A stretch of DNA of 64,000 nt from Acidovorax sp. 210-6 (GTDB lineage Bacteria > Pseudomonadota > Gammaproteobacteria > Burkholderiales > Burkholderiaceae_C): assembly GCF_010020825.1 (NCBI RefSeq), contig NZ_JAACJE010000001.1, positions 124,001-188,000 of the forward strand, in the 5' to 3' direction. The notes beneath the pieces are model-generated. The model ran no database searches and had not been told where the DNA came from. It saw only the letters and a program-made list of their open reading frames with translations. Shown here piece after piece: positions 1 through 64,000 of the stretch. A program made the position numbers and the translations under genes. Each line of letters opens with the position of its first letter. Positions within the stretch are counted from its first letter, which is position 1.

Positions 1-494
1 TGCACCGTGGCCTGCAACTGCATGCTGCGCTCGGCGAGCTGTGCCAGGGCCTGCGCGGACTCGGCGGGAATGCGCCAGACCTGCAACCGATCCAGGCGCG
101 AGAGCTTGGTTTCAATGCCTTTCCACCACACCTCGGCCGCATGGTGGAAGCAATAGACGATCACGGCGTCGGCCTTGCTGCAGGCCTTGGCCAGGGGTTT
201 GTCCTCGGGCTGGCCGACTTCGATCCAGACGCGCTTGCGGCCCGTGAAGTCGGTGAGCGAGGCGTCCGGGTCGTCCGGGTCCGACAGGCCTGCACCAAAG
301 GCCAAGGTGCCATCGCCGTTGCACAGGTCGTTGAGCTGGTGCGCGGCCAGGGCCAGCGCCGCCAGCCGCACCATCATGCGCTCGTCGGTCTCGCTGGGGT
401 GGCGTGCCAGGGTGAGCGCATGGTCGGCGTAGTAGCCGTGGTCGATGTCGGCGATCGCAAGGTTCGCCTTGAAGATGGTGGATTTGAGGGCCAT
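1..494 (-). CDS. yaeQ: YaeQ family protein (C-terminus cut by window edge)
   Basis: The reverse strand reads from ATG at 494 without a stop to base 3, about 164 codons; the last residues lie outside the window. The N-terminus MALKSTIFKANLAIADIDHG and the segment ARHPSETDERMMVRL are hallmarks of YaeQ, a small protein of about 180 residues with a PD-(D/E)XK nuclease-like fold. Its cellular role is unclear; E. coli YaeQ was first reported as a suppressor of an RfaH defect. It is followed upstream by a dispersed repeat and by purB in the same direction. The family is clear from sequence; the function is not. Confidence 0.88.
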   Translation of the reverse strand, partial: MALKSTIFKANLAIADIDHGYYADHALTLARHPSETDERMMVRLAALALAAHQLNDLCNGDGTLAFGAGLSDPDDPDASLTDFTGRKRVWIEVGQPEDKPLAKACSKADAVIVYCFHHAAEVWWKGIETKLSRLDRLQVWRIPAESAQALAQLAERSMQLQATV

Positions 495-496
495 GT

Positions 497-556
497 GCTA
501 TAGAAAAGGTAGCTGCAAGCGCTTGTTGGATAAGCGCTGGAGGCCAAAATCATTCA
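497..556. repeat. Dispersed palindromic repeat, family A, copy 1
   Basis: The intergenic stretch between purB and yaeQ carries an inverted repeat AGCGCTT (518-524) and AAGCGCT (532-538), flanked by GCTATAGAAAA on one side and GGAGGCCAAAATCATTC on the other. The same core, GCGCTT-spacer-AAGCGC with flanking AATT/ATAGC and GGCC-T-rich motifs, recurs near 7100, 16300, 34230, 39500 and 54200. It lies in a same-strand gap with no other visible feature. Confidence 0.65.
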
Positions 557-562
557 AAAAAA

Positions 563-2684
<2,122 letters not shown>

Positions 2685-2688
2685 CCCG

Positions 2689-2704
2689 CCGGTTTCAGAA
2701 CCGG
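2689..2704. terminator. Hairpin between convergent gene ends
   Basis: CCGGTT (2689-2694) and AACCGG (2699-2704) form a perfect six-pair stem with loop TCAG exactly where the GST and mipA genes converge. It overlaps the mipA stop codon and lacks a T tract, so terminator function is only suggested. Confidence 0.3.
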
Positions 2705-3450
2705 TACAGGTACCCCAGGCGCAGCGCCGACTCGGTGCTGCCGTCCACCAGCGGGCTGTGGCGCGCGCCGCTGCCCAACCGGGTGGCGCTCAGGTCCAGA
2801 TAGACGCTGTGCTGCGGCGCCCAGGTGTAGGTGCTGCGCAGCCCCAGTTCGACATGGGTGGCCGCGCCCGCGCGGTAGGCGGGCCTGCCGGGCAGGGCCT
2901 CGCTGGCGCGCACACCGTAGTAGTAATCCATGGTCTTGCGGTCGTTCCACTGCACGGCCAGGCGCGGTGTCATGCCCACCGAACCCATGCGCCAGGTCCG
3001 TTCGGCGGACAGGCGCAAGCGCTGGCCCTTGCTGTGGCCCGAGGCGTCGGCCAGCCATTCGGCACCCAGGTCGGCCAGGCTGCCGCGCCACAGCACATGG
3101 GCGCCCAGCCACACCCCCGACTTGCGCTCGGCCATACCGTTGAGTACGGGCGCATCGTCGGGCTCATAGCCGTCCTCAAAGGCGTAGCGTGCGCGCAAGG
3201 CCATCACCATCGGGCCGTGCGCTGGGAGCTTGAGGTCCAGCACCGGCTCGGCCACCCGGACCCAGCGGTTTTCGTAGCTCAGCAAGGGAATCACCGTGGT
3301 GCGGGTGCCCATGCCGGCATAAGCCTATTGCTTGAGGTTGACGCCCAGCCCCACGCCCCAGGCGGATTCGGTGGCGGGCTGGGCCAGGGCGGCACCGGCG
3401 CCCAGCAGCGCGGCGGTGCACAGAAAAAGACGCGTTGGCAGCAAGAACAT
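2695..3450 (-). pseudogene. mipA: MipA/OmpV family outer membrane protein, interrupted by in-frame TAG
   Basis: The leftward frame starts at ATG 3450, preceded by AGGAG eight bases upstream, with a clear signal peptide (MFLLPTRLFLCTAALLGAG, then ALAQ). After GVGLGVNLKQ it meets TAG (3327-3325) and then continues in the same frame as AYAGMGTRTTVIPLLSYENR through to a C-terminal LRLGYLYRF, a typical outer-membrane beta-barrel end with terminal Phe. Without the stop the product would be a normal 251-residue MipA/OmpV protein, a barrel implicated in scaffolding of murein enzymes. Family members often have Gln-Lys before Ala-Tyr here, so one AAG-to-TAG change would explain it. The part after the stop could start at an internal ATG (3312) but would lack the signal peptide. 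It sits 42 bases downstream of the lipid operon. Confidence 0.85.
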
Positions 3451-3492
3451 GGCTTCACACTCCTGGATGAACAAGAAACGAAAGGGGACGCG

Positions 3493-3945
3493 TCACTGGC
3501 TGGCACGCTTTTTCAGCCAGCGCATCAGCACGCGCAGGCCCGGCAGCTTTTCGTACAGCTCCTCGGCCGCGTCCCAGTAGTCGCGGTGCAGCGTGATGCG
3601 TTGCGCGTCGTCGAGCACCAGGTGCGTGGCGCCGTGGATGGTCTGTTCCACGCCCTGGGCGTAGGACCGGAAGGCGAAGCGGAACTCCCAGGTCAGAAAG
3701 CACTGTGGCCCCTGCTCCACGCGGCCGGTGATGACGAAGTGCGGGTGCTCCAGTGCCGCAAACATGTGGCGGAAGATGCCCTCGATTGCGGCCAGGCCCT
3801 GCACCTCGTTGAACGGGTCCTTGAAGCGGGCATTGCTGGCGTAAAACTGGCCCAGTTGCGCCAGATCGGCGGGCTGCAGGTGCTCGAAGAAATCCACCAC
3901 GCGGGTGATGGCTTCGGAGGTGGGTGTGGGGCTGGAAGAAGTCAT
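3493..3945 (-). CDS. NTF2-like (SnoaL/nuclear transport factor 2 fold) protein
   Basis: A 150-residue protein with an NTF2-like cone fold: N-terminal helix AITRVVDFFEHL, the strand region YASNARFKDPFNEVQG, and later FLTWEFRFAFRS. Such proteins act as small-molecule isomerases, hydrolases or binding partners, so no reaction can be assigned. Its start codon overlaps the stop of the upstream SDR gene (TGATG), which couples translation. It is the last intact gene of the lipid operon, and NTF2-like genes are regular members of such clusters. Confidence 0.8.
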   Translation of the reverse strand: MTSSSPTPTSEAITRVVDFFEHLQPADLAQLGQFYASNARFKDPFNEVQGLAAIEGIFRHMFAALEHPHFVITGRVEQGPQCFLTWEFRFAFRSYAQGVEQTIHGATHLVLDDAQRITLHRDYWDAAEELYEKLPGLRVLMRWLKKRASQ

Positions 3946-4733
3946 CACAGGCCTGTGAAACGGCGCACCGCCGCAAAGTACGCACGGTAGGGCAGCAGGC
4001 GCAGGCCCAGCAGTACGTTGGTGAAGCGGCGCGGAAAGTGGATGTGAAAGCGCCCCTGCTCCCAGCCGCGCACCACGGCAGCGGCGGCGGCTTCGGGCTC
4101 CAGCAGGGCGGGCATGCGAAAGTCGTTGCCTGCGGTCAGCGGTGTTTCGACAAAGCCGGGGTTCACGATGCTCACCCCCAGCCCCAGCGGGCGCAGGTCC
4201 AGGTACAGCACTTCGGCCAGGTGGATCAGCGCCGCCTTGGTCGGCCCGTAGGCCAGGCCCTGCGGCAGGCCGCGAAAACCCGCCACGCTGCCCACCAGGC
4301 TGATGTGTGCTGCCTGGCCCTGCGCTGCCGCGGTGCGCAGCGCAGGCAGCACAGCGTCCAGCAGGTGCAGGGCGCCGATGTAGTTCACGGCCAGGTGCTG
4401 TTGCATCACGCCCAGGTTCCAGGCGTTGGCGCGCAGCGGCTGGTAGGTGCCCGCGCAGTAGCACACCAGGGTGGGCGTGCCAGCGGCCAGCACCTGGGCC
4501 GCGCAGCGCTGCACCTGGGCAGGGTCGGTAGCGTCGCAGGGCAACGCCTGGCTGCCGGGGTGGGCGGCCACAAAGTCCTGCAGTGCTTGGGCGTTGCGTG
4601 CCGACACGATCACCTGCGCCCCGCGCGCATGCAGCAGGGAGGCCGTGGCGCGGCCAATGCCGCTGGAGGCCCCCACGATCCACACGCGGCGGCCCTGCCA
4701 GTGGCGCAGGGGCGGGTTCAGGGCCAGGGTCAT
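3945..4733 (-). CDS. Short-chain dehydrogenase/reductase (SDR)
   Basis: A 262-residue classical SDR. The cofactor motif is VGASSGIGRATA near residue 20, the CAG motif (NAG equivalent) is in VCYCAGTYQP, and the catalytic Ser and Tyr-x3-Lys are in SLVGSVAG and YGPTKAAL. The C-terminal FHIHFPRRFTNVLLGLRLLP is like SDRs found beside Cfa-type enzymes. It should oxidise or reduce a hydroxyl/keto group with NAD(P); in this operon a lipid-derived substrate is a reasonable inference. The start overlaps the preceding DUF3833 gene by ATGA and the stop overlaps the NTF2-like gene. Confidence 0.9.
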   Translation of the reverse strand: MTLALNPPLRHWQGRRVWIVGASSGIGRATASLLHARGAQVIVSARNAQALQDFVAAHPGSQALPCDATDPAQVQRCAAQVLAAGTPTLVCYCAGTYQPLRANAWNLGVMQQHLAVNYIGALHLLDAVLPALRTAAAQGQAAHISLVGSVAGFRGLPQGLAYGPTKAALIHLAEVLYLDLRPLGLGVSIVNPGFVETPLTAGNDFRMPALLEPEAAAAAVVRGWEQGRFHIHFPRRFTNVLLGLRLLPYRAYFAAVRRFTGL

Positions 4734-5269
4734 GGGCTGCGCCGGGAGAACGACAGGGTGACTTCGCCCAGCGTGACGCCGAACTTGCGCATGGTGGCGC
4801 GGTTGAGCATCACGCGCTCGTCGATCAGGTACATCCAGTCGTCGAACTGCACCTCGATCACGCGCCCGTCCACCGGCAGCGCCAGCGTGTACTGCCAGCG
4901 GAAGGCGTTGCCCACGGTGCGCCCCTCGGCGGTGCCCACCACATCGTCGGCGCGGCCGGTGTAGCGCCCGTCGGCGTGGCGCGTGAGCCGCCACACGCGG
5001 CGCTGGGTGCTGCCGTCGGAATAGGTGAAGGCCTCGTCCAGCACGCCCTGGTCGCCCTCCCAGCGGCAGTCCATCACCACCGTGAAGCGGCGCACGATCT
5101 GGCCGCTGCGGTCCTGGAAGATGCCGTGTGCATCCACCACGCCGTTGAAGTAGCGCGCCAGGTCCAGCACCGGGCGCTCCTGGGCATAGCCCTCCAGCGA
5201 CTGGCTGGCACAGGCACTCAGCCACAGGGAGGTGCTGGCCGTGGCGGCAATGAAAAGGCGGCGTCGCAT
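4730..5269 (-). CDS. DUF3833 family lipoprotein
   Basis: A 179-residue protein. MRRRLFIAATASTSLWLSAC is a lipoprotein signal peptide with lipobox LSAC (Cys20), so it should be membrane anchored. The rest matches DUF3833: LDLARYFNGVVDAHGIFQD, FTVVMDCRWEGD and later DDWMYLIDERVMLNRATM, predicted as a lipocalin-like beta-rich fold. The biochemical function is unknown. The family co-occurs with the FAD oxidoreductase/DUF1365/Cfa-like set, as here. The start overlaps the stop of the transporter gene (TGATG) and the end overlaps the SDR start (ATGA). Confidence 0.85.
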   Translation of the reverse strand: MRRRLFIAATASTSLWLSACASQSLEGYAQERPVLDLARYFNGVVDAHGIFQDRSGQIVRRFTVVMDCRWEGDQGVLDEAFTYSDGSTQRRVWRLTRHADGRYTGRADDVVGTAEGRTVGNAFRWQYTLALPVDGRVIEVQFDDWMYLIDERVMLNRATMRKFGVTLGEVTLSFSRRSP

Positions 5270-6567
5270 CACAAACTCCTTGGGGCCACCAGGGCCGTGG
5301 GCGCGGCACGTGGCCGCAGGATCAGCAGGTACAGGCAGGCGGCGGCCAGCAGCTTGAGCGCGCAGGGCAGCACGGCGTAGGCCAGGGTCAGCGGCAGCAG
5401 CGCGTCTTCGCTGCGCGCACCGGGGGCATAGCCCCACAGGCCCAGCAGCGGCAGCGCCAGCCCGGCGGCCAGCGCCAGGTTGAGCTTGGCCGCCAGGTTC
5501 CACCAGCCGAAGTAGGCGCCGCCGTGGCGCGCATCGCCGCCGTCCTGCGCAATCACTCCGGCCAGCAGCGCGCCGGGCAGGGCCAGGTCGGCGCCCAGGG
5601 CCAGGCCCGAGAGCACGCACACCAGCGCAAAGGGCCAGGCATCGCCCGCGCCCAGCGTGGCCGCGCCGATGAACACCGCCACCGACAGCAGCATGCCTGC
5701 CAGCCAGGTGCGCGCCAGCCCCCAGCGCGGTACGGCGCGCAGCCACAGCGGCATGGACAGCGCCGCGCTCAGAAAATACGCACCCAGAAAGGCGCCTTGC
5801 ACGTTGGCGGGCAATTGCAGCCGGTCATCGATGAAGAACAGCACCAGCGTGGCCGGTATGGCACTGGCAATGCCGCTGGGCACGAACACCGCCATCAGGC
5901 GCCGAAACGCCGCCTGGCGCCAGGGTTGCCAGAGGGCGGACCAGGGCATGGCCGCACCCGCACTCGGGGTCAGCGCCGGGCGTGGTGCCCGCGCCCAGGC
6001 CAGCCACCCGGCTGCCAGCAGCACGGCCAACACGGCCACCAGTGCGCCTACCCCTGCCAGCGATGACAGCACGGAGGCGAGTACCACGCCCACCAGCGCA
6101 GCCGCCTCGCGCCAGGCGACGATGCGGCTGCGCTGCGCCTCGTTGCCGCCCAGCAGTGCGCCCCAGGCCTGGTGCGCGATGCTGACCAGGCTGTAGGCCA
6201 GGCTGGTGACGAGCAGTGCCGCCAGCGCCCAGGCCGCCAGCGCCTGCACACCGCGCACGGGCGGCAGGAACAGTGCGGCCAGGCCCAGCGCCAGCACCGC
6301 GCAGGCCAGCGCAGCAGCAGTCAGCAGTGCGCCGTGGGAGCGTGCCAGCAGCCGGTCGCTCCAGCGCCCCAGCAGCGGGTCGGTGAAGGCGTCGAACAGC
6401 CGCGCCGCCAGCAGCACAGCGCCCAGCGTGGCCAGCGGCATGCCGTACTGGCTGGCGTAGTGGTGCGGCAGCAGCACGTACAGCGGCAGCGCCACAAAGG
6501 CCAGCGGCATGCCCAGCAGGCCGTAGTGCAGGCCCTGGGCGGTGCTGAGCGAGGTGGTGGCGGTCAT
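5269..6567 (-). CDS. MFS transporter, GPH (sugar:cation symporter) type
   Basis: A 432-residue protein with about 12 hydrophobic segments. Near residue 58 it has LFDAFTDPLLGRWSDR, the MelB/GPH signature between helices 2 and 3. It starts MTATTSLSTAQGLHYGLLGM and ends with basic residues. Family members move sugars or other solutes with a cation. In this operon the cargo may be a lipid precursor or product; a GPH-type transporter is also present in the Rhodobacter sphaeroides sigmaE-ChrR operon. It is translationally coupled to DUF3833 and lies 21 bases after the chalcone-isomerase-like gene. Confidence 0.88.
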   Translation of the reverse strand: MTATTSLSTAQGLHYGLLGMPLAFVALPLYVLLPHHYASQYGMPLATLGAVLLAARLFDAFTDPLLGRWSDRLLARSHGALLTAAALACAVLALGLAALFLPPVRGVQALAAWALAALLVTSLAYSLVSIAHQAWGALLGGNEAQRSRIVAWREAAALVGVVLASVLSSLAGVGALVAVLAVLLAAGWLAWARAPRPALTPSAGAAMPWSALWQPWRQAAFRRLMAVFVPSGIASAIPATLVLFFIDDRLQLPANVQGAFLGAYFLSAALSMPLWLRAVPRWGLARTWLAGMLLSVAVFIGAATLGAGDAWPFALVCVLSGLALGADLALPGALLAGVIAQDGGDARHGGAYFGWWNLAAKLNLALAAGLALPLLGLWGYAPGARSEDALLPLTLAYAVLPCALKLLAAACLYLLILRPRAAPTALVAPRSL

Positions 6568-6588
6568 GGGGGGACTCTCAGCCTGGCC

Positions 6589-7143
6589 TCAGCGCGGCAG
6601 GGCCAGCAGTGCCTCGCGCAGTGCGGGCTCCGAGGTTTGCGGCGCCAGCCAGATGCCCATGAAGCGCGCGCCAAAGGCGGCATCGGCCACGCTGCCATGG
6701 GGCTTGCCGTTGTGCAGAAACTGCACGCCTGCGCCGGGCCGGTACAGGCCCACCACGCGGTCGCCCGGCTGCACCTGCGGCAGTGCGGCGCGCAACTGCT
6801 GCTCCCAGCGCTGGGCCAGCGCCTCGTCCAGCGGCCCCTGGCGGCGCATTTCTTCGAGCGAGCGTCGGGCGATGGCAGCGGCGTCGAAGCCGCGCCGGTA
6901 GGTCAGCTCCAGCGCCAGCGGGTGGGCGGCCCAGTCCTGTGCATCAAACGCGGGTGGCACCCACAGGCGGGCGTGGTAGATCTCCAGGCCCCAAAAGCGC
7001 AGCACCCCTTCGCCCGCAGGCACTGCACCGGCCAGTGGTGCGCTGGCCTGCACCGGCGCACTGTGTCCGCTGGCATGGGCGGTTTGCATGCAAAAAAAGG
7101 CTGTAGCGCTTATGGATAAAGCGGCAATAGCTATGAATTTCAT
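6589..7143 (-). CDS. Chalcone isomerase-like periplasmic protein
   Basis: A 184-residue protein with an N-terminal signal peptide (MKFIAIAALSISATAFFCMQ, then TAHA). The mature part has the chalcone-isomerase-like family pattern: GEGVLRFWGLEIYHARLWVP, a central PLALELTYRRGFDAAAIA and KPHGSVADAAFGARFMGIWL. Bacterial members are thought to bind fatty acids or other hydrophobic ligands rather than chalcones. It lies inside the lipid operon between the Cfa-like enzyme and the transporter. Unusually, the signal-peptide DNA is itself a copy of the dispersed repeat described at 7096-7146. Confidence 0.82.
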   Translation of the reverse strand: MKFIAIAALSISATAFFCMQTAHASGHSAPVQASAPLAGAVPAGEGVLRFWGLEIYHARLWVPPAFDAQDWAAHPLALELTYRRGFDAAAIARRSLEEMRRQGPLDEALAQRWEQQLRAALPQVQPGDRVVGLYRPGAGVQFLHNGKPHGSVADAAFGARFMGIWLAPQTSEPALREALLALPR

Positions 7144-7146
7144 AGC
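7096..7146. repeat. Dispersed repeat, family A, copy 2 (inside a signal-peptide coding region)
   Basis: This copy reads AAAAGGCTGTAGCGCTTATG followed by GATAAAGCGGCAATAGCTATGAATTTCATAGC. It matches the family pattern of T/A-rich end, AGCGCTTA core, second half-site and an ATAGCTATGAATTTCATAGC end. It covers the first 16 or so codons of the chalcone-isomerase-like gene on the reverse strand. Confidence 0.6.
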
Positions 7147-7157
7147 ATTCTGGGGTA

Positions 7158-8378
7158 TCAGGGCTTGACCAGTGTGTACTGCACCACGTCGATGTCGCCC
7201 ATGGCGAAGGCGGCCTCGCAGTACGCCAGGTAGAACTCCCAGATGTGGGCAAAGCGCTCGTCGTAGCCTTGCTGCAGCACCTGGGCGCGTTCGGCCACAA
7301 AGCGCTCGCGCCAGCGGCGCAGGGTCTCGGCGTAGTCGGCGCCAAAGGCAAACGCGTCTTCCACCTGCAGGCCTGCGGCCTGTGCCGCGCGGCGGAACTC
7401 GGCCGGGCAGGGCAGGCAGCCGCCGGGGAAGATGTACTGCTGGATGAAATCGGTCGAGCGGATGTAGCGCGGGAACAGCGCGTCGTCGATCACGATGCTC
7501 TGGATGCACGCCCGGCCACCGGAACGCAGCAGGCGCGCCACGGTCTCGAAGTAGGTCGGCCAGTAGTCCTGGCCCACGGCCTCGACCATTTCGATGGAGC
7601 AGATGGCATCAAAGGGCGCGTCGTCGATGTCGCGGTAGTCCTGCAGGCGCAGGTCGCCCTGCAGGCCCTGGCGTTGCAGACGCTCGCGCCCAAAGGCGAG
7701 CTGCTCGGTGGACAGGGTCACGCCGGTCACTTGTGCGCCGAATTCATCCGCGGCCTTTTCCGCCAGTGCACCCCAGCCGCAGCCAATCTCCAGCAGGCGC
7801 TGGCCCGGTTGCAGGCGCACCTGCTGCAGGGCGCGGCGCACCTTGGCGTGCTGGGCCTGGGTCAGGTCGCCTGCCAGGTCGCCCTGGAACCAGGCGGACG
7901 AGTAGTTCATGCTCGGGTCCAGCCAGCGCTGGTAGAAAGCATTGCCCAGGTCGTAGTGCGCCTGGATGTTGCTGCGGCTGCCGCGGCGCGTGTTGCGGTG
8001 GAGCAGGTGGCGCAGCCGGTACAGCAGCCGCCCGGCCCAGTGGCCATAGACCATGTCCTGCACGGCGTGGCGGTTGGCGATCAGCAGCTTGAGCAGGTCG
8101 GTGAGCTGCGGCGTGGTCCAGTCGCCCGCAAAGTAGCTTTCGGCAAAGCCGATGTCGCCCGAGCGCAGCGCCGCCGCAAACACGTTCCAGTTGTGCAGCG
8201 TGAGCGCAGCGCTCGGGCCGCCGCCGGGGCCGAAGTGTTGCAGGCTGCCGTCGGGCAGGCGCAGCGTGAGGCTGCCGTGCTGCAGGCGTTGCAGCAGGCG
8301 CAGGGCGGTGCGGGCGCTGGCCGGAATGCCTGGGGGCAGGCACAGGGGTGCGGTGGTGGAGGCAGAAGGGCTGTGCAT
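7158..8378 (-). CDS. Cfa-like SAM-dependent fatty-acyl methyltransferase
   Basis: A 406-residue member of the cyclopropane-fatty-acyl-phospholipid synthase family, acting on membrane phospholipid acyl chains with SAM. Motifs include YDLGNAFYQRWLDPSMNYSS near residue 140, the SAM-binding LLEIGCGWGALAEKA near 195, CSIEMVEAVG and YIFPGGCLPC. Where E. coli Cfa has His266 in LLHTIG, this protein has CIQSIVID. That Gln-containing version is typical of relatives that methylate (mycobacterial Rv0447c, actinobacterial tuberculostearate enzymes) rather than cyclopropanate, so the product may be a methylated or furan fatty acid. AGGAG precedes ATG 8378. It follows DUF1365 after 24 bases. Confidence 0.9.
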   Translation of the reverse strand: MHSPSASTTAPLCLPPGIPASARTALRLLQRLQHGSLTLRLPDGSLQHFGPGGGPSAALTLHNWNVFAAALRSGDIGFAESYFAGDWTTPQLTDLLKLLIANRHAVQDMVYGHWAGRLLYRLRHLLHRNTRRGSRSNIQAHYDLGNAFYQRWLDPSMNYSSAWFQGDLAGDLTQAQHAKVRRALQQVRLQPGQRLLEIGCGWGALAEKAADEFGAQVTGVTLSTEQLAFGRERLQRQGLQGDLRLQDYRDIDDAPFDAICSIEMVEAVGQDYWPTYFETVARLLRSGGRACIQSIVIDDALFPRYIRSTDFIQQYIFPGGCLPCPAEFRRAAQAAGLQVEDAFAFGADYAETLRRWRERFVAERAQVLQQGYDERFAHIWEFYLAYCEAAFAMGDIDVVQYTLVKP

Positions 8379-8402
8379 GGCGGTTCTCCTGGGGCTGCGC
8401 GT

Positions 8403-9182
8403 TCAGCGCGTCACGGATTCGGTGGGGGCGGGCGGCTTGGTGTGGAAACCCACACGCAACAGCCACAGGCGCAGCGCCTGCCAGTGGATGCGTGCGATCA
8501 CCGCCAGTGTCATGACCGGGTAGCGCCACAGCGCGCGGCGCAGGGTTTGGGGCGTCACGGGTTCGAGCCGACCGCTCACGCTGGTGTGCAGCAGCAGGCC
8601 CTGCTCGTCGTTCAAATCAATGTGTACCTGGCTGCGCGGCAGGCCGTCGCGGGTGCTGTGGGTCTGAAAGCGAAAGGCGTAGTTGCCACGCACCTCACAA
8701 AAAGGCGACACATGAAAGACCTTGCGTGCCGTCAGCGTGGCGCCGGTTGGGGGGTCTTCCAGCAGGTAGCAGTGGCGCTCGCCAAAGGTGTTGTTGACCT
8801 CGACCACGATGGCGCGCAGCGTGCCGTCAGCGCGGTGGCAGTACCAGAAGCTCACGGGCTTGAAGGTGTAGCCCCACACGCGCGGGTAGCAGTGCAGCCA
8901 GATGTCGCCGTCGGCATCGTCAATGCCTTCGCGGCGCAGCAGTTCCAGCAGCCAGGCCAGCGCGCCGCCTTGCTGTGGGCTGCGCCCGTCGCCATGGTCG
9001 CGGTCGTAAAAGCTGATGGGTGCGGGCCGGTTGCATGCCAGCGCAGTCTGCTGCGCCAGGGCGCGCATGGGCAGCAGCAAAAAGAAGGTGCGGTAGGTGA
9101 AGGCGTGGGTGCGCGGCCGCAGGCGGCGGTGGTGCACATGGCCAAAGCCCAGGTGCGGCAGTGCGGGCAGTGGGCGGTTCAT
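8403..9182 (-). CDS. DUF1365 family protein
   Basis: A 259-residue protein with DUF1365 features: an N-terminal FGHVHHRRLRPRTHAFTYRT, then YDRDHGDG, YPRVWGYTFKPVSFWYCHR and VEVNNTFGERHCYLL. The function is unproved. The family sits almost invariably between an amine-oxidase-like FAD protein and a Cfa-like enzyme (Rv0448c in M. tuberculosis), as here, so it probably takes part in acyl-chain modification. Its ATG overlaps the stop of the FAD oxidoreductase by four bases (ATGA). Confidence 0.88.
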   Translation of the reverse strand: MNRPLPALPHLGFGHVHHRRLRPRTHAFTYRTFFLLLPMRALAQQTALACNRPAPISFYDRDHGDGRSPQQGGALAWLLELLRREGIDDADGDIWLHCYPRVWGYTFKPVSFWYCHRADGTLRAIVVEVNNTFGERHCYLLEDPPTGATLTARKVFHVSPFCEVRGNYAFRFQTHSTRDGLPRSQVHIDLNDEQGLLLHTSVSGRLEPVTPQTLRRALWRYPVMTLAVIARIHWQALRLWLLRVGFHTKPPAPTESVTR

Positions 9183-10483
9183 GCGGCCTCCGCCAGGGGC
9201 TGCTGGGCGTGGGCCAGCAGAGAACGGGCGGCTTCCTGGCCGGCCTTGAGCCCGTCTTCGTGGAAGCCATAGCCCATCCAGGCACCGCAGAACCAGGTGT
9301 GCTGGCGCCCCTGCAACTGCGGCAGCAGCGCCTGGGCGCGGATGGCGGCCCCGTCGAACACGGGGTGGGCGTAGGTGTAGCGCCCCAGCACTTGCTCCTG
9401 CGCAATGGGCCGCACCGGGTTGAGCGACACGATCACCGGCTGCGTGAACGGCAAGGGCTGCAGGCGGTTGATGAGGTAGTGCAGGCACACGCGGGCCGAC
9501 TCCTGGCCGGGATCGGCGGCGCGTTCGTAGTTCCAGGCGGCCCAGGCGCTGCGTGCGCGTGGCAGTACCTGCGTGTCGGTGTGCAGCACGGCTTCGTTGT
9601 CCTGGTAGCGGATGGCACCCAGCAAGGCGCGCTCCTTCGGGCTGGGCTGGGCGAGCAGGGCGAGGGCCTGGTCGGGATGGGTGGCCAGTACCACGTGGTC
9701 AAAATGCTCGGCATGGCCATCGGTGTGCACGCGCACGCCGCTGGCGTCGCGCTCGATGCGGCGCACGGGGGTGTTCAGGCGCTTGTCGGCAATGCCGCTC
9801 ACGATCTTTTCCACATAGCGGCGCGAGCCCCCGGCCACGGTCCACCACTGCGGGCGGTCGGTGATCTGGATGAGCCCGTGGTTGTGGCAGAAGCGGATCA
9901 TGGTGGCCACCGGAAAGCGCAGCATCTGGTCCGTGGGGCAGCTCCAGATGCAGCCCAGCATGGGCAGCAGGTACCAGTCGCGGAAGGCATCGCCAAAGCG
10001 GTGCGCCTGCAGAAAGTCGCCCAGCGGCTGCATCAGCGCGCTGTCCATGGGGCGCTCGGCCAGGCGTGTGCACAGGCGGTTGAAGCGCAGCAGGTCCGCC
10101 AGCATGCCCCAGAAGCGCGGGCGTGCCAGGTTGCCGCGCTGGGCAAACACGGTGGAGAGGCTGGTGCCGCTCCACTCCAGCGGCCCGCCCCCGCGCACGC
10201 CGGGCACCTGCACCGAGAACGACATGTCCGAGCGCGCCTGCGCCACGCCCAGATCGGCAAACAGCTTCAGGAGCTGGGGGTAGGTGCGTTCGTTGAAGAC
10301 CAGAAAGCCCGTGTCCACCCCGTGGGTGACCGGGCCGTGGGCGCCGGGCAGCGTGACATCGACCGTGTGGGCATGGCCGCCGAAGTAGGCGCCCGCCTCG
10401 AACAGGGTGACCTGTGCCCGGCCGCGCAACTGGTGCGCGGCGCCCAGACCGGCAACGCCGGAACCAATGATGGCGACTCTCAT
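9179..10483 (-). CDS. FAD-dependent oxidoreductase (amine oxidase-like, Rv0449c type)
   Basis: A 434-residue flavoprotein. The N-terminal dinucleotide motif VAIIGSGVAGLGAAHQL is followed by LFEAGAYFGGHAHTVDV, a second FAD contact. Later come GVDTGFLVFNERTYPQL, TVAGGSRRYVEKIVSG and the C-terminal FAD motif WFCGAWMGYGFHEDGLKAG. Members of this group pair with Cfa-like enzymes; in Rhodobacter sphaeroides and mycobacteria the pair is linked to furan or branched fatty-acid synthesis, so desaturation or reduction of a methylated acyl chain is inferred. First gene of the operon. No Shine-Dalgarno sequence is seen, and a strong hairpin ends four bases before the ATG. Confidence 0.9.
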   Translation of the reverse strand: MRVAIIGSGVAGLGAAHQLRGRAQVTLFEAGAYFGGHAHTVDVTLPGAHGPVTHGVDTGFLVFNERTYPQLLKLFADLGVAQARSDMSFSVQVPGVRGGGPLEWSGTSLSTVFAQRGNLARPRFWGMLADLLRFNRLCTRLAERPMDSALMQPLGDFLQAHRFGDAFRDWYLLPMLGCIWSCPTDQMLRFPVATMIRFCHNHGLIQITDRPQWWTVAGGSRRYVEKIVSGIADKRLNTPVRRIERDASGVRVHTDGHAEHFDHVVLATHPDQALALLAQPSPKERALLGAIRYQDNEAVLHTDTQVLPRARSAWAAWNYERAADPGQESARVCLHYLINRLQPLPFTQPVIVSLNPVRPIAQEQVLGRYTYAHPVFDGAAIRAQALLPQLQGRQHTWFCGAWMGYGFHEDGLKAGQEAARSLLAHAQQPLAEAA

Positions 10484-10487
10484 GGCC

Positions 10488-10507
10488 GACCCCCGGTGCC
10501 GGGGGTC
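10488..10507 (-). promoter_or_regulatory. Start-proximal hairpin in the operon leader
   Basis: GACCCCCGG (10488-10496) and CCGGGGGTC (10499-10507) form a perfect nine-pair GC-rich stem in the leader of the FAD oxidoreductase mRNA, four bases before the ATG. It occupies the place where a ribosome binding site would be, and none is otherwise visible, so it may limit initiation until melted. No T tract follows, so it is not a simple terminator. Confidence 0.45.
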
Positions 10508-10632
10508 GGCAGGAAGAAAAAGGTTGCGAAGCGTCCCGAAACGAAGAAGAGAGGGAGGGAGGAGAAGCGCTCCAGGGTTTCAGTCACTGCCCTCAGGCAG
10601 GAAAGGCTTCGCAACACCAAAACCTGTGCTGC

Positions 10633-10661
10633 ATAGAGTGGGGCCGGGTTGTCAAAGTTCC
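10633..10661 (-). promoter_or_regulatory. Candidate ECF-sigma (RpoE-like) promoter for the lipid operon
   Basis: On the reverse strand GGAACTT (10661-10655) is followed after 17 bases by TCTAT (10637-10633). This resembles the GGAACTT / TCTRA promoter of RpoE-group ECF sigma factors. Transcription would start near 10625, giving a leader of about 140 bases that contains the inverted repeat and the start-proximal hairpin. No ECF sigma gene is in the window. Confidence 0.35.
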
Positions 10662-10772
10662 AGACCCTGTTGTGCAAATTTTTGCAAGGCGCGCCACCGA
10701 CGCGCCGTGCTCCGGGGGCGTGCCACCCTGGAACCTGGGCGCCAGGGCAGGAGTGGGAGGTCAGGGTTCGCA

Positions 10773-10829
10773 TTGGACAAATCCTTTTTTGTCTAGGACA
10801 GTGATAGAATTTAAGCACAGTTTGTCCAA
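10773..10829. promoter_or_regulatory. Array of TTTGTC(C/T)A half-sites, probable operator of the MerR/B12 regulator
   Basis: Four related half-sites are packed here: TTGGACAAA (10773-10781, inverted), TTTGTCTA (10788-10795), TAGGACA (10794-10800, inverted) and TTTGTCCAA (10821-10829). The outer pair is a perfect nine-base inverted repeat, and the inner pair forms the palindrome TGTCTAGGACA. A -10-like TAGAAT lies between them at 10805-10810 with no good -35, which suits control by a MerR-family protein. Autoregulation of the gene starting at 10907 is likely; control of the divergent operon is possible. Confidence 0.6.
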
Positions 10830-10906
10830 CTCTGCAGGGCCTGTGAATTTCCCCTGACAATGCGCAGTTCCGCAGCCGGACCTCCGACCCCTTGAGCACC
10901 TCACCT

Positions 10907-11860
10907 ATGCAACACGACCCTGCCGGTATGGCGCCTGTGCTCTATTCCATTGCTGCGGTGGAGCGTGACACCGGCCTGTCCAAGGACACTTTGCGCGTCT
11001 GGGAGCGGCGCTACGGCTTTCCGCGCCCTGAGCGCGATGCGGCGGGCGACCGCTGCTATCCGGCAGACCAGGTCGAGCGCCTGCGCACCATCCGCCGCCT
11101 GATGGACGCGGGGCACCGGCCTGGCCGCATCGTGGGCCTGGCGCCGCAGGAGTTGCAGAACCTGGGGGGAGCCGAATCACCGCCAGAACCACCGGCCATG
11201 GTGCCGGCCCCCGAAGGCGTGGCCGAACAGGTGCTGGAGGGCTTGCGCGCCGTGGAGCAGCACGACATGTACGCGCTGCGCCACATGCTGGGCCAGGCGG
11301 CCTTGCGCATGGGGCTGGTGCGCTTTGTCACCACGCTGGTGGCGCCCTTGACCACCGCCGTGGGCGAGGCCTGGGTGCAAGGACGCATCCAGGTGTACGA
11401 GGAGCACCTCTACACCGAATGCATGACCGGGGTGCTGCGCAACGCCATTGCCGCCGTACCGGCACCGGCGCCCGACGCGGCCCCCCGCGTGCTGCTGACC
11501 ACGCTGCCGCAGGAGGCGCATGGCCTGGGCCTGCTGATGGCACAGGCGTTGCTGGCGCTGGAGGGCTGCCACTGCCTGTCGCTGGGCCCGCAGACGCCGA
11601 TTGCCGACATCGTGCGGGCCGTGCAGGCGGAGCGCACGGACATCGTGGCGCTGAGCTTTTCCTCGGTGATGGGGCCGCAGGCGGTACACGCCGGACTCAA
11701 GACCCTGCGGGCCCAGCTGGCGCCCAAGGTGCAGGTCTGGGCGGGTGGCCGGGGTGCTGCGCAGGGCGTGCGCGGATTGGCGGGGGTGCGCGCGTTGCCG
11801 GTGCTGGGCGAGTTGCACTCCGAGGTGGCGCGCTGGCGCGCCCAGCACGCCACCGCCTGA
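10907..11860 (+). CDS. MerR-family regulator with cobalamin-binding domain (CarH/LitR-type)
   Basis: A 317-residue transcription factor. Residues 11-80 are a MerR winged helix (YSIAAVERDTGLSKDTLRVW, ERRYGFPRP, RYLRTIR-like region). Residues about 105-180 form the helical bundle with the W-x9-E-H motif (Trp156, Glu166, His167). Residues about 193-310 are a B12-binding Rossmann domain with E-x-H-x-x-G (Glu203, His205, Gly208), LSFSS and AGG. In CarH these motifs hold adenosylcobalamin and the protein is a light-labile tetrameric repressor. The residue after Trp156 is Val, not the His of Thermus CarH, so the photochemistry may differ. ATG 10907 is the likely start; an upstream TTG (10892) and an internal ATG (10928) are alternatives, and no clear ribosome site decides. 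Confidence 0.88.
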   Translation: MQHDPAGMAPVLYSIAAVERDTGLSKDTLRVWERRYGFPRPERDAAGDRCYPADQVERLRTIRRLMDAGHRPGRIVGLAPQELQNLGGAESPPEPPAMVPAPEGVAEQVLEGLRAVEQHDMYALRHMLGQAALRMGLVRFVTTLVAPLTTAVGEAWVQGRIQVYEEHLYTECMTGVLRNAIAAVPAPAPDAAPRVLLTTLPQEAHGLGLLMAQALLALEGCHCLSLGPQTPIADIVRAVQAERTDIVALSFSSVMGPQAVHAGLKTLRAQLAPKVQVWAGGRGAAQGVRGLAGVRALPVLGELHSEVARWRAQHATA

Positions 11861-11863
11861 CGC

Positions 11864-11879
11864 GGCCCGGAACCGGGCC
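11864..11879. terminator. Palindromic hairpin between convergent genes
   Basis: GGCCCGG and CCGGGCC flank AA, giving a perfect stem that fills the 19-base gap between the convergent stop codons of the MerR-type and HD-GYP-like genes. There is no T tract; a bidirectional termination or mRNA 3'-end role is inferred from position. Confidence 0.4.
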
Positions 11880-13082
11880 TCAGACCATGGCGATCAGGCG
11901 GGTGACCGGAATCTGCACGCGCACATCCTTGTGCGCCACCGGGCCGGTGATCTTGCACGAGGGCTGCGCCGTGTTGCGCGGGATGAGTTCGCCCGTGGGC
12001 ATGCCCGAGCGGTTCATCACCACTGCCACGCGCGGCGTGGTGGCCGACGGCCCGCGTTTGAGCACCACGGCGATCTCTTGCGTGGCCAGGCGCACGAACG
12101 CGCCGGGCGGGTAGATGCCCAGGGCCTTGACGATGGCGGCGCCTGCGGCGTCCACATGCTGCTCCTCGTCGTAGTAGCTGGCTTGCATTGCGGCGGTCAC
12201 GGGCATGGGCCAGCGTGTCGCGCGCGGTGCCAGGCGGGCGGCAAAGATGTCGGCACGCTGTATCAGGCGTGCCATCTGCTGGGCTTCGGTCTTGTCGTTC
12301 AGCGGGCCAGGCAGGCGGTGGTGGTGGCTGCGCACGGCCTCCAGCCAGACCGGGTCGGCCACACCCAGCTGGCGCAGCAAGGCCTCGGAGCGGGTGGCGT
12401 GGTTCTCCACGATGGCGATCTGGGTGGCCGTCAGGGGGTGCGCCTGTTGCACCAGCTGGTCCTGCAGCTCGGTCATGGCCAGGTTCATGCTCAGGGCCGC
12501 GCGGCCCAGCGTCAGCACCTTGGCTTCGGGCCAGTTGAGCACCTCGCGCGCCGTCAGCATGCACACGCAGGACACCAGCATGGCGTGCGTGGCACTGTAG
12601 AGCCGGGTTTCCTGGGCCGACAGGTAGATCAGCGCCAGCACCGTGGCGTCCGGGGTCTGGGTCGTGTGGCGCAGCAGCTCCTCGTGCAGCGCCTGAAAGC
12701 GCGACCCGAAGTCACCCCCCTGAGGAAAGCGCAGCAGCTTGGTCGCGCGTTCCTGGAGCTCGGGCCAGTCGGCCGGGCCGGTGTTCGGGCGGTTGCGCTC
12801 CACGGGCTCCACCGCGCTGATCTTCATGCTGGCGATTTCACCGATGTTGGTGTCGGCGATCAGCATGCGCTGCAAGCCCGCGACATAGGCGCGGTGGCTT
12901 TCGCCGGACTCATCCGTGTCCACATACAGCTGCACCCCGCGTGCCAGCAGCAGCTTCAGGTCGTCGCGGTTGCGGATGATGTAGCCCTTTTGCGCCAGCA
13001 GCGTTCCATCGGCGCCGCGCAGCACAAAGGGCAGCGGCTGGCCGAAGTGGATGGAGTCGATGCTGAGCGGTACGAGGTTCAT
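11880..13082 (-). CDS. Degenerate HD-GYP-like domain protein
   Basis: A 400-residue cytoplasmic protein without signal peptide. An N-terminal region, LRGADGTLLAQKGYIIRN, DDLKLLLARGVQLYVD, is the DUF3391-like segment that precedes many HD-GYP domains. The following helical region keeps the scaffold: SATHAMLVSCV, HPLTATQIAIVENHATRSEA and VRSHHHRLPG. However, the metal-binding His-Asp pair is replaced by ALSMNLAM, and the GYP loop is not preserved. It is therefore unlikely to hydrolyse c-di-GMP and may bind nucleotide or act as a protein partner. It is convergent with the MerR-type gene; the nearest upstream same-strand gene ends at 13192. Confidence 0.72.
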   Translation of the reverse strand: MNLVPLSIDSIHFGQPLPFVLRGADGTLLAQKGYIIRNRDDLKLLLARGVQLYVDTDESGESHRAYVAGLQRMLIADTNIGEIASMKISAVEPVERNRPNTGPADWPELQERATKLLRFPQGGDFGSRFQALHEELLRHTTQTPDATVLALIYLSAQETRLYSATHAMLVSCVCMLTAREVLNWPEAKVLTLGRAALSMNLAMTELQDQLVQQAHPLTATQIAIVENHATRSEALLRQLGVADPVWLEAVRSHHHRLPGPLNDKTEAQQMARLIQRADIFAARLAPRATRWPMPVTAAMQASYYDEEQHVDAAGAAIVKALGIYPPGAFVRLATQEIAVVLKRGPSATTPRVAVVMNRSGMPTGELIPRNTAQPSCKITGPVAHKDVRVQIPVTRLIAMV

Positions 13083-13191
13083 GGTGTGGCCGCATTATCG
13101 GCCGCCCCCCTGGGGGGCAAAAGCACGCAAACCCCAGGTTTCAGGCGCCATTTCCATGGACACCTGATTTACCGCAAGGTTCACGTCGCCT

Positions 13192-16100
13192 TCAGTGGCT
13201 TGCCGGGGGCGATCGGCGCAGCCTGCGTGCCATGCGGCCGAACCATTGGCCCAGGTCGTCCACACCGGTGAACACGGCCGGAATCACCAGCAGGCTCAGG
13301 AACGTGGAAGTGATCAGACCGCCAATCACCGCCACCGCCATGGGCGAGCGGAACGTGGGGTCTGCCGCACCAAAGCCGATGGCGATGGGCAGCATGCCTG
13401 CGCCCATGGCCAGCGTGGTCATGATGATGGGGCGTGCGCGCTTGTGGCAGGCGTCCATCAGTGCGTCAAAGCGCGAGAGGCCGTGTTCGCGCCGTGCCAG
13501 GATGGCGTACTCGACCAGCAGGATGGAGTTCTTCGTGGCAATGCCCATGAGCATGATGAGCCCGATGAGCGAGGGCATGGAGAAGCTCTTCTGCGCGATC
13601 AGCAGGCCCACGAAGGCCCCGCCCAGCGACAGTGGCAGTGCCGCCAGGATGGTGACCGGGTGCAGGAAGTCCTTGAACAGCAGCACCAGCACGATGTAGA
13701 TGCACAGCACGCCGGTGAGCATGGCCAGGCCGAAGCTGGCGAACAGTTCGCCCATCACCTCGGCGTCGCCCACCGTCACCTGGCGCACGCCGGGCGGCAG
13801 GTTGCGCAGTGAGGGCAGTTGCTGCACTTCCTGCGTCACGTCGCCCAGCGGCCGGCCCGAGAGTTCCACCTCCAGGTTGACGTTGCGCGCGCGGTCGTAG
13901 CGGTCCACCACGGCCGGGCCGCCACTGAACTCCAGCTGCGCCACCTGGCCCAGCAGCACCGGCCCCTTGCTGCCCGGCACCGCCAGGCGTTCGAGCAGGG
14001 CCAGGTCCTGGCGCGCACCATCTTGCAGCTTGACGACGATGGGCACCTGGCGCGAGGCCAGGTTGAGTTTGGGCAGTGCCACATCGTAGTCGCCCAGGGT
14101 GGCGATACGCAGCGTCTCGCCGATCGCGCTGCTGGTCACGCCCAGGTCGGCAGCGCGCGCAAAGTCAGGGCGCACGGCAATCTCGGTGCGCACCAGGCTG
14201 GCGGTGGACGCAATGTTGCCCAGGCCGGGAATGGTGCGCAGGTCTTTCTCCACGGCCAGCGCGGCGCTGTTGAGCGCCTGCGGATCGTCGCCCGTGAGCA
14301 CCAGAATGAACTTCTCGCCCGAGCCGCCCAAGCCTACCTTGTAGCGCACGCCGGGCAGGCTTTCCAGCGCGGTGCGGATGCCCTGCTCAATGCCTTGCTT
14401 GCGCGGGCGCTCGCCACGCGGTGCGAGCTGGATGGTCAGCGTGGCCTTGCGTGTTTCGGTGTTGCCGCTGCCCATGAAGGGGTCGGCCCCGGCCGTGCCG
14501 CCACCAATGGTGGTGTACACGCTCTTCACATGCGCCACACCCATCACGCGCTGGCGTGCGTCCTCGGCCACCGCGCGCGTTTGCGCCAGCGTGGCGCCGG
14601 GCGGCAGCTCCAGGTACACCTGGGTCTGCGAGTTGTCGTCGGGCGGGATGAAGCCCGTGGGAAGCAGTGGGATGAGCGCGAGCGAGCCGATGAAGAAGGC
14701 GATGGTGGCCGCGAACGTGGTCCAGCGGTGGCGCACGCACCAGGCGGCCCAGCGCAGGTACACGCCCATCCAGCGCGGTTCGTGGTGCGTGCCCACGATG
14801 GGCTTGAGGAGGTAGGCGGCCATCATGGGCGTGAGCAGGCGCGCCACCACCAGGCTGGCGAACACCGCGAGCGAGGCCGTCCAGCCGAACTGCTTGAAGA
14901 ACTTGCCCGCAATGCCGCTCATGAAGGCCGTGGGCAGGAACACCGCGATCAGCGTGAAGGTGGTGGCGATCACCGCCAGGCCGATCTCGTCGGCCGCCTC
15001 CATGGCCGCCTGGTAAGGGGACTTGCCCATGCGCAGGTGGCGCACGATGTTCTCCACCTCCACGATGGCGTCGTCCACCAAAATGCCCACCACCAGCGAC
15101 AGCGCCAGCAGCGTGATGACGTTGATGGAAAAGCCCAGCAGGTACATGCCGATGAACGCCGGAATGACCGACAGCGGCAGAGCCACGGCCGAAACGAAGG
15201 TGGCCCGCGCATCGCGCAGGAACAGCCACACCACCAGCACCGCCAGCAGTGCGCCCTCATACAGCAGGTGCATGGAGCCGTCGTATTCCTCCTGCACCGG
15301 GGCGACGAAGTTGAAGGCCTCGGTGATTTCCAGGCCGGGGTGCTGTGCGCGCAGCTCTGCCAGTGCGGCCTGCACGGCGGCGCCGACCTCGACCTCGCTC
15401 GCGCCCTTGCTGCGCGCTACTTCGAAGCCCACCACCGGCTGGCCGTCGAGCAGCGCCAGCGCGCGCGGCTCGGCAAAGGTGTCGCGCACCGTGGCGAGCT
15501 GGTCCAGGCGCACCGCGCGCCCGTCGGGCAGCGCCAGCGACAGGCCGGCCAGCTCCTGTGCCGTCTGCACCGTGGCCAGGGTGCGCACGGGCTGCTCGCT
15601 GCCGCCCAGGTCGGTGCGGCCGCCCGCGCTCTCCTGCTGCACCTGGCGCAGCTGGCGCGAGATGTCGGCCGCCGTGGTGCCCAGGGCCTGCAGCTTGAGC
15701 GGGTCGAGTGCCACATGCACTTGGCGCTCCACACCGCCCACGCGGTTGACGGCGCCCACGCCGCGCACGGTGAGCAGCTTCTTTGCCACGTCGTTGTCCA
15801 CAAACCAGGACAGCGCCTCGTCGTCCATGCGGCTCGATGCAATGGTGAAGGCCAGCACCGGCTGCGCGGCCAGGTCCATCTTGGTGACGATGGGGTCGCG
15901 CACATCGCCGGGCAGGTCGCCGCGCACGCGCGCCACGGCCGAGCGCACATCGTCCAGCGCCTCCTGCGTGGGTTTCTCCAGGCGGAATTCGGCCGTCACC
16001 GTGGCGCCGCCGTCCTGGATCTTGGTGTAGATGTGCTTGAGGCCTTGCAGCGTGGCGATGCTGTTCTCGATCTTGCGCGCCACGTCGTTTTCGAGCTGCG

Positions 16101-16269
16101 CCGGCGCGGCGCCGGGCAGCGCCACGGTGACCGAGATGGTGGGCAGGTCGATGTCGGGGAAGTTCTGCACCTTCATGGCGTTGAAGGACAGCAGGCCGCC
16201 AAAGCACAGCAGCACAAACAGCATCAGTGCCGGGATGGGGTTCTTGATCGACCAGGTGGATACATTCAT
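13192..16269 (-). CDS. RND efflux pump inner-membrane subunit (AcrB/HAE1 family)
   Basis: The proton-driven permease of a tripartite pump, 1025 residues, the usual length. It starts MNVSTWSIKNPIPALMLFVL (first membrane helix) and has two periplasmic pore domains and 12 helices. In helix 4 VVGILVDDAIVEVENIVRHL carries the conserved Asp-Asp proton-relay residues. The last repeat includes MLMGIATKNSILLVEYAI, where helix 10 carries the Lys. The C-terminus is basic. Substrates cannot be inferred, though the type commonly exports drugs, dyes or solvents. It follows the membrane fusion gene after 12 bases in a TetR-TolC-MFP-RND locus. Confidence 0.95.
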   Translation of the reverse strand: MNVSTWSIKNPIPALMLFVLLCFGGLLSFNAMKVQNFPDIDLPTISVTVALPGAAPAQLENDVARKIENSIATLQGLKHIYTKIQDGGATVTAEFRLEKPTQEALDDVRSAVARVRGDLPGDVRDPIVTKMDLAAQPVLAFTIASSRMDDEALSWFVDNDVAKKLLTVRGVGAVNRVGGVERQVHVALDPLKLQALGTTAADISRQLRQVQQESAGGRTDLGGSEQPVRTLATVQTAQELAGLSLALPDGRAVRLDQLATVRDTFAEPRALALLDGQPVVGFEVARSKGASEVEVGAAVQAALAELRAQHPGLEITEAFNFVAPVQEEYDGSMHLLYEGALLAVLVVWLFLRDARATFVSAVALPLSVIPAFIGMYLLGFSINVITLLALSLVVGILVDDAIVEVENIVRHLRMGKSPYQAAMEAADEIGLAVIATTFTLIAVFLPTAFMSGIAGKFFKQFGWTASLAVFASLVVARLLTPMMAAYLLKPIVGTHHEPRWMGVYLRWAAWCVRHRWTTFAATIAFFIGSLALIPLLPTGFIPPDDNSQTQVYLELPPGATLAQTRAVAEDARQRVMGVAHVKSVYTTIGGGTAGADPFMGSGNTETRKATLTIQLAPRGERPRKQGIEQGIRTALESLPGVRYKVGLGGSGEKFILVLTGDDPQALNSAALAVEKDLRTIPGLGNIASTASLVRTEIAVRPDFARAADLGVTSSAIGETLRIATLGDYDVALPKLNLASRQVPIVVKLQDGARQDLALLERLAVPGSKGPVLLGQVAQLEFSGGPAVVDRYDRARNVNLEVELSGRPLGDVTQEVQQLPSLRNLPPGVRQVTVGDAEVMGELFASFGLAMLTGVLCIYIVLVLLFKDFLHPVTILAALPLSLGGAFVGLLIAQKSFSMPSLIGLIMLMGIATKNSILLVEYAILARREHGLSRFDALMDACHKRARPIIMTTLAMGAGMLPIAIGFGAADPTFRSPMAVAVIGGLITSTFLSLLVIPAVFTGVDDLGQWFGRMARRLRRSPPASH

Positions 16270-16281
16270 GCTGAATGCTCC

Positions 16282-17445
16282 TTATTTGATAGCTGGTTGC
16301 GCTTGATTGGCAGGCGCTGCAGCCGGTTTTTCTTCGGATTTCTCGGGGCCCGAGGCCACGCGCACCAGGTCCCCATCGTTGAGGAAGCCCGCGCCACGCA
16401 CCACCACCGGCGCACCGGCGTCCAGGCCCGAAAGAATCTCTACCCGCTCGCCCGAGCGCCGTCCGGGCTGCACCTTGAGCCGTTGCACGCGCTGGTCTGC
16501 GCCCAGCACGAAGAGGTAGGTGAAGCCCTCACGCACCACCAGCGCATCTTGCGGAACGGTCAGCGCGTCGCTCTGGCCGAGCAGGAATTCACCGCGCGCA
16601 AACATGCCCGCGCGCAGGTCGGGGTGCGCGGGCAGGTCCACATAGACCAGGGCGTTGCGCGTTTGCGGGTCCACCGTGGGGGCCACCATGCGCAGCTGGC
16701 CCTGCACGCTGGCGCCGCTGGCCGCCGTGACCTGGGCTGCCGTGCCGGGACGCAGGCGGCCCAGCTCGGTGGCGGTGACTTCGGCGCGCCATTCCAGCCG
16801 CCCCTTGCGCACCATGCGGAACAGCTCGGTGCCTGCACCCACCACGGCGCCCACGGTGGCGCTGCGGGCGCTGATGACGCCGTGGTCCGGTGCGCGCACC
16901 AGGGTGTGCTGCAAGCGCAGCTGCTGCGCCTGCAGCAAGGCCTGGGCCGCCTCGACCCGGGCCTGCGCGGCCTGGGCGGCAGTGGTGTATTGCTCGATCT
17001 GCTGCGCGCTCAAGGCGCCGCTGGCCTGTAGCGTGCGTGCGCGCTCGGCGTTGGACGCCGCCTCGGCCGCATGGGCCTTGGCCTCCAGCAGGCTGGCGCG
17101 TGCCTGGGCAACGTCGGCCTGCACCATCTCGGCGGCAAAGGTGGCCAGCACCTGCCCGGCCTTGACGCTGTCTCCCACGTTCACGCGCACTTCGGTCAGG
17201 CGCAGGCCGTTGCTCTCGGCGCCGATGCTGGCTTCCTGCCACGCGGCCACATTGCCGTTGGCGGCCAGGCGCTGGGTCATGGCGGTGCGTTGCGGCGGCG
17301 CGGTCTGCACCGTGAGTGCGGGGCGTGGGGACTTGGCGCTGTCTTGCGCATGGGTGGCGCTGGAGTAGGTCCACAGGCCCGCGCTGGCCAGCAGGAAGAC
17401 GGCCAGCGCCAGGGTGGCAGGGTGGGAGGTCAAGGTGTTGCGCAT
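16282..17445 (-). CDS. RND efflux membrane fusion protein (periplasmic adaptor)
   Basis: A 387-residue adaptor linking the inner-membrane pump to the TolC-like channel. An N-terminal signal/anchor (MRNTLTSHPATLALAVFLLA) is followed by the lipoyl half-motif GNVAAWQEASIGAESNGLRL, a coiled-coil hairpin rich in Ala/Gln/Glu (residues about 105-165), the returning lipoyl motif APDHGVISARSATVGAVVG, and beta-barrel and membrane-proximal domains (RVQRLKVQPGRRSGERVEIL). ATG 17445 has GGAG eight bases upstream and is preferred over TTG 17472. The last dozen codons (PAAAPANQAQPAIK) are derived from a dispersed repeat copy. Confidence 0.93.
   Translation of the reverse strand: MRNTLTSHPATLALAVFLLASAGLWTYSSATHAQDSAKSPRPALTVQTAPPQRTAMTQRLAANGNVAAWQEASIGAESNGLRLTEVRVNVGDSVKAGQVLATFAAEMVQADVAQARASLLEAKAHAAEAASNAERARTLQASGALSAQQIEQYTTAAQAAQARVEAAQALLQAQQLRLQHTLVRAPDHGVISARSATVGAVVGAGTELFRMVRKGRLEWRAEVTATELGRLRPGTAAQVTAASGASVQGQLRMVAPTVDPQTRNALVYVDLPAHPDLRAGMFARGEFLLGQSDALTVPQDALVVREGFTYLFVLGADQRVQRLKVQPGRRSGERVEILSGLDAGAPVVVRGAGFLNDGDLVRVASGPEKSEEKPAAAPANQAQPAIK
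16285..16332. repeat. Dispersed repeat, family A, copy 3 (coding the adaptor C-terminus)
   Basis: The sequence TTATTTGATAGCTGGTTGCG then CTTGATTGGCAGGCGCTGCAGCCGGTTTTT follows the family pattern (ATTGATAGCT, GCGCTT, spacer ATTGG, GCGCT, G-rich step, T-run) with several mismatches. On the reverse strand it encodes the final residues and stop of the membrane fusion protein. Confidence 0.5.
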
Positions 17446-17493
17446 GAAGAATGCTCCGTGGATGGGGTGCAACCCAACAAGGGGGTAGGTGCG

Positions 17494-18912
17494 TCAGTGC
17501 TGAGCCGTGGTGATGGCGACGGGGGCCTGCCATCCGCCGCCAGCGGCGCGGTACAGGGCGACCCAGGCGCCAGCGCGCTCGTGGGCCAGCAGTGCCAACG
17601 ACTGGTCGGCCGCCAGGGCGGTGCGACGTGCGTCTTCCAGCTCCAGTTGGCTGGCCAGTCCGGCGCGCCAGCGTGCCTCAGTGGCGCGGAAGGCGGTGCG
17701 GTAGCCCTCGGCGGCGGCCTGGGCGCTGGCCGTGCGGCCCACGCTGGCGTCCAGTCGGACCAGGGCCTGCTCCACCTCGCTCACGGCCAGGCGCACGCGG
17801 GCCCGGTACAGGGCCACAGCTTCGTCGTAGCGGGCGCGGGCAGCGTCTTCCTGCGCCGCGCGGCGGCCACCGTCGAGCAGCGGCAGGCTCAGGGCCAGTG
17901 GGCCGAGGGACCAGGTGTTCAGGTCGGTTTGCAGACCCTGCGTGCGCACCTGGGCGGCACCAATGGTGCCACTGAGCGCCAGGCGTGGGTAGCGCTGGGC
18001 CTGGGCCTGGCCCACGTCGGCGCTGGCGGCGGCCACCTCGCGCTCGGCGGCGTACACGTCGGGGCGTTGGGCAATCACCTGGGCGGGCAGCGTGGCAATG
18101 CGCAGCAGCGCGTCGGTCGGTGGCTGCAGCGGCGTGGGTGCCAGCCGGGTACGCAGCGTGGCTTCATCGCGGCCCGTGAGCGCCACCAGCGCCTTGAGTT
18201 CCAGCGCGCACTGCATGCGCTGCTGGGCGCTGCGCACCACGGCTTCGGCGGCGCTGGCCTGGGCCAGTGCGTGGGTCGCCGGGGCGGTAAAGCCGGCGCG
18301 CTCGCTCTGCTGCGACAGGCGCGCGGTCTGCGCGCGCGAGCGTTCATCGTCCTCGGCAATGGCCTGCTGTTGCAGGCAGGTGCGCAGGCTGCTGTACTGC
18401 AGCGCCACCTCGGCCGCCACGCTCACGCGGGCGGCATGCCATTGCGCCTGTGCGCCCTGCAGCCGCTCGCTGGCGGCGCGCTCGGCGGCGGCATTGCCGC
18501 CCCACAGGTCGATCTCCCATTGCGCCTGCAGGCCTGCCTGGGCTGTGCTGGCCACGGCGCGGACGGACTCGTTGAAGCCCCGGCTGGCGCTGGCTTGCGC
18601 ATCCACCGAGGGTGTCAGCGCGGCGCGGCTGCCCGTCAGTGCAGCACGCGCCTGCACGATGCGCGACTGCGCCTGTGCCAGATCCGGACTCAGCGCTTGT
18701 GCGTCCTGTACCAACTCCACCAGCAGCGGGTCGCCCCACTGTGCCCACCAGTCGCCCAGGGCTTGCACCGATCCCTGGTGCGGCAGCGGGGCCTGCCAGG
18801 CGGTGGGGGTGGGTGCATCCACCTGTGGTGGCGGGGCCTGGGTGGCGCAGGCGGTCAGCACCAGGGGCAGGCAGATCGCCCGCCACAGGCGGCGGGGGGT
18901 GTGGTCAGGCAT
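17494..18912 (-). CDS. Outer-membrane efflux channel lipoprotein (TolC/NodT family)
   Basis: A 472-residue outer-membrane factor. The N-terminus RAICLPLVLTAC is a lipoprotein signal with lipobox LTAC. The body has two OEP repeats rich in long helices: DPLLVELVQDAQALSPDLAQ near residue 60, and in the second half AQAQRYPRLALSGTIGA with LPLLDGGRRAAQEDAARARY. It forms the outer exit duct for the neighbouring MFP and RND proteins. Its start lies within the last eight bases of the tetR gene, so the two are translationally coupled; the adaptor gene follows after 48 bases. Confidence 0.93.
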   Translation of the reverse strand: MPDHTPRRLWRAICLPLVLTACATQAPPPQVDAPTPTAWQAPLPHQGSVQALGDWWAQWGDPLLVELVQDAQALSPDLAQAQSRIVQARAALTGSRAALTPSVDAQASASRGFNESVRAVASTAQAGLQAQWEIDLWGGNAAAERAASERLQGAQAQWHAARVSVAAEVALQYSSLRTCLQQQAIAEDDERSRAQTARLSQQSERAGFTAPATHALAQASAAEAVVRSAQQRMQCALELKALVALTGRDEATLRTRLAPTPLQPPTDALLRIATLPAQVIAQRPDVYAAEREVAAASADVGQAQAQRYPRLALSGTIGAAQVRTQGLQTDLNTWSLGPLALSLPLLDGGRRAAQEDAARARYDEAVALYRARVRLAVSEVEQALVRLDASVGRTASAQAAAEGYRTAFRATEARWRAGLASQLELEDARRTALAADQSLALLAHERAGAWVALYRAAGGGWQAPVAITTAQH

Positions 18913-19621
18913 GGGGCGGGGCCTTTCGAGAGGAAGGTGCTGGGGATGCCAGTGCGCGGCGGCGTTCGGCCTCGCTGTGCACCATGGCCAGGGCGTAGCC
19001 GGTCAGGCGCTGCGCCCAGGCGGAAAGGGCCTGCGGCCGCGTCAGCCGGGGTGCCACGGCCTGCAGCACGTCGTGCTGGGTCCACATCTGCATCACCAGC
19101 GCGGCAATGGAAAAGGTCAGGCGGTGCATGTCGTCGTCCGCCCGGGTCACGCCCAGGTGCTGGCACAGCAGGCGCAGCAGGGCCATGTGTGGGGTGCGGC
19201 ATTCGCGTTCGATCAGCTCGGGCCACACATGCGTGGGGTCCAGCAGCTCGCGCATGTGCAGCCGCAGCGACTGGCGCATCAGGTCGTCGTGGCGCAGCGG
19301 CTCCAGGTAGCTTTCAAAGTAGCGCTGCAGTGCCGTCTCCAGCGCTATGCCCGGTTCGCTGAAGTAGGCAATCGGCTCCTGGCTGCTGCCCAGGGGTTCG
19401 TAGAACGTGGCGGTGTAGAGCGCCGCCTTGTCGCCAAAGTGGTAGGCAATCGCGGCCACGTTGGCGTCGGCCTCCTGGGCAATGGCACGCACCGAGGTGC
19501 GGGCATAGCCCTGCTGCGAAAACAGCCGCAGCGCCGCCAGCAACAGCCGCTCGCGCGTGGGCTCGCTGTCGCTGCGCGGATCGCGTGGTGTGAATGCTTG
19601 GATGGGTTCACGGACGGCCAT
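18905..19621 (-). CDS. TetR-family regulator of the efflux locus (CecR/DUF1956 type)
   Basis: A 238-residue repressor-type protein. The helix-turn-helix is in residues about 20-65: RERLLLAALRLFSQQGYART, then VRAIAQEADANVAAIAYHFG. The C-terminal ligand-binding part (YFESYLEPLR, RELLDPTHVWPELIERE) resembles the DUF1956 domain of CecR/YbiH. It is the first gene of the efflux operon and probably represses it, with relief by a pump substrate. The stop lies inside the tolC-like gene. The 49 bases upstream to the islet contain GTTTGAATTTGG and CAAACAACTGTTTGA, a short palindrome around TCAAACA/TGTTTGA that could be its operator. Confidence 0.9.
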   Translation of the reverse strand: MAVREPIQAFTPRDPRSDSEPTRERLLLAALRLFSQQGYARTSVRAIAQEADANVAAIAYHFGDKAALYTATFYEPLGSSQEPIAYFSEPGIALETALQRYFESYLEPLRHDDLMRQSLRLHMRELLDPTHVWPELIERECRTPHMALLRLLCQHLGVTRADDDMHRLTFSIAALVMQMWTQHDVLQAVAPRLTRPQALSAWAQRLTGYALAMVHSEAERRRALASPAPSSRKAPPHA

Positions 19622-19670
19622 GGGGCCGCATTAGAACACCAAATTCAAACAGTTGTTTGAAAGTGCTGTG

Positions 19671-20096
19671 TCAACTGACCAAAGTCGCGTTGACCATTGC
19701 AGCGACAGCGATGCCTACGGCGATGCCGGCCGCAATCTCCCATCGGGTGTGGCCTATGCGTTCGCGCAGGGCTTGGTGATCTGCCGTATCGGCTGCCAGC
19801 TTGTTGATGGCGGTGGCGTGCTTCCCGACCTGTTGGCGCAAGCTGTTGGCGTCAAGCATCACGACAAAGGCCAAGGTGACGGCAACGCCGAAGGCGGGTG
19901 TTCCCATGCCATCCTTGAGTGCAATGAGCGCGGCCATGCTGCTGACGATGGCGCTGTGGTTGCTGGGAAACCCTCCATAGCCAATCAGGCCGAACGCGAG
20001 CTTTTTGGCCTTGAAGCTGTTGATGGCGAACTTGGAGACGCCAGCGACGAGCCAGGCAAGAAATGGAGTCAAGGCGTAAGAGAAGTCCAAGATCAC
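19671..20096 (-). CDS. Divergent PAP2 (DUF212) family membrane protein, probable polyprenyl-phosphoribose phosphatase
   Basis: A 141-residue membrane protein of the divergent PAP2/DUF212 family: LTPFLAWLVAGVSKFAI, GGFPSNHSAIVSSMAALI, VMLDANSLRQQVGKHA and C-terminal RIGHTRWEIAAGIAVGIAVA. GTG 20096 overlaps the UbiA stop (GTGA); no ATG fits. The pairing with a UbiA-type decaprenyl-phosphate phosphoribosyltransferase mirrors Rv3807c-Rv3806c of mycobacteria, where the PAP2 protein is the candidate that removes the 5-phosphate from decaprenylphosphoryl-5-phosphoribose. The same role is inferred here. Confidence 0.82.
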   Translation of the reverse strand: MILDFSYALTPFLAWLVAGVSKFAINSFKAKKLAFGLIGYGGFPSNHSAIVSSMAALIALKDGMGTPAFGVAVTLAFVVMLDANSLRQQVGKHATAINKLAADTADHQALRERIGHTRWEIAAGIAVGIAVAAMVNATLVS

Positions 20097-20977
20097 CCCC
20101 GCACCGGCCAAAGCGCCCAACTGCAAGCGGCAATCCAAATCAGTATGGTGAGCAGCAACTGCCAGTCCACGAACAATGCGTCTGTGGGCGACTCTCCCGC
20201 ATCCAGCGCCTCGACCACGAACCAGTAGCGGAACAGGCCGAACAGCACCAACGGCACCGTGATCACCAACTCGGGCTTGGTGGACATCACAAACATGCTG
20301 TAGAAGAGCAGTGCCCCGGTTGCAGACATCTCGGCATAGCGATCCACCAGTGCGACAGTGTATTTTTCGAGCACTTGGCGGCCCTCTGTGCCGCTCTGGC
20401 TGAGCTCCTGGCGCCGCTTGACGGCTGCCAGATACAGTGCCAGACACAGGGTCGTGATGAACATCCAGGAAGACACTGGAACCTCCAGGGCCATGGCTCC
20501 TGCGTAGACGCGCAGGACAAAACCGATGGCGATGGTGAAAATGTCAACCACTGGTTGGTGCTTGAGAACGAAGGTGTACGCCAAATTCAAAGCCAGATAG
20601 GCCGCGATGATCAGCCCTACCTTGGGGGCTGTGAACCAGCCCCATGCCAGTACTGCGTAAAGAATTGCCAGCAGAATCAATGCGCTGGGCAGCGCGACGA
20701 CGCCAGAGGCCAGTGGGCGTGTCTTGGACTTCTTGGGGTGGCGACGATCGCGCTCAATGTCGTGCAGATCATTGACGACATAAGCGGCCGATGATGCGAT
20801 GCAAAACAACAGCATGGCCAGCAGCGCATGACTGACAGCCCTGCCGTCCATGAAGGCACCGGAAAACATCAACGGAGCCAATACAAAGCCGTTTTTGACC
20901 CACTGCTTTGGACGCATGAGCTGGATGAGGCCCATCATGTGCATGCGAGATGAGTGGGTGGTTGCGGTACCATTCAT
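20093..20977 (-). CDS. UbiA-family decaprenyl-phosphate phosphoribosyltransferase (DPPR synthase-like)
   Basis: A 294-residue polytopic prenyltransferase-fold enzyme. LIQLMRPKQWVKNGFVLAPL is the hallmark start of the Rv3806c/NoeC-type group, followed by the first Asp motif YVVNDLHDIERDRRHPKKSK and a second acidic region at VKRRQELSQ. These enzymes transfer phosphoribose from PRPP to polyprenyl phosphate rather than make quinones. ATG 20977 (MNGTATTHSS) has GAGG about ten bases upstream; an upstream in-frame start at 21031 is less likely because it runs into the divergent gtrA gene. Position next to DprE1/E2 homologues supports an arabinose-donor pathway. Confidence 0.87.
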   Translation of the reverse strand: MNGTATTHSSRMHMMGLIQLMRPKQWVKNGFVLAPLMFSGAFMDGRAVSHALLAMLLFCIASSAAYVVNDLHDIERDRRHPKKSKTRPLASGVVALPSALILLAILYAVLAWGWFTAPKVGLIIAAYLALNLAYTFVLKHQPVVDIFTIAIGFVLRVYAGAMALEVPVSSWMFITTLCLALYLAAVKRRQELSQSGTEGRQVLEKYTVALVDRYAEMSATGALLFYSMFVMSTKPELVITVPLVLFGLFRYWFVVEALDAGESPTDALFVDWQLLLTILIWIAACSWALWPVRG

Positions 20978-21006
20978 TGATTTTTGAGCCTCGGCGGTGT
21001 CATCCA

Positions 21007-21420
21007 ATGTTTGCCTTGTCCAAACTGGCAATTAACTATGCCATTTTTGCACTCATTGCAACCGCAGCAAACATCAGCGCTCAGGATCTGCTTATTCGTG
21101 CCTACAGTGGCGAATTTTCCGTTATTGCTTCGGTGGCACTTGGCACGGGAGTCGGGCTTGTCGTTAAGTACATTCTGGACAAGCACTATATCTTTCGTTT
21201 CCAGGCACGCAGCGTCGGGCATGACACCCGGATTTTTGCACTTTACACCGTCATGGGAATGGCTACGACCTTGATTTTCTGGGGTTTTGAATTTGGTTTT
21301 CACCATGTTTTCGAAACCAAAGAAATGCGTTACCTTGGCGGTGTGTTAGGTCTGGCAATCGGCTACTTGGCCAAGTACCACCTCGACAAGCGCTACGTTT
21401 TTCGGGCGGGGCTCGGATGA
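21007..21420 (+). CDS. GtrA family membrane protein
   Basis: A 137-residue protein with four hydrophobic segments and the GtrA pattern: MFALSKLAINYAIFALIATA, VALGTGVGLVVKYILDKHYI and the repeat LGLAIGYLAKYHLDKRYVF. GtrA proteins assist polyprenyl-linked sugar modification and translocation; Rv3789 in M. tuberculosis is a member encoded directly before DprE1, as here. ATG 21007 is chosen over an in-frame upstream start at 20950 that overlaps the divergent UbiA gene. It ends in ATGA overlapping the DprE1 start. Confidence 0.88.
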   Translation: MFALSKLAINYAIFALIATAANISAQDLLIRAYSGEFSVIASVALGTGVGLVVKYILDKHYIFRFQARSVGHDTRIFALYTVMGMATTLIFWGFEFGFHHVFETKEMRYLGGVLGLAIGYLAKYHLDKRYVFRAGLG

Positions 21421-22718
21421 GGCCGGTGGGCTCGTGGGGGCGTTTGAGTGCCGATCCTCACCATGTTGTAGGTCTTTCGGATCTGCACAGTGTCAGGGAT
21501 GTTGTTGCTCAAGGGCCTCATCCAGGTGTGGCCCATGGCATGGGCCGCAGTTATGGTGACGTCTGTCTGAATCCGGGAGGCACGCTTTGGGCCACGACCT
21601 CCCTCGATCATTTCATCGCTTTCGATAGCAGTACCGGGCGTCTCGTGTGCGAGGCCGGAGTCCTGCTCAAGGACATTCAGCGCTTGTTTATTCCTCGTGG
21701 CTGGATTCTTCCCGTCACTCCAGGGACACAATTGGTGACCGTGGGCGGTGCTATTGCGAACGACGTACACGGCAAGAACCACCACGTGGTGGGGTCATTT
21801 GGAGACCATGTCCAAAGTCTCACCATGGCACGTACGGATGGAGAAATCATCCAGTGCGGACCGGACCAGCGCGCAGAGTGGTTCCGCGCAACTGTGGGTG
21901 GGATCGGTCTCACAGGGGTGATCACTCAGGCGGAGATCCAGTTGCGTCCTGTGCGTGGCCCATGGTTGGATACGGAGACCATTCCCTTTGCGGGCCTGGA
22001 TGAGTTTTTTCGGCTTGCGGATGATTCCGAGGCTGCTTGGGAGCACACCGTCTCATGGATTGACTGTCTGGCTCCGGGCCGTGGACGGGGGCTGTTCATG
22101 CGCGGCAATCACACCCATACCGAACACGGCCCGGCGCCCAAGGCACGCAGTTTCGGTGTTCCTGTGGCTCCCCCTGTTTCCATGGTCAACCAGCTGTCCT
22201 CGCGTCCCCTGAATGCAGCGTATTACCACCTCCAGCGGTGGAAGGCGGGGTGCTCTGTCGCTCACCACGAGTCATTTTTCTACCCTCTCGACCATCTGCA
22301 CGATTGGAATCGAATGTACGGCCCCAAGGGTTTTTTCCAGTACCAAAGTGTGGTGCCGCGCGATGTGGGGCAAGACGCAGTTCAAGCCATGCTGAGAGAG
22401 ATATCCCGATCAAGGGATGGCTCGTTTCTCGCCGTGCTCAAGACGTTCGGCAACCGCCAGCCCTTGGGGATGCTGAGTTTCCCGCAACCTGGAGTGACAC
22501 TTGCGCTGGACTTTCCAAACCGGGGCGCGCGCATCCAAAAGCTGTTCGAGCGTCTGGATGCGATCGTCCGTGAGGCGAGAGGGCGTCTGTATCCGGCCAA
22601 AGATGCGCGAATGCCCAGAGATCTTTTCGAGGCTGGTTATCCGCGCTTGGCAGAATTCATGAAATACCGGGATCCGGGGATCAGTTCCGGTTTTTCGCGT
22701 CGCTTGCTGGGGAGTTGA
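21417..22718 (+). CDS. dprE1: Decaprenylphosphoryl-ribose 2-epimerase, FAD oxidase subunit (DprE1-like)
   Basis: A 433-residue VAO/PCMH-type flavoprotein. It oxidises C2 of decaprenylphosphoryl-ribose to the keto intermediate. Diagnostic stretches are AHGMGRSYGDVCLNPGG (FAD site, residues about 38-54), AIANDVHGKNHHVVGSFGDH (the His region equivalent to Mtb His132) and LYPAKDAR near the end, with the catalytic Lys equivalent to Mtb Lys418. Mtb Cys387, target of benzothiazinones, aligns with Ala363 here (PGVTLALDFP), a natural form expected not to bond covalently with them. It overlaps gtrA by ATGA and abuts the DprE2-like gene. Confidence 0.9.
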   Translation: MRPVGSWGRLSADPHHVVGLSDLHSVRDVVAQGPHPGVAHGMGRSYGDVCLNPGGTLWATTSLDHFIAFDSSTGRLVCEAGVLLKDIQRLFIPRGWILPVTPGTQLVTVGGAIANDVHGKNHHVVGSFGDHVQSLTMARTDGEIIQCGPDQRAEWFRATVGGIGLTGVITQAEIQLRPVRGPWLDTETIPFAGLDEFFRLADDSEAAWEHTVSWIDCLAPGRGRGLFMRGNHTHTEHGPAPKARSFGVPVAPPVSMVNQLSSRPLNAAYYHLQRWKAGCSVAHHESFFYPLDHLHDWNRMYGPKGFFQYQSVVPRDVGQDAVQAMLREISRSRDGSFLAVLKTFGNRQPLGMLSFPQPGVTLALDFPNRGARIQKLFERLDAIVREARGRLYPAKDARMPRDLFEAGYPRLAEFMKYRDPGISSGFSRRLLGS

Positions 22719-23471
22719 ATGCAGATAATCAAGAAGATCGTCATCGTTGGCGCCACATCTGCGATTGCGGAACGATGCGCCCGGCGTTGGTTGGAGCAAA
22801 TGCCTATCGATCTGACATTGGTAGGACGCGATGCACAGCGCGTTGAACGGGTGGCGGCGGATCTCAGAGTTCGCAGTCCCCAATCAGAGATTCGGGTTGT
22901 TGAGGCAGACTTTTTGGACCCAGTAGCCATAGATGCGCTGGTCGGAGCAATTGCCCAATCAGGTCACATTGATGTCGCACTGATAGCCCATGGATCGTTG
23001 CCTGAACAAACCGAGTGTCAGTCCGACCTGACATCTTGTCGCGATGCACTGGAAATCAACGGTGTGTCGCCGGTTCTCTTTGCAGAGGCCTTCGCCAAGC
23101 AAATGGAGATGGCCCAACGTGGCACCCTGGCATTGATTGGGTCTGTGGCAGGAGACCGAGGGCGGAAATCCAATTATGTGTATGGCGCCGCCAAGGGGAT
23201 GGTCGCACGTTATGCCCAAGGGCTGCAGCACCGTTTTTCAGGGACGGGTGTCAAGGTCGTGTTGGTAAAGCCTGGCCCGACCGACACCCCCATGACGGCT
23301 CACCTCAAGGCCAAGGGAGCCAGGCTGGCGAAGGTTGACGATGTTGCAAAGGCAATTGTCGATGCGGTCATGGTGGGAAAGCCCATGCTTTACACGCCAG
23401 GAAAATGGGTGGTTATCATGAAAATAATACAACACATCCCCAACAAAATATTCAATAAATTGAATATATAG
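22719..23471 (+). CDS. dprE2: Decaprenylphosphoryl-2-keto-ribose reductase (DprE2-like SDR)
   Basis: A 250-residue short-chain dehydrogenase that starts immediately after the DprE1 stop. The cofactor motif is VGATSAIAERCARRW, with GATSAIA as in DprE2 rather than the usual GxxxGIG. The NAG region is IAHGSLPEQ, the Ser is in LIGSVAGDRG and the catalytic pair is in YVYGAAKGM. The C-terminus has a hydrophobic end (KIIQHIPNKIFNKLNI). The role is NADH-dependent reduction of the 2-keto sugar to decaprenylphosphoryl-arabinose, as in Rv3791. Codon choice shifts toward A/T at the 3' end. Confidence 0.88.
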   Translation: MQIIKKIVIVGATSAIAERCARRWLEQMPIDLTLVGRDAQRVERVAADLRVRSPQSEIRVVEADFLDPVAIDALVGAIAQSGHIDVALIAHGSLPEQTECQSDLTSCRDALEINGVSPVLFAEAFAKQMEMAQRGTLALIGSVAGDRGRKSNYVYGAAKGMVARYAQGLQHRFSGTGVKVVLVKPGPTDTPMTAHLKAKGARLAKVDDVAKAIVDAVMVGKPMLYTPGKWVVIMKIIQHIPNKIFNKLNI

Positions 23472-23581
23472 CGCTGCTCAATTTTAATGGGGTGGCATCT
23501 TGTCTTTTTAATTATCAATATCCTGTGAAATATCGTGCTTCCATTAAAATCAAGGCGTAACCTGATATTTTTAATCGCTTC

Positions 23582-25006
23582 ATGTGTCCAGAATTTCCTC
23601 AGTGGTTCCGCCTGTTTTCTAAAAAAACCTGGTTTGGCGCCAGTTTATGGGTCGTCATTGCGGTCGTATTGTGGTCCAGTGAAGGGCCCTCTATCAATAC
23701 GGGTGACTGGGATCGCGTGACTGTGCCTGCCGGATTTTTGGCGCCCTCTTGGGAACCCATGCAAGCACAGTATTCGCTGGGTGCTTCGGCGCAAATTACC
23801 AATAACAGCAGCATGGGCGTTTTGCTCAGCACCATGGGTTGGATCATACAGCGCGTGGGACAAACTACTTTGCTGACAGCACCCATCTTTTTGGCCTTGG
23901 CATCGGCAATGGCGGTCGGGGTTTTTTTTCTCGCCCACCAAAAGCGGGAACCTTCCGGTCTTCTGGCGTTGAGCATTTTTTTTCTGGCTCTGCTGTGCTA
24001 TGCGGTTTATCTCAAATCATTCTATGGTGAGGCGTTGGTCTTGGCTTTGGTGCCGGTGCTATGTGTTGGCATAAGGCAGTTGGTGTTGGAGAACAAGGCC
24101 TTGCTTTTTACGTTGAGCGCGGTGGTTGTTCTTTATGCAAAGCAGCAAATGATTTTTGTTGCTCCTGTTATTTTGATTCTGTTGCTCAGAAACATGTGGC
24201 TGCATGGGGCGGCCAATCCAAGGCTCTGGGCCTCCTTGTTTTGCATTATTTCTGTTTGTGCCATGCTTTTGAGGGCACATCCTGAAAACAAGGCGCCAAA
24301 TCAATACAACCGCTATTTCAACGGTGTGGGTTGGAGTCTTTTGCAGTCGTCCAACTGGCCTGCACAGCGGTTTGAAGAGCGACACCCATATTTCTACCAG
24401 CACCAACAGCAGCTCAAAACCCTGTTCCCTGACGCATTGCCACATTACAACTACCTGGGGACTTCGTACTTGCCCACAGCCAGCACCTTGTTGGATACGG
24501 CCCGGCGCTCAGACAGCACCGACGCGCAGAAGACGCAGGCGCAGGACCTTTTTGATCAGCTTGTCGTCCAAGGCCGTCCGGATGTCTATCTGTTGACCTT
24601 GGTGCAACACCCGGTGATTTTGTGGCGGCTGGTAAAAAATACCTATCTGACCTTGGTGCGCTCAAACTATGCTGTCGACTACACCCGCTCAGGATTACGT
24701 CTGGCTCCAGCAGTAGCACAGGTTCTGATCAATGCACAAACCCTGCTCGCCCGTATGTTTGGCTGGGTATTTGTCGTGACGCTCCTGATGGCGCTGGTGT
24801 ACCGTAGATCGCTGTTCTCCGCTGCGATTGCTGTATGGATGCTGCTCGCGCCTTTGGCGGTAGTGGCGGGCGACGGGTACTTTGAGTTCGAAAAGCATAT
24901 GACAGCTTTTTTCGTATTTTTACCCTGCGCTGTGATGGCCGTCATATTGAGATCGCCCCAGGCATCCGCTGCCTCACCTTCCGAAAACGGCCTCCCACAA
25001 GGCTAG
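23582..25006 (+). CDS. Polytopic membrane protein, candidate GT-C glycosyltransferase of the arabinose islet
   Basis: A 474-residue protein with about nine hydrophobic segments: one near 18-36, a cluster over about 90-235, and more at about 390-460. A soluble loop spans roughly 240-375 (NRYFNGVGWSLLQSSNWPAQ). The first loop after helix 1 has NTGDWDRVTVPAG, in the place where GT-C enzymes keep an acidic catalytic residue. I know no named family. It directly follows gtrA-dprE1-dprE2, the position held by the arabinosyltransferase aftA in mycobacteria, so use of a polyprenyl-arabinose donor is inferred. Base composition is lower in GC than its neighbours. No ribosome site is seen before ATG 23582. 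Its last 11 codons overlap the end of glnE. Confidence 0.68.
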   Translation: MCPEFPQWFRLFSKKTWFGASLWVVIAVVLWSSEGPSINTGDWDRVTVPAGFLAPSWEPMQAQYSLGASAQITNNSSMGVLLSTMGWIIQRVGQTTLLTAPIFLALASAMAVGVFFLAHQKREPSGLLALSIFFLALLCYAVYLKSFYGEALVLALVPVLCVGIRQLVLENKALLFTLSAVVVLYAKQQMIFVAPVILILLLRNMWLHGAANPRLWASLFCIISVCAMLLRAHPENKAPNQYNRYFNGVGWSLLQSSNWPAQRFEERHPYFYQHQQQLKTLFPDALPHYNYLGTSYLPTASTLLDTARRSDSTDAQKTQAQDLFDQLVVQGRPDVYLLTLVQHPVILWRLVKNTYLTLVRSNYAVDYTRSGLRLAPAVAQVLINAQTLLARMFGWVFVVTLLMALVYRRSLFSAAIAVWMLLAPLAVVAGDGYFEFEKHMTAFFVFLPCAVMAVILRSPQASAASPSENGLPQG

Positions 25007-27727
25007 CACCGCTGCTTGTTCCGTTTGTAGTTCTGCCTGCGGCCGCTGCGTAGGCACTTCGTCCAGCCGCGCACGGTGTTGTACGCGGCGCAGTTCGCGG
25101 TAGGCGCTGGCAGCTGCCTGGCCTACGCCGGGGGGCAGCAGGCCTGCGGCCTCTGCGCGCTGCAGCAGGGCGATGTTGCCCACGTTGTCCACCAGCTCGG
25201 GGTGGGCTGCGGATTGCGACAGCACCAGGTACTGCACGGCGAATTCGGCGTCCACCATGCCGCCGGGGCTGTGCTTGACGTCGAACTGTCCCTCGGGTGC
25301 GGGGTGCGCTGCGCGCACGCGCTCGCGCATGGCGTGGATTTCCTGGCGCAGTGCTGCTGGATCGCGTTCTGCCGTGATCACTGCCTTGCGCACGGCGTCA
25401 AAGCGTTCGCGCAACGGGGGCTGGGTGGCTGCGGCGTCGCTGGGCAGGTCTTCGCTGCCCAGCACAAAGCGGGCGCGTGTCATGGCCTGGTGTTCCCAGG
25501 TCCAGGCGGTGTTGCTGCCGCGCTGTTGCTGGTACTTGGCATAGGCCTCGAAGCTGGTGACCAGCAGGCCGGAGTTGCCGTTGGGGCGGAGTTGGGTATC
25601 GATCTCGAACAGGTCGCCTTCGCCCGTCTTGACGGTGAGCCAGTTGATGAGCTTGCGCACGAAGGCGGCGTAGATCTCGGGTGCGCGTTCGTCGTCATCG
25701 TCGAACACGAACACGATATCGAGGTCGCTGCCGTAGCCCAGCTCTTTGCCGCCGAGCTTGCCGTAGCCAATGATGCCGAACTGCGGCGTGTCGCGGTGGC
25801 GTTGCTTGAGGCGGCTCCAGCACCATTGGGCGGTGATGCGCAGCACGCTGTCGGCCAGCAGCGAGAGGTCGTCGGCCACCTGTTCCACGGTGATGCGGCC
25901 CTCCACGTCGCGCGCCAGGGTGCGGAAGGTTTCCGCATGGTGCGCGCGGCGCAGCAGGTTGAGCAGGGCCTCGTCGTCGTCTTCCTGGGTCGAGCGCAGG
26001 GAGGCCAGGCGCAGTTGCAGGTCACGCTCGAAGTCGGCGGCCACAAAGCGTTCCGACAGCAACTGGCTGCCGGCCAGCTCGTCGATGACGCCGGGGTGCT
26101 GCAGCAGGTAGCGTGCGGGCCAGCGGGCGGCGCCCAGCAGGTGCAGCAGTTGTTCGTGTACGGCGGGGCGCTCCAGCAGCAGGGCCAGGTAGCTTTCGCG
26201 GCGCATCAGTGGCTCCAGCCAGTTGACCAGGCGCACGGCGGCTTCTTCGCCCACGCGGCCTTCGCGCACCCATTGGGCCGTGCGCTGCACCAGGCGCAGC
26301 AATCGCCCCCGGGCCTCTTCGCGCAGAGCGGCCACGCGGGGGTGGTTGCGCCACTCGGCCACGCGTTCGTGCAGCAGGGGGGGGAGCTGTTCGAGCAGGC
26401 TTTCCAGCTCGGGTGTGCTGGCTGCACCGTTGGCGGAGCCGCCGTTGCAGCCATTGCATTTCTTGGGTTCTTCGGCGCCCAGCAGCGTGTCGAACTCCTG
26501 CGCCACCAGTTCGCGGTGCAGGTTCAGTTCGTGCAGGAATGCAGGGCAGTCGGGGTAACCCATGGTCTGGGCGATCCAGGTCAGGTCGTCATCGCGCGTG
26601 GGCAGGACATGGGTCTGCTGGTCGTCCAGGTACTGGATGCGGTGCTCCACCTGGCGCAGGAAGGTGTAGGCGCGCGCCAGGGCCTGTGCAGACTGCGGTG
26701 GCATGAGGCCTGCGGTCGCCAGGCGTTGCAAGGCGTCCAGCGTGGGGCGGCGGCGCAGCTCTGGGAACTGCCCGCCGCGCACCACCTGCAACAGTTGCAC
26801 GGTGAACTCGATTTCGCGGATGCCCCCGCGCGAGAGTTTGACGTCGTTGGCGCGCTCGGGGTGGCCTGCGCTGCGCTTGGTGGCGTGTTCGCGGATCTGG
26901 CGGTGCAGGCTGCGCAGGGACTCGAACACGTTGTAGTCCAGGTAGCGCCGGAACACAAAGGGCAGCACCACACCGCGCAAGGCCTGCACGGCCGTACCGG
27001 CAATGCTGTCGCTGGGCGCAACCACGCGGCTCTTGAGCCAGGCAAAGCGTTCCCATTCGCGGCCTTGCACCTGCAGGTATTCCTCCAGCGCTGCCAGCGA
27101 TACGGCGGGCGGCCCCGAGTTGCCGTTGGGCCGCAGCGCCAGGTCCATGCGGAAGACGCAGCCATGCTCGGTGGTGTCGCCCACCGTGGTGTGGATGAGC
27201 CGGGCCACGCGGGCAAAGTATTCGGGGTTGGAGATGCGCCCGCGCCCGTCGGGGGTGCCGCTGGTTTCGCCGTCGTGCTCGTACACGTAGATCAGGTCGA
27301 TGTCACTGGACACGTTGAGTTCGCGTGCGCCCAGCTTGCCCATGCCGATGATCCAGAACTCGACCGGCTGGCCTTCGGGGCCGCAGGGGTGGCCGTGGCG
27401 GCTGTCCAGTTCGGCGCGGGCCTGGCGGCAGGCCTGGTCGAGCGCGATCTCTGCCAGCTCGGTCGTTGCCTGGGTGATGGTGGCCAGCGGCGCCTGGGCG
27501 CAGCAGTCCAGCTCGATGAGGCGCGCCATGACCAGTTGGCGCAGGATGCGCAGTGCTGCGGGCAGGGGCTGGCCGCGCTCCTGCAGCGCCGCCAATGTCT
27601 GCAGCATGCTGGCGCGCACCGGTGCGCCCGGCGGCAGCAGGGACCATTCGTCGGCATAGCGGCGCTGCAGGCGTTGGTAAAAGCGCGAGTGCAGGGCCGG
27701 GTCGAGGGTGGGGGCGGCGGTGGTCAC
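24974..27727 (-). CDS. glnE: Bifunctional glutamine synthetase adenylyltransferase/deadenylase GlnE
   Basis: It controls glutamine synthetase by adding or removing AMP on a Tyr, in response to PII and glutamine. Two nucleotidyltransferase domains are visible: IIGMGKLGARELNVSSDIDL in the N-terminal half and GIIGYGKLGGKELGYGSDLD in the C-terminal half, each with the G-S-D-x-D metal motif, followed by GlnD-like helical domains (SRGGIREIEF, SPGGMVDAEF). The frame is open to 27826, but homology-like sequence begins near TAAPTLDPALHSRFYQRLQR, so GTG 27727 is suggested (917 residues); an earlier start is possible. A small insertion KKCNGCNGG lies in the central linker. Confidence 0.92.
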   Translation of the reverse strand: MTTAAPTLDPALHSRFYQRLQRRYADEWSLLPPGAPVRASMLQTLAALQERGQPLPAALRILRQLVMARLIELDCCAQAPLATITQATTELAEIALDQACRQARAELDSRHGHPCGPEGQPVEFWIIGMGKLGARELNVSSDIDLIYVYEHDGETSGTPDGRGRISNPEYFARVARLIHTTVGDTTEHGCVFRMDLALRPNGNSGPPAVSLAALEEYLQVQGREWERFAWLKSRVVAPSDSIAGTAVQALRGVVLPFVFRRYLDYNVFESLRSLHRQIREHATKRSAGHPERANDVKLSRGGIREIEFTVQLLQVVRGGQFPELRRRPTLDALQRLATAGLMPPQSAQALARAYTFLRQVEHRIQYLDDQQTHVLPTRDDDLTWIAQTMGYPDCPAFLHELNLHRELVAQEFDTLLGAEEPKKCNGCNGGSANGAASTPELESLLEQLPPLLHERVAEWRNHPRVAALREEARGRLLRLVQRTAQWVREGRVGEEAAVRLVNWLEPLMRRESYLALLLERPAVHEQLLHLLGAARWPARYLLQHPGVIDELAGSQLLSERFVAADFERDLQLRLASLRSTQEDDDEALLNLLRRAHHAETFRTLARDVEGRITVEQVADDLSLLADSVLRITAQWCWSRLKQRHRDTPQFGIIGYGKLGGKELGYGSDLDIVFVFDDDDERAPEIYAAFVRKLINWLTVKTGEGDLFEIDTQLRPNGNSGLLVTSFEAYAKYQQQRGSNTAWTWEHQAMTRARFVLGSEDLPSDAAATQPPLRERFDAVRKAVITAERDPAALRQEIHAMRERVRAAHPAPEGQFDVKHSPGGMVDAEFAVQYLVLSQSAAHPELVDNVGNIALLQRAEAAGLLPPGVGQAAASAYRELRRVQHRARLDEVPTQRPQAELQTEQAAVLALWEAVFGR

Positions 27728-27815
27728 AGTGGTGGGCGACAAGACGGCTGGAAAACAAGTGCCAGGGAGAAGGAACCGGCACCGGGGGTGCGGGTCATAA
27801 TCCCGGCCACATCCA

Positions 27816-30800
27816 ATGCCTGCCATGAACGTGCCTGTTGCCCATCCGACGCGCCTGCTCCGAACGATGGCATGGCTCGCCCGTTGGTCGCTGGGGCTGT
27901 TGCTGGGTGTGGCATTGCTGATGGCGGTGGCCTGGGGGGCGCTGCATGGCTGGATTGTGCCGCGTATCGGAAATTACCGTGCGCAGCTGCAAGAGCAGGC
28001 CACGCAGGTGCTGGGGGTACCGGTGCGACTGGGCACGGTGACGGCGCGCACCGAAGGCTTGATCCCGACTGTGGAGCTCGGAGATGTGGCCTTGCTCGAC
28101 CCCCAGGGGCGTGAGGCACTGCGCCTGCCGCGGGTGGTGCTGGCGCTCTCGCCCCGGTCGCTGTGGAAATTCGGTTTCGAGCAGCTGTACATCGACAGCC
28201 CCGAGCTGGACATCCGGCGCACGCCCGAAGGGCGCATCCTGCTGGCCGGGTTGGAGTTGCCCGACCAGGGGCCGAACGACGGGGCGGCCGCCGACTGGTT
28301 TTTCTCGCAACCGGAACTCGTCATCCGCGGAGGTACGCTGCGCTGGACCGATGAGCTGCGCGGCGCGCCGCCCTTGGCGCTGCGGGATGTGGACATCGTG
28401 GTGCGCAACGGCAACTGGCGCCACAGCCTGCGCATCGACGCTACGCCGCCGCCCGAATGGGGCGATCGATTCACGCTGGTGGGGCGGTTCCGCCAGCCAC
28501 TGCTGAGCACCCACAGCGGGCGCTGGCAGGACTGGAGTGGGCAGTTGTACGCCCAGTTTGCGCGGGTCGATGTCTCGCGCCTGCACCGCCATGTCGACCT
28601 GGGCATTGCCGTGGCACAGGGGCGCGGGGCGGTGCGTGCCTGGGTGGATGTCGAGCGCGGCCAGTGGATGGGCGGCACTGTGGACCTGGCGCTGGCCGAT
28701 GTGAACACCACCCTGGCCGAGACACTCCAGCCCCTGGTGCTGCCCTCGGTGCAGGGCCGCCTGGGGGCGCGGCGTCTGGCGGGGGGCATGGAGGTTTCGA
28801 CCCAGGACCTGCAGTTCACCGCCGACGACGGGCTGCGCTGGCCCGGTGGCAATGCCCGCATCAAGCACACCGAGGCGCGCAAGGGCCACCCCGAGCAGGG
28901 GGAGTTCCAGGCCGACCGGCTGGACCTGGCCCTGCTGGCGCGCATCGCCGACCGCCTGCCACTGGACGCCCAGGCACACCAGGCACTGCGCACCTACGTG
29001 CCCCAGGGCCTGGTGGAAGCCATCGAAGCGCGCTGGCAGGGGCCGCTGACCGCCCCCCGCAGCTACCAGGCACGTGGGCGTGTGTCGGGCCTGTCGCTGG
29101 CGGGCAGGCCGCAGCCCACCGAGGTGAATGGTGCGCAGGCCCAGGCGATCGGGTTGCGTGGCGCGACCATGGACTTCGACCTGACGCAGCAGGGCGGCTC
29201 GGCCACGGTGTCCATGGAGCAGGGTGCCCTGGTGTTGCCGGGGGTGTTTGAAGAGCCAGTGCTGCCGCTGGACCAGTTCCACGCCAGCGTGCAATGGCAG
29301 ATCGACGGCGAGCGCATCGGCCTGCAGATCAGCGACGCACGCTTTGCCAATGCCGATGCCCAGGGCGTGGCCCGCGCCAGTTGGCAGACCAGCGATCCGG
29401 CGCGTTCGGGCAGCCGCTCTCGCTTTCCGGGGGTGTTGGACCTCAGCGGCACACTCGAACGCGCCGACGGTACGCGCGTGCACCGCTACCTGCCACTGTC
29501 CATCCCGCCCGATGCACGCCACTATGTGCGCGACGCGGTGCTGGCAGGCAATGCCAGCGATGTGCAGTTCCGCGTGCGCGGCGACCTGTACGACATGCCC
29601 TTCAACGACCCGCGCCAGGGCGAGTTTCGCATCGCGGCCAAGGTGCGCGATGTGACCTTTGGTTTCGTGCCGCCGCGCCTGCAGCCCGCAGGCGAGTCGC
29701 CCTGGCCCGTGCTGGTGCAGTTGGGCGGGGAGCTGATCTTTGAGCGCTCGTCCATGCGCGTGCGCGACGCCAGCGGGCGCTTTGAGGGCCGCCCCGGCCT
29801 GCAGGCCAGCAAGGTGCAGGCCGAGATTCCCGACCTGGCCCACACCGTGGTGGGCGTGAGCGCCGATGCGCGCGGTCCCCTGCCTGAACTGCTGGCGCTG
29901 ATGAAGGCCTCACCCCTGTCGGCCATGACCGGCCACGCCCTGGACGATGCCCAGGGCAGTGGCAATGCCGACCTTCGGCTGAAGCTGGAGCTGCCGATCA
30001 GCGATATGCACAAGTCGCGCGTGCAGGGAGCGCTCACCCTGGCAGGCAACGACCTGCGCATCACGCCCGACACCCCGGCGCTGGCGCGCACGCGTGGTAC
30101 GGTGCAGTTCAGTGAGACCGGCTTTGCCCTTGCGGGCGTGCAGGCCCGTGCGCTGGGGGGCGATGTGCGCCTGGAAGGCGGCATGCGCCCGCCCCCCGCA
30201 GGCCCTGCGGCGCTGGAGGCGCCCCTGCTGCAATTGCGCGCCCAGGGCACCGCCAGTGCCGAAGGGCTGCGCCAGGCACGCGAGCTCGGCGTACTGGCCC
30301 AACTGGCCCAGAAGGCCACGGGAACCACCCCCTACAGCCTGGGGTTTGCCGTGCGCAGGGGTGTGCCCGAGCTGCAGGTCAGCACCAGCCTGCAAGGCAT
30401 GGCGCTGGCCTTGCCCGCACCGCTGGGCAAGGCGGCCGAGTCGGCCTTGCCGGTGCGCTTCGAGAACCAGGTCACACGCGCGTCGCTGGCGCCTGCGCCC
30501 AACGGCGCGGCGGTGCCCTTGCAGGACCGACTGGTGTTGCGTGTGGAAGGCGTGGGCGCGGTGGACTACTTGCGTGACTGGGTGGGCGGAACGTCCCAGG
30601 TGGTCAATGGCTCCGTCACGCTCGGCCTGGGCTCTCAGGAGGGAACCCCCACGCCGGAGCGCGGCGTGGCCGCCAACCTCCAGCTGGGCGATGTGGATGT
30701 GGATACCTGGCAGGCATTGCTGGCGGGCACCCCGGCGCAGGGCGGAAAGGACGCCGCCAGCACGCTGCAGGACTATCTGCCCAACGTGCTGGCCCTGCGT

Positions 30801-31952
30801 GCCCGCTCGGTGACCGCGCAGGGGCGCACCCTGCACGACGTGGTGGTGGGCGGATCGCGCCAGGGCCTGGTCTGGCGCGCCAACCTCGACGCCCGTGAAC
30901 TCGGCGGCTACGTGGAGTACCGCCAGGCGCAGGCGCCCGATGCAGGCAGTGCCCGCCTGCACGCCCGCCTGGCGCGCATGTCCATGCCGCAAAGCGCTGC
31001 CACGCAGGTGGAGGCCATGCTGGACGCGCAGCCGTCCAGCCTGCCCGCGCTGGACATCGTGGTGGACGACTTCGAGCTGCGCGGGCGCCGCCTGGGGCGC
31101 CTGGAAGTCGAGGCCCAGAACCGGGCACTTGATGGCGGCCAGCGCGAGTGGCGGCTGGCCAAGTTCAACCTGATCACTCCCGAGGCCCAGTTCCAGGCCA
31201 GCGGGAACTGGGCTTCGCTCCAGGCACCGGGGCTGGCAACGGGCGCGGCCGCCCCCCGGCGCACGGTGCTCAATTTCCGGCTCGACATCCAGGACGCCGG
31301 GCAACTGTTGGAGCGCCTGGGTCAGAGCGGTGCGCTGCGCCGCGGCAAGGGACGCATGGAAGGCATGGTGGCCTGGCGCGGCGCGCCCGTCAGCCCCGAC
31401 TACGCGACCATGACCGGCCAGGTGCAGCTGGCCATTGAAGCAGGCCAGTTCCTCAAGGCCGACCCCGGTCTGGCCAAGCTCCTGGGCGTGCTCAGCCTGC
31501 AGGCGCTGCCCCGGCGGCTGACGCTGGACTTCCGCGACGTGTTCAGCGAGGGCTTCAGCTTTGACTTTGTGCGTGGTGACGTGCGCATCGACCAGGGGGT
31601 GGCCATGACCAACAACCTGCAAATGAAGGGCGTGAACGCCGCCGTGCTGATGGAGGGCCGCGCCGACATCGAACGCGAAACCCAGGATCTGCATGTGGTG
31701 GTGGTGCCCGAGATCAACGCCATGACCGCCTCGCTCGTGGCCACGGCCATCAACCCCCTGATCGGGCTGGGCAGCTTTCTGGCGCAAATGGCCTTGCGTG
31801 GCCCGCTGATCGAGGCGGCCACGCAGGAATTCCGTATCGACGGCACCTGGACCGACCCGCGCGTCACGCGCCTGCCACGCCGCGCCCGAGGCGCAGCCAC
31901 CGAGCCGGGGGCCACCACGCCGGCCTCGGACGCCTTACCCGGAGAACGCTGA
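27816..31952 (+). CDS. YhdP family protein (AsmA-like, DUF3971)
   Basis: A 1378-residue protein of the YhdP/TIGR02099 type. A single N-terminal membrane helix (WSLGLLLGVALLMAVAWGAL) anchors a very large periplasmic part rich in beta strands, with DUF3971 in the middle and an AsmA_2-like C-terminus (LGVLSLQALPRRLTLDFRDV, MEGRADIERETQDLHVVVVP). YhdP, TamB and YdbH form bridges for phospholipid transport to the outer membrane. ATG 27816 or 27825 could start it; neither has a clear ribosome site. It is divergent from glnE and coupled to the amidase gene by TGATG. Confidence 0.9.
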   Translation: MPAMNVPVAHPTRLLRTMAWLARWSLGLLLGVALLMAVAWGALHGWIVPRIGNYRAQLQEQATQVLGVPVRLGTVTARTEGLIPTVELGDVALLDPQGREALRLPRVVLALSPRSLWKFGFEQLYIDSPELDIRRTPEGRILLAGLELPDQGPNDGAAADWFFSQPELVIRGGTLRWTDELRGAPPLALRDVDIVVRNGNWRHSLRIDATPPPEWGDRFTLVGRFRQPLLSTHSGRWQDWSGQLYAQFARVDVSRLHRHVDLGIAVAQGRGAVRAWVDVERGQWMGGTVDLALADVNTTLAETLQPLVLPSVQGRLGARRLAGGMEVSTQDLQFTADDGLRWPGGNARIKHTEARKGHPEQGEFQADRLDLALLARIADRLPLDAQAHQALRTYVPQGLVEAIEARWQGPLTAPRSYQARGRVSGLSLAGRPQPTEVNGAQAQAIGLRGATMDFDLTQQGGSATVSMEQGALVLPGVFEEPVLPLDQFHASVQWQIDGERIGLQISDARFANADAQGVARASWQTSDPARSGSRSRFPGVLDLSGTLERADGTRVHRYLPLSIPPDARHYVRDAVLAGNASDVQFRVRGDLYDMPFNDPRQGEFRIAAKVRDVTFGFVPPRLQPAGESPWPVLVQLGGELIFERSSMRVRDASGRFEGRPGLQASKVQAEIPDLAHTVVGVSADARGPLPELLALMKASPLSAMTGHALDDAQGSGNADLRLKLELPISDMHKSRVQGALTLAGNDLRITPDTPALARTRGTVQFSETGFALAGVQARALGGDVRLEGGMRPPPAGPAALEAPLLQLRAQGTASAEGLRQARELGVLAQLAQKATGTTPYSLGFAVRRGVPELQVSTSLQGMALALPAPLGKAAESALPVRFENQVTRASLAPAPNGAAVPLQDRLVLRVEGVGAVDYLRDWVGGTSQVVNGSVTLGLGSQEGTPTPERGVAANLQLGDVDVDTWQALLAGTPAQGGKDAASTLQDYLPNVLALRARSVTAQGRTLHDVVVGGSRQGLVWRANLDARELGGYVEYRQAQAPDAGSARLHARLARMSMPQSAATQVEAMLDAQPSSLPALDIVVDDFELRGRRLGRLEVEAQNRALDGGQREWRLAKFNLITPEAQFQASGNWASLQAPGLATGAAAPRRTVLNFRLDIQDAGQLLERLGQSGALRRGKGRMEGMVAWRGAPVSPDYATMTGQVQLAIEAGQFLKADPGLAKLLGVLSLQALPRRLTLDFRDVFSEGFSFDFVRGDVRIDQGVAMTNNLQMKGVNAAVLMEGRADIERETQDLHVVVVPEINAMTASLVATAINPLIGLGSFLAQMALRGPLIEAATQEFRIDGTWTDPRVTRLPRRARGAATEPGATTPASDALPGER

Positions 31953-32770
31953 TGAAGATCGCTGCCGTGCAAATGGTCTCCACCCCGCGCTGGGCCGACA
32001 ACCAGGCCAGCGCCCGCGCCCTGCTGGAGCAGGCTGCCGCCCAGGGGGTGGAACTGGCGGTGCTGCCCGAGTACTTTGGCGCCATCGGCGCGCGCGACAC
32101 CGACAAGCTCGCCCTGCGCGAGGCGCCGGGCGAAGGCCCCATGCAGGCTTTCCTGGCCGAAAGCGCCCGTGCGCTGGGCCTGTGGATCGTGGGCGGCACC
32201 GTGCCGCTGGCCACGCCAGACCCGCACAAGGTGCGCAACACTGTGCTGGCGTATGCGCCAAGCGGCGATTGCGTGGCGCGCTACGACAAGATCCATCTGT
32301 TCCGCTTTGACAACGGCAGCGAACGCTACGACGAAGGCAGCGTCATAGAACCGGGCAACGCACCCGTGCAGTTCAGCCTGCACAGCCGCGCGGGCCAGCG
32401 CTGGTGCGTGGGGCTGAGCGTGTGCTACGACCTGCGCTTTCCCGAGCTGTACCGCCAGCACGCCCAGGCAGGCGCCGACCTGCTGCTGGTGCCCAGCGCC
32501 TTCACCTACACCACCGGCCAGGCGCACTGGGAGGTGCTGCTGCGCGCCCGCGCCATCGAGAACCAGGCCTATGTGCTGGCCCCGGCCCAGGGCGGGCGGC
32601 ACGAAACCGGGCGCCGCACCTGGGGACACAGCATGCTGGTCGATGCCTGGGGCAGCGTCCAGGCGCTGCAGACGCAAGGCCCGGGACTGGTGGTGGGCAC
32701 GCTGGACGCACAGCACCTGCAGCAGGTGCGCGCGCAACTGCCTGCGCTCACGCACCGGGTGTTGAAGTGA
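31952..32770 (+). CDS. Carbon-nitrogen hydrolase (nitrilase superfamily, Nit-type amidase)
   Basis: A 272-residue nitrilase-superfamily hydrolase with the Glu-Lys-Cys triad: Glu40 in LPEYFGAIG, Lys113 in RYDKIHLFRFD and Cys158 in CYDLRFPELYR. Close relatives (Nit1/YafV-like) remove deaminated glutathione or act as omega-amidases; deaminated glutathione amidase is the most likely role. The start codon overlaps the YhdP stop. This YhdP-amidase pairing, often followed by TldD, is common in proteobacteria; here mltA follows on the same strand instead. Confidence 0.92.
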   Translation: MKIAAVQMVSTPRWADNQASARALLEQAAAQGVELAVLPEYFGAIGARDTDKLALREAPGEGPMQAFLAESARALGLWIVGGTVPLATPDPHKVRNTVLAYAPSGDCVARYDKIHLFRFDNGSERYDEGSVIEPGNAPVQFSLHSRAGQRWCVGLSVCYDLRFPELYRQHAQAGADLLLVPSAFTYTTGQAHWEVLLRARAIENQAYVLAPAQGGRHETGRRTWGHSMLVDAWGSVQALQTQGPGLVVGTLDAQHLQQVRAQLPALTHRVLK

Positions 32771-32774
32771 AGCA

Positions 32775-32890
32775 TCCCCCTGAGGTGCTGCGCACCTTCC
32801 CCCCTCTCTCCAATCGCTGCGCGATTGGGGAGGGGGGACGCTCCCAGCGCGGCGGGGCGGCCCTTGCGCGGGAGCCCTGGCCTGGGGCGT
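32775..32890. repeat. Dispersed GC-rich repeat, family B, copy 1
   Basis: The stretch begins CCCCCTGAGG, passes CCTTCCCCCCTCTC, a hairpin CCAATCGC/GCGATTGG (about 32811-32829), then GGCGGGGCGGCCCTTGCGCG and CCTGGCCTGGGGCG. Related copies lie at 37214-37300 (inverted) and 44428-44535. All are intergenic. Confidence 0.6.
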
Positions 32891-32941
32891 GCCAGTTTCA
32901 TGCGTCGCGGGTGGTGCAAGCACCCTGAAAACTTGGATGGC

Positions 32942-33055
32942 CTACTTGTCTTCGTCCGGCGGCTCACCTCCGGGCCGCCCCGAAAACATGGTCCACCACA
33001 CGATCAGCACCAGGATCAGCAGCGCTGCCAGGGCTTCAAGCAAAATCAGAACCAT
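32942..33055 (-). CDS. 37-residue single-pass membrane peptide
   Basis: A short reading frame from ATG 33055 to TAG 32942. AGGAG lies ten bases upstream. The product MVLILLEALAALLILVLIVW is one strong membrane helix, followed by WTMFSGRPGGEPPDEDK, a charged tail. It fits in the gap between the amidase and mltA and its start overlaps the mltA start on the other strand by two bases. I do not recognise a named family. The ribosome site and helix make it more than a chance frame, but expression is not shown. Confidence 0.55.
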   Translation of the reverse strand: MVLILLEALAALLILVLIVWWTMFSGRPGGEPPDEDK

Positions 33056-34202
33056 GACATGGAATCTCCTGCGCCTTGGGGCGATGGCACTGATTGTAGG
33101 AACGCTGGCGGCCTGCTCTTCGGCACCCGATGTGGACACCGCGCCCGAACCACCGCTGTCCACCCGAGCGCCCGTCGCACTGCCCGGTGATGCGGGGCCC
33201 CTGCCCCCGGCGCGCATGCAGCCCAAGAGCCGCTGGGTGCCGGTGCGCTGGGCCGAGCTGCCCGGCTTTTCCGACGATGCGCTGCACGAGGCCTGGAACG
33301 CCTGGGTGCGCAGTTGCGAGCGCCCCGCGCCCGCCTTCCAGGCGCTGTGTGGCGAGGTGCGCCAGCTCAGCATTGCGAGCAGCGACGAGCAACGCGCTTG
33401 GATGGTGGCGCGCCTGCAACCCTACCGCATTGAAACGCACGACGGCCAGGCCGAGGGCCTGCTCACCGCCTACTACGAACCCCTGCTGGACGCGGCCCGC
33501 ACCAGCGGCAACGGCTACCAGGTGCCGCTGTACCGCCCCCCCGCCACGCTGGGTCAGCGCAAGCCCTGGTACTCGCGCCAGGACATCGACACCCTGCCCG
33601 AGGCGCAGGCGCAACTGGCCGGGCGCGCCATTGCCTGGCTGCGCGACCCGGTGGACGCCATGGTGTTGCACATCCAGGGCTCGGGCCGCCTGCGCGTGCA
33701 AGAGCCTGACGGCAGCGTGCGCATGGTGCGCGTGGCCTACGCAGGCAGCAACGACCAGCCCTACCAGAGCGTGGGCCGCTGGTTGCTGGACCAGGGGCTC
33801 ACGCGCGACGCCACCTGGCCCGGCATCAAGGCCTGGATCGCCGCCAACCCGCAGCGCGTGAACGAGCTGCTGTGGAGCAACCCGCGCTACGTGTTCTTCA
33901 AGGAGGAGCCGCTCGATGCGCTCGACGCCGGCTTCGGCCCGCGCGGTGCGCAGGGCGTGCCGCTGACGCCGGGCCGCTCCATCGCCGTGGACCGCCAGAG
34001 CATTCCGTACGGCACGCCCGTGTGGCTGGCCTCCAGCGGGCCACAGGTGCAACTGGGCCGCCTGGTGCTGGCGCAGGACACGGGCAGCGCCATCCTGGGT
34101 GCGGTGCGGGCCGACTACTTCACCGGTTGGGGCCAGGAGGCCGGGGAGATCGCCGGGCGGCTCAAGCAGGGGCTGCGGCTGTGGGCGCTCTGGCCGCGCT
34201 GA
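33054..34202 (+). CDS. mltA: Membrane-bound lytic murein transglycosylase A (MltA)
   Basis: A 382-residue outer-membrane lipoprotein that cleaves peptidoglycan glycan strands to 1,6-anhydro ends. The signal MTWNLLRLGAMALIVGTLAA ends in lipobox LAAC. The MltA domain includes LTAYYEPLLDAA, YRPPATLGQRKPWYSR and MVLHIQGSGRLRV, and the C-terminal 3D domain has SIAVDRQSIPYGTPVWLAS and LVLAQDTGSAILGAVRADYF, where the three Asp residues lie. ATG 33054 gives the lipoprotein signal; longer in-frame starts (from 32889) do not. The ribosome site is weak. A family A repeat follows the stop codon. Confidence 0.94.
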   Translation: MTWNLLRLGAMALIVGTLAACSSAPDVDTAPEPPLSTRAPVALPGDAGPLPPARMQPKSRWVPVRWAELPGFSDDALHEAWNAWVRSCERPAPAFQALCGEVRQLSIASSDEQRAWMVARLQPYRIETHDGQAEGLLTAYYEPLLDAARTSGNGYQVPLYRPPATLGQRKPWYSRQDIDTLPEAQAQLAGRAIAWLRDPVDAMVLHIQGSGRLRVQEPDGSVRMVRVAYAGSNDQPYQSVGRWLLDQGLTRDATWPGIKAWIAANPQRVNELLWSNPRYVFFKEEPLDALDAGFGPRGAQGVPLTPGRSIAVDRQSIPYGTPVWLASSGPQVQLGRLVLAQDTGSAILGAVRADYFTGWGQEAGEIAGRLKQGLRLWALWPR

Positions 34203-34267
34203 ATTTTATGCCAAATTGGCCTCTGGCGCTTATTTTATAAGCGCTGGCAGCTATCAAAATAATAGCA
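34203..34267. repeat. Dispersed repeat, family A, copy 4 (between convergent genes)
   Basis: AATTTTATGCCAAATTGGCC leads into GCGCTTA (34226-34232), loop TTTTA and TAAGCGC (34238-34244), a seven-pair hairpin, then GGCAGCTATCAAAATAATAGC. It fills the whole gap between mltA and the next, convergent gene, so it could serve as a bidirectional terminator. Confidence 0.65.
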
Positions 34268-34657
34268 TCAGTCGGTGCTTTCAGGCGCTTCTTTGACCAC
34301 CGTCAGTTGCAGCGCCCCGCCCTCGATCCGGTAGGCAAAGGTGTAGCGGCCCGGCGCCAGCGCGGTGTGGCCGTGTGGGTAGGCCGTGTCGTTGACATGC
34401 ACGAGCTGGCGCGCGGCCAGTTGCACGCGGGTCTTGCGGTAGTGTGGCGGCGCGGCCGGAAAGGCGTGCCAGCGGCTGGTCTGGCCCGGCGGTACAGGCC
34501 CCAGGTCCACATCGGTGCCTTGGCGCGGCAGGCCCAGCCAGACATGCTCAAAGGGCTGCGGGCTGTCGTTGCGGATGCGCAGCCGCACCGCCTCGCGGGC
34601 CTGCGCGAGCGCGGGGACCAGCAGGCCCGCCAGTTGCAATAGCGTGCGGCGCATCAT
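34268..34657 (-). CDS. Hypothetical secreted protein
   Basis: A 129-residue protein with an N-terminal signal peptide (MMRRTLLQLAGLLVPALAQA, cleavage after AQA). The mature part is a single beta-sandwich-like domain: LRIRNDSPQPFEHVWLGLP, GQTSRWHAFPAAPPHYRKTR and a C-terminal RYTFAYRIEGGALQLTVVK. No known family or catalytic motif is recognised. The start overlaps the stop of the LprI-like gene, and it is the last gene of a four-gene leftward operon. Confidence 0.7.
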   Translation of the reverse strand: MMRRTLLQLAGLLVPALAQAREAVRLRIRNDSPQPFEHVWLGLPRQGTDVDLGPVPPGQTSRWHAFPAAPPHYRKTRVQLAARQLVHVNDTAYPHGHTALAPGRYTFAYRIEGGALQLTVVKEAPESTD

Positions 34658-35112
34658 CGCGTGGCCTGCAAGCCTTCCAGGTCGTTCAGCAGCTCGCACA
34701 CGCGCGCACGGCGCCGCTCCAGCGCTGCGCCGCCGATGTTCAGTGCTGCTGACGTGCCTTCGTCGGCGTGCTGGACGGTCACCCAATGGCCCTGCGCCTT
34801 GTCGAACGCCAGCCATGCGCGTTGCGCGGCGCGCAGGGCCTCGCGCTGTGCAGGATCGGTGGCCTTGAGCAGTGCGGCGTACAGGCGGTTGAGTTCCTTG
34901 TCCCAGGCCTCATAGGCTGCGCTCTGGGCGTCGCTCAGGTCCACCGTGACTCCGCCGCTGCGCTGCGCAGCCGCCGCCAGCGTCTTGTCGATGGGGTGGG
35001 CCGCGCTGCGACCGCAGAAATGTGCGGTGGCTTGGGCGGGCAGGGTGGCCAGTGCCGCCAGTGCGGCGCAGACCAGTGCGCGGTGGCTGGGTGGTGTGTG
35101 GGGGGTGGGCAT
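34654..35112 (-). CDS. LprI-like (DUF1311) secreted protein
   Basis: A 152-residue protein with a signal peptide (RALVCAALAALATLPAQATA). The mature domain carries the DUF1311/LprI pattern: DLSDAQSAAYEAWDKELNRL, ALLKATDPAQREALRAAQRA and WLAFDKAQGH, then Cys in RVCELLNDLEG. LprI of mycobacteria inhibits lysozyme; most DUF1311 proteins are uncharacterised, so periplasmic lysozyme inhibition is only a possibility. It lies five bases after the 120-residue gene and overlaps the following one. Confidence 0.8.
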   Translation of the reverse strand: MPTPHTPPSHRALVCAALAALATLPAQATAHFCGRSAAHPIDKTLAAAAQRSGGVTVDLSDAQSAAYEAWDKELNRLYAALLKATDPAQREALRAAQRAWLAFDKAQGHWVTVQHADEGTSAALNIGGAALERRRARVCELLNDLEGLQATR

Positions 35113-35117
35113 GGTGA

Positions 35118-35480
35118 TCAGGGATTCTGGAGGATTTGCAGGAGCTGCAACCCATGGCATTGCAGTGCCTGGGCCTGCGGGGCGATGCCCCAGCCGCTCC
35201 AGGCGCCGTCGTCCATTGTGGGGCGGCGCTGCATCGATAGACCCAGGCGCGTCAGCAGTGGCTCGCTGGCGTGCCAAGGCCCGTTGCCGTGGCGCAGTTC
35301 GATGAAGACCTGACCGCGCTCGCGCGTGATGCACAGCGCAAAGGGCGCGCGTTCATACCGTGCCACGAAGTTGTCGAAGGCCTGGGGCTGGTCGGTGAAT
35401 TCGACCAAGGCAAAGCCCCAGTCGGCTTCCACGAAACCGAAGTGGCGGCGCAGGTCTTGCAGGCCTGGGGGTGGGGTCAT
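35118..35480 (-). CDS. Hypothetical protein, 120 residues
   Basis: A cytoplasmic protein without signal peptide or membrane helix. Visible features: LQDLRRHFGFVEADWGFALV, QAFDNFVARYERAPFALCIT and FIELRHGNGPWHASEPLL, an alpha/beta pattern without catalytic motifs. The family is not recognised. Its ATG overlaps the stop of the metalloprotease-TPM gene (ATGA), so it is co-translated with it, which suggests a related task at the envelope or an immunity/partner role. Confidence 0.65.
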   Translation of the reverse strand: MTPPPGLQDLRRHFGFVEADWGFALVEFTDQPQAFDNFVARYERAPFALCITRERGQVFIELRHGNGPWHASEPLLTRLGLSMQRRPTMDDGAWSGWGIAPQAQALQCHGLQLLQILQNP

Positions 35481-37153
35481 TCGGCCACGCTGTAGCTCAG
35501 CAGGTCGAGCGACTGCGTGTCCTTGGGGTTCCACGACAGGCCCGATGCACGCGCGATCACGGTGTAGGTCTTGCCTTGTTCCATCTTGCCGCCGGGCATC
35601 AGCGATTCGGTGCGCGGGTCGATGTAGAGCATGGCCGTCAGGCCTTCGCTGCTGCGCATCAGCACGGCCTTCTGGCCGTTCTTGACTTTCACATCGTTGA
35701 CCCATGCCGCCTTGTTGCCGGGCGGCGGGTTCAGGCTCTCTACCGTGCCCGACAGGCGCACAATCTTGCGCCAGACCTTGCTGTCCTGCGGTGGCACGGC
35801 CTTGCCGTTCTCGGCGGCGTCGGCCTTCTGGATGTCGCCCAAGGTGTTGTAGGCGATGGTCCAGTCGGAGTGGCGGGTGTCGCGGCGGATGTGGTCGGCC
35901 GCGAGCATCAGGTTTTCCGTCCAGCCGCCGCAGGCGCTCTTCTTCTTGCACAGGGGCCAGGCGGTCTTGATCCAGCGCTCCAGTTGCGCGGCCTTGTCGT
36001 GGCTGCCCATGTCCAGCCGCACGCCCGCGCCCAGCACGGCAGCGGCCTGGTTCTGCTCGGGCGCCACCACCAGCACCGCACCGTTGCCCACATCGAGCTT
36101 GCCCACGCGCAACTGGCGCATCATGGCGTGGGCGTAGTCCTCGGCGCTCTTGCCGCCCAGGTCCTTGACCAGCAGGGTCACGATTTCCACGCCCGTGGCC
36201 TGCGCGTGCTCGTACATCTGCTTTTCAAACTGGGCACGGATGGCCGGGTCCAGGACGCTGAATTCGTCGTAAACGAATTGCCCGCCCTTGGAGGGCAGGG
36301 CGCTGGCGTCGGCCTTGGGCAAGACCTGCGCTGTGGCGGTGGCGACCACCGGGGCCGGTGCAGCGGGCGCTGCCATGACTGGGGCCACGGCCGGTTGGGT
36401 GGCAGGCTTGGCGGTGGGTACGGGGGCCACAGGCGCCTGGGCCGTGGCGACCGGCTTGCCGCCCTGGCATTGCGCGCCGCCGCCCTGCAGCTCGCAGGCT
36501 TCGATCCAGCCGCTGGCGATGGCCGCCAGGCGCTTGCGGCGGCCGGGATGGGTCTGGCCGTCGGCCTCGGGGATGAGCGTGGCGATGGCGTTCTGCGCGT
36601 CCTTCAGCGGTGCGCCCATCTTGTAGAGCACGAAGCCGCTGAACTTGTCCGACTCCAGTTCGATGGGCGGCTGGCTGCCGCCGGGGACGATGGTGTGGCC
36701 CGAGAGGTGGTGACCGATCTCGTGCGCCATGATGCTCACGGGCGCCCAGTTGTTGGCCTGGGTCGCGCGGATCACTTCGCCCATGAAGGCCGGGTTGTAG
36801 GCGATGACGCGGCGCGGCACCTTGTCCGGCCCGGCCATGATGACGGCCGCCGCGTTGGGCACTTGGCCCTCCACCACCACGAAGTTGGCGGGCAGGCCGG
36901 TGTAACGCATGATTTCCGCCACCACCTGCTTGCCGCTGCTGCCGCCCTTGGACAGGTCGGGCGGCGAAAAGGCCAGCGGGCTGCCGTCGTAGGAGCAGGC
37001 CTGCAGCGTGGCGGCCAGCTCGGCGGCCAGTTGCGCACGCTGGGGCTTGGCACCGGCAACGGTGGCTTTTTGCGCCAGGGCCAGACCTGTGCTGGCGAGC
37101 CCGATCAGGGCGGCGCAGGCCCATGCCACGGGACGAAGGTAGGGTTGCTTCAT
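35477..37153 (-). CDS. Secreted zinc metalloprotease-like protein fused to a TPM domain
   Basis: A 558-residue exported protein (signal MKQPYLRPVAWACAALIGLA, then LALAQ). Residues about 75-205 look like an M48-type metallopeptidase: HEIGHH (144-149) supplies two zinc ligands and the catalytic Glu, with Glu167 in ELESDKFSG as probable third ligand. After a Pro/Ala/Val-rich linker (about 240-285), residues about 290-420 are a TPM domain (FVYDEFSVLDPAIRAQFEKQ, GNGAVLVVAPEQNQ), found in PSII-repair phosphatase TLP18.3 and in membrane-associated proteins. The last about 140 residues are unassigned. It heads a four-gene operon of envelope proteins. Confidence 0.8.
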   Translation of the reverse strand: MKQPYLRPVAWACAALIGLASTGLALAQKATVAGAKPQRAQLAAELAATLQACSYDGSPLAFSPPDLSKGGSSGKQVVAEIMRYTGLPANFVVVEGQVPNAAAVIMAGPDKVPRRVIAYNPAFMGEVIRATQANNWAPVSIMAHEIGHHLSGHTIVPGGSQPPIELESDKFSGFVLYKMGAPLKDAQNAIATLIPEADGQTHPGRRKRLAAIASGWIEACELQGGGAQCQGGKPVATAQAPVAPVPTAKPATQPAVAPVMAAPAAPAPVVATATAQVLPKADASALPSKGGQFVYDEFSVLDPAIRAQFEKQMYEHAQATGVEIVTLLVKDLGGKSAEDYAHAMMRQLRVGKLDVGNGAVLVVAPEQNQAAAVLGAGVRLDMGSHDKAAQLERWIKTAWPLCKKKSACGGWTENLMLAADHIRRDTRHSDWTIAYNTLGDIQKADAAENGKAVPPQDSKVWRKIVRLSGTVESLNPPPGNKAAWVNDVKVKNGQKAVLMRSSEGLTAMLYIDPRTESLMPGGKMEQGKTYTVIARASGLSWNPKDTQSLDLLSYSVAE

Positions 37154-37213
37154 GGGTGCAGGTTCCTCAGATTGGATCGGTGAATTCAGTGGGCCGTTGC
37201 GTCGATACGGGCG

Positions 37214-37300
37214 CGCCCCAGGTCAGTGCTCCCGCGCAAGGGCCGCCCCGCAGCGCTGCGAGAGCGGGGGAAGGCGCCAAAGGCGACTCAGGGGGGTGTC
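37214..37300. repeat. Dispersed GC-rich repeat, family B, copy 2 (inverted)
   Basis: Read on the reverse strand this copy has CCCCCCTGAGTCGCC, GGCGCCTTCCCCCGCTCTCG, GCGGGGCGGCCCTTGCGCGG and GAGCACTGACCTGGGGCG, matching copy 1 except that the inner hairpin is shorter. It lies between the LuxR gene and the metalloprotease-TPM gene. Confidence 0.55.
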
Positions 37301-37306
37301 CCATCG

Positions 37307-38473
37307 TCAAGCCACCAGGGCCGCCACGCGCAGCACGCGCTGGGCCAGCTCGGCCTGGCCCCGGGTGCCGGTCTTGGCGTACAGGCTGGCGAGCTGGGTG
37401 CGCACGGTGGGCAGCTTCACGCCCTGGGTGTCGGCCATTTCGCGCGGCGTCATGCCCTGCAGCAGCAGGGGCAGCAGGGCCGCCTCGGCGGGTGTCAGGC
37501 CGTAGAGCGCTCCGCACACGGGCATGGCAGCGTGGGCCTGGGGCAGGGTTTCGGGCACCAGGACGAATTGGGTGATCGGCTCCTGCGCTGCCGGGCCGCC
37601 GCGCAGCGGCGTGGCCAGCGCCACCAGGGCCAGGCCCTGCGGCGTGTGCAGTCGGGCCGAAACGGGCGTGCGCGCGCTCTGACTGGCCGCATGCAGCGGG
37701 GGGAGCGCGGTATGGAGGTCGGCCAGTTGCATGGGGGCGCGCGCCTGCCAGCCGGTGGCGTGGCGCAGCAGAATGCGGCCCTCGTCCTCCACGCCCAGCC
37801 AGGTGCGCGCATGGTTGTTGAGGTAGCGCAGCGTGCCCTGCCGGTCCACGTGCAACAGGCCCAGCGGGAGCTGGTCCAGCGTGCGCTCCAGCGCCTGCGT
37901 GTGGCGCTGGGCCTGCTGCAGGCGGCGCTGGGCGCGCATGAGGCTGCGCACCCAGGGTGTGACGGCGCGCAACTGGGCGAACTGCGCGGGCGTGAATTCG
38001 GGCTGGCCCAGCTCGTTGTACAGCGCCAGCACATGCACGCCCACCTCGGGCGAGGCTTCGACGATGCTGTTGACCATGGCGTCGATGCCCAGGGGGCGCA
38101 GGTAGTCGGCGTAGAAGCCACTTCGTTTCAGTGCACTGGTGGCGATGAGCTGCTGGCTCAGGGAGCCGCCGCGTGCCAGGGCCTGTTCGTGCTGGCGTTC
38201 CAGCGCTTCGCTCCAGGCGTCCTGCCCTTGGATCAGCCGGGCGTAGCGCTCCAGGAAGTCATCGGGCATGCCCCACTGGTGGGCTGCCAGCGGGTCGCCC
38301 TCGCCAGGCAGGGGACAGAACAGCACCACCTTGTGGCTGCCCAGTGCCTGGCCCAGATGGCGCAACAGGCGCGGCACCATGCCGGGCTCGCCCACGGCCT
38401 CCAGGCTCTCGGCGATGAGGGCCTCGAAACGGGGGATCGCCAGGTGCTGTGCGTGCCAGTTCTTGTTGCTCAC
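37307..38473 (-). CDS. LuxR-family transcriptional regulator with PAS-like sensor region
   Basis: A 388-residue regulator. The C-terminal 65 residues are a LuxR/FixJ helix-turn-helix: YGLTPAEAALLPLLLQGMTP, then REMADTQGVKLPTVRTQLAS and LYAKTGTRGQAELAQRVL. The middle (about residues 200-300) resembles a PAS fold (LDQLPLGLLHVDRQGTLRYL, NNHARTWLG). The N-terminal 180 residues are helical with no autoinducer-domain signature and no phospho-acceptor domain. The signal and targets are unknown. It is followed on the same strand by a family B repeat and the metalloprotease operon, which it might regulate. Confidence 0.88.
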   Translation of the reverse strand: MSNKNWHAQHLAIPRFEALIAESLEAVGEPGMVPRLLRHLGQALGSHKVVLFCPLPGEGDPLAAHQWGMPDDFLERYARLIQGQDAWSEALERQHEQALARGGSLSQQLIATSALKRSGFYADYLRPLGIDAMVNSIVEASPEVGVHVLALYNELGQPEFTPAQFAQLRAVTPWVRSLMRAQRRLQQAQRHTQALERTLDQLPLGLLHVDRQGTLRYLNNHARTWLGVEDEGRILLRHATGWQARAPMQLADLHTALPPLHAASQSARTPVSARLHTPQGLALVALATPLRGGPAAQEPITQFVLVPETLPQAHAAMPVCGALYGLTPAEAALLPLLLQGMTPREMADTQGVKLPTVRTQLASLYAKTGTRGQAELAQRVLRVAALVA

Positions 38474-38588
38474 TGCGGCCCTTCTGCGTTGGTTGCGTGG
38501 AATGGGCTGGATGGTAGGGGTGCGCTACCGAGGGGGCATCATCCAGGTGGATGATGGGGCGGACTTTTCGCACGCCATTTGCGGTTTC

Positions 38589-39401
38589 TTACATCCCCAT
38601 CTGCCACAGCACCAGCTCCACCACCGCCCGGGCATAGAGCGCGGTGGCTTGCCACTTGAGCACGGCGAACAGCCCACCGGCCAGCAGCAGCCGCAGGCCA
38701 TCGCGCCGCAGGTCCAGCACGAAGAACTGGCGCAGTGCCAGCATGAACCACAGCGCCTGCAGCGCCGTCATGTACCAGGGGGACCAGGCCTTGTGCCACT
38801 GCATCAGGCCGGGGGACGGCACCAGCACCAGGGGTAGCTGGTTGGCCATCTGCAGTGCGATGAACACGGCCTGGCAGTACAGCGCCAAGGCCAGCAGCTC
38901 GGTGGCGTTGTAGCCCATGCGGCGACGGAACAGCAGCCAGGCGCTGACGAAGGCGGCCAGCGCGCCCAGGGAAAACGACCACTTGGAATACGCGGCGACC
39001 AGCGCATACATGCGCGCTGCGGCCTCGCTGGGAAAGGCGGGCCGGAGGTAGTCGGTGTGGCCCAGCACGATCAGCAGGCAGCCAATGGCCAGGCACAGCA
39101 ATGTGAGGGGGTGCGGGTGGTCCTTGCGCCGGCCGCGCACGTATTCACGCGCCACGGTGCCGGGCTGGGGCAGCACGCGCAGCGCGTTGCGCACCATGTC
39201 CCATTCGAACCAGCGAAAGCGCGCCCAGGCCTCCTTGCGCACGGTGGCAGCGCCCATGCGGCCCGCCTTCTTCTGCCCGCACTGGGCGCAGTAGGGGCCG
39301 GTGAGCGGGGTGGTGCAGTTCAGGCAATGCGCGGTGTCGAACAGGTTGTCGATGGCGGGGAGCGTCACAGGGCGGCGGGGCGGCAGGCAGGGGCTGCGCA
39401 T
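38589..39401 (-). CDS. DUF3667 family membrane protein with zinc-ribbon N-terminus
   Basis: A 270-residue protein. Near residue 26 is a four-Cys zinc ribbon, CLNCTTPLTGPYCAQCGQK, typical of DUF3667. Then come an amphipathic segment (TVRKEAWARFRWFEWDMVRN) and about five to six hydrophobic helices, e.g. LTLLCLAIGCLLIVLGH and FSLGALAAFVSAWLLF. Function unknown; a membrane role is evident. It stands alone between the LuxR gene and the Lrp gene, with a family A repeat upstream. Confidence 0.85.
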   Translation of the reverse strand: MRSPCLPPRRPVTLPAIDNLFDTAHCLNCTTPLTGPYCAQCGQKKAGRMGAATVRKEAWARFRWFEWDMVRNALRVLPQPGTVAREYVRGRRKDHPHPLTLLCLAIGCLLIVLGHTDYLRPAFPSEAAARMYALVAAYSKWSFSLGALAAFVSAWLLFRRRMGYNATELLALALYCQAVFIALQMANQLPLVLVPSPGLMQWHKAWSPWYMTALQALWFMLALRQFFVLDLRRDGLRLLLAGGLFAVLKWQATALYARAVVELVLWQMGM

Positions 39402-39467
39402 GGTACGCCCGCGGGCCGGGGCCTGGCATCGTTCAGGTGGATGAAGCGGAGTCGGTTTGGGGGAGCT

Positions 39468-39577
39468 GGATTGCTATGAATTTTATAGCTTATGGCGCTT
39501 GTCGAATATGGCTTTCAAGCGCAAATCCATCTGGAGTTGCTCATTGATAAGCGCTGTATGCTATGAAAACAATAGCT
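39468..39577. repeat. Dispersed repeat, family A, copy 5 (expanded form)
   Basis: Two half-units face each other. TTGCTATGAATTTTATAGCT with GGCGCTTGT is on the left; TGATAAGCGC with TATGCTATGAAAACAATAGC is on the right, separated by about 40 bases including a third partial site CAAGCGCAAATCC. It fills the gap between the Lrp stop and the DUF3667 start. Confidence 0.6.
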
Positions 39578-40072
39578 TCACATGGCTCCCTGCCGCAGGT
39601 GGCTGAGCGGCAGCGCACCGCTGGCCTTGACCTCGCCGAGCGAGAAGCTGGTGTGCATGTCCTTCACGTTGGGCAGGTGCAGCAGCACATCGCGCGCAAA
39701 CTGCGAAAAGCTGTCGAGGTCGCGCGCCACCACCTGCAGCTCGAAGGTGCCGGTGCCGCTGATGTAGTGGCACGACACCACCTCGGGGATCTGGCGGATG
39801 GCCTCCTCCATGGCCTGCGTGAGGCCGCCGGTGTTGCGGTCGGCATCCAGGCGCACGAAGGCGAGCACGCCCAGGCCGATCTTGCGCCGGTCGATTTCGG
39901 CGCGGTAGCCCTTGATGAAGCCCGCCTCCTCCAGTGCGCGCACGCGGCGCCAGCAGGGCGCGGCCGAGAGGCCCACGCGCTGCGCCAGTTCGGCGTTGGT
40001 CAGGCGCGCGTCGGATTGCAGTTCCTGCAGGATGGCCAGGTCGAATTTGTCCAGGTTGTTCAAAATATCCAC
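39578..40072 (-). CDS. Lrp/AsnC-family transcriptional regulator
   Basis: A regulator of about 164 residues. The N-terminal helix-turn-helix reads LDKFDLAILQELQSDARLTN, AELAQRVGLSAAPCWRRVRA, and the C-terminal RAM effector domain includes AFVRLDADRNTGGL, VSCHYISGTGTFELQVV and KDMHTSFSLGEVK. There is no ATG at the front: GTG 40072 is chosen, with TTG 40096, 40075 and 40063 as alternatives and no clear ribosome site. It is divergent from the indolepyruvate oxidoreductase gene (174 bases apart). An amino-acid-responsive regulator beside an aromatic 2-oxoacid oxidoreductase suggests that it controls that gene. Confidence 0.88.
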   Translation of the reverse strand: MDILNNLDKFDLAILQELQSDARLTNAELAQRVGLSAAPCWRRVRALEEAGFIKGYRAEIDRRKIGLGVLAFVRLDADRNTGGLTQAMEEAIRQIPEVVSCHYISGTGTFELQVVARDLDSFSQFARDVLLHLPNVKDMHTSFSLGEVKASGALPLSHLRQGAM

Positions 40073-40246
40073 CAAGTGAGAAAGGATCTTTCGCAAGATA
40101 GCGCAAATGCGGCATCAAAAGCAAACACCTATCGGCGACAAGGGCATACACTCCTCTGCACACTGGAGCCGCCACCCTAACTGGCAGGCGCCCACGTTCC
40201 GCCCCACAAGACGCGGCCCCCACGAACCCGCGAAGGAGACAACACG

Positions 40247-43200
40247 ATGAACGCACCCTTGCCCGAATCCGTCCGCAAGGCCCTCGAAACCGTCACGCTG
40301 GAAGACAAATACACCCTGGGCGAAGGCCGTGCCTTCATGAGCGGCGTGCAGGCCTTGGTGCGCCTGCCCATGCTGCAGCGCCAGCGCGACGCCGTGGCGG
40401 GGCTGAACACCGCCGGTTTCATCAGCGGCTACCGTGGCAGCCCGCTGGGCACCTACGACCAGGCGCTGTGGGCCGCGAAGAAGCACCTGGCCGAGAACCA
40501 CATCGTCTTCCAGCCCGGCGTGAACGAAGAACTGGGCGCCACCGCTGTGTGGGGCACGCAGCAGCTCGATCTGTACCCCGAGAAGAAGAAATACGACGGC
40601 GTGTTCGGCATCTGGTACGGCAAGGGCCCGGGCGTGGATCGCTGCTCGGACGTGTTCAAGCACGCCAACATGGCGGGCACGGCCAAGCACGGCGGCGTGA
40701 TCGCCATCGCCGGCGACGACCACATCAGCAAGAGCAGCACGGCGCCGCACCAGAGCGACCACATCTTCAAGGCCTGCGGCACGCCGGTGTTCTTCCCGAG
40801 CAATGTGCAGGACATCCTCGACATGGGCCTGCACGCCTTCGCCATGAGCCGTTTCTCGGGCGTGTGGTCGGGCATGAAGACCATCCAGGAGGTGGTGGAG
40901 TCGTCGGCCAGCGTGTCGGTGGACCCGGACCGCGTGAAGATCATCCTGCCCGAGGACTTTGCCATGCCGCCGGGCGGCCTGCATATCCGCTGGCCCGATG
41001 TGCCGCTGGAGCAGGAGGCGCGCCTCATGGACTACAAGTGGTACGCCGCCCTGGCCTACGTGCGCGCCAACAAGCTCAACTACAACGTGATCGAAGGCCC
41101 GCACGACCGCTTCGGCATCATCGCCAGCGGCAAGGCCTACAACGACACGCGCCAGGCGCTGATGGACCTGGGCCTGGACGACGACACCTGCCGCCAGCTC
41201 GGCATCCGCGTGCACAAGGTCAACGTGGTGTGGCCGCTGGAGGCCACCATCACGCGCAGCTTTGCTGAGGGGCTGCAGGAGATCCTGGTGGTGGAGGAAA
41301 AGCGCCAGGTCATCGAATACCAGCTCAAGGAAGAGCTGTACAACTGGCGCGCCGACGTGCGCCCCCATGTGCTGGGCAAGTTCGACGAGCCCGGCGGCGA
41401 CGCCTCGGGCGGCGAATGGAGCATGCCCAACCCGAGCCAGAACTGGCTGCTGCGCGCCAAGGCCGACCTCACGCCGGCCATCATCGCCAAGGCCATTGCC
41501 AAGCGCCTCAAGAAACTGGGCGTGCCCGACGACATCATCGCGCGCATGGACGCGCGCATCGCCACCATCGAGGCGCGCGAGCGCGCCATGCTGGAGCTCA
41601 AGACCGACACCGGTGAACGCACGCCCTGGTTCTGCAGCGGCTGTCCGCACAACACCAGCACGCGCGTTCCCGAAGGCTCGCGCGCCGTGGCCGGCATCGG
41701 CTGCCACTACATGACGGTGTGGATGGACCGCAGCACCTCGACCTTCACGCAGATGGGCGGCGAGGGCGTGTCGTGGGTGGGGCAGTTCCCGTTCACCCAG
41801 GACAAGCATGTGTTCGCCAACCTCGGTGACGGCACCTACTTCCACAGCGGCCTGCTGGCCATCCGCCAGAGCATCGCCGCGGGCGTGAACATCACCTACA
41901 AGATCCTCTACAACGACGCCGTGGCCATGACTGGCGGCCAGCAGGTGGGCGAGCGCCCCGAGGGCCACTCGGTGCTGCAGATCATGAACAGCCTCAAGGC
42001 CGAGGGCGTGGCCAAGCTGGTCATAGTGACCGACGAGCCGCAGAAGTACGACGGCGTGCCGCTGGCCGCCGGCGTGACGGTGCATCACCGCGACGAGCTC
42101 GACCGCATCCAGCGCGAGCTGCGCGAGATCCCGGGCTGCACCGCGCTGATCTACGACCAGACCTGCGCCACCGAGAAGCGCCGCCGCCGCAAGCGCGGCA
42201 AGCTCGCCACGCCCGACAAGACGGTGATCATCAACGAGCTGGTGTGCGAGGGCTGCGGTGACTGCTCGGTCAAGTCCAACTGTCTGAGCGTCGAACCCGT
42301 GGAGACACCGTTCGGCCGCAAGCGCCGCATCAACCAGAGCACCTGCAACAAGGACTACTCCTGTGTCAACGGCTTCTGCCCGAGCTTCGTCACCATCGAG
42401 GGCGGCCAGCTGAAGAAGCCCAAGAAGGAAAAGAAGGGCGACCTCTCCAGTCTGCCCGCCCTCCCCGAGCCGGTGCTGCCGGTGGCCGAGGAGGCCTGGG
42501 GAATCGTGGTGGGCGGCGTGGGCGGCACGGGGGTGATCACCATCGGCTCGCTGCTGGGCATGGCCGCGCACCTGGACGGCAAGGGCGTGGTCACGCAGGA
42601 CGCCGGCGGTCTGGCGCAAAAGGGCGGCGCGACCTGGAGCCATATCCAGATCGCCAACCGGCCCGAGGCCATCTACACCACCAAGGTCGACACCGCCAAG
42701 GCAGACCTGGTGATCGGCTGCGACTCCATCGTCGCCGCGAACAAGTACACCCTGGCCGTGATGCAGCCGGGCCGCACCTTCGTGGCGCTGAACACCCACG
42801 GCACGCCGACGGCCTCGTTCGTCACCAACCCCAACTGGCAGTTCCCCGGCGGCAACTGCGAGAGCGCCGTCATCGCGGCTGTGGGCGCGGAGCTGGTGGG
42901 GCACTTCGACGCCGAGCAGGTGGCGGTGCAGCTGCTCGGCGACAGCATCTACACCAACCCGCTGCTGCTGGGCTACGCCTGGCAGAAGGGCCGCGTGCCG
43001 CTGTCCTACGCGGCGCTGATGCGTGCCATGGAACTCAACGGCGTGCAGATCGACAACAACAAGGCGGCCTTCGAGTGGGGCCGGCGCTGCGCGCACGACC
43101 TGGCGGCCGTGCAGGCGCTGTTCCAGGCGGCCCAGGTGATCGAGTTCGTGAAGAAGCCCGCGCTGGCCGAAATCGTGGCGCAGCGTGTGGAGTTCCTCAC

Positions 43201-43807
43201 GGGCTACCAGGATGCGGCCTACGCGGCCCAGTACCAGGCCTTCGTCGAGAAGGTGCAAGCCGCTGAAGCCAAGCTTGGCAGCAGCACGCGCCTGGCCGAG
43301 GCCGTGGCGCGCTACCTGTTCAAGCTCATGGCCTACAAGGATGAATACGAGGTGGCCCGCTTGCACACCGACAAGGCCTTCACCGACAAGATCGCCGCCC
43401 TGTTCGAGGGCGACTACAAGATCGTGCACCACATGGCGCCGCCGATGCTGGCCAAGCGCAACGACAAGGGCGAGCTGGTCAAGCAATCGTTCGGCCCGTG
43501 GATGCGCCGCGCCCTGGGCGTGCTCAGTGGCCTCAAGGGGCTGCGCGGTGGCGCGCTCGACATCTTCGGCAAGTCCGAAGAGCGCCGCATGGAGCGCGCC
43601 CTGATCCAGGAATACCGTGCCTGCATCGAGGAGCTGCTCGCCGGCCTGACGCCCGAGCGGCTGGCGCTGGCGGCCGAGATCGCGCGCATCCCCGAGGACA
43701 TCCGGGGCTACGGCCATGTGAAGGAGCGCCACCTCAAGGCCGCGCGCGCCAAGTGGGACGGCCTGATGGCCCAATGGCGCAGCCCAGCGCAGCGCCAGGC
43801 GGCCTGA
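40247..43807 (+). CDS. Indolepyruvate ferredoxin oxidoreductase, fused single-chain form
   Basis: A 1186-residue fused IOR that decarboxylates aryl pyruvates (indolepyruvate, phenylpyruvate) to acyl-CoA with reduction of ferredoxin, late in aromatic amino-acid degradation. The N-terminal part has the pyrimidine-binding region (FISGYRGSPLGTYDQALW) and the alpha-type core; the TPP/Mg part is near residues 540-580 (LGDGTYFHSGLLAIRQSIAA, YNDAVAMTGGQ). A Cys-rich segment follows from about 666 (CEGCGDCSVKSNC, CNKDYSCVNGFC), then the gamma domain (GVGGTGVITIGSLLGMAAHL). GGAG lies upstream of ATG 40247. A Rho-independent terminator follows. Confidence 0.93.
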   Translation: MNAPLPESVRKALETVTLEDKYTLGEGRAFMSGVQALVRLPMLQRQRDAVAGLNTAGFISGYRGSPLGTYDQALWAAKKHLAENHIVFQPGVNEELGATAVWGTQQLDLYPEKKKYDGVFGIWYGKGPGVDRCSDVFKHANMAGTAKHGGVIAIAGDDHISKSSTAPHQSDHIFKACGTPVFFPSNVQDILDMGLHAFAMSRFSGVWSGMKTIQEVVESSASVSVDPDRVKIILPEDFAMPPGGLHIRWPDVPLEQEARLMDYKWYAALAYVRANKLNYNVIEGPHDRFGIIASGKAYNDTRQALMDLGLDDDTCRQLGIRVHKVNVVWPLEATITRSFAEGLQEILVVEEKRQVIEYQLKEELYNWRADVRPHVLGKFDEPGGDASGGEWSMPNPSQNWLLRAKADLTPAIIAKAIAKRLKKLGVPDDIIARMDARIATIEARERAMLELKTDTGERTPWFCSGCPHNTSTRVPEGSRAVAGIGCHYMTVWMDRSTSTFTQMGGEGVSWVGQFPFTQDKHVFANLGDGTYFHSGLLAIRQSIAAGVNITYKILYNDAVAMTGGQQVGERPEGHSVLQIMNSLKAEGVAKLVIVTDEPQKYDGVPLAAGVTVHHRDELDRIQRELREIPGCTALIYDQTCATEKRRRRKRGKLATPDKTVIINELVCEGCGDCSVKSNCLSVEPVETPFGRKRRINQSTCNKDYSCVNGFCPSFVTIEGGQLKKPKKEKKGDLSSLPALPEPVLPVAEEAWGIVVGGVGGTGVITIGSLLGMAAHLDGKGVVTQDAGGLAQKGGATWSHIQIANRPEAIYTTKVDTAKADLVIGCDSIVAANKYTLAVMQPGRTFVALNTHGTPTASFVTNPNWQFPGGNCESAVIAAVGAELVGHFDAEQVAVQLLGDSIYTNPLLLGYAWQKGRVPLSYAALMRAMELNGVQIDNNKAAFEWGRRCAHDLAAVQALFQAAQVIEFVKKPALAEIVAQRVEFLTGYQDAAYAAQYQAFVEKVQAAEAKLGSSTRLAEAVARYLFKLMAYKDEYEVARLHTDKAFTDKIAALFEGDYKIVHHMAPPMLAKRNDKGELVKQSFGPWMRRALGVLSGLKGLRGGALDIFGKSEERRMERALIQEYRACIEELLAGLTPERLALAAEIARIPEDIRGYGHVKERHLKAARAKWDGLMAQWRSPAQRQAA

Positions 43808-43831
43808 GCGTCAGGACTGCGGGAGCAACCA

Positions 43832-43862
43832 GGGCCTGCACTGCGGTGCGGGCCCTTTTTTT
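43832..43862 (+). terminator. Rho-independent terminator after the indolepyruvate oxidoreductase gene
   Basis: GGGCCTGCAC (43832-43841) pairs with GTGCGGGCCC (43846-43855), ten pairs with one G-T, loop TGCG, and is followed by seven T. It lies 25 bases after the stop codon. Confidence 0.9.
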
Positions 43863-43977
43863 GTCGGTATCGTCCTGTGCTTGCTCGCCTGATGTGCCAT
43901 GGCCGCACCCCTGGTCTTGTGGGGCGGTGCATGGAGGCAGCAGCTGATGTGGGTTTTGAGGGCATTTCCCGCCTGGA

Positions 43978-44005
43978 TTGGGGGCTGTGGGCGCCCGCAT
44001 ACAAT
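43978..44005 (+). promoter_or_regulatory. Candidate promoter of yajC-secD-secF
   Basis: TACAAT (44000-44005) is a good -10 box, with a weak TTGGGG (43978-43983) 16 bases upstream. It lies about 78 bases before the yajC start and after the preceding terminator, so the secretion genes need a promoter here. Confidence 0.4.
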
Positions 44006-44082
44006 GTTCTGTTGGCCGCCATGCATCCTTGGGGTGCTGTAGCGGCGTGTCTCGAGAAACCTCTCGTTTGGAGTTGATTCCT

Positions 44083-44415
44083 GTGTTTATTTCTTCTGCT
44101 ATTGCCCAGACGGCACCGGCCCCCGCTGCAGGTGGCGACATCATGAGTTCCCTGACAGGCATGTTGCCGCTGGTGCTGATGTTCGTGGTGCTGTACTTCG
44201 TCATGATCCGACCCCAGATGAAGCGCCAAAAGGAGCACCGCGCCATGATCGACGCGTTGACCAAGGGGGATGAAGTGGTCATTGCCGGGGGCATGCTCGG
44301 CAAAGTGGCGCGCATGAGCGAGCAGTATCTGGGGGTGGAGATCGCCGCTGGTGTGGAGGTGCAGGTCCAGCGTGCCTCGGTCGTGCAAGTGTTGCCCAAG
44401 GGCACTATCAAGTAA
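44083..44415 (+). CDS. yajC: Sec translocon accessory subunit YajC
   Basis: A 110-residue single-pass membrane protein of the SecDF-YajC complex that assists protein export. GTG 44083 starts VFISSAIAQTAPAPAAGG, the usual YajC N-terminus, with GGAG nine bases upstream. The helix LTGMLPLVLMFVVLYFVMI is followed by RPQMKRQKEHRAMIDALTKG and DEVVIAGGMLGKV, the conserved cytoplasmic domain. An in-frame upstream extension to 43978 is not family-like. secD follows after a family B repeat. Confidence 0.93.
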   Translation: MFISSAIAQTAPAPAAGGDIMSSLTGMLPLVLMFVVLYFVMIRPQMKRQKEHRAMIDALTKGDEVVIAGGMLGKVARMSEQYLGVEIAAGVEVQVQRASVVQVLPKGTIK

Positions 44416-44427
44416 CTGATGAGCATT

Positions 44428-44535
44428 TCCCTGAGTCGCTGGGGCGCTTCTTCCTTCTCTCGCGTTGTTGGCGAGAGGGGAGGAAAGGCCGGCGCGGCGG
44501 GGTGGCCCTGGTGCGGCGTTTGCCGGCAGGGCGTG
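44428..44535. repeat. Dispersed GC-rich repeat, family B, copy 3
   Basis: This diverged copy runs TTCCCTGAGTCGCTGGGGCG, CTTCTTCCTTCTCTCGCG, hairpin CTCTCGC.../GCGAGAG, then CCGGCGCGGCGGGGTGGCCC and GGCAGGGCG. It sits in the leader between yajC and secD, so the polycistronic mRNA would carry its hairpin. Confidence 0.5.
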
Positions 44536-44549
44536 GAAAAGGCGTAAAC

Positions 44550-46436
44550 ATGAACCGTTATCCGATCTGGAAGTACGCGATCCTGGTGGTCGCGCTGCTG
44601 ATCGGGGTGCTCTACACCCTGCCCAATTTTTTTGGTGAGGCACCTGCCGTGCAGGTGTCTTCTGCCAAGGCCACTGTGAAAGTGGACGCTGCTGTGCTGC
44701 AGCGGGTGGAGGAAGCCTTGCGTGCGGCAGGTTTGTCGCCTGACTATGTGAGCCTGGAAGGCAATTCGGTGCGTGCGCGCTTCGATACGCCCGACAACCA
44801 GCTCAAGGCCAAGGACGCGATCCAGAAGGCGCTGATACCCGATCCGGCCGATCCGGCCTACATCGTGGCGCTGAACCTTGTGTCGCGCTCGCCCACCTGG
44901 CTCACGGCGTTGCACGCCCAGCCCATGTACCTGGGCCTGGACCTGCGCGGTGGCGTGCACTTCATGCTGCAGGTGGACATGCAGGCGGCTCTGACCAAGA
45001 AGGCCGAATCGTATGCCGGTGACATCCGTACCACGCTGCGCGACAAGAACATCCGCCATGGCGGCATCAGCCGCGACGGCCAGGCCGTCGAGATCAAGGT
45101 GCGCGACGAAGCCACGCGCACGGCCGCGAACAACCTGATCGCCGACCAGTTTCCCGACCTGCAGGTGGCCGTCACGCCGGACGGCACTGAGTTCAAGCTG
45201 CGCGCCACCATCAAGCCCGAGGCCACGCGCCGTGTGCAGGAGCAGGCACTCAAGCAGAACATCACCACGCTCCACAACCGGATCAACGAGCTGGGCGTGG
45301 CCGAGCCCGTGATCCAGCAGCAGGGACTGGACCGCATCGTCGTGCAGTTGCCCGGCGTGCAGGACACGGCCAAGGCCAAGGACATCCTGGGCCGCACGGC
45401 CACGCTGGAGGTGCGCTTGGTGGATGAATCCACCGAGGCGCGCGCGGCGGAACGCGGTCAGGGCGCCGTGCCTTTCGGTTCTGAGCGCTATCTGGAGCGC
45501 AACGGTCAGCCAGTGATCGTGAAGAAGCAGGTCATCCTGACCGGTGAGAACCTCACCGATGCGCAGCCTGGTTTCGACGGGCAGACGCAGGAGCCGACCG
45601 TCAACCTGACGCTTGATGCCAAGGGTGCGCGCATCTTCAAGGATGTGACGCGCGAGAACATCAACAAGCGCATGGCCATCATCCTGTTCGAGAAGGGCAA
45701 GGGCGAGGTCGTGACAGCGCCGGTCATCCGCTCCGAGATCGGTGGTGGCCGCGTGCAGATTTCCGGCCGCATGACCACCATGGAAGCCAACGACACCGCG
45801 CTGCTGTTGCGCGCTGGCTCGCTGGCCGCGCCCATGGAGATCATTGAGGAATTTACCATCGGCCCGAGCCTGGGGGCCGATAACATCGCGCGTGGCATCA
45901 ACAGCGTGGTCTGGGGCATGCTGGCCATCGCGGCCTTCATGTGCGTGTACTACATGCTGTTCGGTGTGTTCTCGAGCATCGCGCTGGGGGTGAATGTGCT
46001 GATGCTGGTGGCGGTGCTGTCCATGCTGCAGGCCACGCTGACCCTGCCAGGCATCGCCGCCATGGCGCTGGCCCTGGGCGTGGCCATCGACTCGAACGTG
46101 CTCATCAACGAGCGCATTCGCGAGGAACTGCGTGAGGGTGTGTCACCCCAGATGGCCATCCATGGCGGATACGAGCGTGCCTGGGCCACCATCCTGGATT
46201 CGAACGTCACCACCTTGATCGCTGGTCTGGCGCTGCTGGCCTTCGGCTCGGGTCCGGTGCGCGGTTTTGCCGTGGTGCACTGCATCGGCATCCTGACCAG
46301 CATGTTCTCCGCCGTGTTTTTCTCGCGTGGACTGGTCAATTTCTGGTACGGCGGCAAGAAGAAGCTCAAGAGCCTGTCCATCGGCCAGATCTGGAAACCC
46401 GAGACCGACGGCGCCATTGCCGCCAAGCCGGAATAA
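44550..46436 (+). CDS. secD: Protein translocase subunit SecD
   Basis: A 628-residue inner-membrane protein that uses the proton gradient to finish export of proteins through SecYEG. The first helix is YAILVVALLIGVLYTLPNFF. The periplasmic P1 domain includes GLDLRGGVHFMLQVDMQAAL and later ITTLHNRINELGVAEPVIQQ. Five further helices near the C-terminus include ALALGVAIDSNVLINERIRE, with the functional Asp. The frame is open upstream to 44502 but ATG 44550 begins the family sequence. secF follows after 12 bases. Confidence 0.97.
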   Translation: MNRYPIWKYAILVVALLIGVLYTLPNFFGEAPAVQVSSAKATVKVDAAVLQRVEEALRAAGLSPDYVSLEGNSVRARFDTPDNQLKAKDAIQKALIPDPADPAYIVALNLVSRSPTWLTALHAQPMYLGLDLRGGVHFMLQVDMQAALTKKAESYAGDIRTTLRDKNIRHGGISRDGQAVEIKVRDEATRTAANNLIADQFPDLQVAVTPDGTEFKLRATIKPEATRRVQEQALKQNITTLHNRINELGVAEPVIQQQGLDRIVVQLPGVQDTAKAKDILGRTATLEVRLVDESTEARAAERGQGAVPFGSERYLERNGQPVIVKKQVILTGENLTDAQPGFDGQTQEPTVNLTLDAKGARIFKDVTRENINKRMAIILFEKGKGEVVTAPVIRSEIGGGRVQISGRMTTMEANDTALLLRAGSLAAPMEIIEEFTIGPSLGADNIARGINSVVWGMLAIAAFMCVYYMLFGVFSSIALGVNVLMLVAVLSMLQATLTLPGIAAMALALGVAIDSNVLINERIREELREGVSPQMAIHGGYERAWATILDSNVTTLIAGLALLAFGSGPVRGFAVVHCIGILTSMFSAVFFSRGLVNFWYGGKKKLKSLSIGQIWKPETDGAIAAKPE

Positions 46437-46448
46437 AGGAGGAAGACC

Positions 46449-47402
46449 ATGGAGTTCTTCCGCATCAAAAAAGACATTCCCTTCATGAAGCACGCGTTGG
46501 TCTTCAACGCGATCTCCTTCATCACCTTTGCGCTGGCGGTTTTCTTCCTCTTCAGCCGTGGTTTGCATCTGTCGGTGGAGTTCACCGGCGGTACGGTGAT
46601 GGAGGTGGCCTACAGCCAGCCAGCGGACTTGGCCAAGGTGCGCAGCACGGTGTCAGGCCTGGGCTATGGCGATGACGTGCAGGTGCAGAACTTCGGTACG
46701 GCGCGTGATGTGATGATCCGCCTGCCGGTGCAAAAGGGCGTTTCCTCGGCGCAGCAGAGCGAGCAGGTGATCGGTGCGCTCAAGGCAGCCGACCCTGAAG
46801 TCACGCTGCGCCGCACAGAGTTTGTGGGTCCGCAGGTGGGCGAGGAACTGGTCCATGGCGGGCTCATGGCCTTGGCCATGGTGGTCGTGGGCATCGTGAT
46901 CTATCTGGCCTTCCGCTTCGAATGGAAGTTCGGTGTCGCTGCCATCATTGCCAACCTTCACGATGTGGTCATCATCCTGGGCTTCTTTGCCTTCTTCCAG
47001 TGGGAGTTCTCGCTGTCGGTGTTGGCGGCGGTGTTGGCGGTGCTGGGCTATTCGGTCAACGAGTCGGTCGTGATCTTCGACCGGATCCGTGAGGCGTTCC
47101 GGCGTTACCGCAAGATGACGACCACCGAGGTCATCGACCACGCCATCACCAGCACGATGAGCCGGACCATCATCACCCACGCATCGACGGAGGCCATGGT
47201 GCTGTCGATGTTCTTCTTTGGCGGTCCCAGCCTGCACAATTTTGCGCTGGCACTGACCATCGGCATTTTGTTCGGCATCTATTCCTCGGTGTTCGTGGCG
47301 GCTGCTATCGCCATGTGGCTGGGTGTCAAGCGTGAGGATTTGGTCAAGGCGCAGCGCAAGGAAGGTGACCCCAACGATCCCAATGCGGGCGCGGTGGTCT
47401 GA
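46449..47402 (+). CDS. secF: Protein translocase subunit SecF
   Basis: A 317-residue partner of SecD with six membrane helices. It starts MEFFRIKKDIPFMKHALVFN and has the SecF signature LSVEFTGGTVMEV near residue 42, the P4 domain, and VLAVLGYSVNESVVIFDRIR, equivalent to the SecD Asp helix. The C-terminal end is LGVKREDLVKAQRKEGD. A strong AGGAGG precedes ATG 46449. It completes the yajC-secD-secF operon. Confidence 0.97.
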   Translation: MEFFRIKKDIPFMKHALVFNAISFITFALAVFFLFSRGLHLSVEFTGGTVMEVAYSQPADLAKVRSTVSGLGYGDDVQVQNFGTARDVMIRLPVQKGVSSAQQSEQVIGALKAADPEVTLRRTEFVGPQVGEELVHGGLMALAMVVVGIVIYLAFRFEWKFGVAAIIANLHDVVIILGFFAFFQWEFSLSVLAAVLAVLGYSVNESVVIFDRIREAFRRYRKMTTTEVIDHAITSTMSRTIITHASTEAMVLSMFFFGGPSLHNFALALTIGILFGIYSSVFVAAAIAMWLGVKREDLVKAQRKEGDPNDPNAGAVV

Positions 47403-47435
47403 CCACAAAACAGTGTTCCCGTATAACATTGTGTG

Positions 47436-49778
47436 ATGCACGCTTCTTCCGCTCCTCATCAGCCGCAGCGCAGGCTTGCGCGGCAGGTGCGTGAGCGGCT
47501 GGTGGAGGGGCTGTGTCGGGGACAGGTTGATATCGACAAGGTGCTGCTGGAGTTTTTCAGCAACCTGATGGCGCAGACCGGGACCCAACGGGAGATGCAG
47601 CAGCGCCGTGATGCCTGGCAGTCGTTCCAGCAGCACAGTGGTGATTGGATGCGCAATGTGGCCGAGGCCTGGCGCTCGGCGCTGACCGAAACCCCCAGTT
47701 CCCAGCGCGGCAGTGGCTTTAACGCTTCGGAGTTGAGCTTTGAGCTGGTGGACGACGATGTGGTGGAGAACAAGATCGTCGCCTCGCGCATTGCCCTGAC
47801 GGTCATGGAGGCCGTGAGTGCTGGCTTTGAGTCATTGCGTTTGCGCGTCCAGTCGGTGGAGGGGCGTGAGCTTCCCAAGGACGACATTCTTCGTCCCGAA
47901 ACCGTGGCCCTCCATCTGGTGGAACAGTGGGTAAAGTCGGGCATGGCCCGTGATGACCTGCAGACGGTGCTGGATCCATTGCAGCGTGAGCTGGCTGCCG
48001 TTTTGTTGAAGGTGTACCAGGCCTGCAACGATCTCTTGCAATCCCAGGGCGTGGTGGCGCAGCAGGATTTGCGCGTGCGCGTGAATCGCTCGCCCGCTGG
48101 ATCGGGCGCAGCGCCTCTGCAGAACAGCCCTGCCTCGCAGGCGCTGGCGCAGACCCAGCAAGCCATGGCCTCCGCGCGCGAAATGGCTGCGCAGGCCAGC
48201 CGGTTTGGTGCCTCACGCATGGCGCCGACCAGCATGCACCCCATGCAGCAGGCCATGCCATCGATGTATGCCGGGGCGTCTCCCCTGGCCCGTGCGCGAC
48301 AGCGTGCGCAAGGCGTCATGGTTCAGCTCAAGCGCCTGCTCACCCAGCCCGCCACTGGCTTTGACATGGTGAATGCGCCCCCTGCATCGGCGGCACTGGC
48401 CCATGCATTGGCCGCCCATCGCGTGCAGGCGGAGAGCTACTACGGCACAGTGGGGGCTCCCATAGAGGATTACAGTCCGGCGGCCGTGGTACAAGTGACC
48501 AACGTGGTGCGCAATCGGTCCGCGGAGTTCAAGAAGAAGGCTGACAGCGAGGGTGAAAAGGCCATCATCGAGGTGGTGGCCTTGATGTTCCAGAGCATCC
48601 TGACGGAGGACCGCATTCCACCCGCGGTGCGAATCTGGTTTGCGCGCTTGCAGGTGCCGGTGCTGCGTGTGGCGCTGGCTGAGCCCGAGTTCTTCAGCAA
48701 CATGGAGCACCCGGCGCGCAAGCTCATTGACCGGATGGGTTCGGTCGCACTGGGTTTTGACTCCACGGCACTTTCGGGCAGTGCGCTGGAGGCAGAAATC
48801 AAGCGCATCGTGCAGGTGATCGAGCAGTATCCTGAAACCGGCAGGCGGGTTTTTCAGCTGGTGTTCGATGAGTTTGAGGCCTTTCTGGCCAAGTTCCTCA
48901 CGGCCAAGCAATCCACGGCCAAGCTCGTCAGCGTGGCACAGCAGGTGGAGCAGAAAGAGACACTGACCATCCAGTACACCATCGAGTTGCGCACCATGCT
49001 CAAGGACATGCCGGTGCGGGACGAGATTCGTGAGTTTCTTTTCAAGAACTGGGCAGAAGTGCTGGCCATGTCGGCCGTGCGTGACGGTCCGCAGCATGCC
49101 GATACGGTGGCCTACAAGCGCACGGCAGCCGACCTGGTCTGGGCGGCCAGCGCCAAGCCCAATCGCACGGAGCGGGCGCAAGTGATCCAAAGCCTGCCCG
49201 GGCTGTTGCAGCGTTTGCGCCAGGGGTTGACCTTGATGGGAATGACGGGGCAGGTACAGGACGCCCAGATCAAGGCATTGACAGACACCCTGGCAGAGGC
49301 GTTTCTGTCGAAGACGGCGGCCATTCCTGTGGAGCACATTCAAGCGCTGGCCAAGCGCCTGGCCAACCTGGAAGACTTCATCAGCGATGCCGACATGGGC
49401 GACATGCCGCTGGATGCCGAGAGCATCGAGATGATGACTGGCATAGACGCTTCGGCCATCCACGTGATTGCCGACAACGGCGCGCCGGTGGAGGAGGCCA
49501 TGGTGGCCTGGGCGCTGGAGTTACCCAAGGGCAACTGGTTTACCCTGGACCACAATGGTGCCAGCCTGCAGGTGCAGTATTCGTGGCACAGCCAGCGCAA
49601 GCAATTGCACCTTTTCGCCGCCACTGACGGCACTTGCTACCTGATCCAGTTGCGGCGCTTGGCGGCTTATCTGCAGGCCGGGTTGTTGGTTGCGCGTGAA
49701 GAAGAGGGTCTCACGGTGCGAGCGACCCGCGATGCGCTGGCCAAGTTGCAGGCCAATCCGGAGCGCCTCCTGGGGTGA
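47436..49778 (+). CDS. DUF1631 family protein
   Basis: A 780-residue, mostly helical cytoplasmic protein matching DUF1631, which spans almost all of it: RQVRERLVEGLCRGQVDIDK near the start, ALMFQSILTEDRIPPAVRIW and LAEPEFFSNMEHPARKLIDR in the middle, and a C-terminal WALELPKGNWFTLDHNGASL that looks like a small beta domain. Some databases label this family thymidine phosphorylase, for which nothing here gives support. GTG 47433 directly precedes ATG 47436. A TATAAC box at 47422-47427 lies so close to the start that the mRNA could be nearly leaderless; no ribosome site is seen. Confidence 0.85.
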   Translation: MHASSAPHQPQRRLARQVRERLVEGLCRGQVDIDKVLLEFFSNLMAQTGTQREMQQRRDAWQSFQQHSGDWMRNVAEAWRSALTETPSSQRGSGFNASELSFELVDDDVVENKIVASRIALTVMEAVSAGFESLRLRVQSVEGRELPKDDILRPETVALHLVEQWVKSGMARDDLQTVLDPLQRELAAVLLKVYQACNDLLQSQGVVAQQDLRVRVNRSPAGSGAAPLQNSPASQALAQTQQAMASAREMAAQASRFGASRMAPTSMHPMQQAMPSMYAGASPLARARQRAQGVMVQLKRLLTQPATGFDMVNAPPASAALAHALAAHRVQAESYYGTVGAPIEDYSPAAVVQVTNVVRNRSAEFKKKADSEGEKAIIEVVALMFQSILTEDRIPPAVRIWFARLQVPVLRVALAEPEFFSNMEHPARKLIDRMGSVALGFDSTALSGSALEAEIKRIVQVIEQYPETGRRVFQLVFDEFEAFLAKFLTAKQSTAKLVSVAQQVEQKETLTIQYTIELRTMLKDMPVRDEIREFLFKNWAEVLAMSAVRDGPQHADTVAYKRTAADLVWAASAKPNRTERAQVIQSLPGLLQRLRQGLTLMGMTGQVQDAQIKALTDTLAEAFLSKTAAIPVEHIQALAKRLANLEDFISDADMGDMPLDAESIEMMTGIDASAIHVIADNGAPVEEAMVAWALELPKGNWFTLDHNGASLQVQYSWHSQRKQLHLFAATDGTCYLIQLRRLAAYLQAGLLVAREEEGLTVRATRDALAKLQANPERLLG

Positions 49779-49797
49779 TCATGGTGTGTGGCCGCCT

Positions 49798-50952
49798 TTA
49801 GGCTTGGGCCATGCGCTGGAACATCCCCCCAGGCAGTCGCATGACCAGGCCCTCGATTTCCAGTTCCAGCAATTGAACCTGCAGTGTCGGGGTGTCCATG
49901 CCCGTGCGTGCCTGCAGCGCGTCCAGTCCTGTGGGGTCGAAGCCCATTGCTTCCAGCACCGCAGAGTGCTTGTGGGGCTTGCAGGGGGATGCGGGAGCCG
50001 AACCGGCAGCAGAAAGGGGGGTGCAGAACCCAGGCAGCTCCTCCAATATGTCCTGCACGGTTTCCACCAGCTTGGCGCCTTGTCGGATCAAGGCATGGCA
50101 ACCGCGCGATTGGATCGCATGGATGGAACCGGGAATGGCAAACACCTCCCGCCCTTGCTCCGAAGCCATGCGTGCAGTGATGAGTGATCCGGATGCGGGT
50201 GCTGCTTCCACCACCAGGGTACCCTGGGACAGGCCTGAGATGATGCGGTTGCGTTTGGGAAAGTTGGCCGCCAGGGGCGGCGTTCCCAGAGGGTATTCAC
50301 TCAGCAGCAGCCCGTGCTGCGCGATTCTGTGTGCCAGTTCAAGGTTTTTTCGGGGGTAGACACGGTCCAATCCGGTTCCGACCACGGCGATGGTGGCAGG
50401 GGAATTGTTGTTGTCCTTCGAAGCAGACAGGGCGCCCTCATGGGCGGAGGCGTCCACCCCCAGAGCCAGCCCTGACACCACGGTCCAGCCTGCGCTGCAC
50501 AGTGTCGACGCGAAAGAGCGGGCGTTTTCCGTGCCCTGGGGCGTGGGGTTGCGGCTGCCCACCACCGCAAGGCACTGAGGGGCCGCAAAGCTGTGCGACT
50601 GCAGAAAACGGGCCGGTCCCAATGCATAGAGCAGCAGGGGCGGATCTTCGGTTTGCAGCAAGGCTGGCGGATAGCGCGGATCGCCCAGTGTGATGATGCT
50701 GCGCTGCTCGCCATGTGGGCCGTTGGTCTCCAGCCATTGGGTAGTTGCGCGGTACTGGGCATCCAGTGCCTCAGGTACGCAAGCCAAGGCACCGGCCTGG
50801 GCTGCCGTGGTGTGATCCTTCAAGGCCTGCGTGCTTTGAAGGAACACCTGCTGTGGCAACCCGAACGCCGCCAGCAAGCGCCGGCCCGTCAAAGAGCCTA
50901 CGCCCGGTGTCAGGCCAAGGCGTAGCCAAGCACGCAGCTCATCGCCATCCAT
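49798..50952 (-). CDS. dprA: DNA-processing protein DprA
   Basis: A 384-residue protein that loads RecA on incoming single-stranded DNA during natural transformation. The N-terminus MDGDELRAWLRLGLTPGVGS is the SAM-like helix-hairpin part. The Rossmann-like DprA core has CLAVVGSRNPTPQG, VVSGLALGVDASAHEGAL and KRNRIISGLSQGTLVVEA, with C-terminal winged helix MGFDPTGLDALQARTGMDTP. ATG 50952 has GGAAG upstream and is preferred over an in-frame start at 50979. It follows the LysM gene on the same strand after 54 bases, the usual betaproteobacterial order. Confidence 0.95.
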   Translation of the reverse strand: MDGDELRAWLRLGLTPGVGSLTGRRLLAAFGLPQQVFLQSTQALKDHTTAAQAGALACVPEALDAQYRATTQWLETNGPHGEQRSIITLGDPRYPPALLQTEDPPLLLYALGPARFLQSHSFAAPQCLAVVGSRNPTPQGTENARSFASTLCSAGWTVVSGLALGVDASAHEGALSASKDNNNSPATIAVVGTGLDRVYPRKNLELAHRIAQHGLLLSEYPLGTPPLAANFPKRNRIISGLSQGTLVVEAAPASGSLITARMASEQGREVFAIPGSIHAIQSRGCHALIRQGAKLVETVQDILEELPGFCTPLSAAGSAPASPCKPHKHSAVLEAMGFDPTGLDALQARTGMDTPTLQVQLLELEIEGLVMRLPGGMFQRMAQA

Positions 50953-51006
50953 GGTTTCTTCCGTGCAAGTAGAAGGCAATTTCCGCTTGCACGGTACCTG
51001 AGCATA

Positions 51007-52233
51007 TCAATCCGGATTGACCAGCCGATCGCCCACGCTCACGGGCAGACGGGCTTCAAGGATCAAGGCATACGAAACCCGCTCAAAAGTCCTGAACACC
51101 ATGGCCAGCCCATTGGATTCGCTGGGCAGCTTGATCGTCTGTTTGCCGTTTTCTGTCTTGTCCGTGATGCGGCTGCCTTTGGTCAGCAGACTCAGTACCA
51201 ATCCGGGCTGCATGCCGTCTTCGGTGCCGAGGTTGATGGCTACCACATTGTTCTGGGCTGCGTTGGACATGCCAAAGCTGCCGTAGATGGAGACCACGCG
51301 TGCATCCACAGGCAGCTGGGGTGCGTGCGGAGCAAAGCTGACATAGGAGCGCGGCGGTGCTGGCAGCAGCCGATCGCCAGCACGCACTTCTTCCTTGCTG
51401 GATGCCAGGTCCAGCGTGGCGGGCACGTATTCAGAGATGTAGCCCCCCTTGCCGTTGCTGCTCTCTTCAAAACTCTCACCACGGACCAGATCGGCCTTGC
51501 CCAGGTAGTGGGCCTCGTAGCCGAGGATGGCGCCACTGGCCGGATCCTTGAGGGCCACGGCATCGCGGAAGATGCGGTACTGGCGCGGCTCACCAGGCTC
51601 TGCACGCAGCGGGTTGGCCGCATCGCCCCGGGCATAAATACGGTCTGTGGGGCCCATCAGCACCCGGTCTTCCATGGTGGCTACCACGCGCGCAGCGCGC
51701 AGCAGCGTTTGCTCGTCCACCACCAGAGGCTCAGCCAGGAAGGGTTCGATCAAGTGCTGCTTGAGGGTCGGCAGCGCTGTGGCGGACAGGCTGTCGGTGC
51801 GGGTGCGCGGAGAGACGCGTACGGTCTCGGGTTCGCCGCTGGCCATGGCACGGGTGCTCAGACGTGCGTAGCCATCTTTCTTTTCCAGGTACAGGGTCTG
51901 TCCAGGAAAGATCAGGTGGGGGTTGGCAATGGCCTGCATGTTCATACCCCACAGCTCGGGCCAACGCCATGGGCGCTTGAGGTACATGCCCGATATTCCC
52001 CAGAGGGTGTCGCCACGCTTGATGACGTAGGTGTCGGGCGCGTCGGCGGCAAGCTCTGCCAGGGGGATGCCTTGTTGGGCCACCTGTTCAGCGGTGGCCC
52101 GCTGTGCCGTGCTGACGGGTGCGGTCTGTGCCATGGCCGCCTGGCTGGTCAGCATGGCACAGACGAAGCCCACTGCGCCCAAGGCCACCCGCGGCATACC
52201 GGCCATTGCTCCCATGTCGTTCCTGTTCTGCAT
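51007..52233 (-). CDS. LysM-domain secreted protein
   Basis: A 408-residue exported protein. The signal region VALGAVGFVCAMLTSQAAMA ends before QTAP. Residues about 67-115 are a LysM domain (YVIKRGDTLWGISGMYLKRP, LIFPGQTLYL) for peptidoglycan binding; the remaining about 290 residues are a beta-rich region common to this betaproteobacterial family next to dprA. ATG 52233 (MQNRNDMGAM) has GAGG upstream and gives a proper signal peptide; the frame is open another 63 codons upstream into the divergent def leader. A cell-wall maintenance role is inferred. Confidence 0.9.
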   Translation of the reverse strand: MQNRNDMGAMAGMPRVALGAVGFVCAMLTSQAAMAQTAPVSTAQRATAEQVAQQGIPLAELAADAPDTYVIKRGDTLWGISGMYLKRPWRWPELWGMNMQAIANPHLIFPGQTLYLEKKDGYARLSTRAMASGEPETVRVSPRTRTDSLSATALPTLKQHLIEPFLAEPLVVDEQTLLRAARVVATMEDRVLMGPTDRIYARGDAANPLRAEPGEPRQYRIFRDAVALKDPASGAILGYEAHYLGKADLVRGESFEESSNGKGGYISEYVPATLDLASSKEEVRAGDRLLPAPPRSYVSFAPHAPQLPVDARVVSIYGSFGMSNAAQNNVVAINLGTEDGMQPGLVLSLLTKGSRITDKTENGKQTIKLPSESNGLAMVFRTFERVSYALILEARLPVSVGDRLVNPD

Positions 52234-52414
52234 GTTTAAACGCCCCTCGCTGTAGCCATGTGCAGATCCGTGCAAGGGCTGCCATGGCAAAAATACGTCA
52301 TAAATCGTCTGAGATTCTCTGCTCAAGCCCTTGATTCGGCAATGATTATTGTCCTCGGCGGGTGCGCAGAATGGAAAAAGTGGCGAAAATAACGACATTC
52401 TTCTGTGCGCAGCC

Positions 52415-52924
52415 ATGGCCATTCTCCCTATTCTTTGTTATCCCGACCCTCGGTTGCATACTGTTGCAAAACCGGTTCGTGAGGTCGATGCGCGCATCCG
52501 CGGCCTGGTGGCGGACATGTTCGAGACCATGTACGACGCCCACGGCATCGGTTTGGCAGCCACACAGGTGGATGTCCATGAGCGCCTGGTGGTGATCGAC
52601 GTTTCTGAAGAGCGCAATCAGCCTCTGGTGCTCATCAACCCTGAAATTGTCTGGGCCAGCCCGGAAAAGCAATTGGGCGATGAAGGTTGCCTGTCGGTGC
52701 CTGGCATTTACGACGGCGTGGAGCGCTCCACGGCGGTGCGCGTGCGTGCACTCGACGCGCAAGGCCAGGAGCAAACCCTGGAGGCCGAAGGCCTGCTCTC
52801 CATCTGCATCCAGCATGAACTGGACCATCTGCTGGGCAAGGTGTTTGTCGAGTATCTGTCGCCACTCAAGCGGACCCGGATCAAATCCAAGCTGGTCAAG
52901 CGCCAGCGCGAGGCACGCGCATGA
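52415..52924 (+). CDS. def: Peptide deformylase
   Basis: A 169-residue metalloenzyme that removes the formyl group from new N-terminal Met. All three motifs are intact: GIGLAATQ (44-51), EGCLS (90-94, metal-binding Cys92) and QHELDH (133-138, two His ligands and catalytic Glu). [20 protein letters not shown] is the normal beginning, so ATG 52415 is used rather than an upstream in-frame start. It pairs with fmt, the opposite activity, two genes downstream, and its end overlaps the lipoprotein gene (ATGA). Confidence 0.97.
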
Positions 52925-53406
52925 GGGCCGCTGCACAAGGAATCGGCTGGCTGTTGGTTTGCGCCGTGCTGGCGGGGTGTGCCAGCGGCGGCGGCCAAGC
53001 CGTGCGCCCCGGTGTGCTGCTGGACGACGTGCAGGCGCAGTGGGGTGCGCCCAAGGCCGTGTACCAGCATGCGCAAGGCCAGCGGGTGTTTTACAGTCCG
53101 CAACCCTGGCAGGTTCGCCGACTGGATTTCGATGCCCTGGGCAGGTTGCAGCAGATCCACGAGCAGGTGCTCTCGGTGGCGCAGTTTGCTGCCATCGAGG
53201 CGGGCAAGTGGCGTGCGGCCGATGTGCAGCAGACCTTTGGCCCGCCCGCGCGTCGTGCGACCGATGCGGACAAGGGCAGCGTCTGGAGCTACTTTTTCCT
53301 GGAATATGGCGTGCACCGGCGCGCGCGCATCCATTTCGACGCTGGCGGCAACGTGGCGCGGGTGGATGTGGCCGAAGACCCGGCGGCCGACGACCGTTAC
53401 CGCTGA
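52921..53406 (+). CDS. Small lipoprotein, BamE/SmpA-like fold possible
   Basis: A 161-residue protein. [20 protein letters not shown] is a lipoprotein signal with lipobox LAGC. The mature part contains [20 protein letters not shown] and a second similar stretch, [20 protein letters not shown], each followed by Trp/Tyr strand residues. This duplicated helix-strand pattern recalls BamE/SmpA-type domains. It is sandwiched between def and fmt: the start overlaps def, and fmt begins 17 bases later. The function is unknown; outer-membrane location is likely. Confidence 0.78.
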
Positions 53407-53423
53407 TCGTCAGCCTTCAGGTC

Positions 53424-54413
53424 ATGAAAGTCATTTTTGCCGGTACGCCGGATTTTGCGCGCGTTGCCTTGCAGGCTTTGCTCGACGCCGGTTTCTCGGT
53501 GCCGCTGGTACTCACCCAGCCTGACCGACCTGCCGGACGGGGCATGAAGCTCCAGGCATCTCCGGTCAAACAGCTGGCGCAGGCACATGGCATTGCCCTG
53601 GCACAGCCGCGCAGCCTGCGATTGGATGGCAAGTATGCCGAGGAGGCTGCTGGCGCGCAGGCAGCCATCATGGCTGCGCAGGGCGATGTGATGGTGGTGG
53701 CGGCCTATGGCCTGATTCTTCCGCAGTGGGTGCTGGACGCGCCGCGCTGGGGTTGCCTCAACATCCATGCCAGCCTGCTGCCTCGCTGGCGAGGGGCGGC
53801 ACCCATTCACCGGGCGATTGAGTCAGGTGATGCGCAGACCGGCATCACCATCATGCAAATGGATGCGGGCCTGGACACTGGCGACATGCTGTTGCGCGAG
53901 GCGATGGATATCCTGCCCCAGGACACCACAGCCACCCTGCACGACCGCCTGGCCGTTCAGGGTGGGCGGCTCATCGTTCAGGCGCTGCACCAACTGGACG
54001 CCGGGGGGCTGGTGCCGGTGCCGCAGCCGGAGGCGGGGGTGTGTTATGCCCACAAGATCGAGAGATCCGAGAGCACCGTGGATTGGTCTCTTTCGGCCGA
54101 GGCCATCGATCGGCGCATCCGTGCCTTCGACCCCTTTCCTGGTGCCAGCACCACGGTGCAGGGGGAGGTCATCAAGCTGTGGTCGTGCAAAATTGATAGC
54201 GCCTTGCGCCCGTCTGGCGTGCCCTGCGGCCATATTTTGGCCTTGAATGCTGATGCGGTGTTGGTGGCGTGTGGGCACGGCGTGCTGGCCATCACGGCCT
54301 TGCAGCGTGCTGGGGGCAAGCGCTTGGGGGCGGCAGATTTCGTGCGTGGATTTGGCTTGCAGCCGGGCATGGTACTGGGTGCGCACGGTGCGTCCGGCGA
54401 GGCCGGTGCGTGA
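53424..54413 (+). CDS. fmt: Methionyl-tRNA formyltransferase
   Basis: A 329-residue enzyme that formylates initiator Met-tRNA using 10-formyl-tetrahydrofolate. [20 protein letters not shown] begins the catalytic domain; Asn113, His115 ([20 protein letters not shown]) and Asp151 (MDAGLDTGD) form the active site. The C-terminal OB-like domain follows from about residue 215. Residues about 255-272 ([18 protein letters not shown]) are encoded by a copy of the family A repeat, an extra loop in that domain. Its stop overlaps the azlC GTG start (GTGA). Confidence 0.96.
54185..54242. repeat. Dispersed repeat, family A, copy 6 (inside fmt)
   Basis: Within fmt the sequence GCAAAATTGATAGCGCCTTG then CGCCCGTCTGGCGTGCCCTG and CGGCCATATTTTGGCC follows the family A order: AAAATTGATAGC, GCGC-type core, then GAGGCCATTTTTG-like end. 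The core is diverged but both ends fit well. The frame stays open through it. Confidence 0.5.
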
Positions 54414-55153
54414 GCGCCGTTGCGCAGCGCAGGACTTGGCGCCATCCCTTGTTCCGCCAGGGGGTGGCAGACATGCTGGGCACCTCCCTGGGCATCGCCG
54501 CCTGGGGCCTGGTCACCGGGGTCGCCATGGTCAAGAGCGGCATGTCGGTGCCTGTGGCCGTCGTCATGTCGCTCCTGGTCTACGCAGGCAGCGCCCAGCT
54601 GGCGGTGATTCCGCTGCTGGCGGCCGGAGCCCCGCTGTGGGTGGTTTGGCTCACGGCGTGTTGTGTGAATCTGCGCTTTGTGATCTTCAGCAGCCTTTGG
54701 CGCTCCTATTTTCAGCACTTGCCTTTGCGCCAGCGCTTGGCCATTGGGTATTTCAGCGGGGATGTCATCTTCGTGGCCTTCATGAAGCGCTTCCCCGAGC
54801 CGCGCCCTGGCAAGGGGCAGGTGCCTTTCTTCTGGGGGGCAGCCACCGTCAATTGGGTGGCTTGGCAAGTGCCTTCGTTGCTGGGCATCGCACTGGCCCA
54901 CGCCATTCCCTTGTCTTGGGGGCTGGGTTTTGCCGGGGTGCTGGCCTTGTTGGGTGTGTTGTTGTCGCTGCTGGTGGACCGCGCCACCTGGACGGCGACG
55001 GGTGTGGCGGCCACGGCGGCCGTTGCAGCCTTCGCGCTTCCGCTCAAGCTCAATATCCTGGTGGCCATTGCCGCAGCCGTGGCTGTGGGCCTATTGGTGG
55101 AGGCTGTGCAGACGCAACGCACGCTGGCTGTGGACCAAGAGGGTGCGCCGTGA
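54410..55153 (+). CDS. azlC: AzlC family branched-chain amino-acid exporter, large subunit
   Basis: A 247-residue membrane protein starting at GTG 54410, overlapping the fmt stop. It has AzlC features: [40 protein letters not shown] and [17 protein letters not shown], with about six to seven helices. With AzlD it forms an exporter for leucine, isoleucine and valine (BrnFE in Corynebacterium); substrate here is inferred. azlD starts at an overlapping GTG. Confidence 0.9.
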
Positions 55154-55485
55154 ACAGCGATGACCTGCAGGCCATGCTGGCCATTGGGGGCCTGGCGCTC
55201 ATTACCGTGCTGACGCGGGCCTTTTTCATGATTCCCCGGCGTGAGATCCCCATGCCGGGCTGGTTGCGCCGGGGCCTCAAGTACGCTCCGCTGGCGGCGC
55301 TGACGGCGGTGATCGCCCCGGAGGTGTTCATGACACAGGGGATGCTGCTGACCACCTGGCAGGACGCCAGGCTGCCCGCGGTGCTGTGTGCATGCGCCTA
55401 CTACTTCTATCGGCGCGGCATTCTGGGCACCATCGTCGTGGGCATGCTGGTGTACCTGCCGCTGCATGTGGGGCTGGGCTGGTAG
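55150..55485 (+). CDS. azlD: AzlD family branched-chain amino-acid exporter, small subunit
   Basis: A 111-residue membrane protein with four helices, starting at GTG 55150 within the azlC stop (GTGA). It has the AzlD pattern: MLAIGGLALITVLTRAFFMI near the start, then RGLKYAPLAALTAVIAPEVF and a C-terminal GTIVVGMLVYLPLHVGLGW. It is the small partner of AzlC and the last gene of the def-fmt-azlCD operon; pgk follows after 109 bases with its own -10-like box. Confidence 0.9.
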   Translation: MNSDDLQAMLAIGGLALITVLTRAFFMIPRREIPMPGWLRRGLKYAPLAALTAVIAPEVFMTQGMLLTTWQDARLPAVLCACAYYFYRRGILGTIVVGMLVYLPLHVGLGW

Positions 55486-55515
55486 GTGCGGCATCGGGCT
55501 GCTGGTGCGCTTGCC

Positions 55516-55521
55516 TACAAT
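55516..55521 (+). promoter_or_regulatory. Candidate -10 box for pgk
   Basis: TACAAT lies 73 bases before the pgk ATG, in the gap after azlD. No good -35 is present at 16-18 bases. Confidence 0.35.
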
Positions 55522-55594
55522 GCGGTTCAGCCGCCGTTGGAATGGGTGACCACCGCTTCCAAGGGCGATCCGTCAGTCCCCTTTCTTCACACCG

Positions 55595-56788
55595 ATGAAC
55601 ATCCTTCGCTTCTCCGATCTGTGCGCCAGCGGCCAAGTGGCCGGCAAGCGCGTCTTCATCCGCGCCGACCTCAATGTTCCGCAGGACGATGCAGGGCGCA
55701 TCACCGAAGACACACGCATCCGCGCCTCGGTGCCCGCCATCGAGATGGCACTCCAGGCCGGCGCTGCGGTCATGGTGACCAGCCACCTGGGTCGTCCGAC
55801 GGAAGGTGAGTTCAAACCGGAAGACTCTCTGGCTCCCGTCGCACAACGTCTGGGCGAGTTGCTGGGGCGCGAGGTCCCCCTGGTGAGCGACTGGGTGGAT
55901 GGTGTGAGCGTCGCGCCCGGCCAGTTGGTGCTGCTGGAAAACTGCCGTTTGAACGTGGGTGAGAAGAAGAACAAGGAAGACCTGGCGCGCAAATTGGCTG
56001 CGTTGTGCGACATCTTTGTGAATGACGCCTTTGGCACCGCCCACCGCGCCGAGGGCACCACCTACGGCATTGCTCAGTTTGCGCCTGTGGCGTGCGCAGG
56101 CCCGCTGCTGGCGGCCGAGATCGACGCCATCAGCAAGGCGCTGGCTTCGCCCAAGCGCCCCTTGGCCGCCATCGTGGCGGGCTCCAAGGTGTCCACCAAG
56201 CTCACCATCCTGCAAAGCCTGGCCAAGAATGTGGATCAGCTCATCGTTGGCGGTGGCATTGCCAACACCTTTATGTTGGCGGCGGGTCTGAACATCGGCA
56301 AGAGTCTGGCAGAAGCCGACCTGGTGGGCGAGGCCAAGGCGGTGATCGAGGCCATGAAGGCGCGCGGCGCCGAAGTGCCCATTCCCACCGACGTCGTCGT
56401 TGCCAAGACCTTTGCCGCCGACGCCGCAGCCACGGTCAAGAAGGCCTCGGAGGTTGCCGATGACGACCTGATCCTGGACATCGGGCCCGAAACAGCGGCC
56501 AGGCTTGCTGCGCAACTCAAGGCAGCGGGCACCATCGTCTGGAACGGGCCTGTGGGTGTGTTCGAATTTGCGGCCTTTGAGAATGGCACCAAGGCCATCG
56601 CACAGGCGATTGCCGAGTCGCCCGCTTTCTCGATTGCCGGTGGTGGCGACACGCTTGCCGCCATTGCCAAATACGGCATTGAAGAGAAAGTGGGCTATAT
56701 CTCCACTGGCGGCGGAGCGTTCCTTGAAGTTCTGGAAGGGAAAACCCTCCCGGCCTTCGAGATACTGGAAAAGCGGGCTGCAGCTTGA
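55595..56788 (+). CDS. pgk: Phosphoglycerate kinase
   Basis: A 397-residue glycolytic enzyme that transfers phosphate from 1,3-bisphosphoglycerate to ADP. The N-terminal domain has [32 protein letters not shown] and [14 protein letters not shown]; the nucleotide domain has [32 protein letters not shown] and the C-terminal [31 protein letters not shown]. Length and motifs are complete. It starts a run of glycolysis genes in which pyk and fba follow on the same strand, each with a separate leader. A hairpin CGCCTG-TTA-CAGGCG (56798-56812) lies just after the stop. Confidence 0.97.
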
Positions 56789-56969
56789 TTTGAAACCGCC
56801 TGTTACAGGCGAGGTGGGTACTGTGACAAAAACAACAAAGCGTCTGCTGCAAAGCGCAGTTAGCGCATCTTTTTCTTGTTTTTGTTGAGGCCTGCACCCA
56901 AAATCAATTTCAATCGTGTAGTGGCTCGTTTTCTTGGCTTTCTACCGTCCAAGTCCGTAGGAGGGAATC

Positions 56970-57653
56970 ATGGTGTTTTCAAGGGCAATCAGCCTGGCTG
57001 TTTTGGCTGGCGCTGTGGCTACGATGGTGGGTTGTGCAAACCGTGCGCCCATTCCCCTGGCCGAAAATTTTGAGTTGACCGTTCAGCCCAAGGTTCGCTC
57101 TGCCGGGCATTGGGAACTGGTGTCGCGCGATGTCGTGGCCCAGACGCTGGCAACGCTCGACAAGGCGGGTGTGGCACCCGGCACGCCTCTGCATGTGGCG
57201 CTGCCTCCCAACCCCAGCGCTTTTGACGTCGGCTTTCGCGATTTCCTGATCACCAAGCTGGTTCAGAGTGGTGCCACGGTGCAACAAATGCCCGGTCAAA
57301 CCCTGGATGTGACCTACCACGCACAAGTGGTGCGTCACAACAGCGAGCGGCCTCATTTCATTCCCGGTCAGTTCACCATGATCACTGCAGGTCTGATGGC
57401 TGCTTATGGTTTGCGCCACGAGCACCTCGATGCCCAGATGCTGGGTGCGCTGGGCTTGGCCGTGGCGGCTGATTACGGTGCCAGCGTCAATTCCGGTGGT
57501 CCTACCAATACTGAAATGATCTTGACCACGACGGTGGCGCGTGGTGGCCAGTACCTCGCTCGCAAGACCGACGTGTATTACCTGGAAAACGCAGACACGC
57601 CGTTGTTTATGCGTCCTTCCAAGAGCGTCAACATGAAGGTGGTGTCGCAATGA
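56970..57653 (+). CDS. Hypothetical lipoprotein paired with a FlgO-like protein
   Basis: A 227-residue protein with lipoprotein signal MVFSRAISLAVLAGAVATMV, lipobox VGC, preceded by AGGAGG eight bases before the ATG. The mature part includes HWELVSRDVVAQTLATLDKA, FDVGFRDFLITKLVQSGATV, LDVTYHAQVVRHNSERP, and a small hydrophobic Ala/Gly-rich stretch (TAGLMAAYGL, LGALGLAVAADYGASV). It has no recognised family, but the layout of an N-terminal helix-strand domain resembles proteins that accompany FlgO. The stop overlaps the next gene (ATGA), so the two are co-translated. Confidence 0.75.
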   Translation: MVFSRAISLAVLAGAVATMVGCANRAPIPLAENFELTVQPKVRSAGHWELVSRDVVAQTLATLDKAGVAPGTPLHVALPPNPSAFDVGFRDFLITKLVQSGATVQQMPGQTLDVTYHAQVVRHNSERPHFIPGQFTMITAGLMAAYGLRHEHLDAQMLGALGLAVAADYGASVNSGGPTNTEMILTTTVARGGQYLARKTDVYYLENADTPLFMRPSKSVNMKVVSQ

Positions 57654-58210
57654 GCTTCAAAACTACCGCACTCTTGACCGCGTTGGCTGCCGCGCTGATG
57701 GCAGGCTGCGCATCCAACACCGCTCCGGTGCGTACCGAGCCCACTTACCAGGAAGCCGCCAGCAGCCAGTTCTTGCAGGCCAACGCAGATGCCGTGGGCA
57801 AGCTGGTCACTGGTTTTGATGTCTCGACACTCGGTGGCGGCCCCGTGCTGGTGGCGACCGTGGTCAACGTCAACGACATGAGCCGTGCAGCCCCCTTGGG
57901 TCGTACCTTGTCGGAGCAATACGCTTCCGTGATGTCCGCCAAGGGCTTCAACGTGAAGGAAATCAAGCTGCGTGGTGATGTCTTCGTCAAGGAAGGCGCT
58001 GGCGAACTGTTGCTGTCCCGTGAAATCAAGGACATCGCACGCAGCCAGAACGCTACGCTGGTGCTGGTTGGAACGTACTCCGCTGCGGCCAACTTCACTT
58101 ACGTCAGCCTCAAGCTGGTGCGTACCGAAGACAGCCGCATTGTGCGCGGTCACGACTACGCATTGCCCAATGACCGTGACGTTCAGCGCATGCTGACCGT
58201 GCCCCGCTGA
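57650..58210 (+). CDS. FlgO-family lipoprotein
   Basis: A 186-residue protein with lipoprotein signal MSFKTTALLTALAAALMAGC. The mature domain fits the FlgO family: QANADAVGKLVTGFDVST, PVLVATVVNVNDMSRAAPLG, RTLSEQYASVMSAKGFNVKE and LSREIKDIARSQNATLVLVG. In Vibrio FlgO is an outer-membrane flagellar accessory protein, but there are no flagellar genes here and the fold is used by other outer-membrane lipoproteins, so a general envelope role is inferred. A bidirectional-type terminator follows. Confidence 0.82.
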   Translation: MSFKTTALLTALAAALMAGCASNTAPVRTEPTYQEAASSQFLQANADAVGKLVTGFDVSTLGGGPVLVATVVNVNDMSRAAPLGRTLSEQYASVMSAKGFNVKEIKLRGDVFVKEGAGELLLSREIKDIARSQNATLVLVGTYSAAANFTYVSLKLVRTEDSRIVRGHDYALPNDRDVQRMLTVPR

Positions 58211-58230
58211 GTGGCGAGGTTCTCCAAAAA

Positions 58231-58254
58231 AAAACCGCCTTTGGGCGGTTTTTT
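58231..58254 (+). terminator. Rho-independent terminator after the FlgO-like gene
   Basis: AAAACCGCC (58231-58239), loop TTTG, GGCGGTTTT (58244-58252) and further T. The A run before and T run after make it usable on both strands, but only the rightward genes end here. Confidence 0.92.
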
Positions 58255-58354
58255 CTTGGGCGCCGTTTCAGCGTTCAGTACGTATCGTTGATGCAGTTCT
58301 GTAACTGATTCTGTGTGAAAATAGAAACCCGATTACATCGTTCAAAGGGCATCC

Positions 58355-59797
58355 ATGTCTCTCTCCCCTCGCCGCGCCACGAAGATCGTAGCCACCTTGG
58401 GTCCTGCCTCGAGTGAGGTGGGGTTGCTGGAGCGAATGATCCAGGCGGGTGTCAACGTGGTGCGGTTGAACTTCAGCCATGGCAGTGCCCAGGACCATGT
58501 GGACAGGGCGCAGATGGTGCGCGAGGCAGCCCAGCGTGCGGGCAGGGAAGTGGCCATCATGGCCGACCTGCAGGGCCCCAAGATTCGGGTAGGCAAGTTT
58601 GCCCAGGGGCGCATCATGCTGGAAGCCGGGGCCTCGTTCGTGCTGGATGCATCGCGCACTGAACTTGGCGATCAGGAGGGTGTGGGCCTGGATTACAAGG
58701 AGCTCCCGCGCGATACCCGCCCCGGGGACGTGTTGTTGCTGAACGATGGTCTGATTGTCCTGACCGTGGAAGCCGTCCGTGGCGAGGCGGTTCATACCAA
58801 GGTGCGTATTGGTGGCGAGCTTTCCAATAACAAAGGCATCAACAAACAAGGCGGCGGACTGACGGCGCCCGCGCTCACGGCCAAGGACATGGAGGACATC
58901 CGCACAGCCATGCAGTTCCAGGCGGACTATGTCGCGGTGAGCTTTCCCAAGAATGCGACCGACATGGAAATGGCGCGACAGCTGTGCAATGTGGCCGCGG
59001 CGGAGTACCGCCACAAGCCCGGGCTGATCGCGAAAATCGAGCGCGCTGAAGCCATTCCGCACCTGGAATCCATCTTGCGTGCCAGCGACGGCATCATGGT
59101 GGCGCGGGGCGATCTGGCCGTGGAGGTGGGCAATGCCGCTGTGCCTGCCCTGCAAAAGAAGATGATCCGCATGGCGCGTGACATGGACAAGGTCGTGATC
59201 ACGGCCACCCAGATGATGGAAAGCATGATCACCAATCCGGTCCCCACGCGCGCGGAGGTGAGCGACGTGGCCAATGCCGTGCTGGATGGAACAGACGCCG
59301 TCATGCTCAGTGCAGAAACGGCGGCCGGCAAGTACCCACTGGAAACCGTGCAAGAAATGGCCAAGATCTGCGCCGCAGCAGAGGCGGCAGAGGATCCGCA
59401 GCTCGACGCGGATTTCTCCGGTCGTACATTCACGAGCATTGACCAATCCATCGCCATGGGCGCCTTGTTCACCGCCTATCACCTGGGAGCCAAGGCCATT
59501 GTGGCCATGACGGACAGTGGATCCACGGCACTGTGGATGAGCCGTTATCGCATCCACATTCCCATCTACGCACTCACGCCCAAGGTGGCCACGCAGCGGC
59601 GTATGGCGCTTTTTCGCAACGTGCGCCCCTTGCTGATGGATACCAGTGCAGACCGCGATACCGCACTGGAGCAGGCCGAGAGCCATCTCAAGATGCGCAA
59701 CATCGTGGGCAGCGGGGATGTGTACGCCATCACCTGCGGCGAGCCCATGGGGGCGCCTGGGGGAACCAACATGCTGAAGATCTGCCGAGCATCTTGA
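58355..59797 (+). CDS. pyk: Pyruvate kinase
   Basis: A 480-residue enzyme that converts phosphoenolpyruvate and ADP to pyruvate and ATP. MSLSPRRATKIVATLGPASS is the normal start of the barrel domain; the active-site Lys motif is GLIAKIERAEAIPHLESI, followed by GIMVARGDLAVEVG and the B-domain segment GVGLDYKELPRDTRPGDVLL. The C-terminal regulatory domain begins near residue 350. It is a complete protein. A leader of about 100 bases separates it from the upstream terminator, so it has its own promoter; the best box is not clear. Confidence 0.96.
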   Translation: MSLSPRRATKIVATLGPASSEVGLLERMIQAGVNVVRLNFSHGSAQDHVDRAQMVREAAQRAGREVAIMADLQGPKIRVGKFAQGRIMLEAGASFVLDASRTELGDQEGVGLDYKELPRDTRPGDVLLLNDGLIVLTVEAVRGEAVHTKVRIGGELSNNKGINKQGGGLTAPALTAKDMEDIRTAMQFQADYVAVSFPKNATDMEMARQLCNVAAAEYRHKPGLIAKIERAEAIPHLESILRASDGIMVARGDLAVEVGNAAVPALQKKMIRMARDMDKVVITATQMMESMITNPVPTRAEVSDVANAVLDGTDAVMLSAETAAGKYPLETVQEMAKICAAAEAAEDPQLDADFSGRTFTSIDQSIAMGALFTAYHLGAKAIVAMTDSGSTALWMSRYRIHIPIYALTPKVATQRRMALFRNVRPLLMDTSADRDTALEQAESHLKMRNIVGSGDVYAITCGEPMGAPGGTNMLKICRAS

Positions 59798-59917
59798 GCG
59801 CCAGGCATATGCCGGTAAGTTCGGCGCGCGGTTGGGGTCGGTAGAATTGCGGGTTACAAGGCGGTTACGGCCACTGGTCTGCCGCTCCCGTTTTTCAACC
59901 TTTACGGATCCACCACC

Positions 59918-60982
59918 ATGCCTCTCGTCTCGATGCGCGAACTGCTCGACCATGCCGCTGAAAACGGTTATGGCATTCCCGCTTTCAACGTCAACAACCT
60001 GGAGCAGGTCCAGGCTGTGATGGCGGCCGCCGATGAGGTGGGTGCGCCTGTGATCCTGCAGGCCAGTGCTGGCGCGCGCAAATATGCGGGCGAGTCCTTC
60101 ATCAAACATCTGATCCAGGCCGCCTGCGAAGCCTATCCCCACATCCCGCTGGTCATGCACCAGGACCATGGCACCAGCCCCAAGGTGTGCGCAGGCGCCA
60201 TCGACCTGGGCTTCGGTTCGGTCATGATGGATGGCTCGCTCATGGAGGACGGCAAGACGCCTGCTTCCTTCGACTACAACGTGGACGTGACCCGGAAGGT
60301 TGTGGACATGGCACACAAGGTTGGTGTCACTGTCGAGGGTGAGCTGGGCTGCCTGGGGTCGCTGGAAACCGGCGAAGCCGGTGAGGAAGACGGCATTGGC
60401 GCTGTGGGCAAGCTGGACCACAGCCAGATGCTGACGGACCCCGAAGAAGCGGCCCGTTTTGTCCAGGCCACGCAACTGGATGCCTTGGCTATCGCCATTG
60501 GTACCAGCCACGGTGCCTACAAGTTCACACGTCCGCCCACGGGCGACGTGCTGGCGATCAGCCGCGTCAAGGAGATCAACGCCCGTATTCCCAATACGCA
60601 CCTCGTGATGCACGGCTCCTCGTCGGTACCGCAAGAGCTGCTGGCCATCATCAACCAGTACGGCGGCAAGATGAAAGAGACGTACGGCGTGCCGATCAAG
60701 GAAATCCAGGAAGCCATCAAGTACGGCGTGCGCAAGATCAACATCGACACCGACATCCGCTTGGCCATGACCGGCGCGGTGCGCAAGTTCATGGCCGAGA
60801 ACCCCGACAAGTTCGATGCGCGCGAATGGCTCAAGCCCGCCCGAGAGGCCGCCAAGGCCGTGTGCAAGCAGCGCTACCTGGAATTCGGCTGCGAAGGCCA
60901 GGGCGGCAAGATCAAAGGGTTCACCTTGACCGTGATGGCACAGAAGTATGTGGCGGGCGAGTTGGCGCAAGTGGTCAACTGA
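59918..60982 (+). CDS. fba: Class II fructose-bisphosphate aldolase
   Basis: A 354-residue zinc-dependent aldolase interconverting fructose 1,6-bisphosphate with dihydroxyacetone phosphate and glyceraldehyde 3-phosphate. Motifs: [40 protein letters not shown] (zinc His and catalytic Asp), [46 protein letters not shown] and [25 protein letters not shown]. The layout matches the CbbA-type aldolases of proteobacteria. A TAGAAT box lies at 59842-59847, about 70 bases before the start. It is followed by a terminator. Confidence 0.97.
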
Positions 60983-61007
60983 GTATCTGTCCCTTTCCTC
61001 AGACAAG

Positions 61008-61034
61008 ACGGCAGCCAGAGCGCTGCCGTTTTTT
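61008..61034 (+). terminator. Rho-independent terminator after fba
   Basis: ACGGCAGC (61008-61015) pairs perfectly with GCTGCCGT (61022-61029), loop CAGAGC, followed by a run of T. It lies 26 bases after the fba stop. Confidence 0.9.
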
Positions 61035-61221
61035 CTATTGGAGGATGCACTCTATTGGATGCTGTCCTGTGCGAGATAGGAGCGCCTCGTTCTTCATGTA
61101 AGCTCACGGTCAGCAAAAAAACGCGGGCAAAGGGAGGACGGCAGCAAGCAAGTTCCTTCTCATAGCCCACGCAAGCGCCTCGGCGCTTGTGCCCCGGCCA
61201 TGAACCTGGAGGAGATAACCC

Positions 61222-62829
61222 ATGCAAACCAGCCCCACAGCAACGATGCAACGCATCGGTGTGCCCAGGGAGACCTATCCCGGCGAAAAACGTGTGGCCA
61301 CCGTGCCCGACGTGGTGGAAAAGCTCATCAAGCTCGGATTCAAAGTTGCTGTTGAGTCGGGCGCCGGAGACGCTGCGAATTTCAGTGATGAGTCCTATCG
61401 TGCAGTCGGTGCCGAAGTGCTGCCCGATGCGGTCGCGCTGTGGTCGGCGTCGGACATCGTGCTCAAGGTTCGCCCACCGAGCAGCGATGAGGTGGCGCTG
61501 ATGCGCGAGGGTGGGACGCTTATCGGCTTTGTCTGGCCTGCCCAAAACCCTGAACTGATGCAGCAGCTCGCCGCACGCAAGGTCACGGTGCTGGCCATCG
61601 ACTGCCTGCCGCGCACCCTGAGCCGCGCGCAGAAAATGGACGCGTTGACATCCACCGCCGGCGTGAGCGGCTACCGCGCCGTTATTGAGGCGGCCAATGC
61701 CTTCGGCCGTTATTTCAACGGCCAGATCACGGCGGCGGGCAAGGTGCCTCCGGCCAAGGTCTTCATCGCCGGGGCCGGTGTGGCGGGCCTGGCGGCCATC
61801 GGCACGGCGGCCAACCTGGGCGCCATCGTGCGCGCCAACGACACGCGTGCCGAAGTCGCTGACCAGGTCAAGTCGCTGGGTGGCGAGTTCGTGAAGGTGG
61901 ACTATGAGGAGGATGGCTCTGGCGGCGGCGGCTACGCCAAGGTCATGAGCGAAGGATTCCAGGCCGCCCAGCGCCAGATGTACGCCACCCAGGCCAAGGA
62001 TGCGGACATCATCATCACCACCGCCCTGATCCCCGGCAAGCCGGCGCCCAAGCTCATCACTGCCGAGATGGTGCAGAGCATGAAGCCCGGCAGCGTGATC
62101 GTGGACATGGCCGCCGAACAGGGCGGCAATTGCGAACTGACCGTGCCCGGCGAGGCCGTGGTGCGCCATGGCGTGACCATCATCGGCTACACCGACCTGG
62201 CCTCGCGCCTGGCCAAGCAATCGTCCACGCTCTATGCCACCAACCTGCTGCGGCTGGTAGAGGAACTGTGCAAGGCCAAGGACGGCGTGGCCGTGGTCAA
62301 CATGGAGGATGATGCGATCCGCGGCCTCACCGTCATCAAGGACGGCGCCGTTACCTGGCCCGCACCGCCCCTCAAGCAGGCCCCGGCGCCCGCGCCCAAG
62401 CCTGCGGCGGCCCCCGTGGAGCAGAAGAAGGGCGGCCATGGGCATGGCAGCAGCGGCCCCTTGCCCGCCAAGACCCTGGGCATCATCTTTGCCGTGGCGG
62501 CGGTGGCTTTCTGGTTCATTGGTGCCTACGCGCCGGCGGCCTTCCTGGGGCACTTCACGGTGTTCGTGCTGGCCTGTTTCATCGGCTACATGGTGGTGTG
62601 GAACGTTACGCCCGCGCTGCACACGCCGTTGATGAGCGTGACCAACGCTATCTCCAGCATCATTGCCATCGGGGCCCTGGTGCAGATTGCCCCGCCCGAA
62701 GCCGGGGTGAACGGGAGGCCTGACGGGCTGATCCTCTGGCTGGCCTTTGCCGCCATCGTGCTCACGGCCATCAACATGTTCGGCGGCTTTGCCGTGACGC
62801 GCCGCATGCTCGCCATGTTCCGCAAATAA
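61222..62829 (+). CDS. pntA: NAD(P) transhydrogenase subunit alpha PntA
   Basis: A 535-residue subunit of the proton-pumping transhydrogenase that exchanges hydride between NADH and NADP. The N-terminal NAD domain has [20 protein letters not shown] and the nucleotide fold [20 protein letters not shown], then [16 protein letters not shown] and [16 protein letters not shown]. After a Pro/Ala-rich linker come four C-terminal helices ([20 protein letters not shown] onward). So the alpha chain is fused as in E. coli, not split into PntAA/PntAB. A strong GGAGGAG precedes ATG 61222. pntB follows after 30 bases. Confidence 0.96.
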
Positions 62830-62859
62830 GAACGAGACCCACAGCAAGGAAACAAACCC

Positions 62860-64000
62860 ATGTCCCAAAGTCTCGCTACTGTCGCCTACCTCGGCGCTGC
62901 CATCCTCTTCATCCTCAGCCTCGGAGGCTTGTCCAACCCCGAAACATCCCGCCGCGGCAATCTGTTCGGCATGATCGGCATGGCCCTGGCTGTGCTGGCC
63001 ACGGTGTTCGGCCCGCGCGTCAGCCCCTCGGGCATCGTGTGGATCGTTGGTGCCCTGGTCGTTGGCGGCAGCATCGGCCTGTATGCCGCCAAGGTCGTGA
63101 AAATGACCCAGATGCCCGAACTGGTCGCGCTCATGCACAGCCTGGTCGGTCTGGCGGCCTGTCTTGTGGGCTTTGCCAGCTATGTCGATACCTCGATCCA
63201 ACTGCAAGGTGCGGAAAAGGCCATCCATGAGGTGGAGATCTACGTCGGCATCCTGATCGGCGCTGTGACGTTCTCGGGTTCTCTGATTGCGTTCGGCAAG
63301 CTCAACGGCAAGATCGGCGGCAAGCCCCTGCTGCTGCCTGGGCGCCACTGGCTCAACCTGGTCGCGCTGCTGGTGGTGATCTGGTTCGGCAAGGAGTTCC
63401 TGGCCGCGCACGATGTGCAGTCGGGCATGCTGCCCCTGGTGGTGATGACCGTGATCGCGCTGCTCTTCGGCATCCACATGGTCATGGCCATCGGTGGCGC
63501 AGACATGCCGGTGGTGGTATCCATGCTCAACAGCTATTCCGGCTGGGCCGCGGCGGCCACGGGCTTCATGCTGAGCAACGACCTGCTGATCGTGACCGGC
63601 GCGCTGGTCGGCTCCTCGGGCGCAATCCTGTCCTACATCATGTGCAACGCGATGAACCGCAACTTCATCAGCGTGATCGCGGGTGGTTTTGGTTCCGGCG
63701 GTGGAGCCCCGGCCAAGACGGGTGATGCGGCCGCGCCCCAGGGCGAGGTGGTCCCTGTGAGCTCCGCCGAGACGGCAGAGATGCTGCGCGAGGCCAAGAG
63801 CGTCATCATCGTGCCCGGCTACGGTATGGCCGTGGCCCAGGCACAGCACACCGTCAACGACATCACCAAGACCCTGCGCGACAAGGGCGTGCAGGTGCGT
63901 TTTGCCATCCACCCCGTGGCGGGCCGCATGCCCGGTCACATGAACGTGCTGCTGGCCGAGGCCAAGGTTCCCTACGACATCGTGATGGAGATGGACGAAA
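62860..64000 (+). CDS. pntB: NAD(P) transhydrogenase subunit beta PntB (cut by window edge)
   Basis: The frame opens at ATG 62860 ([20 protein letters not shown]) and runs to the end of the window, 380 codons of an expected about 465. Eight or nine helices are visible, including [40 protein letters not shown] and [20 protein letters not shown]. The NADP-binding domain starts near residue 300, with [20 protein letters not shown], then [20 protein letters not shown] and [13 protein letters not shown] at the edge. These carry the membrane channel and NADP site of the enzyme. AAGGAA lies ten bases before the ATG. Confidence 0.95.

Follow-up and report, generated by a model that had tools for sequence, protein, structure and literature searches.

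A candidate module for extracytoplasmic D-arabinofuranosylation in Acidovorax sp. 210-6

Gene content and boundaries of the islet

The window analyzed here is a stretch of 64,000 nucleotides from the betaproteobacterium Acidovorax sp. 210-6. Its positions 19671-25006 hold six reading frames, all of which are present, in two divergent groups. On the reverse strand lie the genes for a DUF212 (divergent PAP2) membrane protein (19671..20096; 141 aa, GTG start), the proposed 5'-phosphatase, and for a putative UbiA-family polyprenyl-phosphate phosphoribosyltransferase (PPPRS; 20093..20977; 294 aa). The forward strand encodes a GtrA-family small membrane protein (21007..21420; 137 aa), proposed to be the exporter (flippase) of lipid-linked arabinose; a DprE1-like FAD oxidase (21417..22718; 433 aa), whose gene overlaps gtrA by 4 bp; a DprE2-like short-chain reductase (22719..23471; 250 aa), which begins directly at the dprE1 stop; and a multi-spanning membrane protein of 474 aa (23582..25006; hereafter MP), the proposed polyprenyl-phosphate-D-arabinose-dependent glycosyltransferase. 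The overlap of the DUF212 and UbiA genes reported in the preliminary description was borne out when the sequence was read and translated: it is a GTGA overlap, with the DUF212 GTG start inside the UbiA stop.

The islet is flanked by a TetR/RND operon and glnE, all named by reading the sequence. To the left, outside the islet, are a TetR-type regulator (18905..19621, reverse strand) and the RND efflux operon that it belongs with (13192-18912); to the right, also outside, is glnE (24974..27826, reverse strand), and the 3' ends of the convergent MP and glnE frames overlap by 33 bp. Per-gene GC content is 0.49-0.59 in the islet vs 0.70 and 0.68 in the flanks. A glnE match was obtained in all 26 genomes of the genus, and in the nearest congener by glnE the islet is absent, with tetR and glnE adjacent and approximately 105 bp apart. 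Acquisition of the whole islet in a single step, between these two genes, is probable.

Genes for a predicted arabinose donor

In the Pfam scan, the UbiA protein matched PF01040 (77.9 bits, cut-off 34.2). In the NCBIfam scan, it scored above the cut-off for NF008978, decaprenyl-phosphate phosphoribosyltransferase (215 bits, cut-off 207); its best NCBIfam family, NF008977, bears the same name and gave 216 bits, below the cut-off of 234. It also matched the decaprenyl-phosphate phosphoribosyltransferase structure PDB 8j8j (E = 3.3e-39), with the aspartate-rich motif NDxxDxExDRxHP aligned. By sequence (NF008978 and 8j8j), the protein fits the phosphoribosyltransferase of a DPA-type pathway. The DprE1 protein matched FAD_binding_4 in the Pfam scan (64.8 bits, cut-off 26.4) and PDB DprE1 chains over residues 6-418 (E = 5.6e-74), with the motifs VGGAIAxDxHGKNHH and AKD(S/A)R aligned; its NCBIfam score for NF053785 was 353.9 bits, below the equivalog cut-off of 500. 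DprE2 matched adh_short (95.3 bits, cut-off 26.6; Pfam scan) and contains a YxxxK motif, read in the sequence. It scored 165.2 bits for NF053786, which is below the equivalog cut-off of 250 and is not its best NCBIfam family; that is the generic SDR family NF005489 (248.5 bits, cut-off 267).

Because UbiA and DprE1 match solved mycobacterial enzymes, we consider it very likely, on the strength of these similarities, that the islet makes a polyprenyl-phosphate D-arabinofuranose donor. Since DprE1 and DprE2 score below their NCBIfam equivalog cut-offs, another epimerized pentose is possible: the pair might act on a different lipid-linked pentose or stop at a different product, and the xylofuranose of Citrobacter O2 has been assigned to a single SDR epimerase (PMC11127046). 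We regard such a sugar as highly improbable. DprE2 is found in the same stretch at 54 of 57 DprE1 loci (two of the three misses are at a contig end), the DprE1 motifs align with those of the solved enzyme, and, according to PMC11127046, candidate systems for Araf-containing glycans have DprE1/E2 homologues and those for Xylf-containing ones an ORF13 homologue. The same source argues that the Gram-negative carrier is undecaprenyl rather than decaprenyl phosphate; by analogy, undecaprenyl phosphate should be the carrier for the islet. Donor genes also occur beyond this strain: among 200 genomes of the family, 25 encode DprE1 (E ≤ 1e-30), and among 300 of the order, 33 do so (E ≤ 1e-60), the strain's own genome being counted in both sets.

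Predicted phosphatase and exporter

The DUF212 protein matched PF02681 with 111.4 bits, above the gathering cut-off of 26.5. Its sequence contains PSNHS and GHTRWE motifs, which we take to resemble those of PAP2 proteins. DUF212 was present at 8 of 22 loci with a HAD-less UbiA vs 0 of 22 loci with a HAD-UbiA (Fisher p = 0.0036), counts that are not independent, five of the eight DUF212 loci being from one genus. This mutual exclusion supports a phosphatase role for DUF212. The argument is incomplete, because at 14 of the 44 UbiA loci both DUF212 and HAD are missing from the neighborhood. No HAD match was obtained near the UbiA of the islet, which is solo. The GtrA protein matched PF04138 in the Pfam scan (31.3 bits, cut-off 26.1) and NF037976 in the NCBIfam scan (188.8 bits, cut-off 50), and its close relatives were detected near DprE1 at 17 of 60 loci.

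The candidate transferase

The Pfam scan assigned no family to MP. The only named NCBIfam family that it resembles is WsfD (NF051875), with 56.5 bits against a curated cut-off of 80; on four MP homologues this model gave 39.7, 39.2, and 25.7 bits and, for the last, which is partial, no score. A search of the PDB with the MP sequence returned no match, and a search with its profile returned no chain at E ≤ 10, AftA and Emb included, structures of both of which exist and are named in PMC11127046; similarity to a solved GT-C enzyme was thus not detected. The mean pLDDT of the AlphaFold2 model was 39.9, which makes it unusable for judging whether MP has a GT-C fold. The MP profile also had no significant match to the 26 membrane-protein groups compared with it, out of 40 other groups found around DprE1 loci. 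MP homologues have Gly-Asp after the first hydrophobic segment wherever they cover that part; further family motifs are KSxYxE-like, NRxxNGxGW, and DGxxEFEKHM, and the homologue in G141 is intact. MP would be a WsfD-like enzyme of a rare, uncharacterized family.

Relatives of MP were found in seven genomes, all seven of which encode DprE1, against the backgrounds of 25/200 and 33/300 given above. In five of them (G000, G141, G597, G277, and G560), the relative is in one block with UbiA/DprE1, and this holds even for G277 and G560, where it is only approximately 30% identical to the MP of the window. In the other two (G588 and G589), it is located away from DprE1, yet both genomes encode that protein. 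Because MP relatives co-occur with DprE1 and share the donor block, MP is in our assessment a good candidate for, and probably is, the arabinose transferase of the islet. Alternatively, the donor might be real and MP a polymerase, flippase, or passenger, with the transferase encoded elsewhere in the genome. The low pLDDT and the WsfD score below cut-off leave room for this, many unrelated multi-spanning proteins occur at other DprE1 loci, and TfpW of Pseudomonas paraeruginosa is encoded apart from the donor genes (PMC12369383). However, every MP genome found has DprE1, and in G277 and G560 the distant relatives stand beside the genes for the donor, which makes this decidedly unlikely.

Possible acceptors

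Several MP relatives sit in polysaccharide loci, and we therefore favor, with about even confidence, a surface polysaccharide (lipid-linked or finished) that would receive arabinose as a side branch. Two relatives (loci L066 and L068) are situated among polysaccharide genes in 21-kb stretches that contain no UbiA or DprE1, and at a third locus (L063) glycosyltransferase- and exosortase/EpsI-like genes come after the islet, all these names being read from translations. A single Poly_export (Wza-type) gene is present in the genome of the strain itself, in a locus that reads like a Wzx/Wzy-type polysaccharide locus, which is a possible source of the acceptor.

The same donor could instead serve a type IV pilin, as in P. 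paraeruginosa, where D-Araf pilins are documented (PMC12369383), and MP would then be a pilin arabinosyltransferase in the manner of TfpW. This is favored by the location of the donor module beside pilin genes in sister genomes. In the congener G610, the genes right next to the islet are pilA and those for a GT87 protein, another multi-spanning protein, and a PAP2 protein; in G609, a PglL-type ligase gene lies 70 bp from the islet, and the same contig carries pilA genes approximately 15 kb beyond it. In G154 and G028, pilA is approximately 3 kb from gtrA-dprE1-dprE2, and between them is a multi-spanning protein that shares 32-33% identity, across more than 600 residues, with a relative adjoining pilA in G609. 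In the strain itself, 26 kb separate pilA from the islet. However, the genes after this pilA are one for a TfpX/Z-like protein (194.1 bits against a cut-off of 200) and one for a PglL/Wzy_C ligase, with no GT-C-like gene directly after it and hence no TfpW-type adjacency. Furthermore, the congeners carrying MP (G000, G141, and G597) differ in pilA alleles and cassette transferases, whereas MP is 82-85% conserved across them, and the three distant MP relatives described above are in or beside polysaccharide loci. A pilin acceptor is therefore rather unlikely, although it deserves more weight than the alternatives to the sugar or to MP discussed above.

Proposed pathway and relation to known systems

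Our full explanation, which we hold to be reasonably probable, is that the six genes form a self-contained module for D-arabinofuranosylation outside the cytoplasm. We infer that UbiA would transfer 5-phosphoribose from PRPP to undecaprenyl phosphate and that DUF212 would strip the 5-phosphate from the resulting polyprenyl-phospho-(5-phosphoribose). DprE1 would then oxidize and DprE2 reduce C2, yielding undecaprenyl-phosphate D-arabinofuranose, which GtrA would carry to the periplasmic face; there MP would move arabinose from the lipid carrier to the acceptor, most likely as a side branch of a surface polysaccharide. The preliminary description placed all conversion steps from PRPP in a single 5.3-kb block, and the predicted route is indeed complete there, accompanied by genes for a proposed exporter and a candidate transferase. 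Its claim of a polyprenyl-linked D-arabinofuranose agrees with the donor route predicted from domain scans and PDB matches; the carrier is expected to be undecaprenyl rather than decaprenyl phosphate. A further-reading proposal, which we think less likely than not, is that MP is the first of a rare, unclassified family of transferases that use polyprenyl-phosphate D-arabinofuranose and have turned a WsfD-like side-chain hexosyltransferase scaffold to arabinose, that DUF212 is a polyprenyl-phospho-phosphoribose 5-phosphatase, and that PF03706 (MprF-flippase-like) proteins export lipid-linked pentofuranoses in related loci without a window-type GtrA. These assignments for DUF212 and the transferase family are testable in a small, expressible gene set. 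Mycobacterial-type lipid-linked arabinose modules appear to be common in Burkholderiales, with phosphatase, exporter, and transferase parts that vary by locus, and may help to interpret uncharacterized glycans of the cell surface and modifications of pili, which influence recognition by phages and the immune system.

In mycobacteria, gtrA-dprE1-dprE2 (Rv3789, Rv3790, and Rv3791) are followed by AftA. Compared with the mycobacterial pathway (Rv3806c, Rv3807c, Rv3790, Rv3791, Rv3789, and AftA), the islet has homologous UbiA and DprE1 proteins and a similar gtrA-dprE1-dprE2 order, and what are two separate mycobacterial blocks form one divergent islet here. The parallel with Rv3789-Rv3792 drawn earlier is one of family for the first three genes and of position for the fourth, which stands where AftA does but matched no PDB chain; MP has no detectable similarity to AftA or Emb, and the expected undecaprenyl carrier also sets the islet apart. 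Similarly, the equation of DUF212 with Rv3807c is correct by position, but homology is remote at best: Rv3807c is called a PAP2-superfamily protein (PMC3229680), as opposed to the "divergent PAP2" of Pfam.

Rather than a new kind of system, the islet represents a variant among the three-component extracytoplasmic pentofuranose systems already known, which are exemplified by Citrobacter youngae O1/O2 (PMC11127046). By the functions predicted here, the two share a UbiA-type polyprenyl phosphoribose synthase, dephosphorylation, an optional epimerase, an exporter, and an extracytoplasmic membrane transferase. On the other hand, the Citrobacter prototype has a HAD domain fused to UbiA where the islet has a separate DUF212, a MATE/EmrE-like exporter in place of GtrA, and a GT136 transferase in place of MP, the last pair set apart by description only. 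Pseudomonas systems with another phosphatase are counted as relatives in the same source. The pathway type is known in other Gram-negatives, but the islet would contain an uncharacterized version of the final enzyme and probably of the phosphatase as well. WsfD of Paenibacillus alvei has been interpreted as taking glucose off a lipid carrier and adding it to an S-layer glycan as a branch (PMC2943079), whereas arabinose is proposed for MP, which scores below the curated WsfD cut-off. Arabinose on Gram-negative pilins, cited in the preliminary description, is documented for P. paraeruginosa, where D-Araf pilin glycosylation involves PSPA7_6245-6251 and TfpW (PMC12369383). The system resembles the islet in its donor sugar, here a predicted one, which is encoded on a genomic island, and in its Gram-negative host; tfpW is found with pilA, whereas the candidate transferase of the islet is encoded with the donor genes and the strain's own pilA is accompanied by a PglL-type ligase.

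Gene content and layout of the islet

All six genes that the preliminary description had proposed for the islet (19671-25006) were found where it had placed them, and its reading of the sequence was accurate. On the minus strand, the DUF212 gene (19671-20096), a proposed 5'-phosphatase, has a GTG start that lies within the stop codon of the UbiA-family gene (20093-20977), which has NCBIfam and PDB matches. Divergently, the plus strand carries gtrA (21007-21420), which shares 4 bp with dprE1 (21417-22718); dprE2 (22719-23471) follows directly, and 110 bp after it comes the gene for a 474-residue multi-spanning membrane protein (MP; 23582-25006), the proposed arabinosyltransferase, whose last 33 bp overlap the convergent glnE. 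E-values and conservation exclude a chance resemblance.

The earlier proposal that these genes make polyprenyl-phosphate D-arabinofuranose is strong, with UbiA matching a solved mycobacterial-type phosphoribosyltransferase (PDB 8j8j; E=3.3e-39) and DprE1 matching a solved DprE1 in PDB (E=5.6e-74). UbiA scores 215 bits against a cut-off of 207 in one NCBIfam equivalog model and 216 against a cut-off of 234 in a second model of the same name. DprE1 (353.9 bits; cut-off 500) and DprE2 (165.2 bits; cut-off 250) fall under their NCBIfam equivalog cut-offs; thus, the exact substrates of the donor enzymes are ones that we infer.

The study that describes the Citrobacter prototype (PMC11127046) sets out a general scheme in which PRPP is converted to a polyprenyl-phosphate pentofuranose that is exported and transferred extracytoplasmically, with DprE1/E2 serving for arabinose. 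In contrast to that prototype, the islet has neither a HAD domain nor a MATE-type exporter, and it is best filed as a variant of the Citrobacter-type scheme. What is new here is the parts list, above all DUF212 and MP; the general scheme was already published. D-Arabinose is described on pili of P. paraeruginosa (PMC12369383) and as a D-arabinan in Gram-negative Devosia (PMC8707391), and our literature search found no report on arabinofuranose in Comamonadaceae.

DUF212 and the HAD domain

We compared 60 DprE1 stretches including the window, several of which end at contig ends; they comprise all DprE1 genomes listed in the searches of the family and order, three further genomes of the genus, and G560, another genome with MP. 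A UbiA gene is near DprE1 in 44 of the 60 loci. It is fused to HAD in 22 of these 44, none of which has DUF212; among the 22 loci with UbiA without HAD, DUF212 is found in 8, and 14 have neither. This exclusion gives a Fisher p=0.0036, uncorrected for kinship, and five of the eight DUF212 loci come from one genus. All eight share the layout of the window, with DUF212-UbiA divergent from gtrA-dprE1-dprE2. The Citrobacter paper assigns 5-phosphate removal to the HAD domain and reports that the whole protein yields farnesyl-phosphate ribofuranose in vitro (PMC11127046). Given this assignment, DUF212, a divergent PAP2 family, is by analogy a good candidate for this step. DUF212 is not mentioned among the papers listed by a broad literature search with loosely combined terms, which does not make a clean negative.

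Loci of the DUF212 type are not monophyletic in the DprE1 tree: the smallest clade that includes them all has 20 of 59 leaves, with support 0.586 under a midpoint root. Phosphatase swaps between loci are therefore plausible, if poorly resolved. The remaining 16 of the 60 loci (L050, L051, L103, L113-L116, L118, L120 and others) have DprE1, mostly with DprE2, and no UbiA within ~6.5 kb. Some of them are truncated by contig ends; for the others, either the phosphoribosyltransferase must be encoded elsewhere or another donor is used.

The exporter

The role of GtrA is disputed in mycobacteria, where it is regarded as an exporter or an anchor (PMC7389260). A close relative of the GtrA of the window is near DprE1 in 17 of the 60 loci, and a PF03706-like (MprF-flippase-like) gene is present anywhere in the stretch in 21, e.g., L048 8443-9333, L106 10080-10952, and L062 396-1283; in eight of the 21 it is at most 1.3 kb from dprE1. 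Pfam confirmed PF03706 in all seven such proteins scanned. The two genes never occur together (0/60 loci; Fisher p=0.00018, uncorrected for kinship), and PF03706-like proteins may be alternative exporters of the lipid-linked pentofuranose. Strict mutual exclusion of the GtrA and PF03706 families was considered and rejected: in L098 the PF03706 gene is immediately preceded by a more divergent member of the GtrA family (PF04138, 56.5 bits), and in L054 one gene resembles GtrA by reading, so exclusion holds for the GtrA subfamily of the window only. The exporter swap is therefore a lead and not a rule.

Relatives and fold of the membrane protein

MP is rare. Counting its own genome, it was found in 2 of 200 genomes of the family and 3 of 399 of the order, and its profile detected it in the own genome alone among 398 genomes of the phylum. 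A scan of ~85,000 genomes for two stringent peptide patterns gave five confirmed MP loci, and MP of G597, a congener, was a chance find beyond those searches. All seven MP carriers found (the own genome, the congeners G141 and G597, and G277, G560, G588, and G589) have DprE1. The gene order is MP, HAD-UbiA, gtrA, dprE1, dprE2 in G277 and MP, UbiA, PF03706 protein, dprE1 at the contig end in G560. In G588 and G589, MP lies amid polysaccharide genes on a 21-kb stretch without UbiA or DprE1, and DprE1 is elsewhere in the genome. Because every MP genome has DprE1, and MP is placed with donor genes in several of them, this genomic association makes MP the likely transferase of the pathway.

No Pfam family was found for MP in the domain scan, and searches of PDB by sequence and by profile gave no match. 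Its score against the NCBIfam model WsfD is 56.5 bits, under the cut-off of 80, and those of four homologues are 39.7, 39.2, 25.7, and no hit. Of 40 other membrane-protein groups from the surroundings of DprE1, 26 were compared with the MP profile, including unrelated transporters as controls, and nothing was significant. A simple hydropathy count, which is not a topology, gives nine hydrophobic segments. The AlphaFold2 model, built from a six-sequence alignment, has a mean pLDDT of 39.9, so that the GT-C fold of MP is putative.

Probable acquisition of the islet

Islet genes have a GC content of 0.49-0.59, against ~0.70 in the operon to their left and 0.68 in glnE. The nearest congener by glnE (G605; 99% identity) has a tetR-glnE gap of ~105 bp and no DprE1 at E<=1e-30, and the islet occupies the same tetR/glnE site in G141 and G597. 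Counting the own genome, DprE1 is present in 5 of 26 genomes searched in the genus, 25 of 200 in the family, and 33 of 300 in the order. Genomes of other families, G378 and G388, have DprE1 proteins 71% and 70% identical to that of the window, nearer than most from its own family. Gain of the islet by transfer is the simplest reading, the alternative being loss in G605. Scanning viral contigs with DprE1 gave no relative. In two congeners (L162 2573-11217 and L163 6273-11807), the donor module is at pilin or PglL genes, not at glnE.

The acceptor: polysaccharide or pilin

We favor a polysaccharide as the acceptor, at about an even chance, over a type IV pilin, which seems rather unlikely. Several lines of evidence point to a polysaccharide: relatives of MP in L066 and L068 lie amid polysaccharide-like genes (named by reading); acyltransferase-, glycosyltransferase-, EpsI-, and exosortase-like genes, recognized by eye, follow the islet of G277 (L063 6632-11000); WsfD offers a precedent, being interpreted as moving glucose from a lipid carrier onto an S-layer glycan branch (PMC2943079); and the own genome has a Wza-type gene within a locus that reads as Wzx/Wzy-type.

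On the other hand, the arabinose could go to pilin in view of the donor modules of other genomes. In the congener G610, the islet adjoins pilA and genes for a GT87 protein, a PAP2 protein, and a second multi-spanning protein; in the congener G609, 70 bp separate the islet from a PglL-type ligase gene, and pilA genes lie farther away, at ~15 kb on that contig. In G154 and G028, pilA is ~3 kb from the donor module with a multi-spanning protein in between, a relative of which (32-33% identity over >600 residues) adjoins pilA in G609. However, two observations argue against pilin as the target of MP: the own pilA comes with a PglL-type ligase, and the three MP-bearing congeners differ in pilA alleles and pilin transferases. 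A scan of 63 stretches found prepilin motifs in 7, including the own pilA locus, which had been picked for that.

Between an MBL-fold-like gene and moaC lies a pilin cassette that varies among the five genomes of the genus examined (L061 8783-11890 and L194-L197): the pilA alleles differ, the number of pilins is one or two, and the transferases are PglL-type or other multi-spanning proteins. A long run of alternating Val-Leu/Val-Gln codons, which is simple repeat DNA, occupies L199 15135-15824, next to the polysaccharide genes in the own genome.
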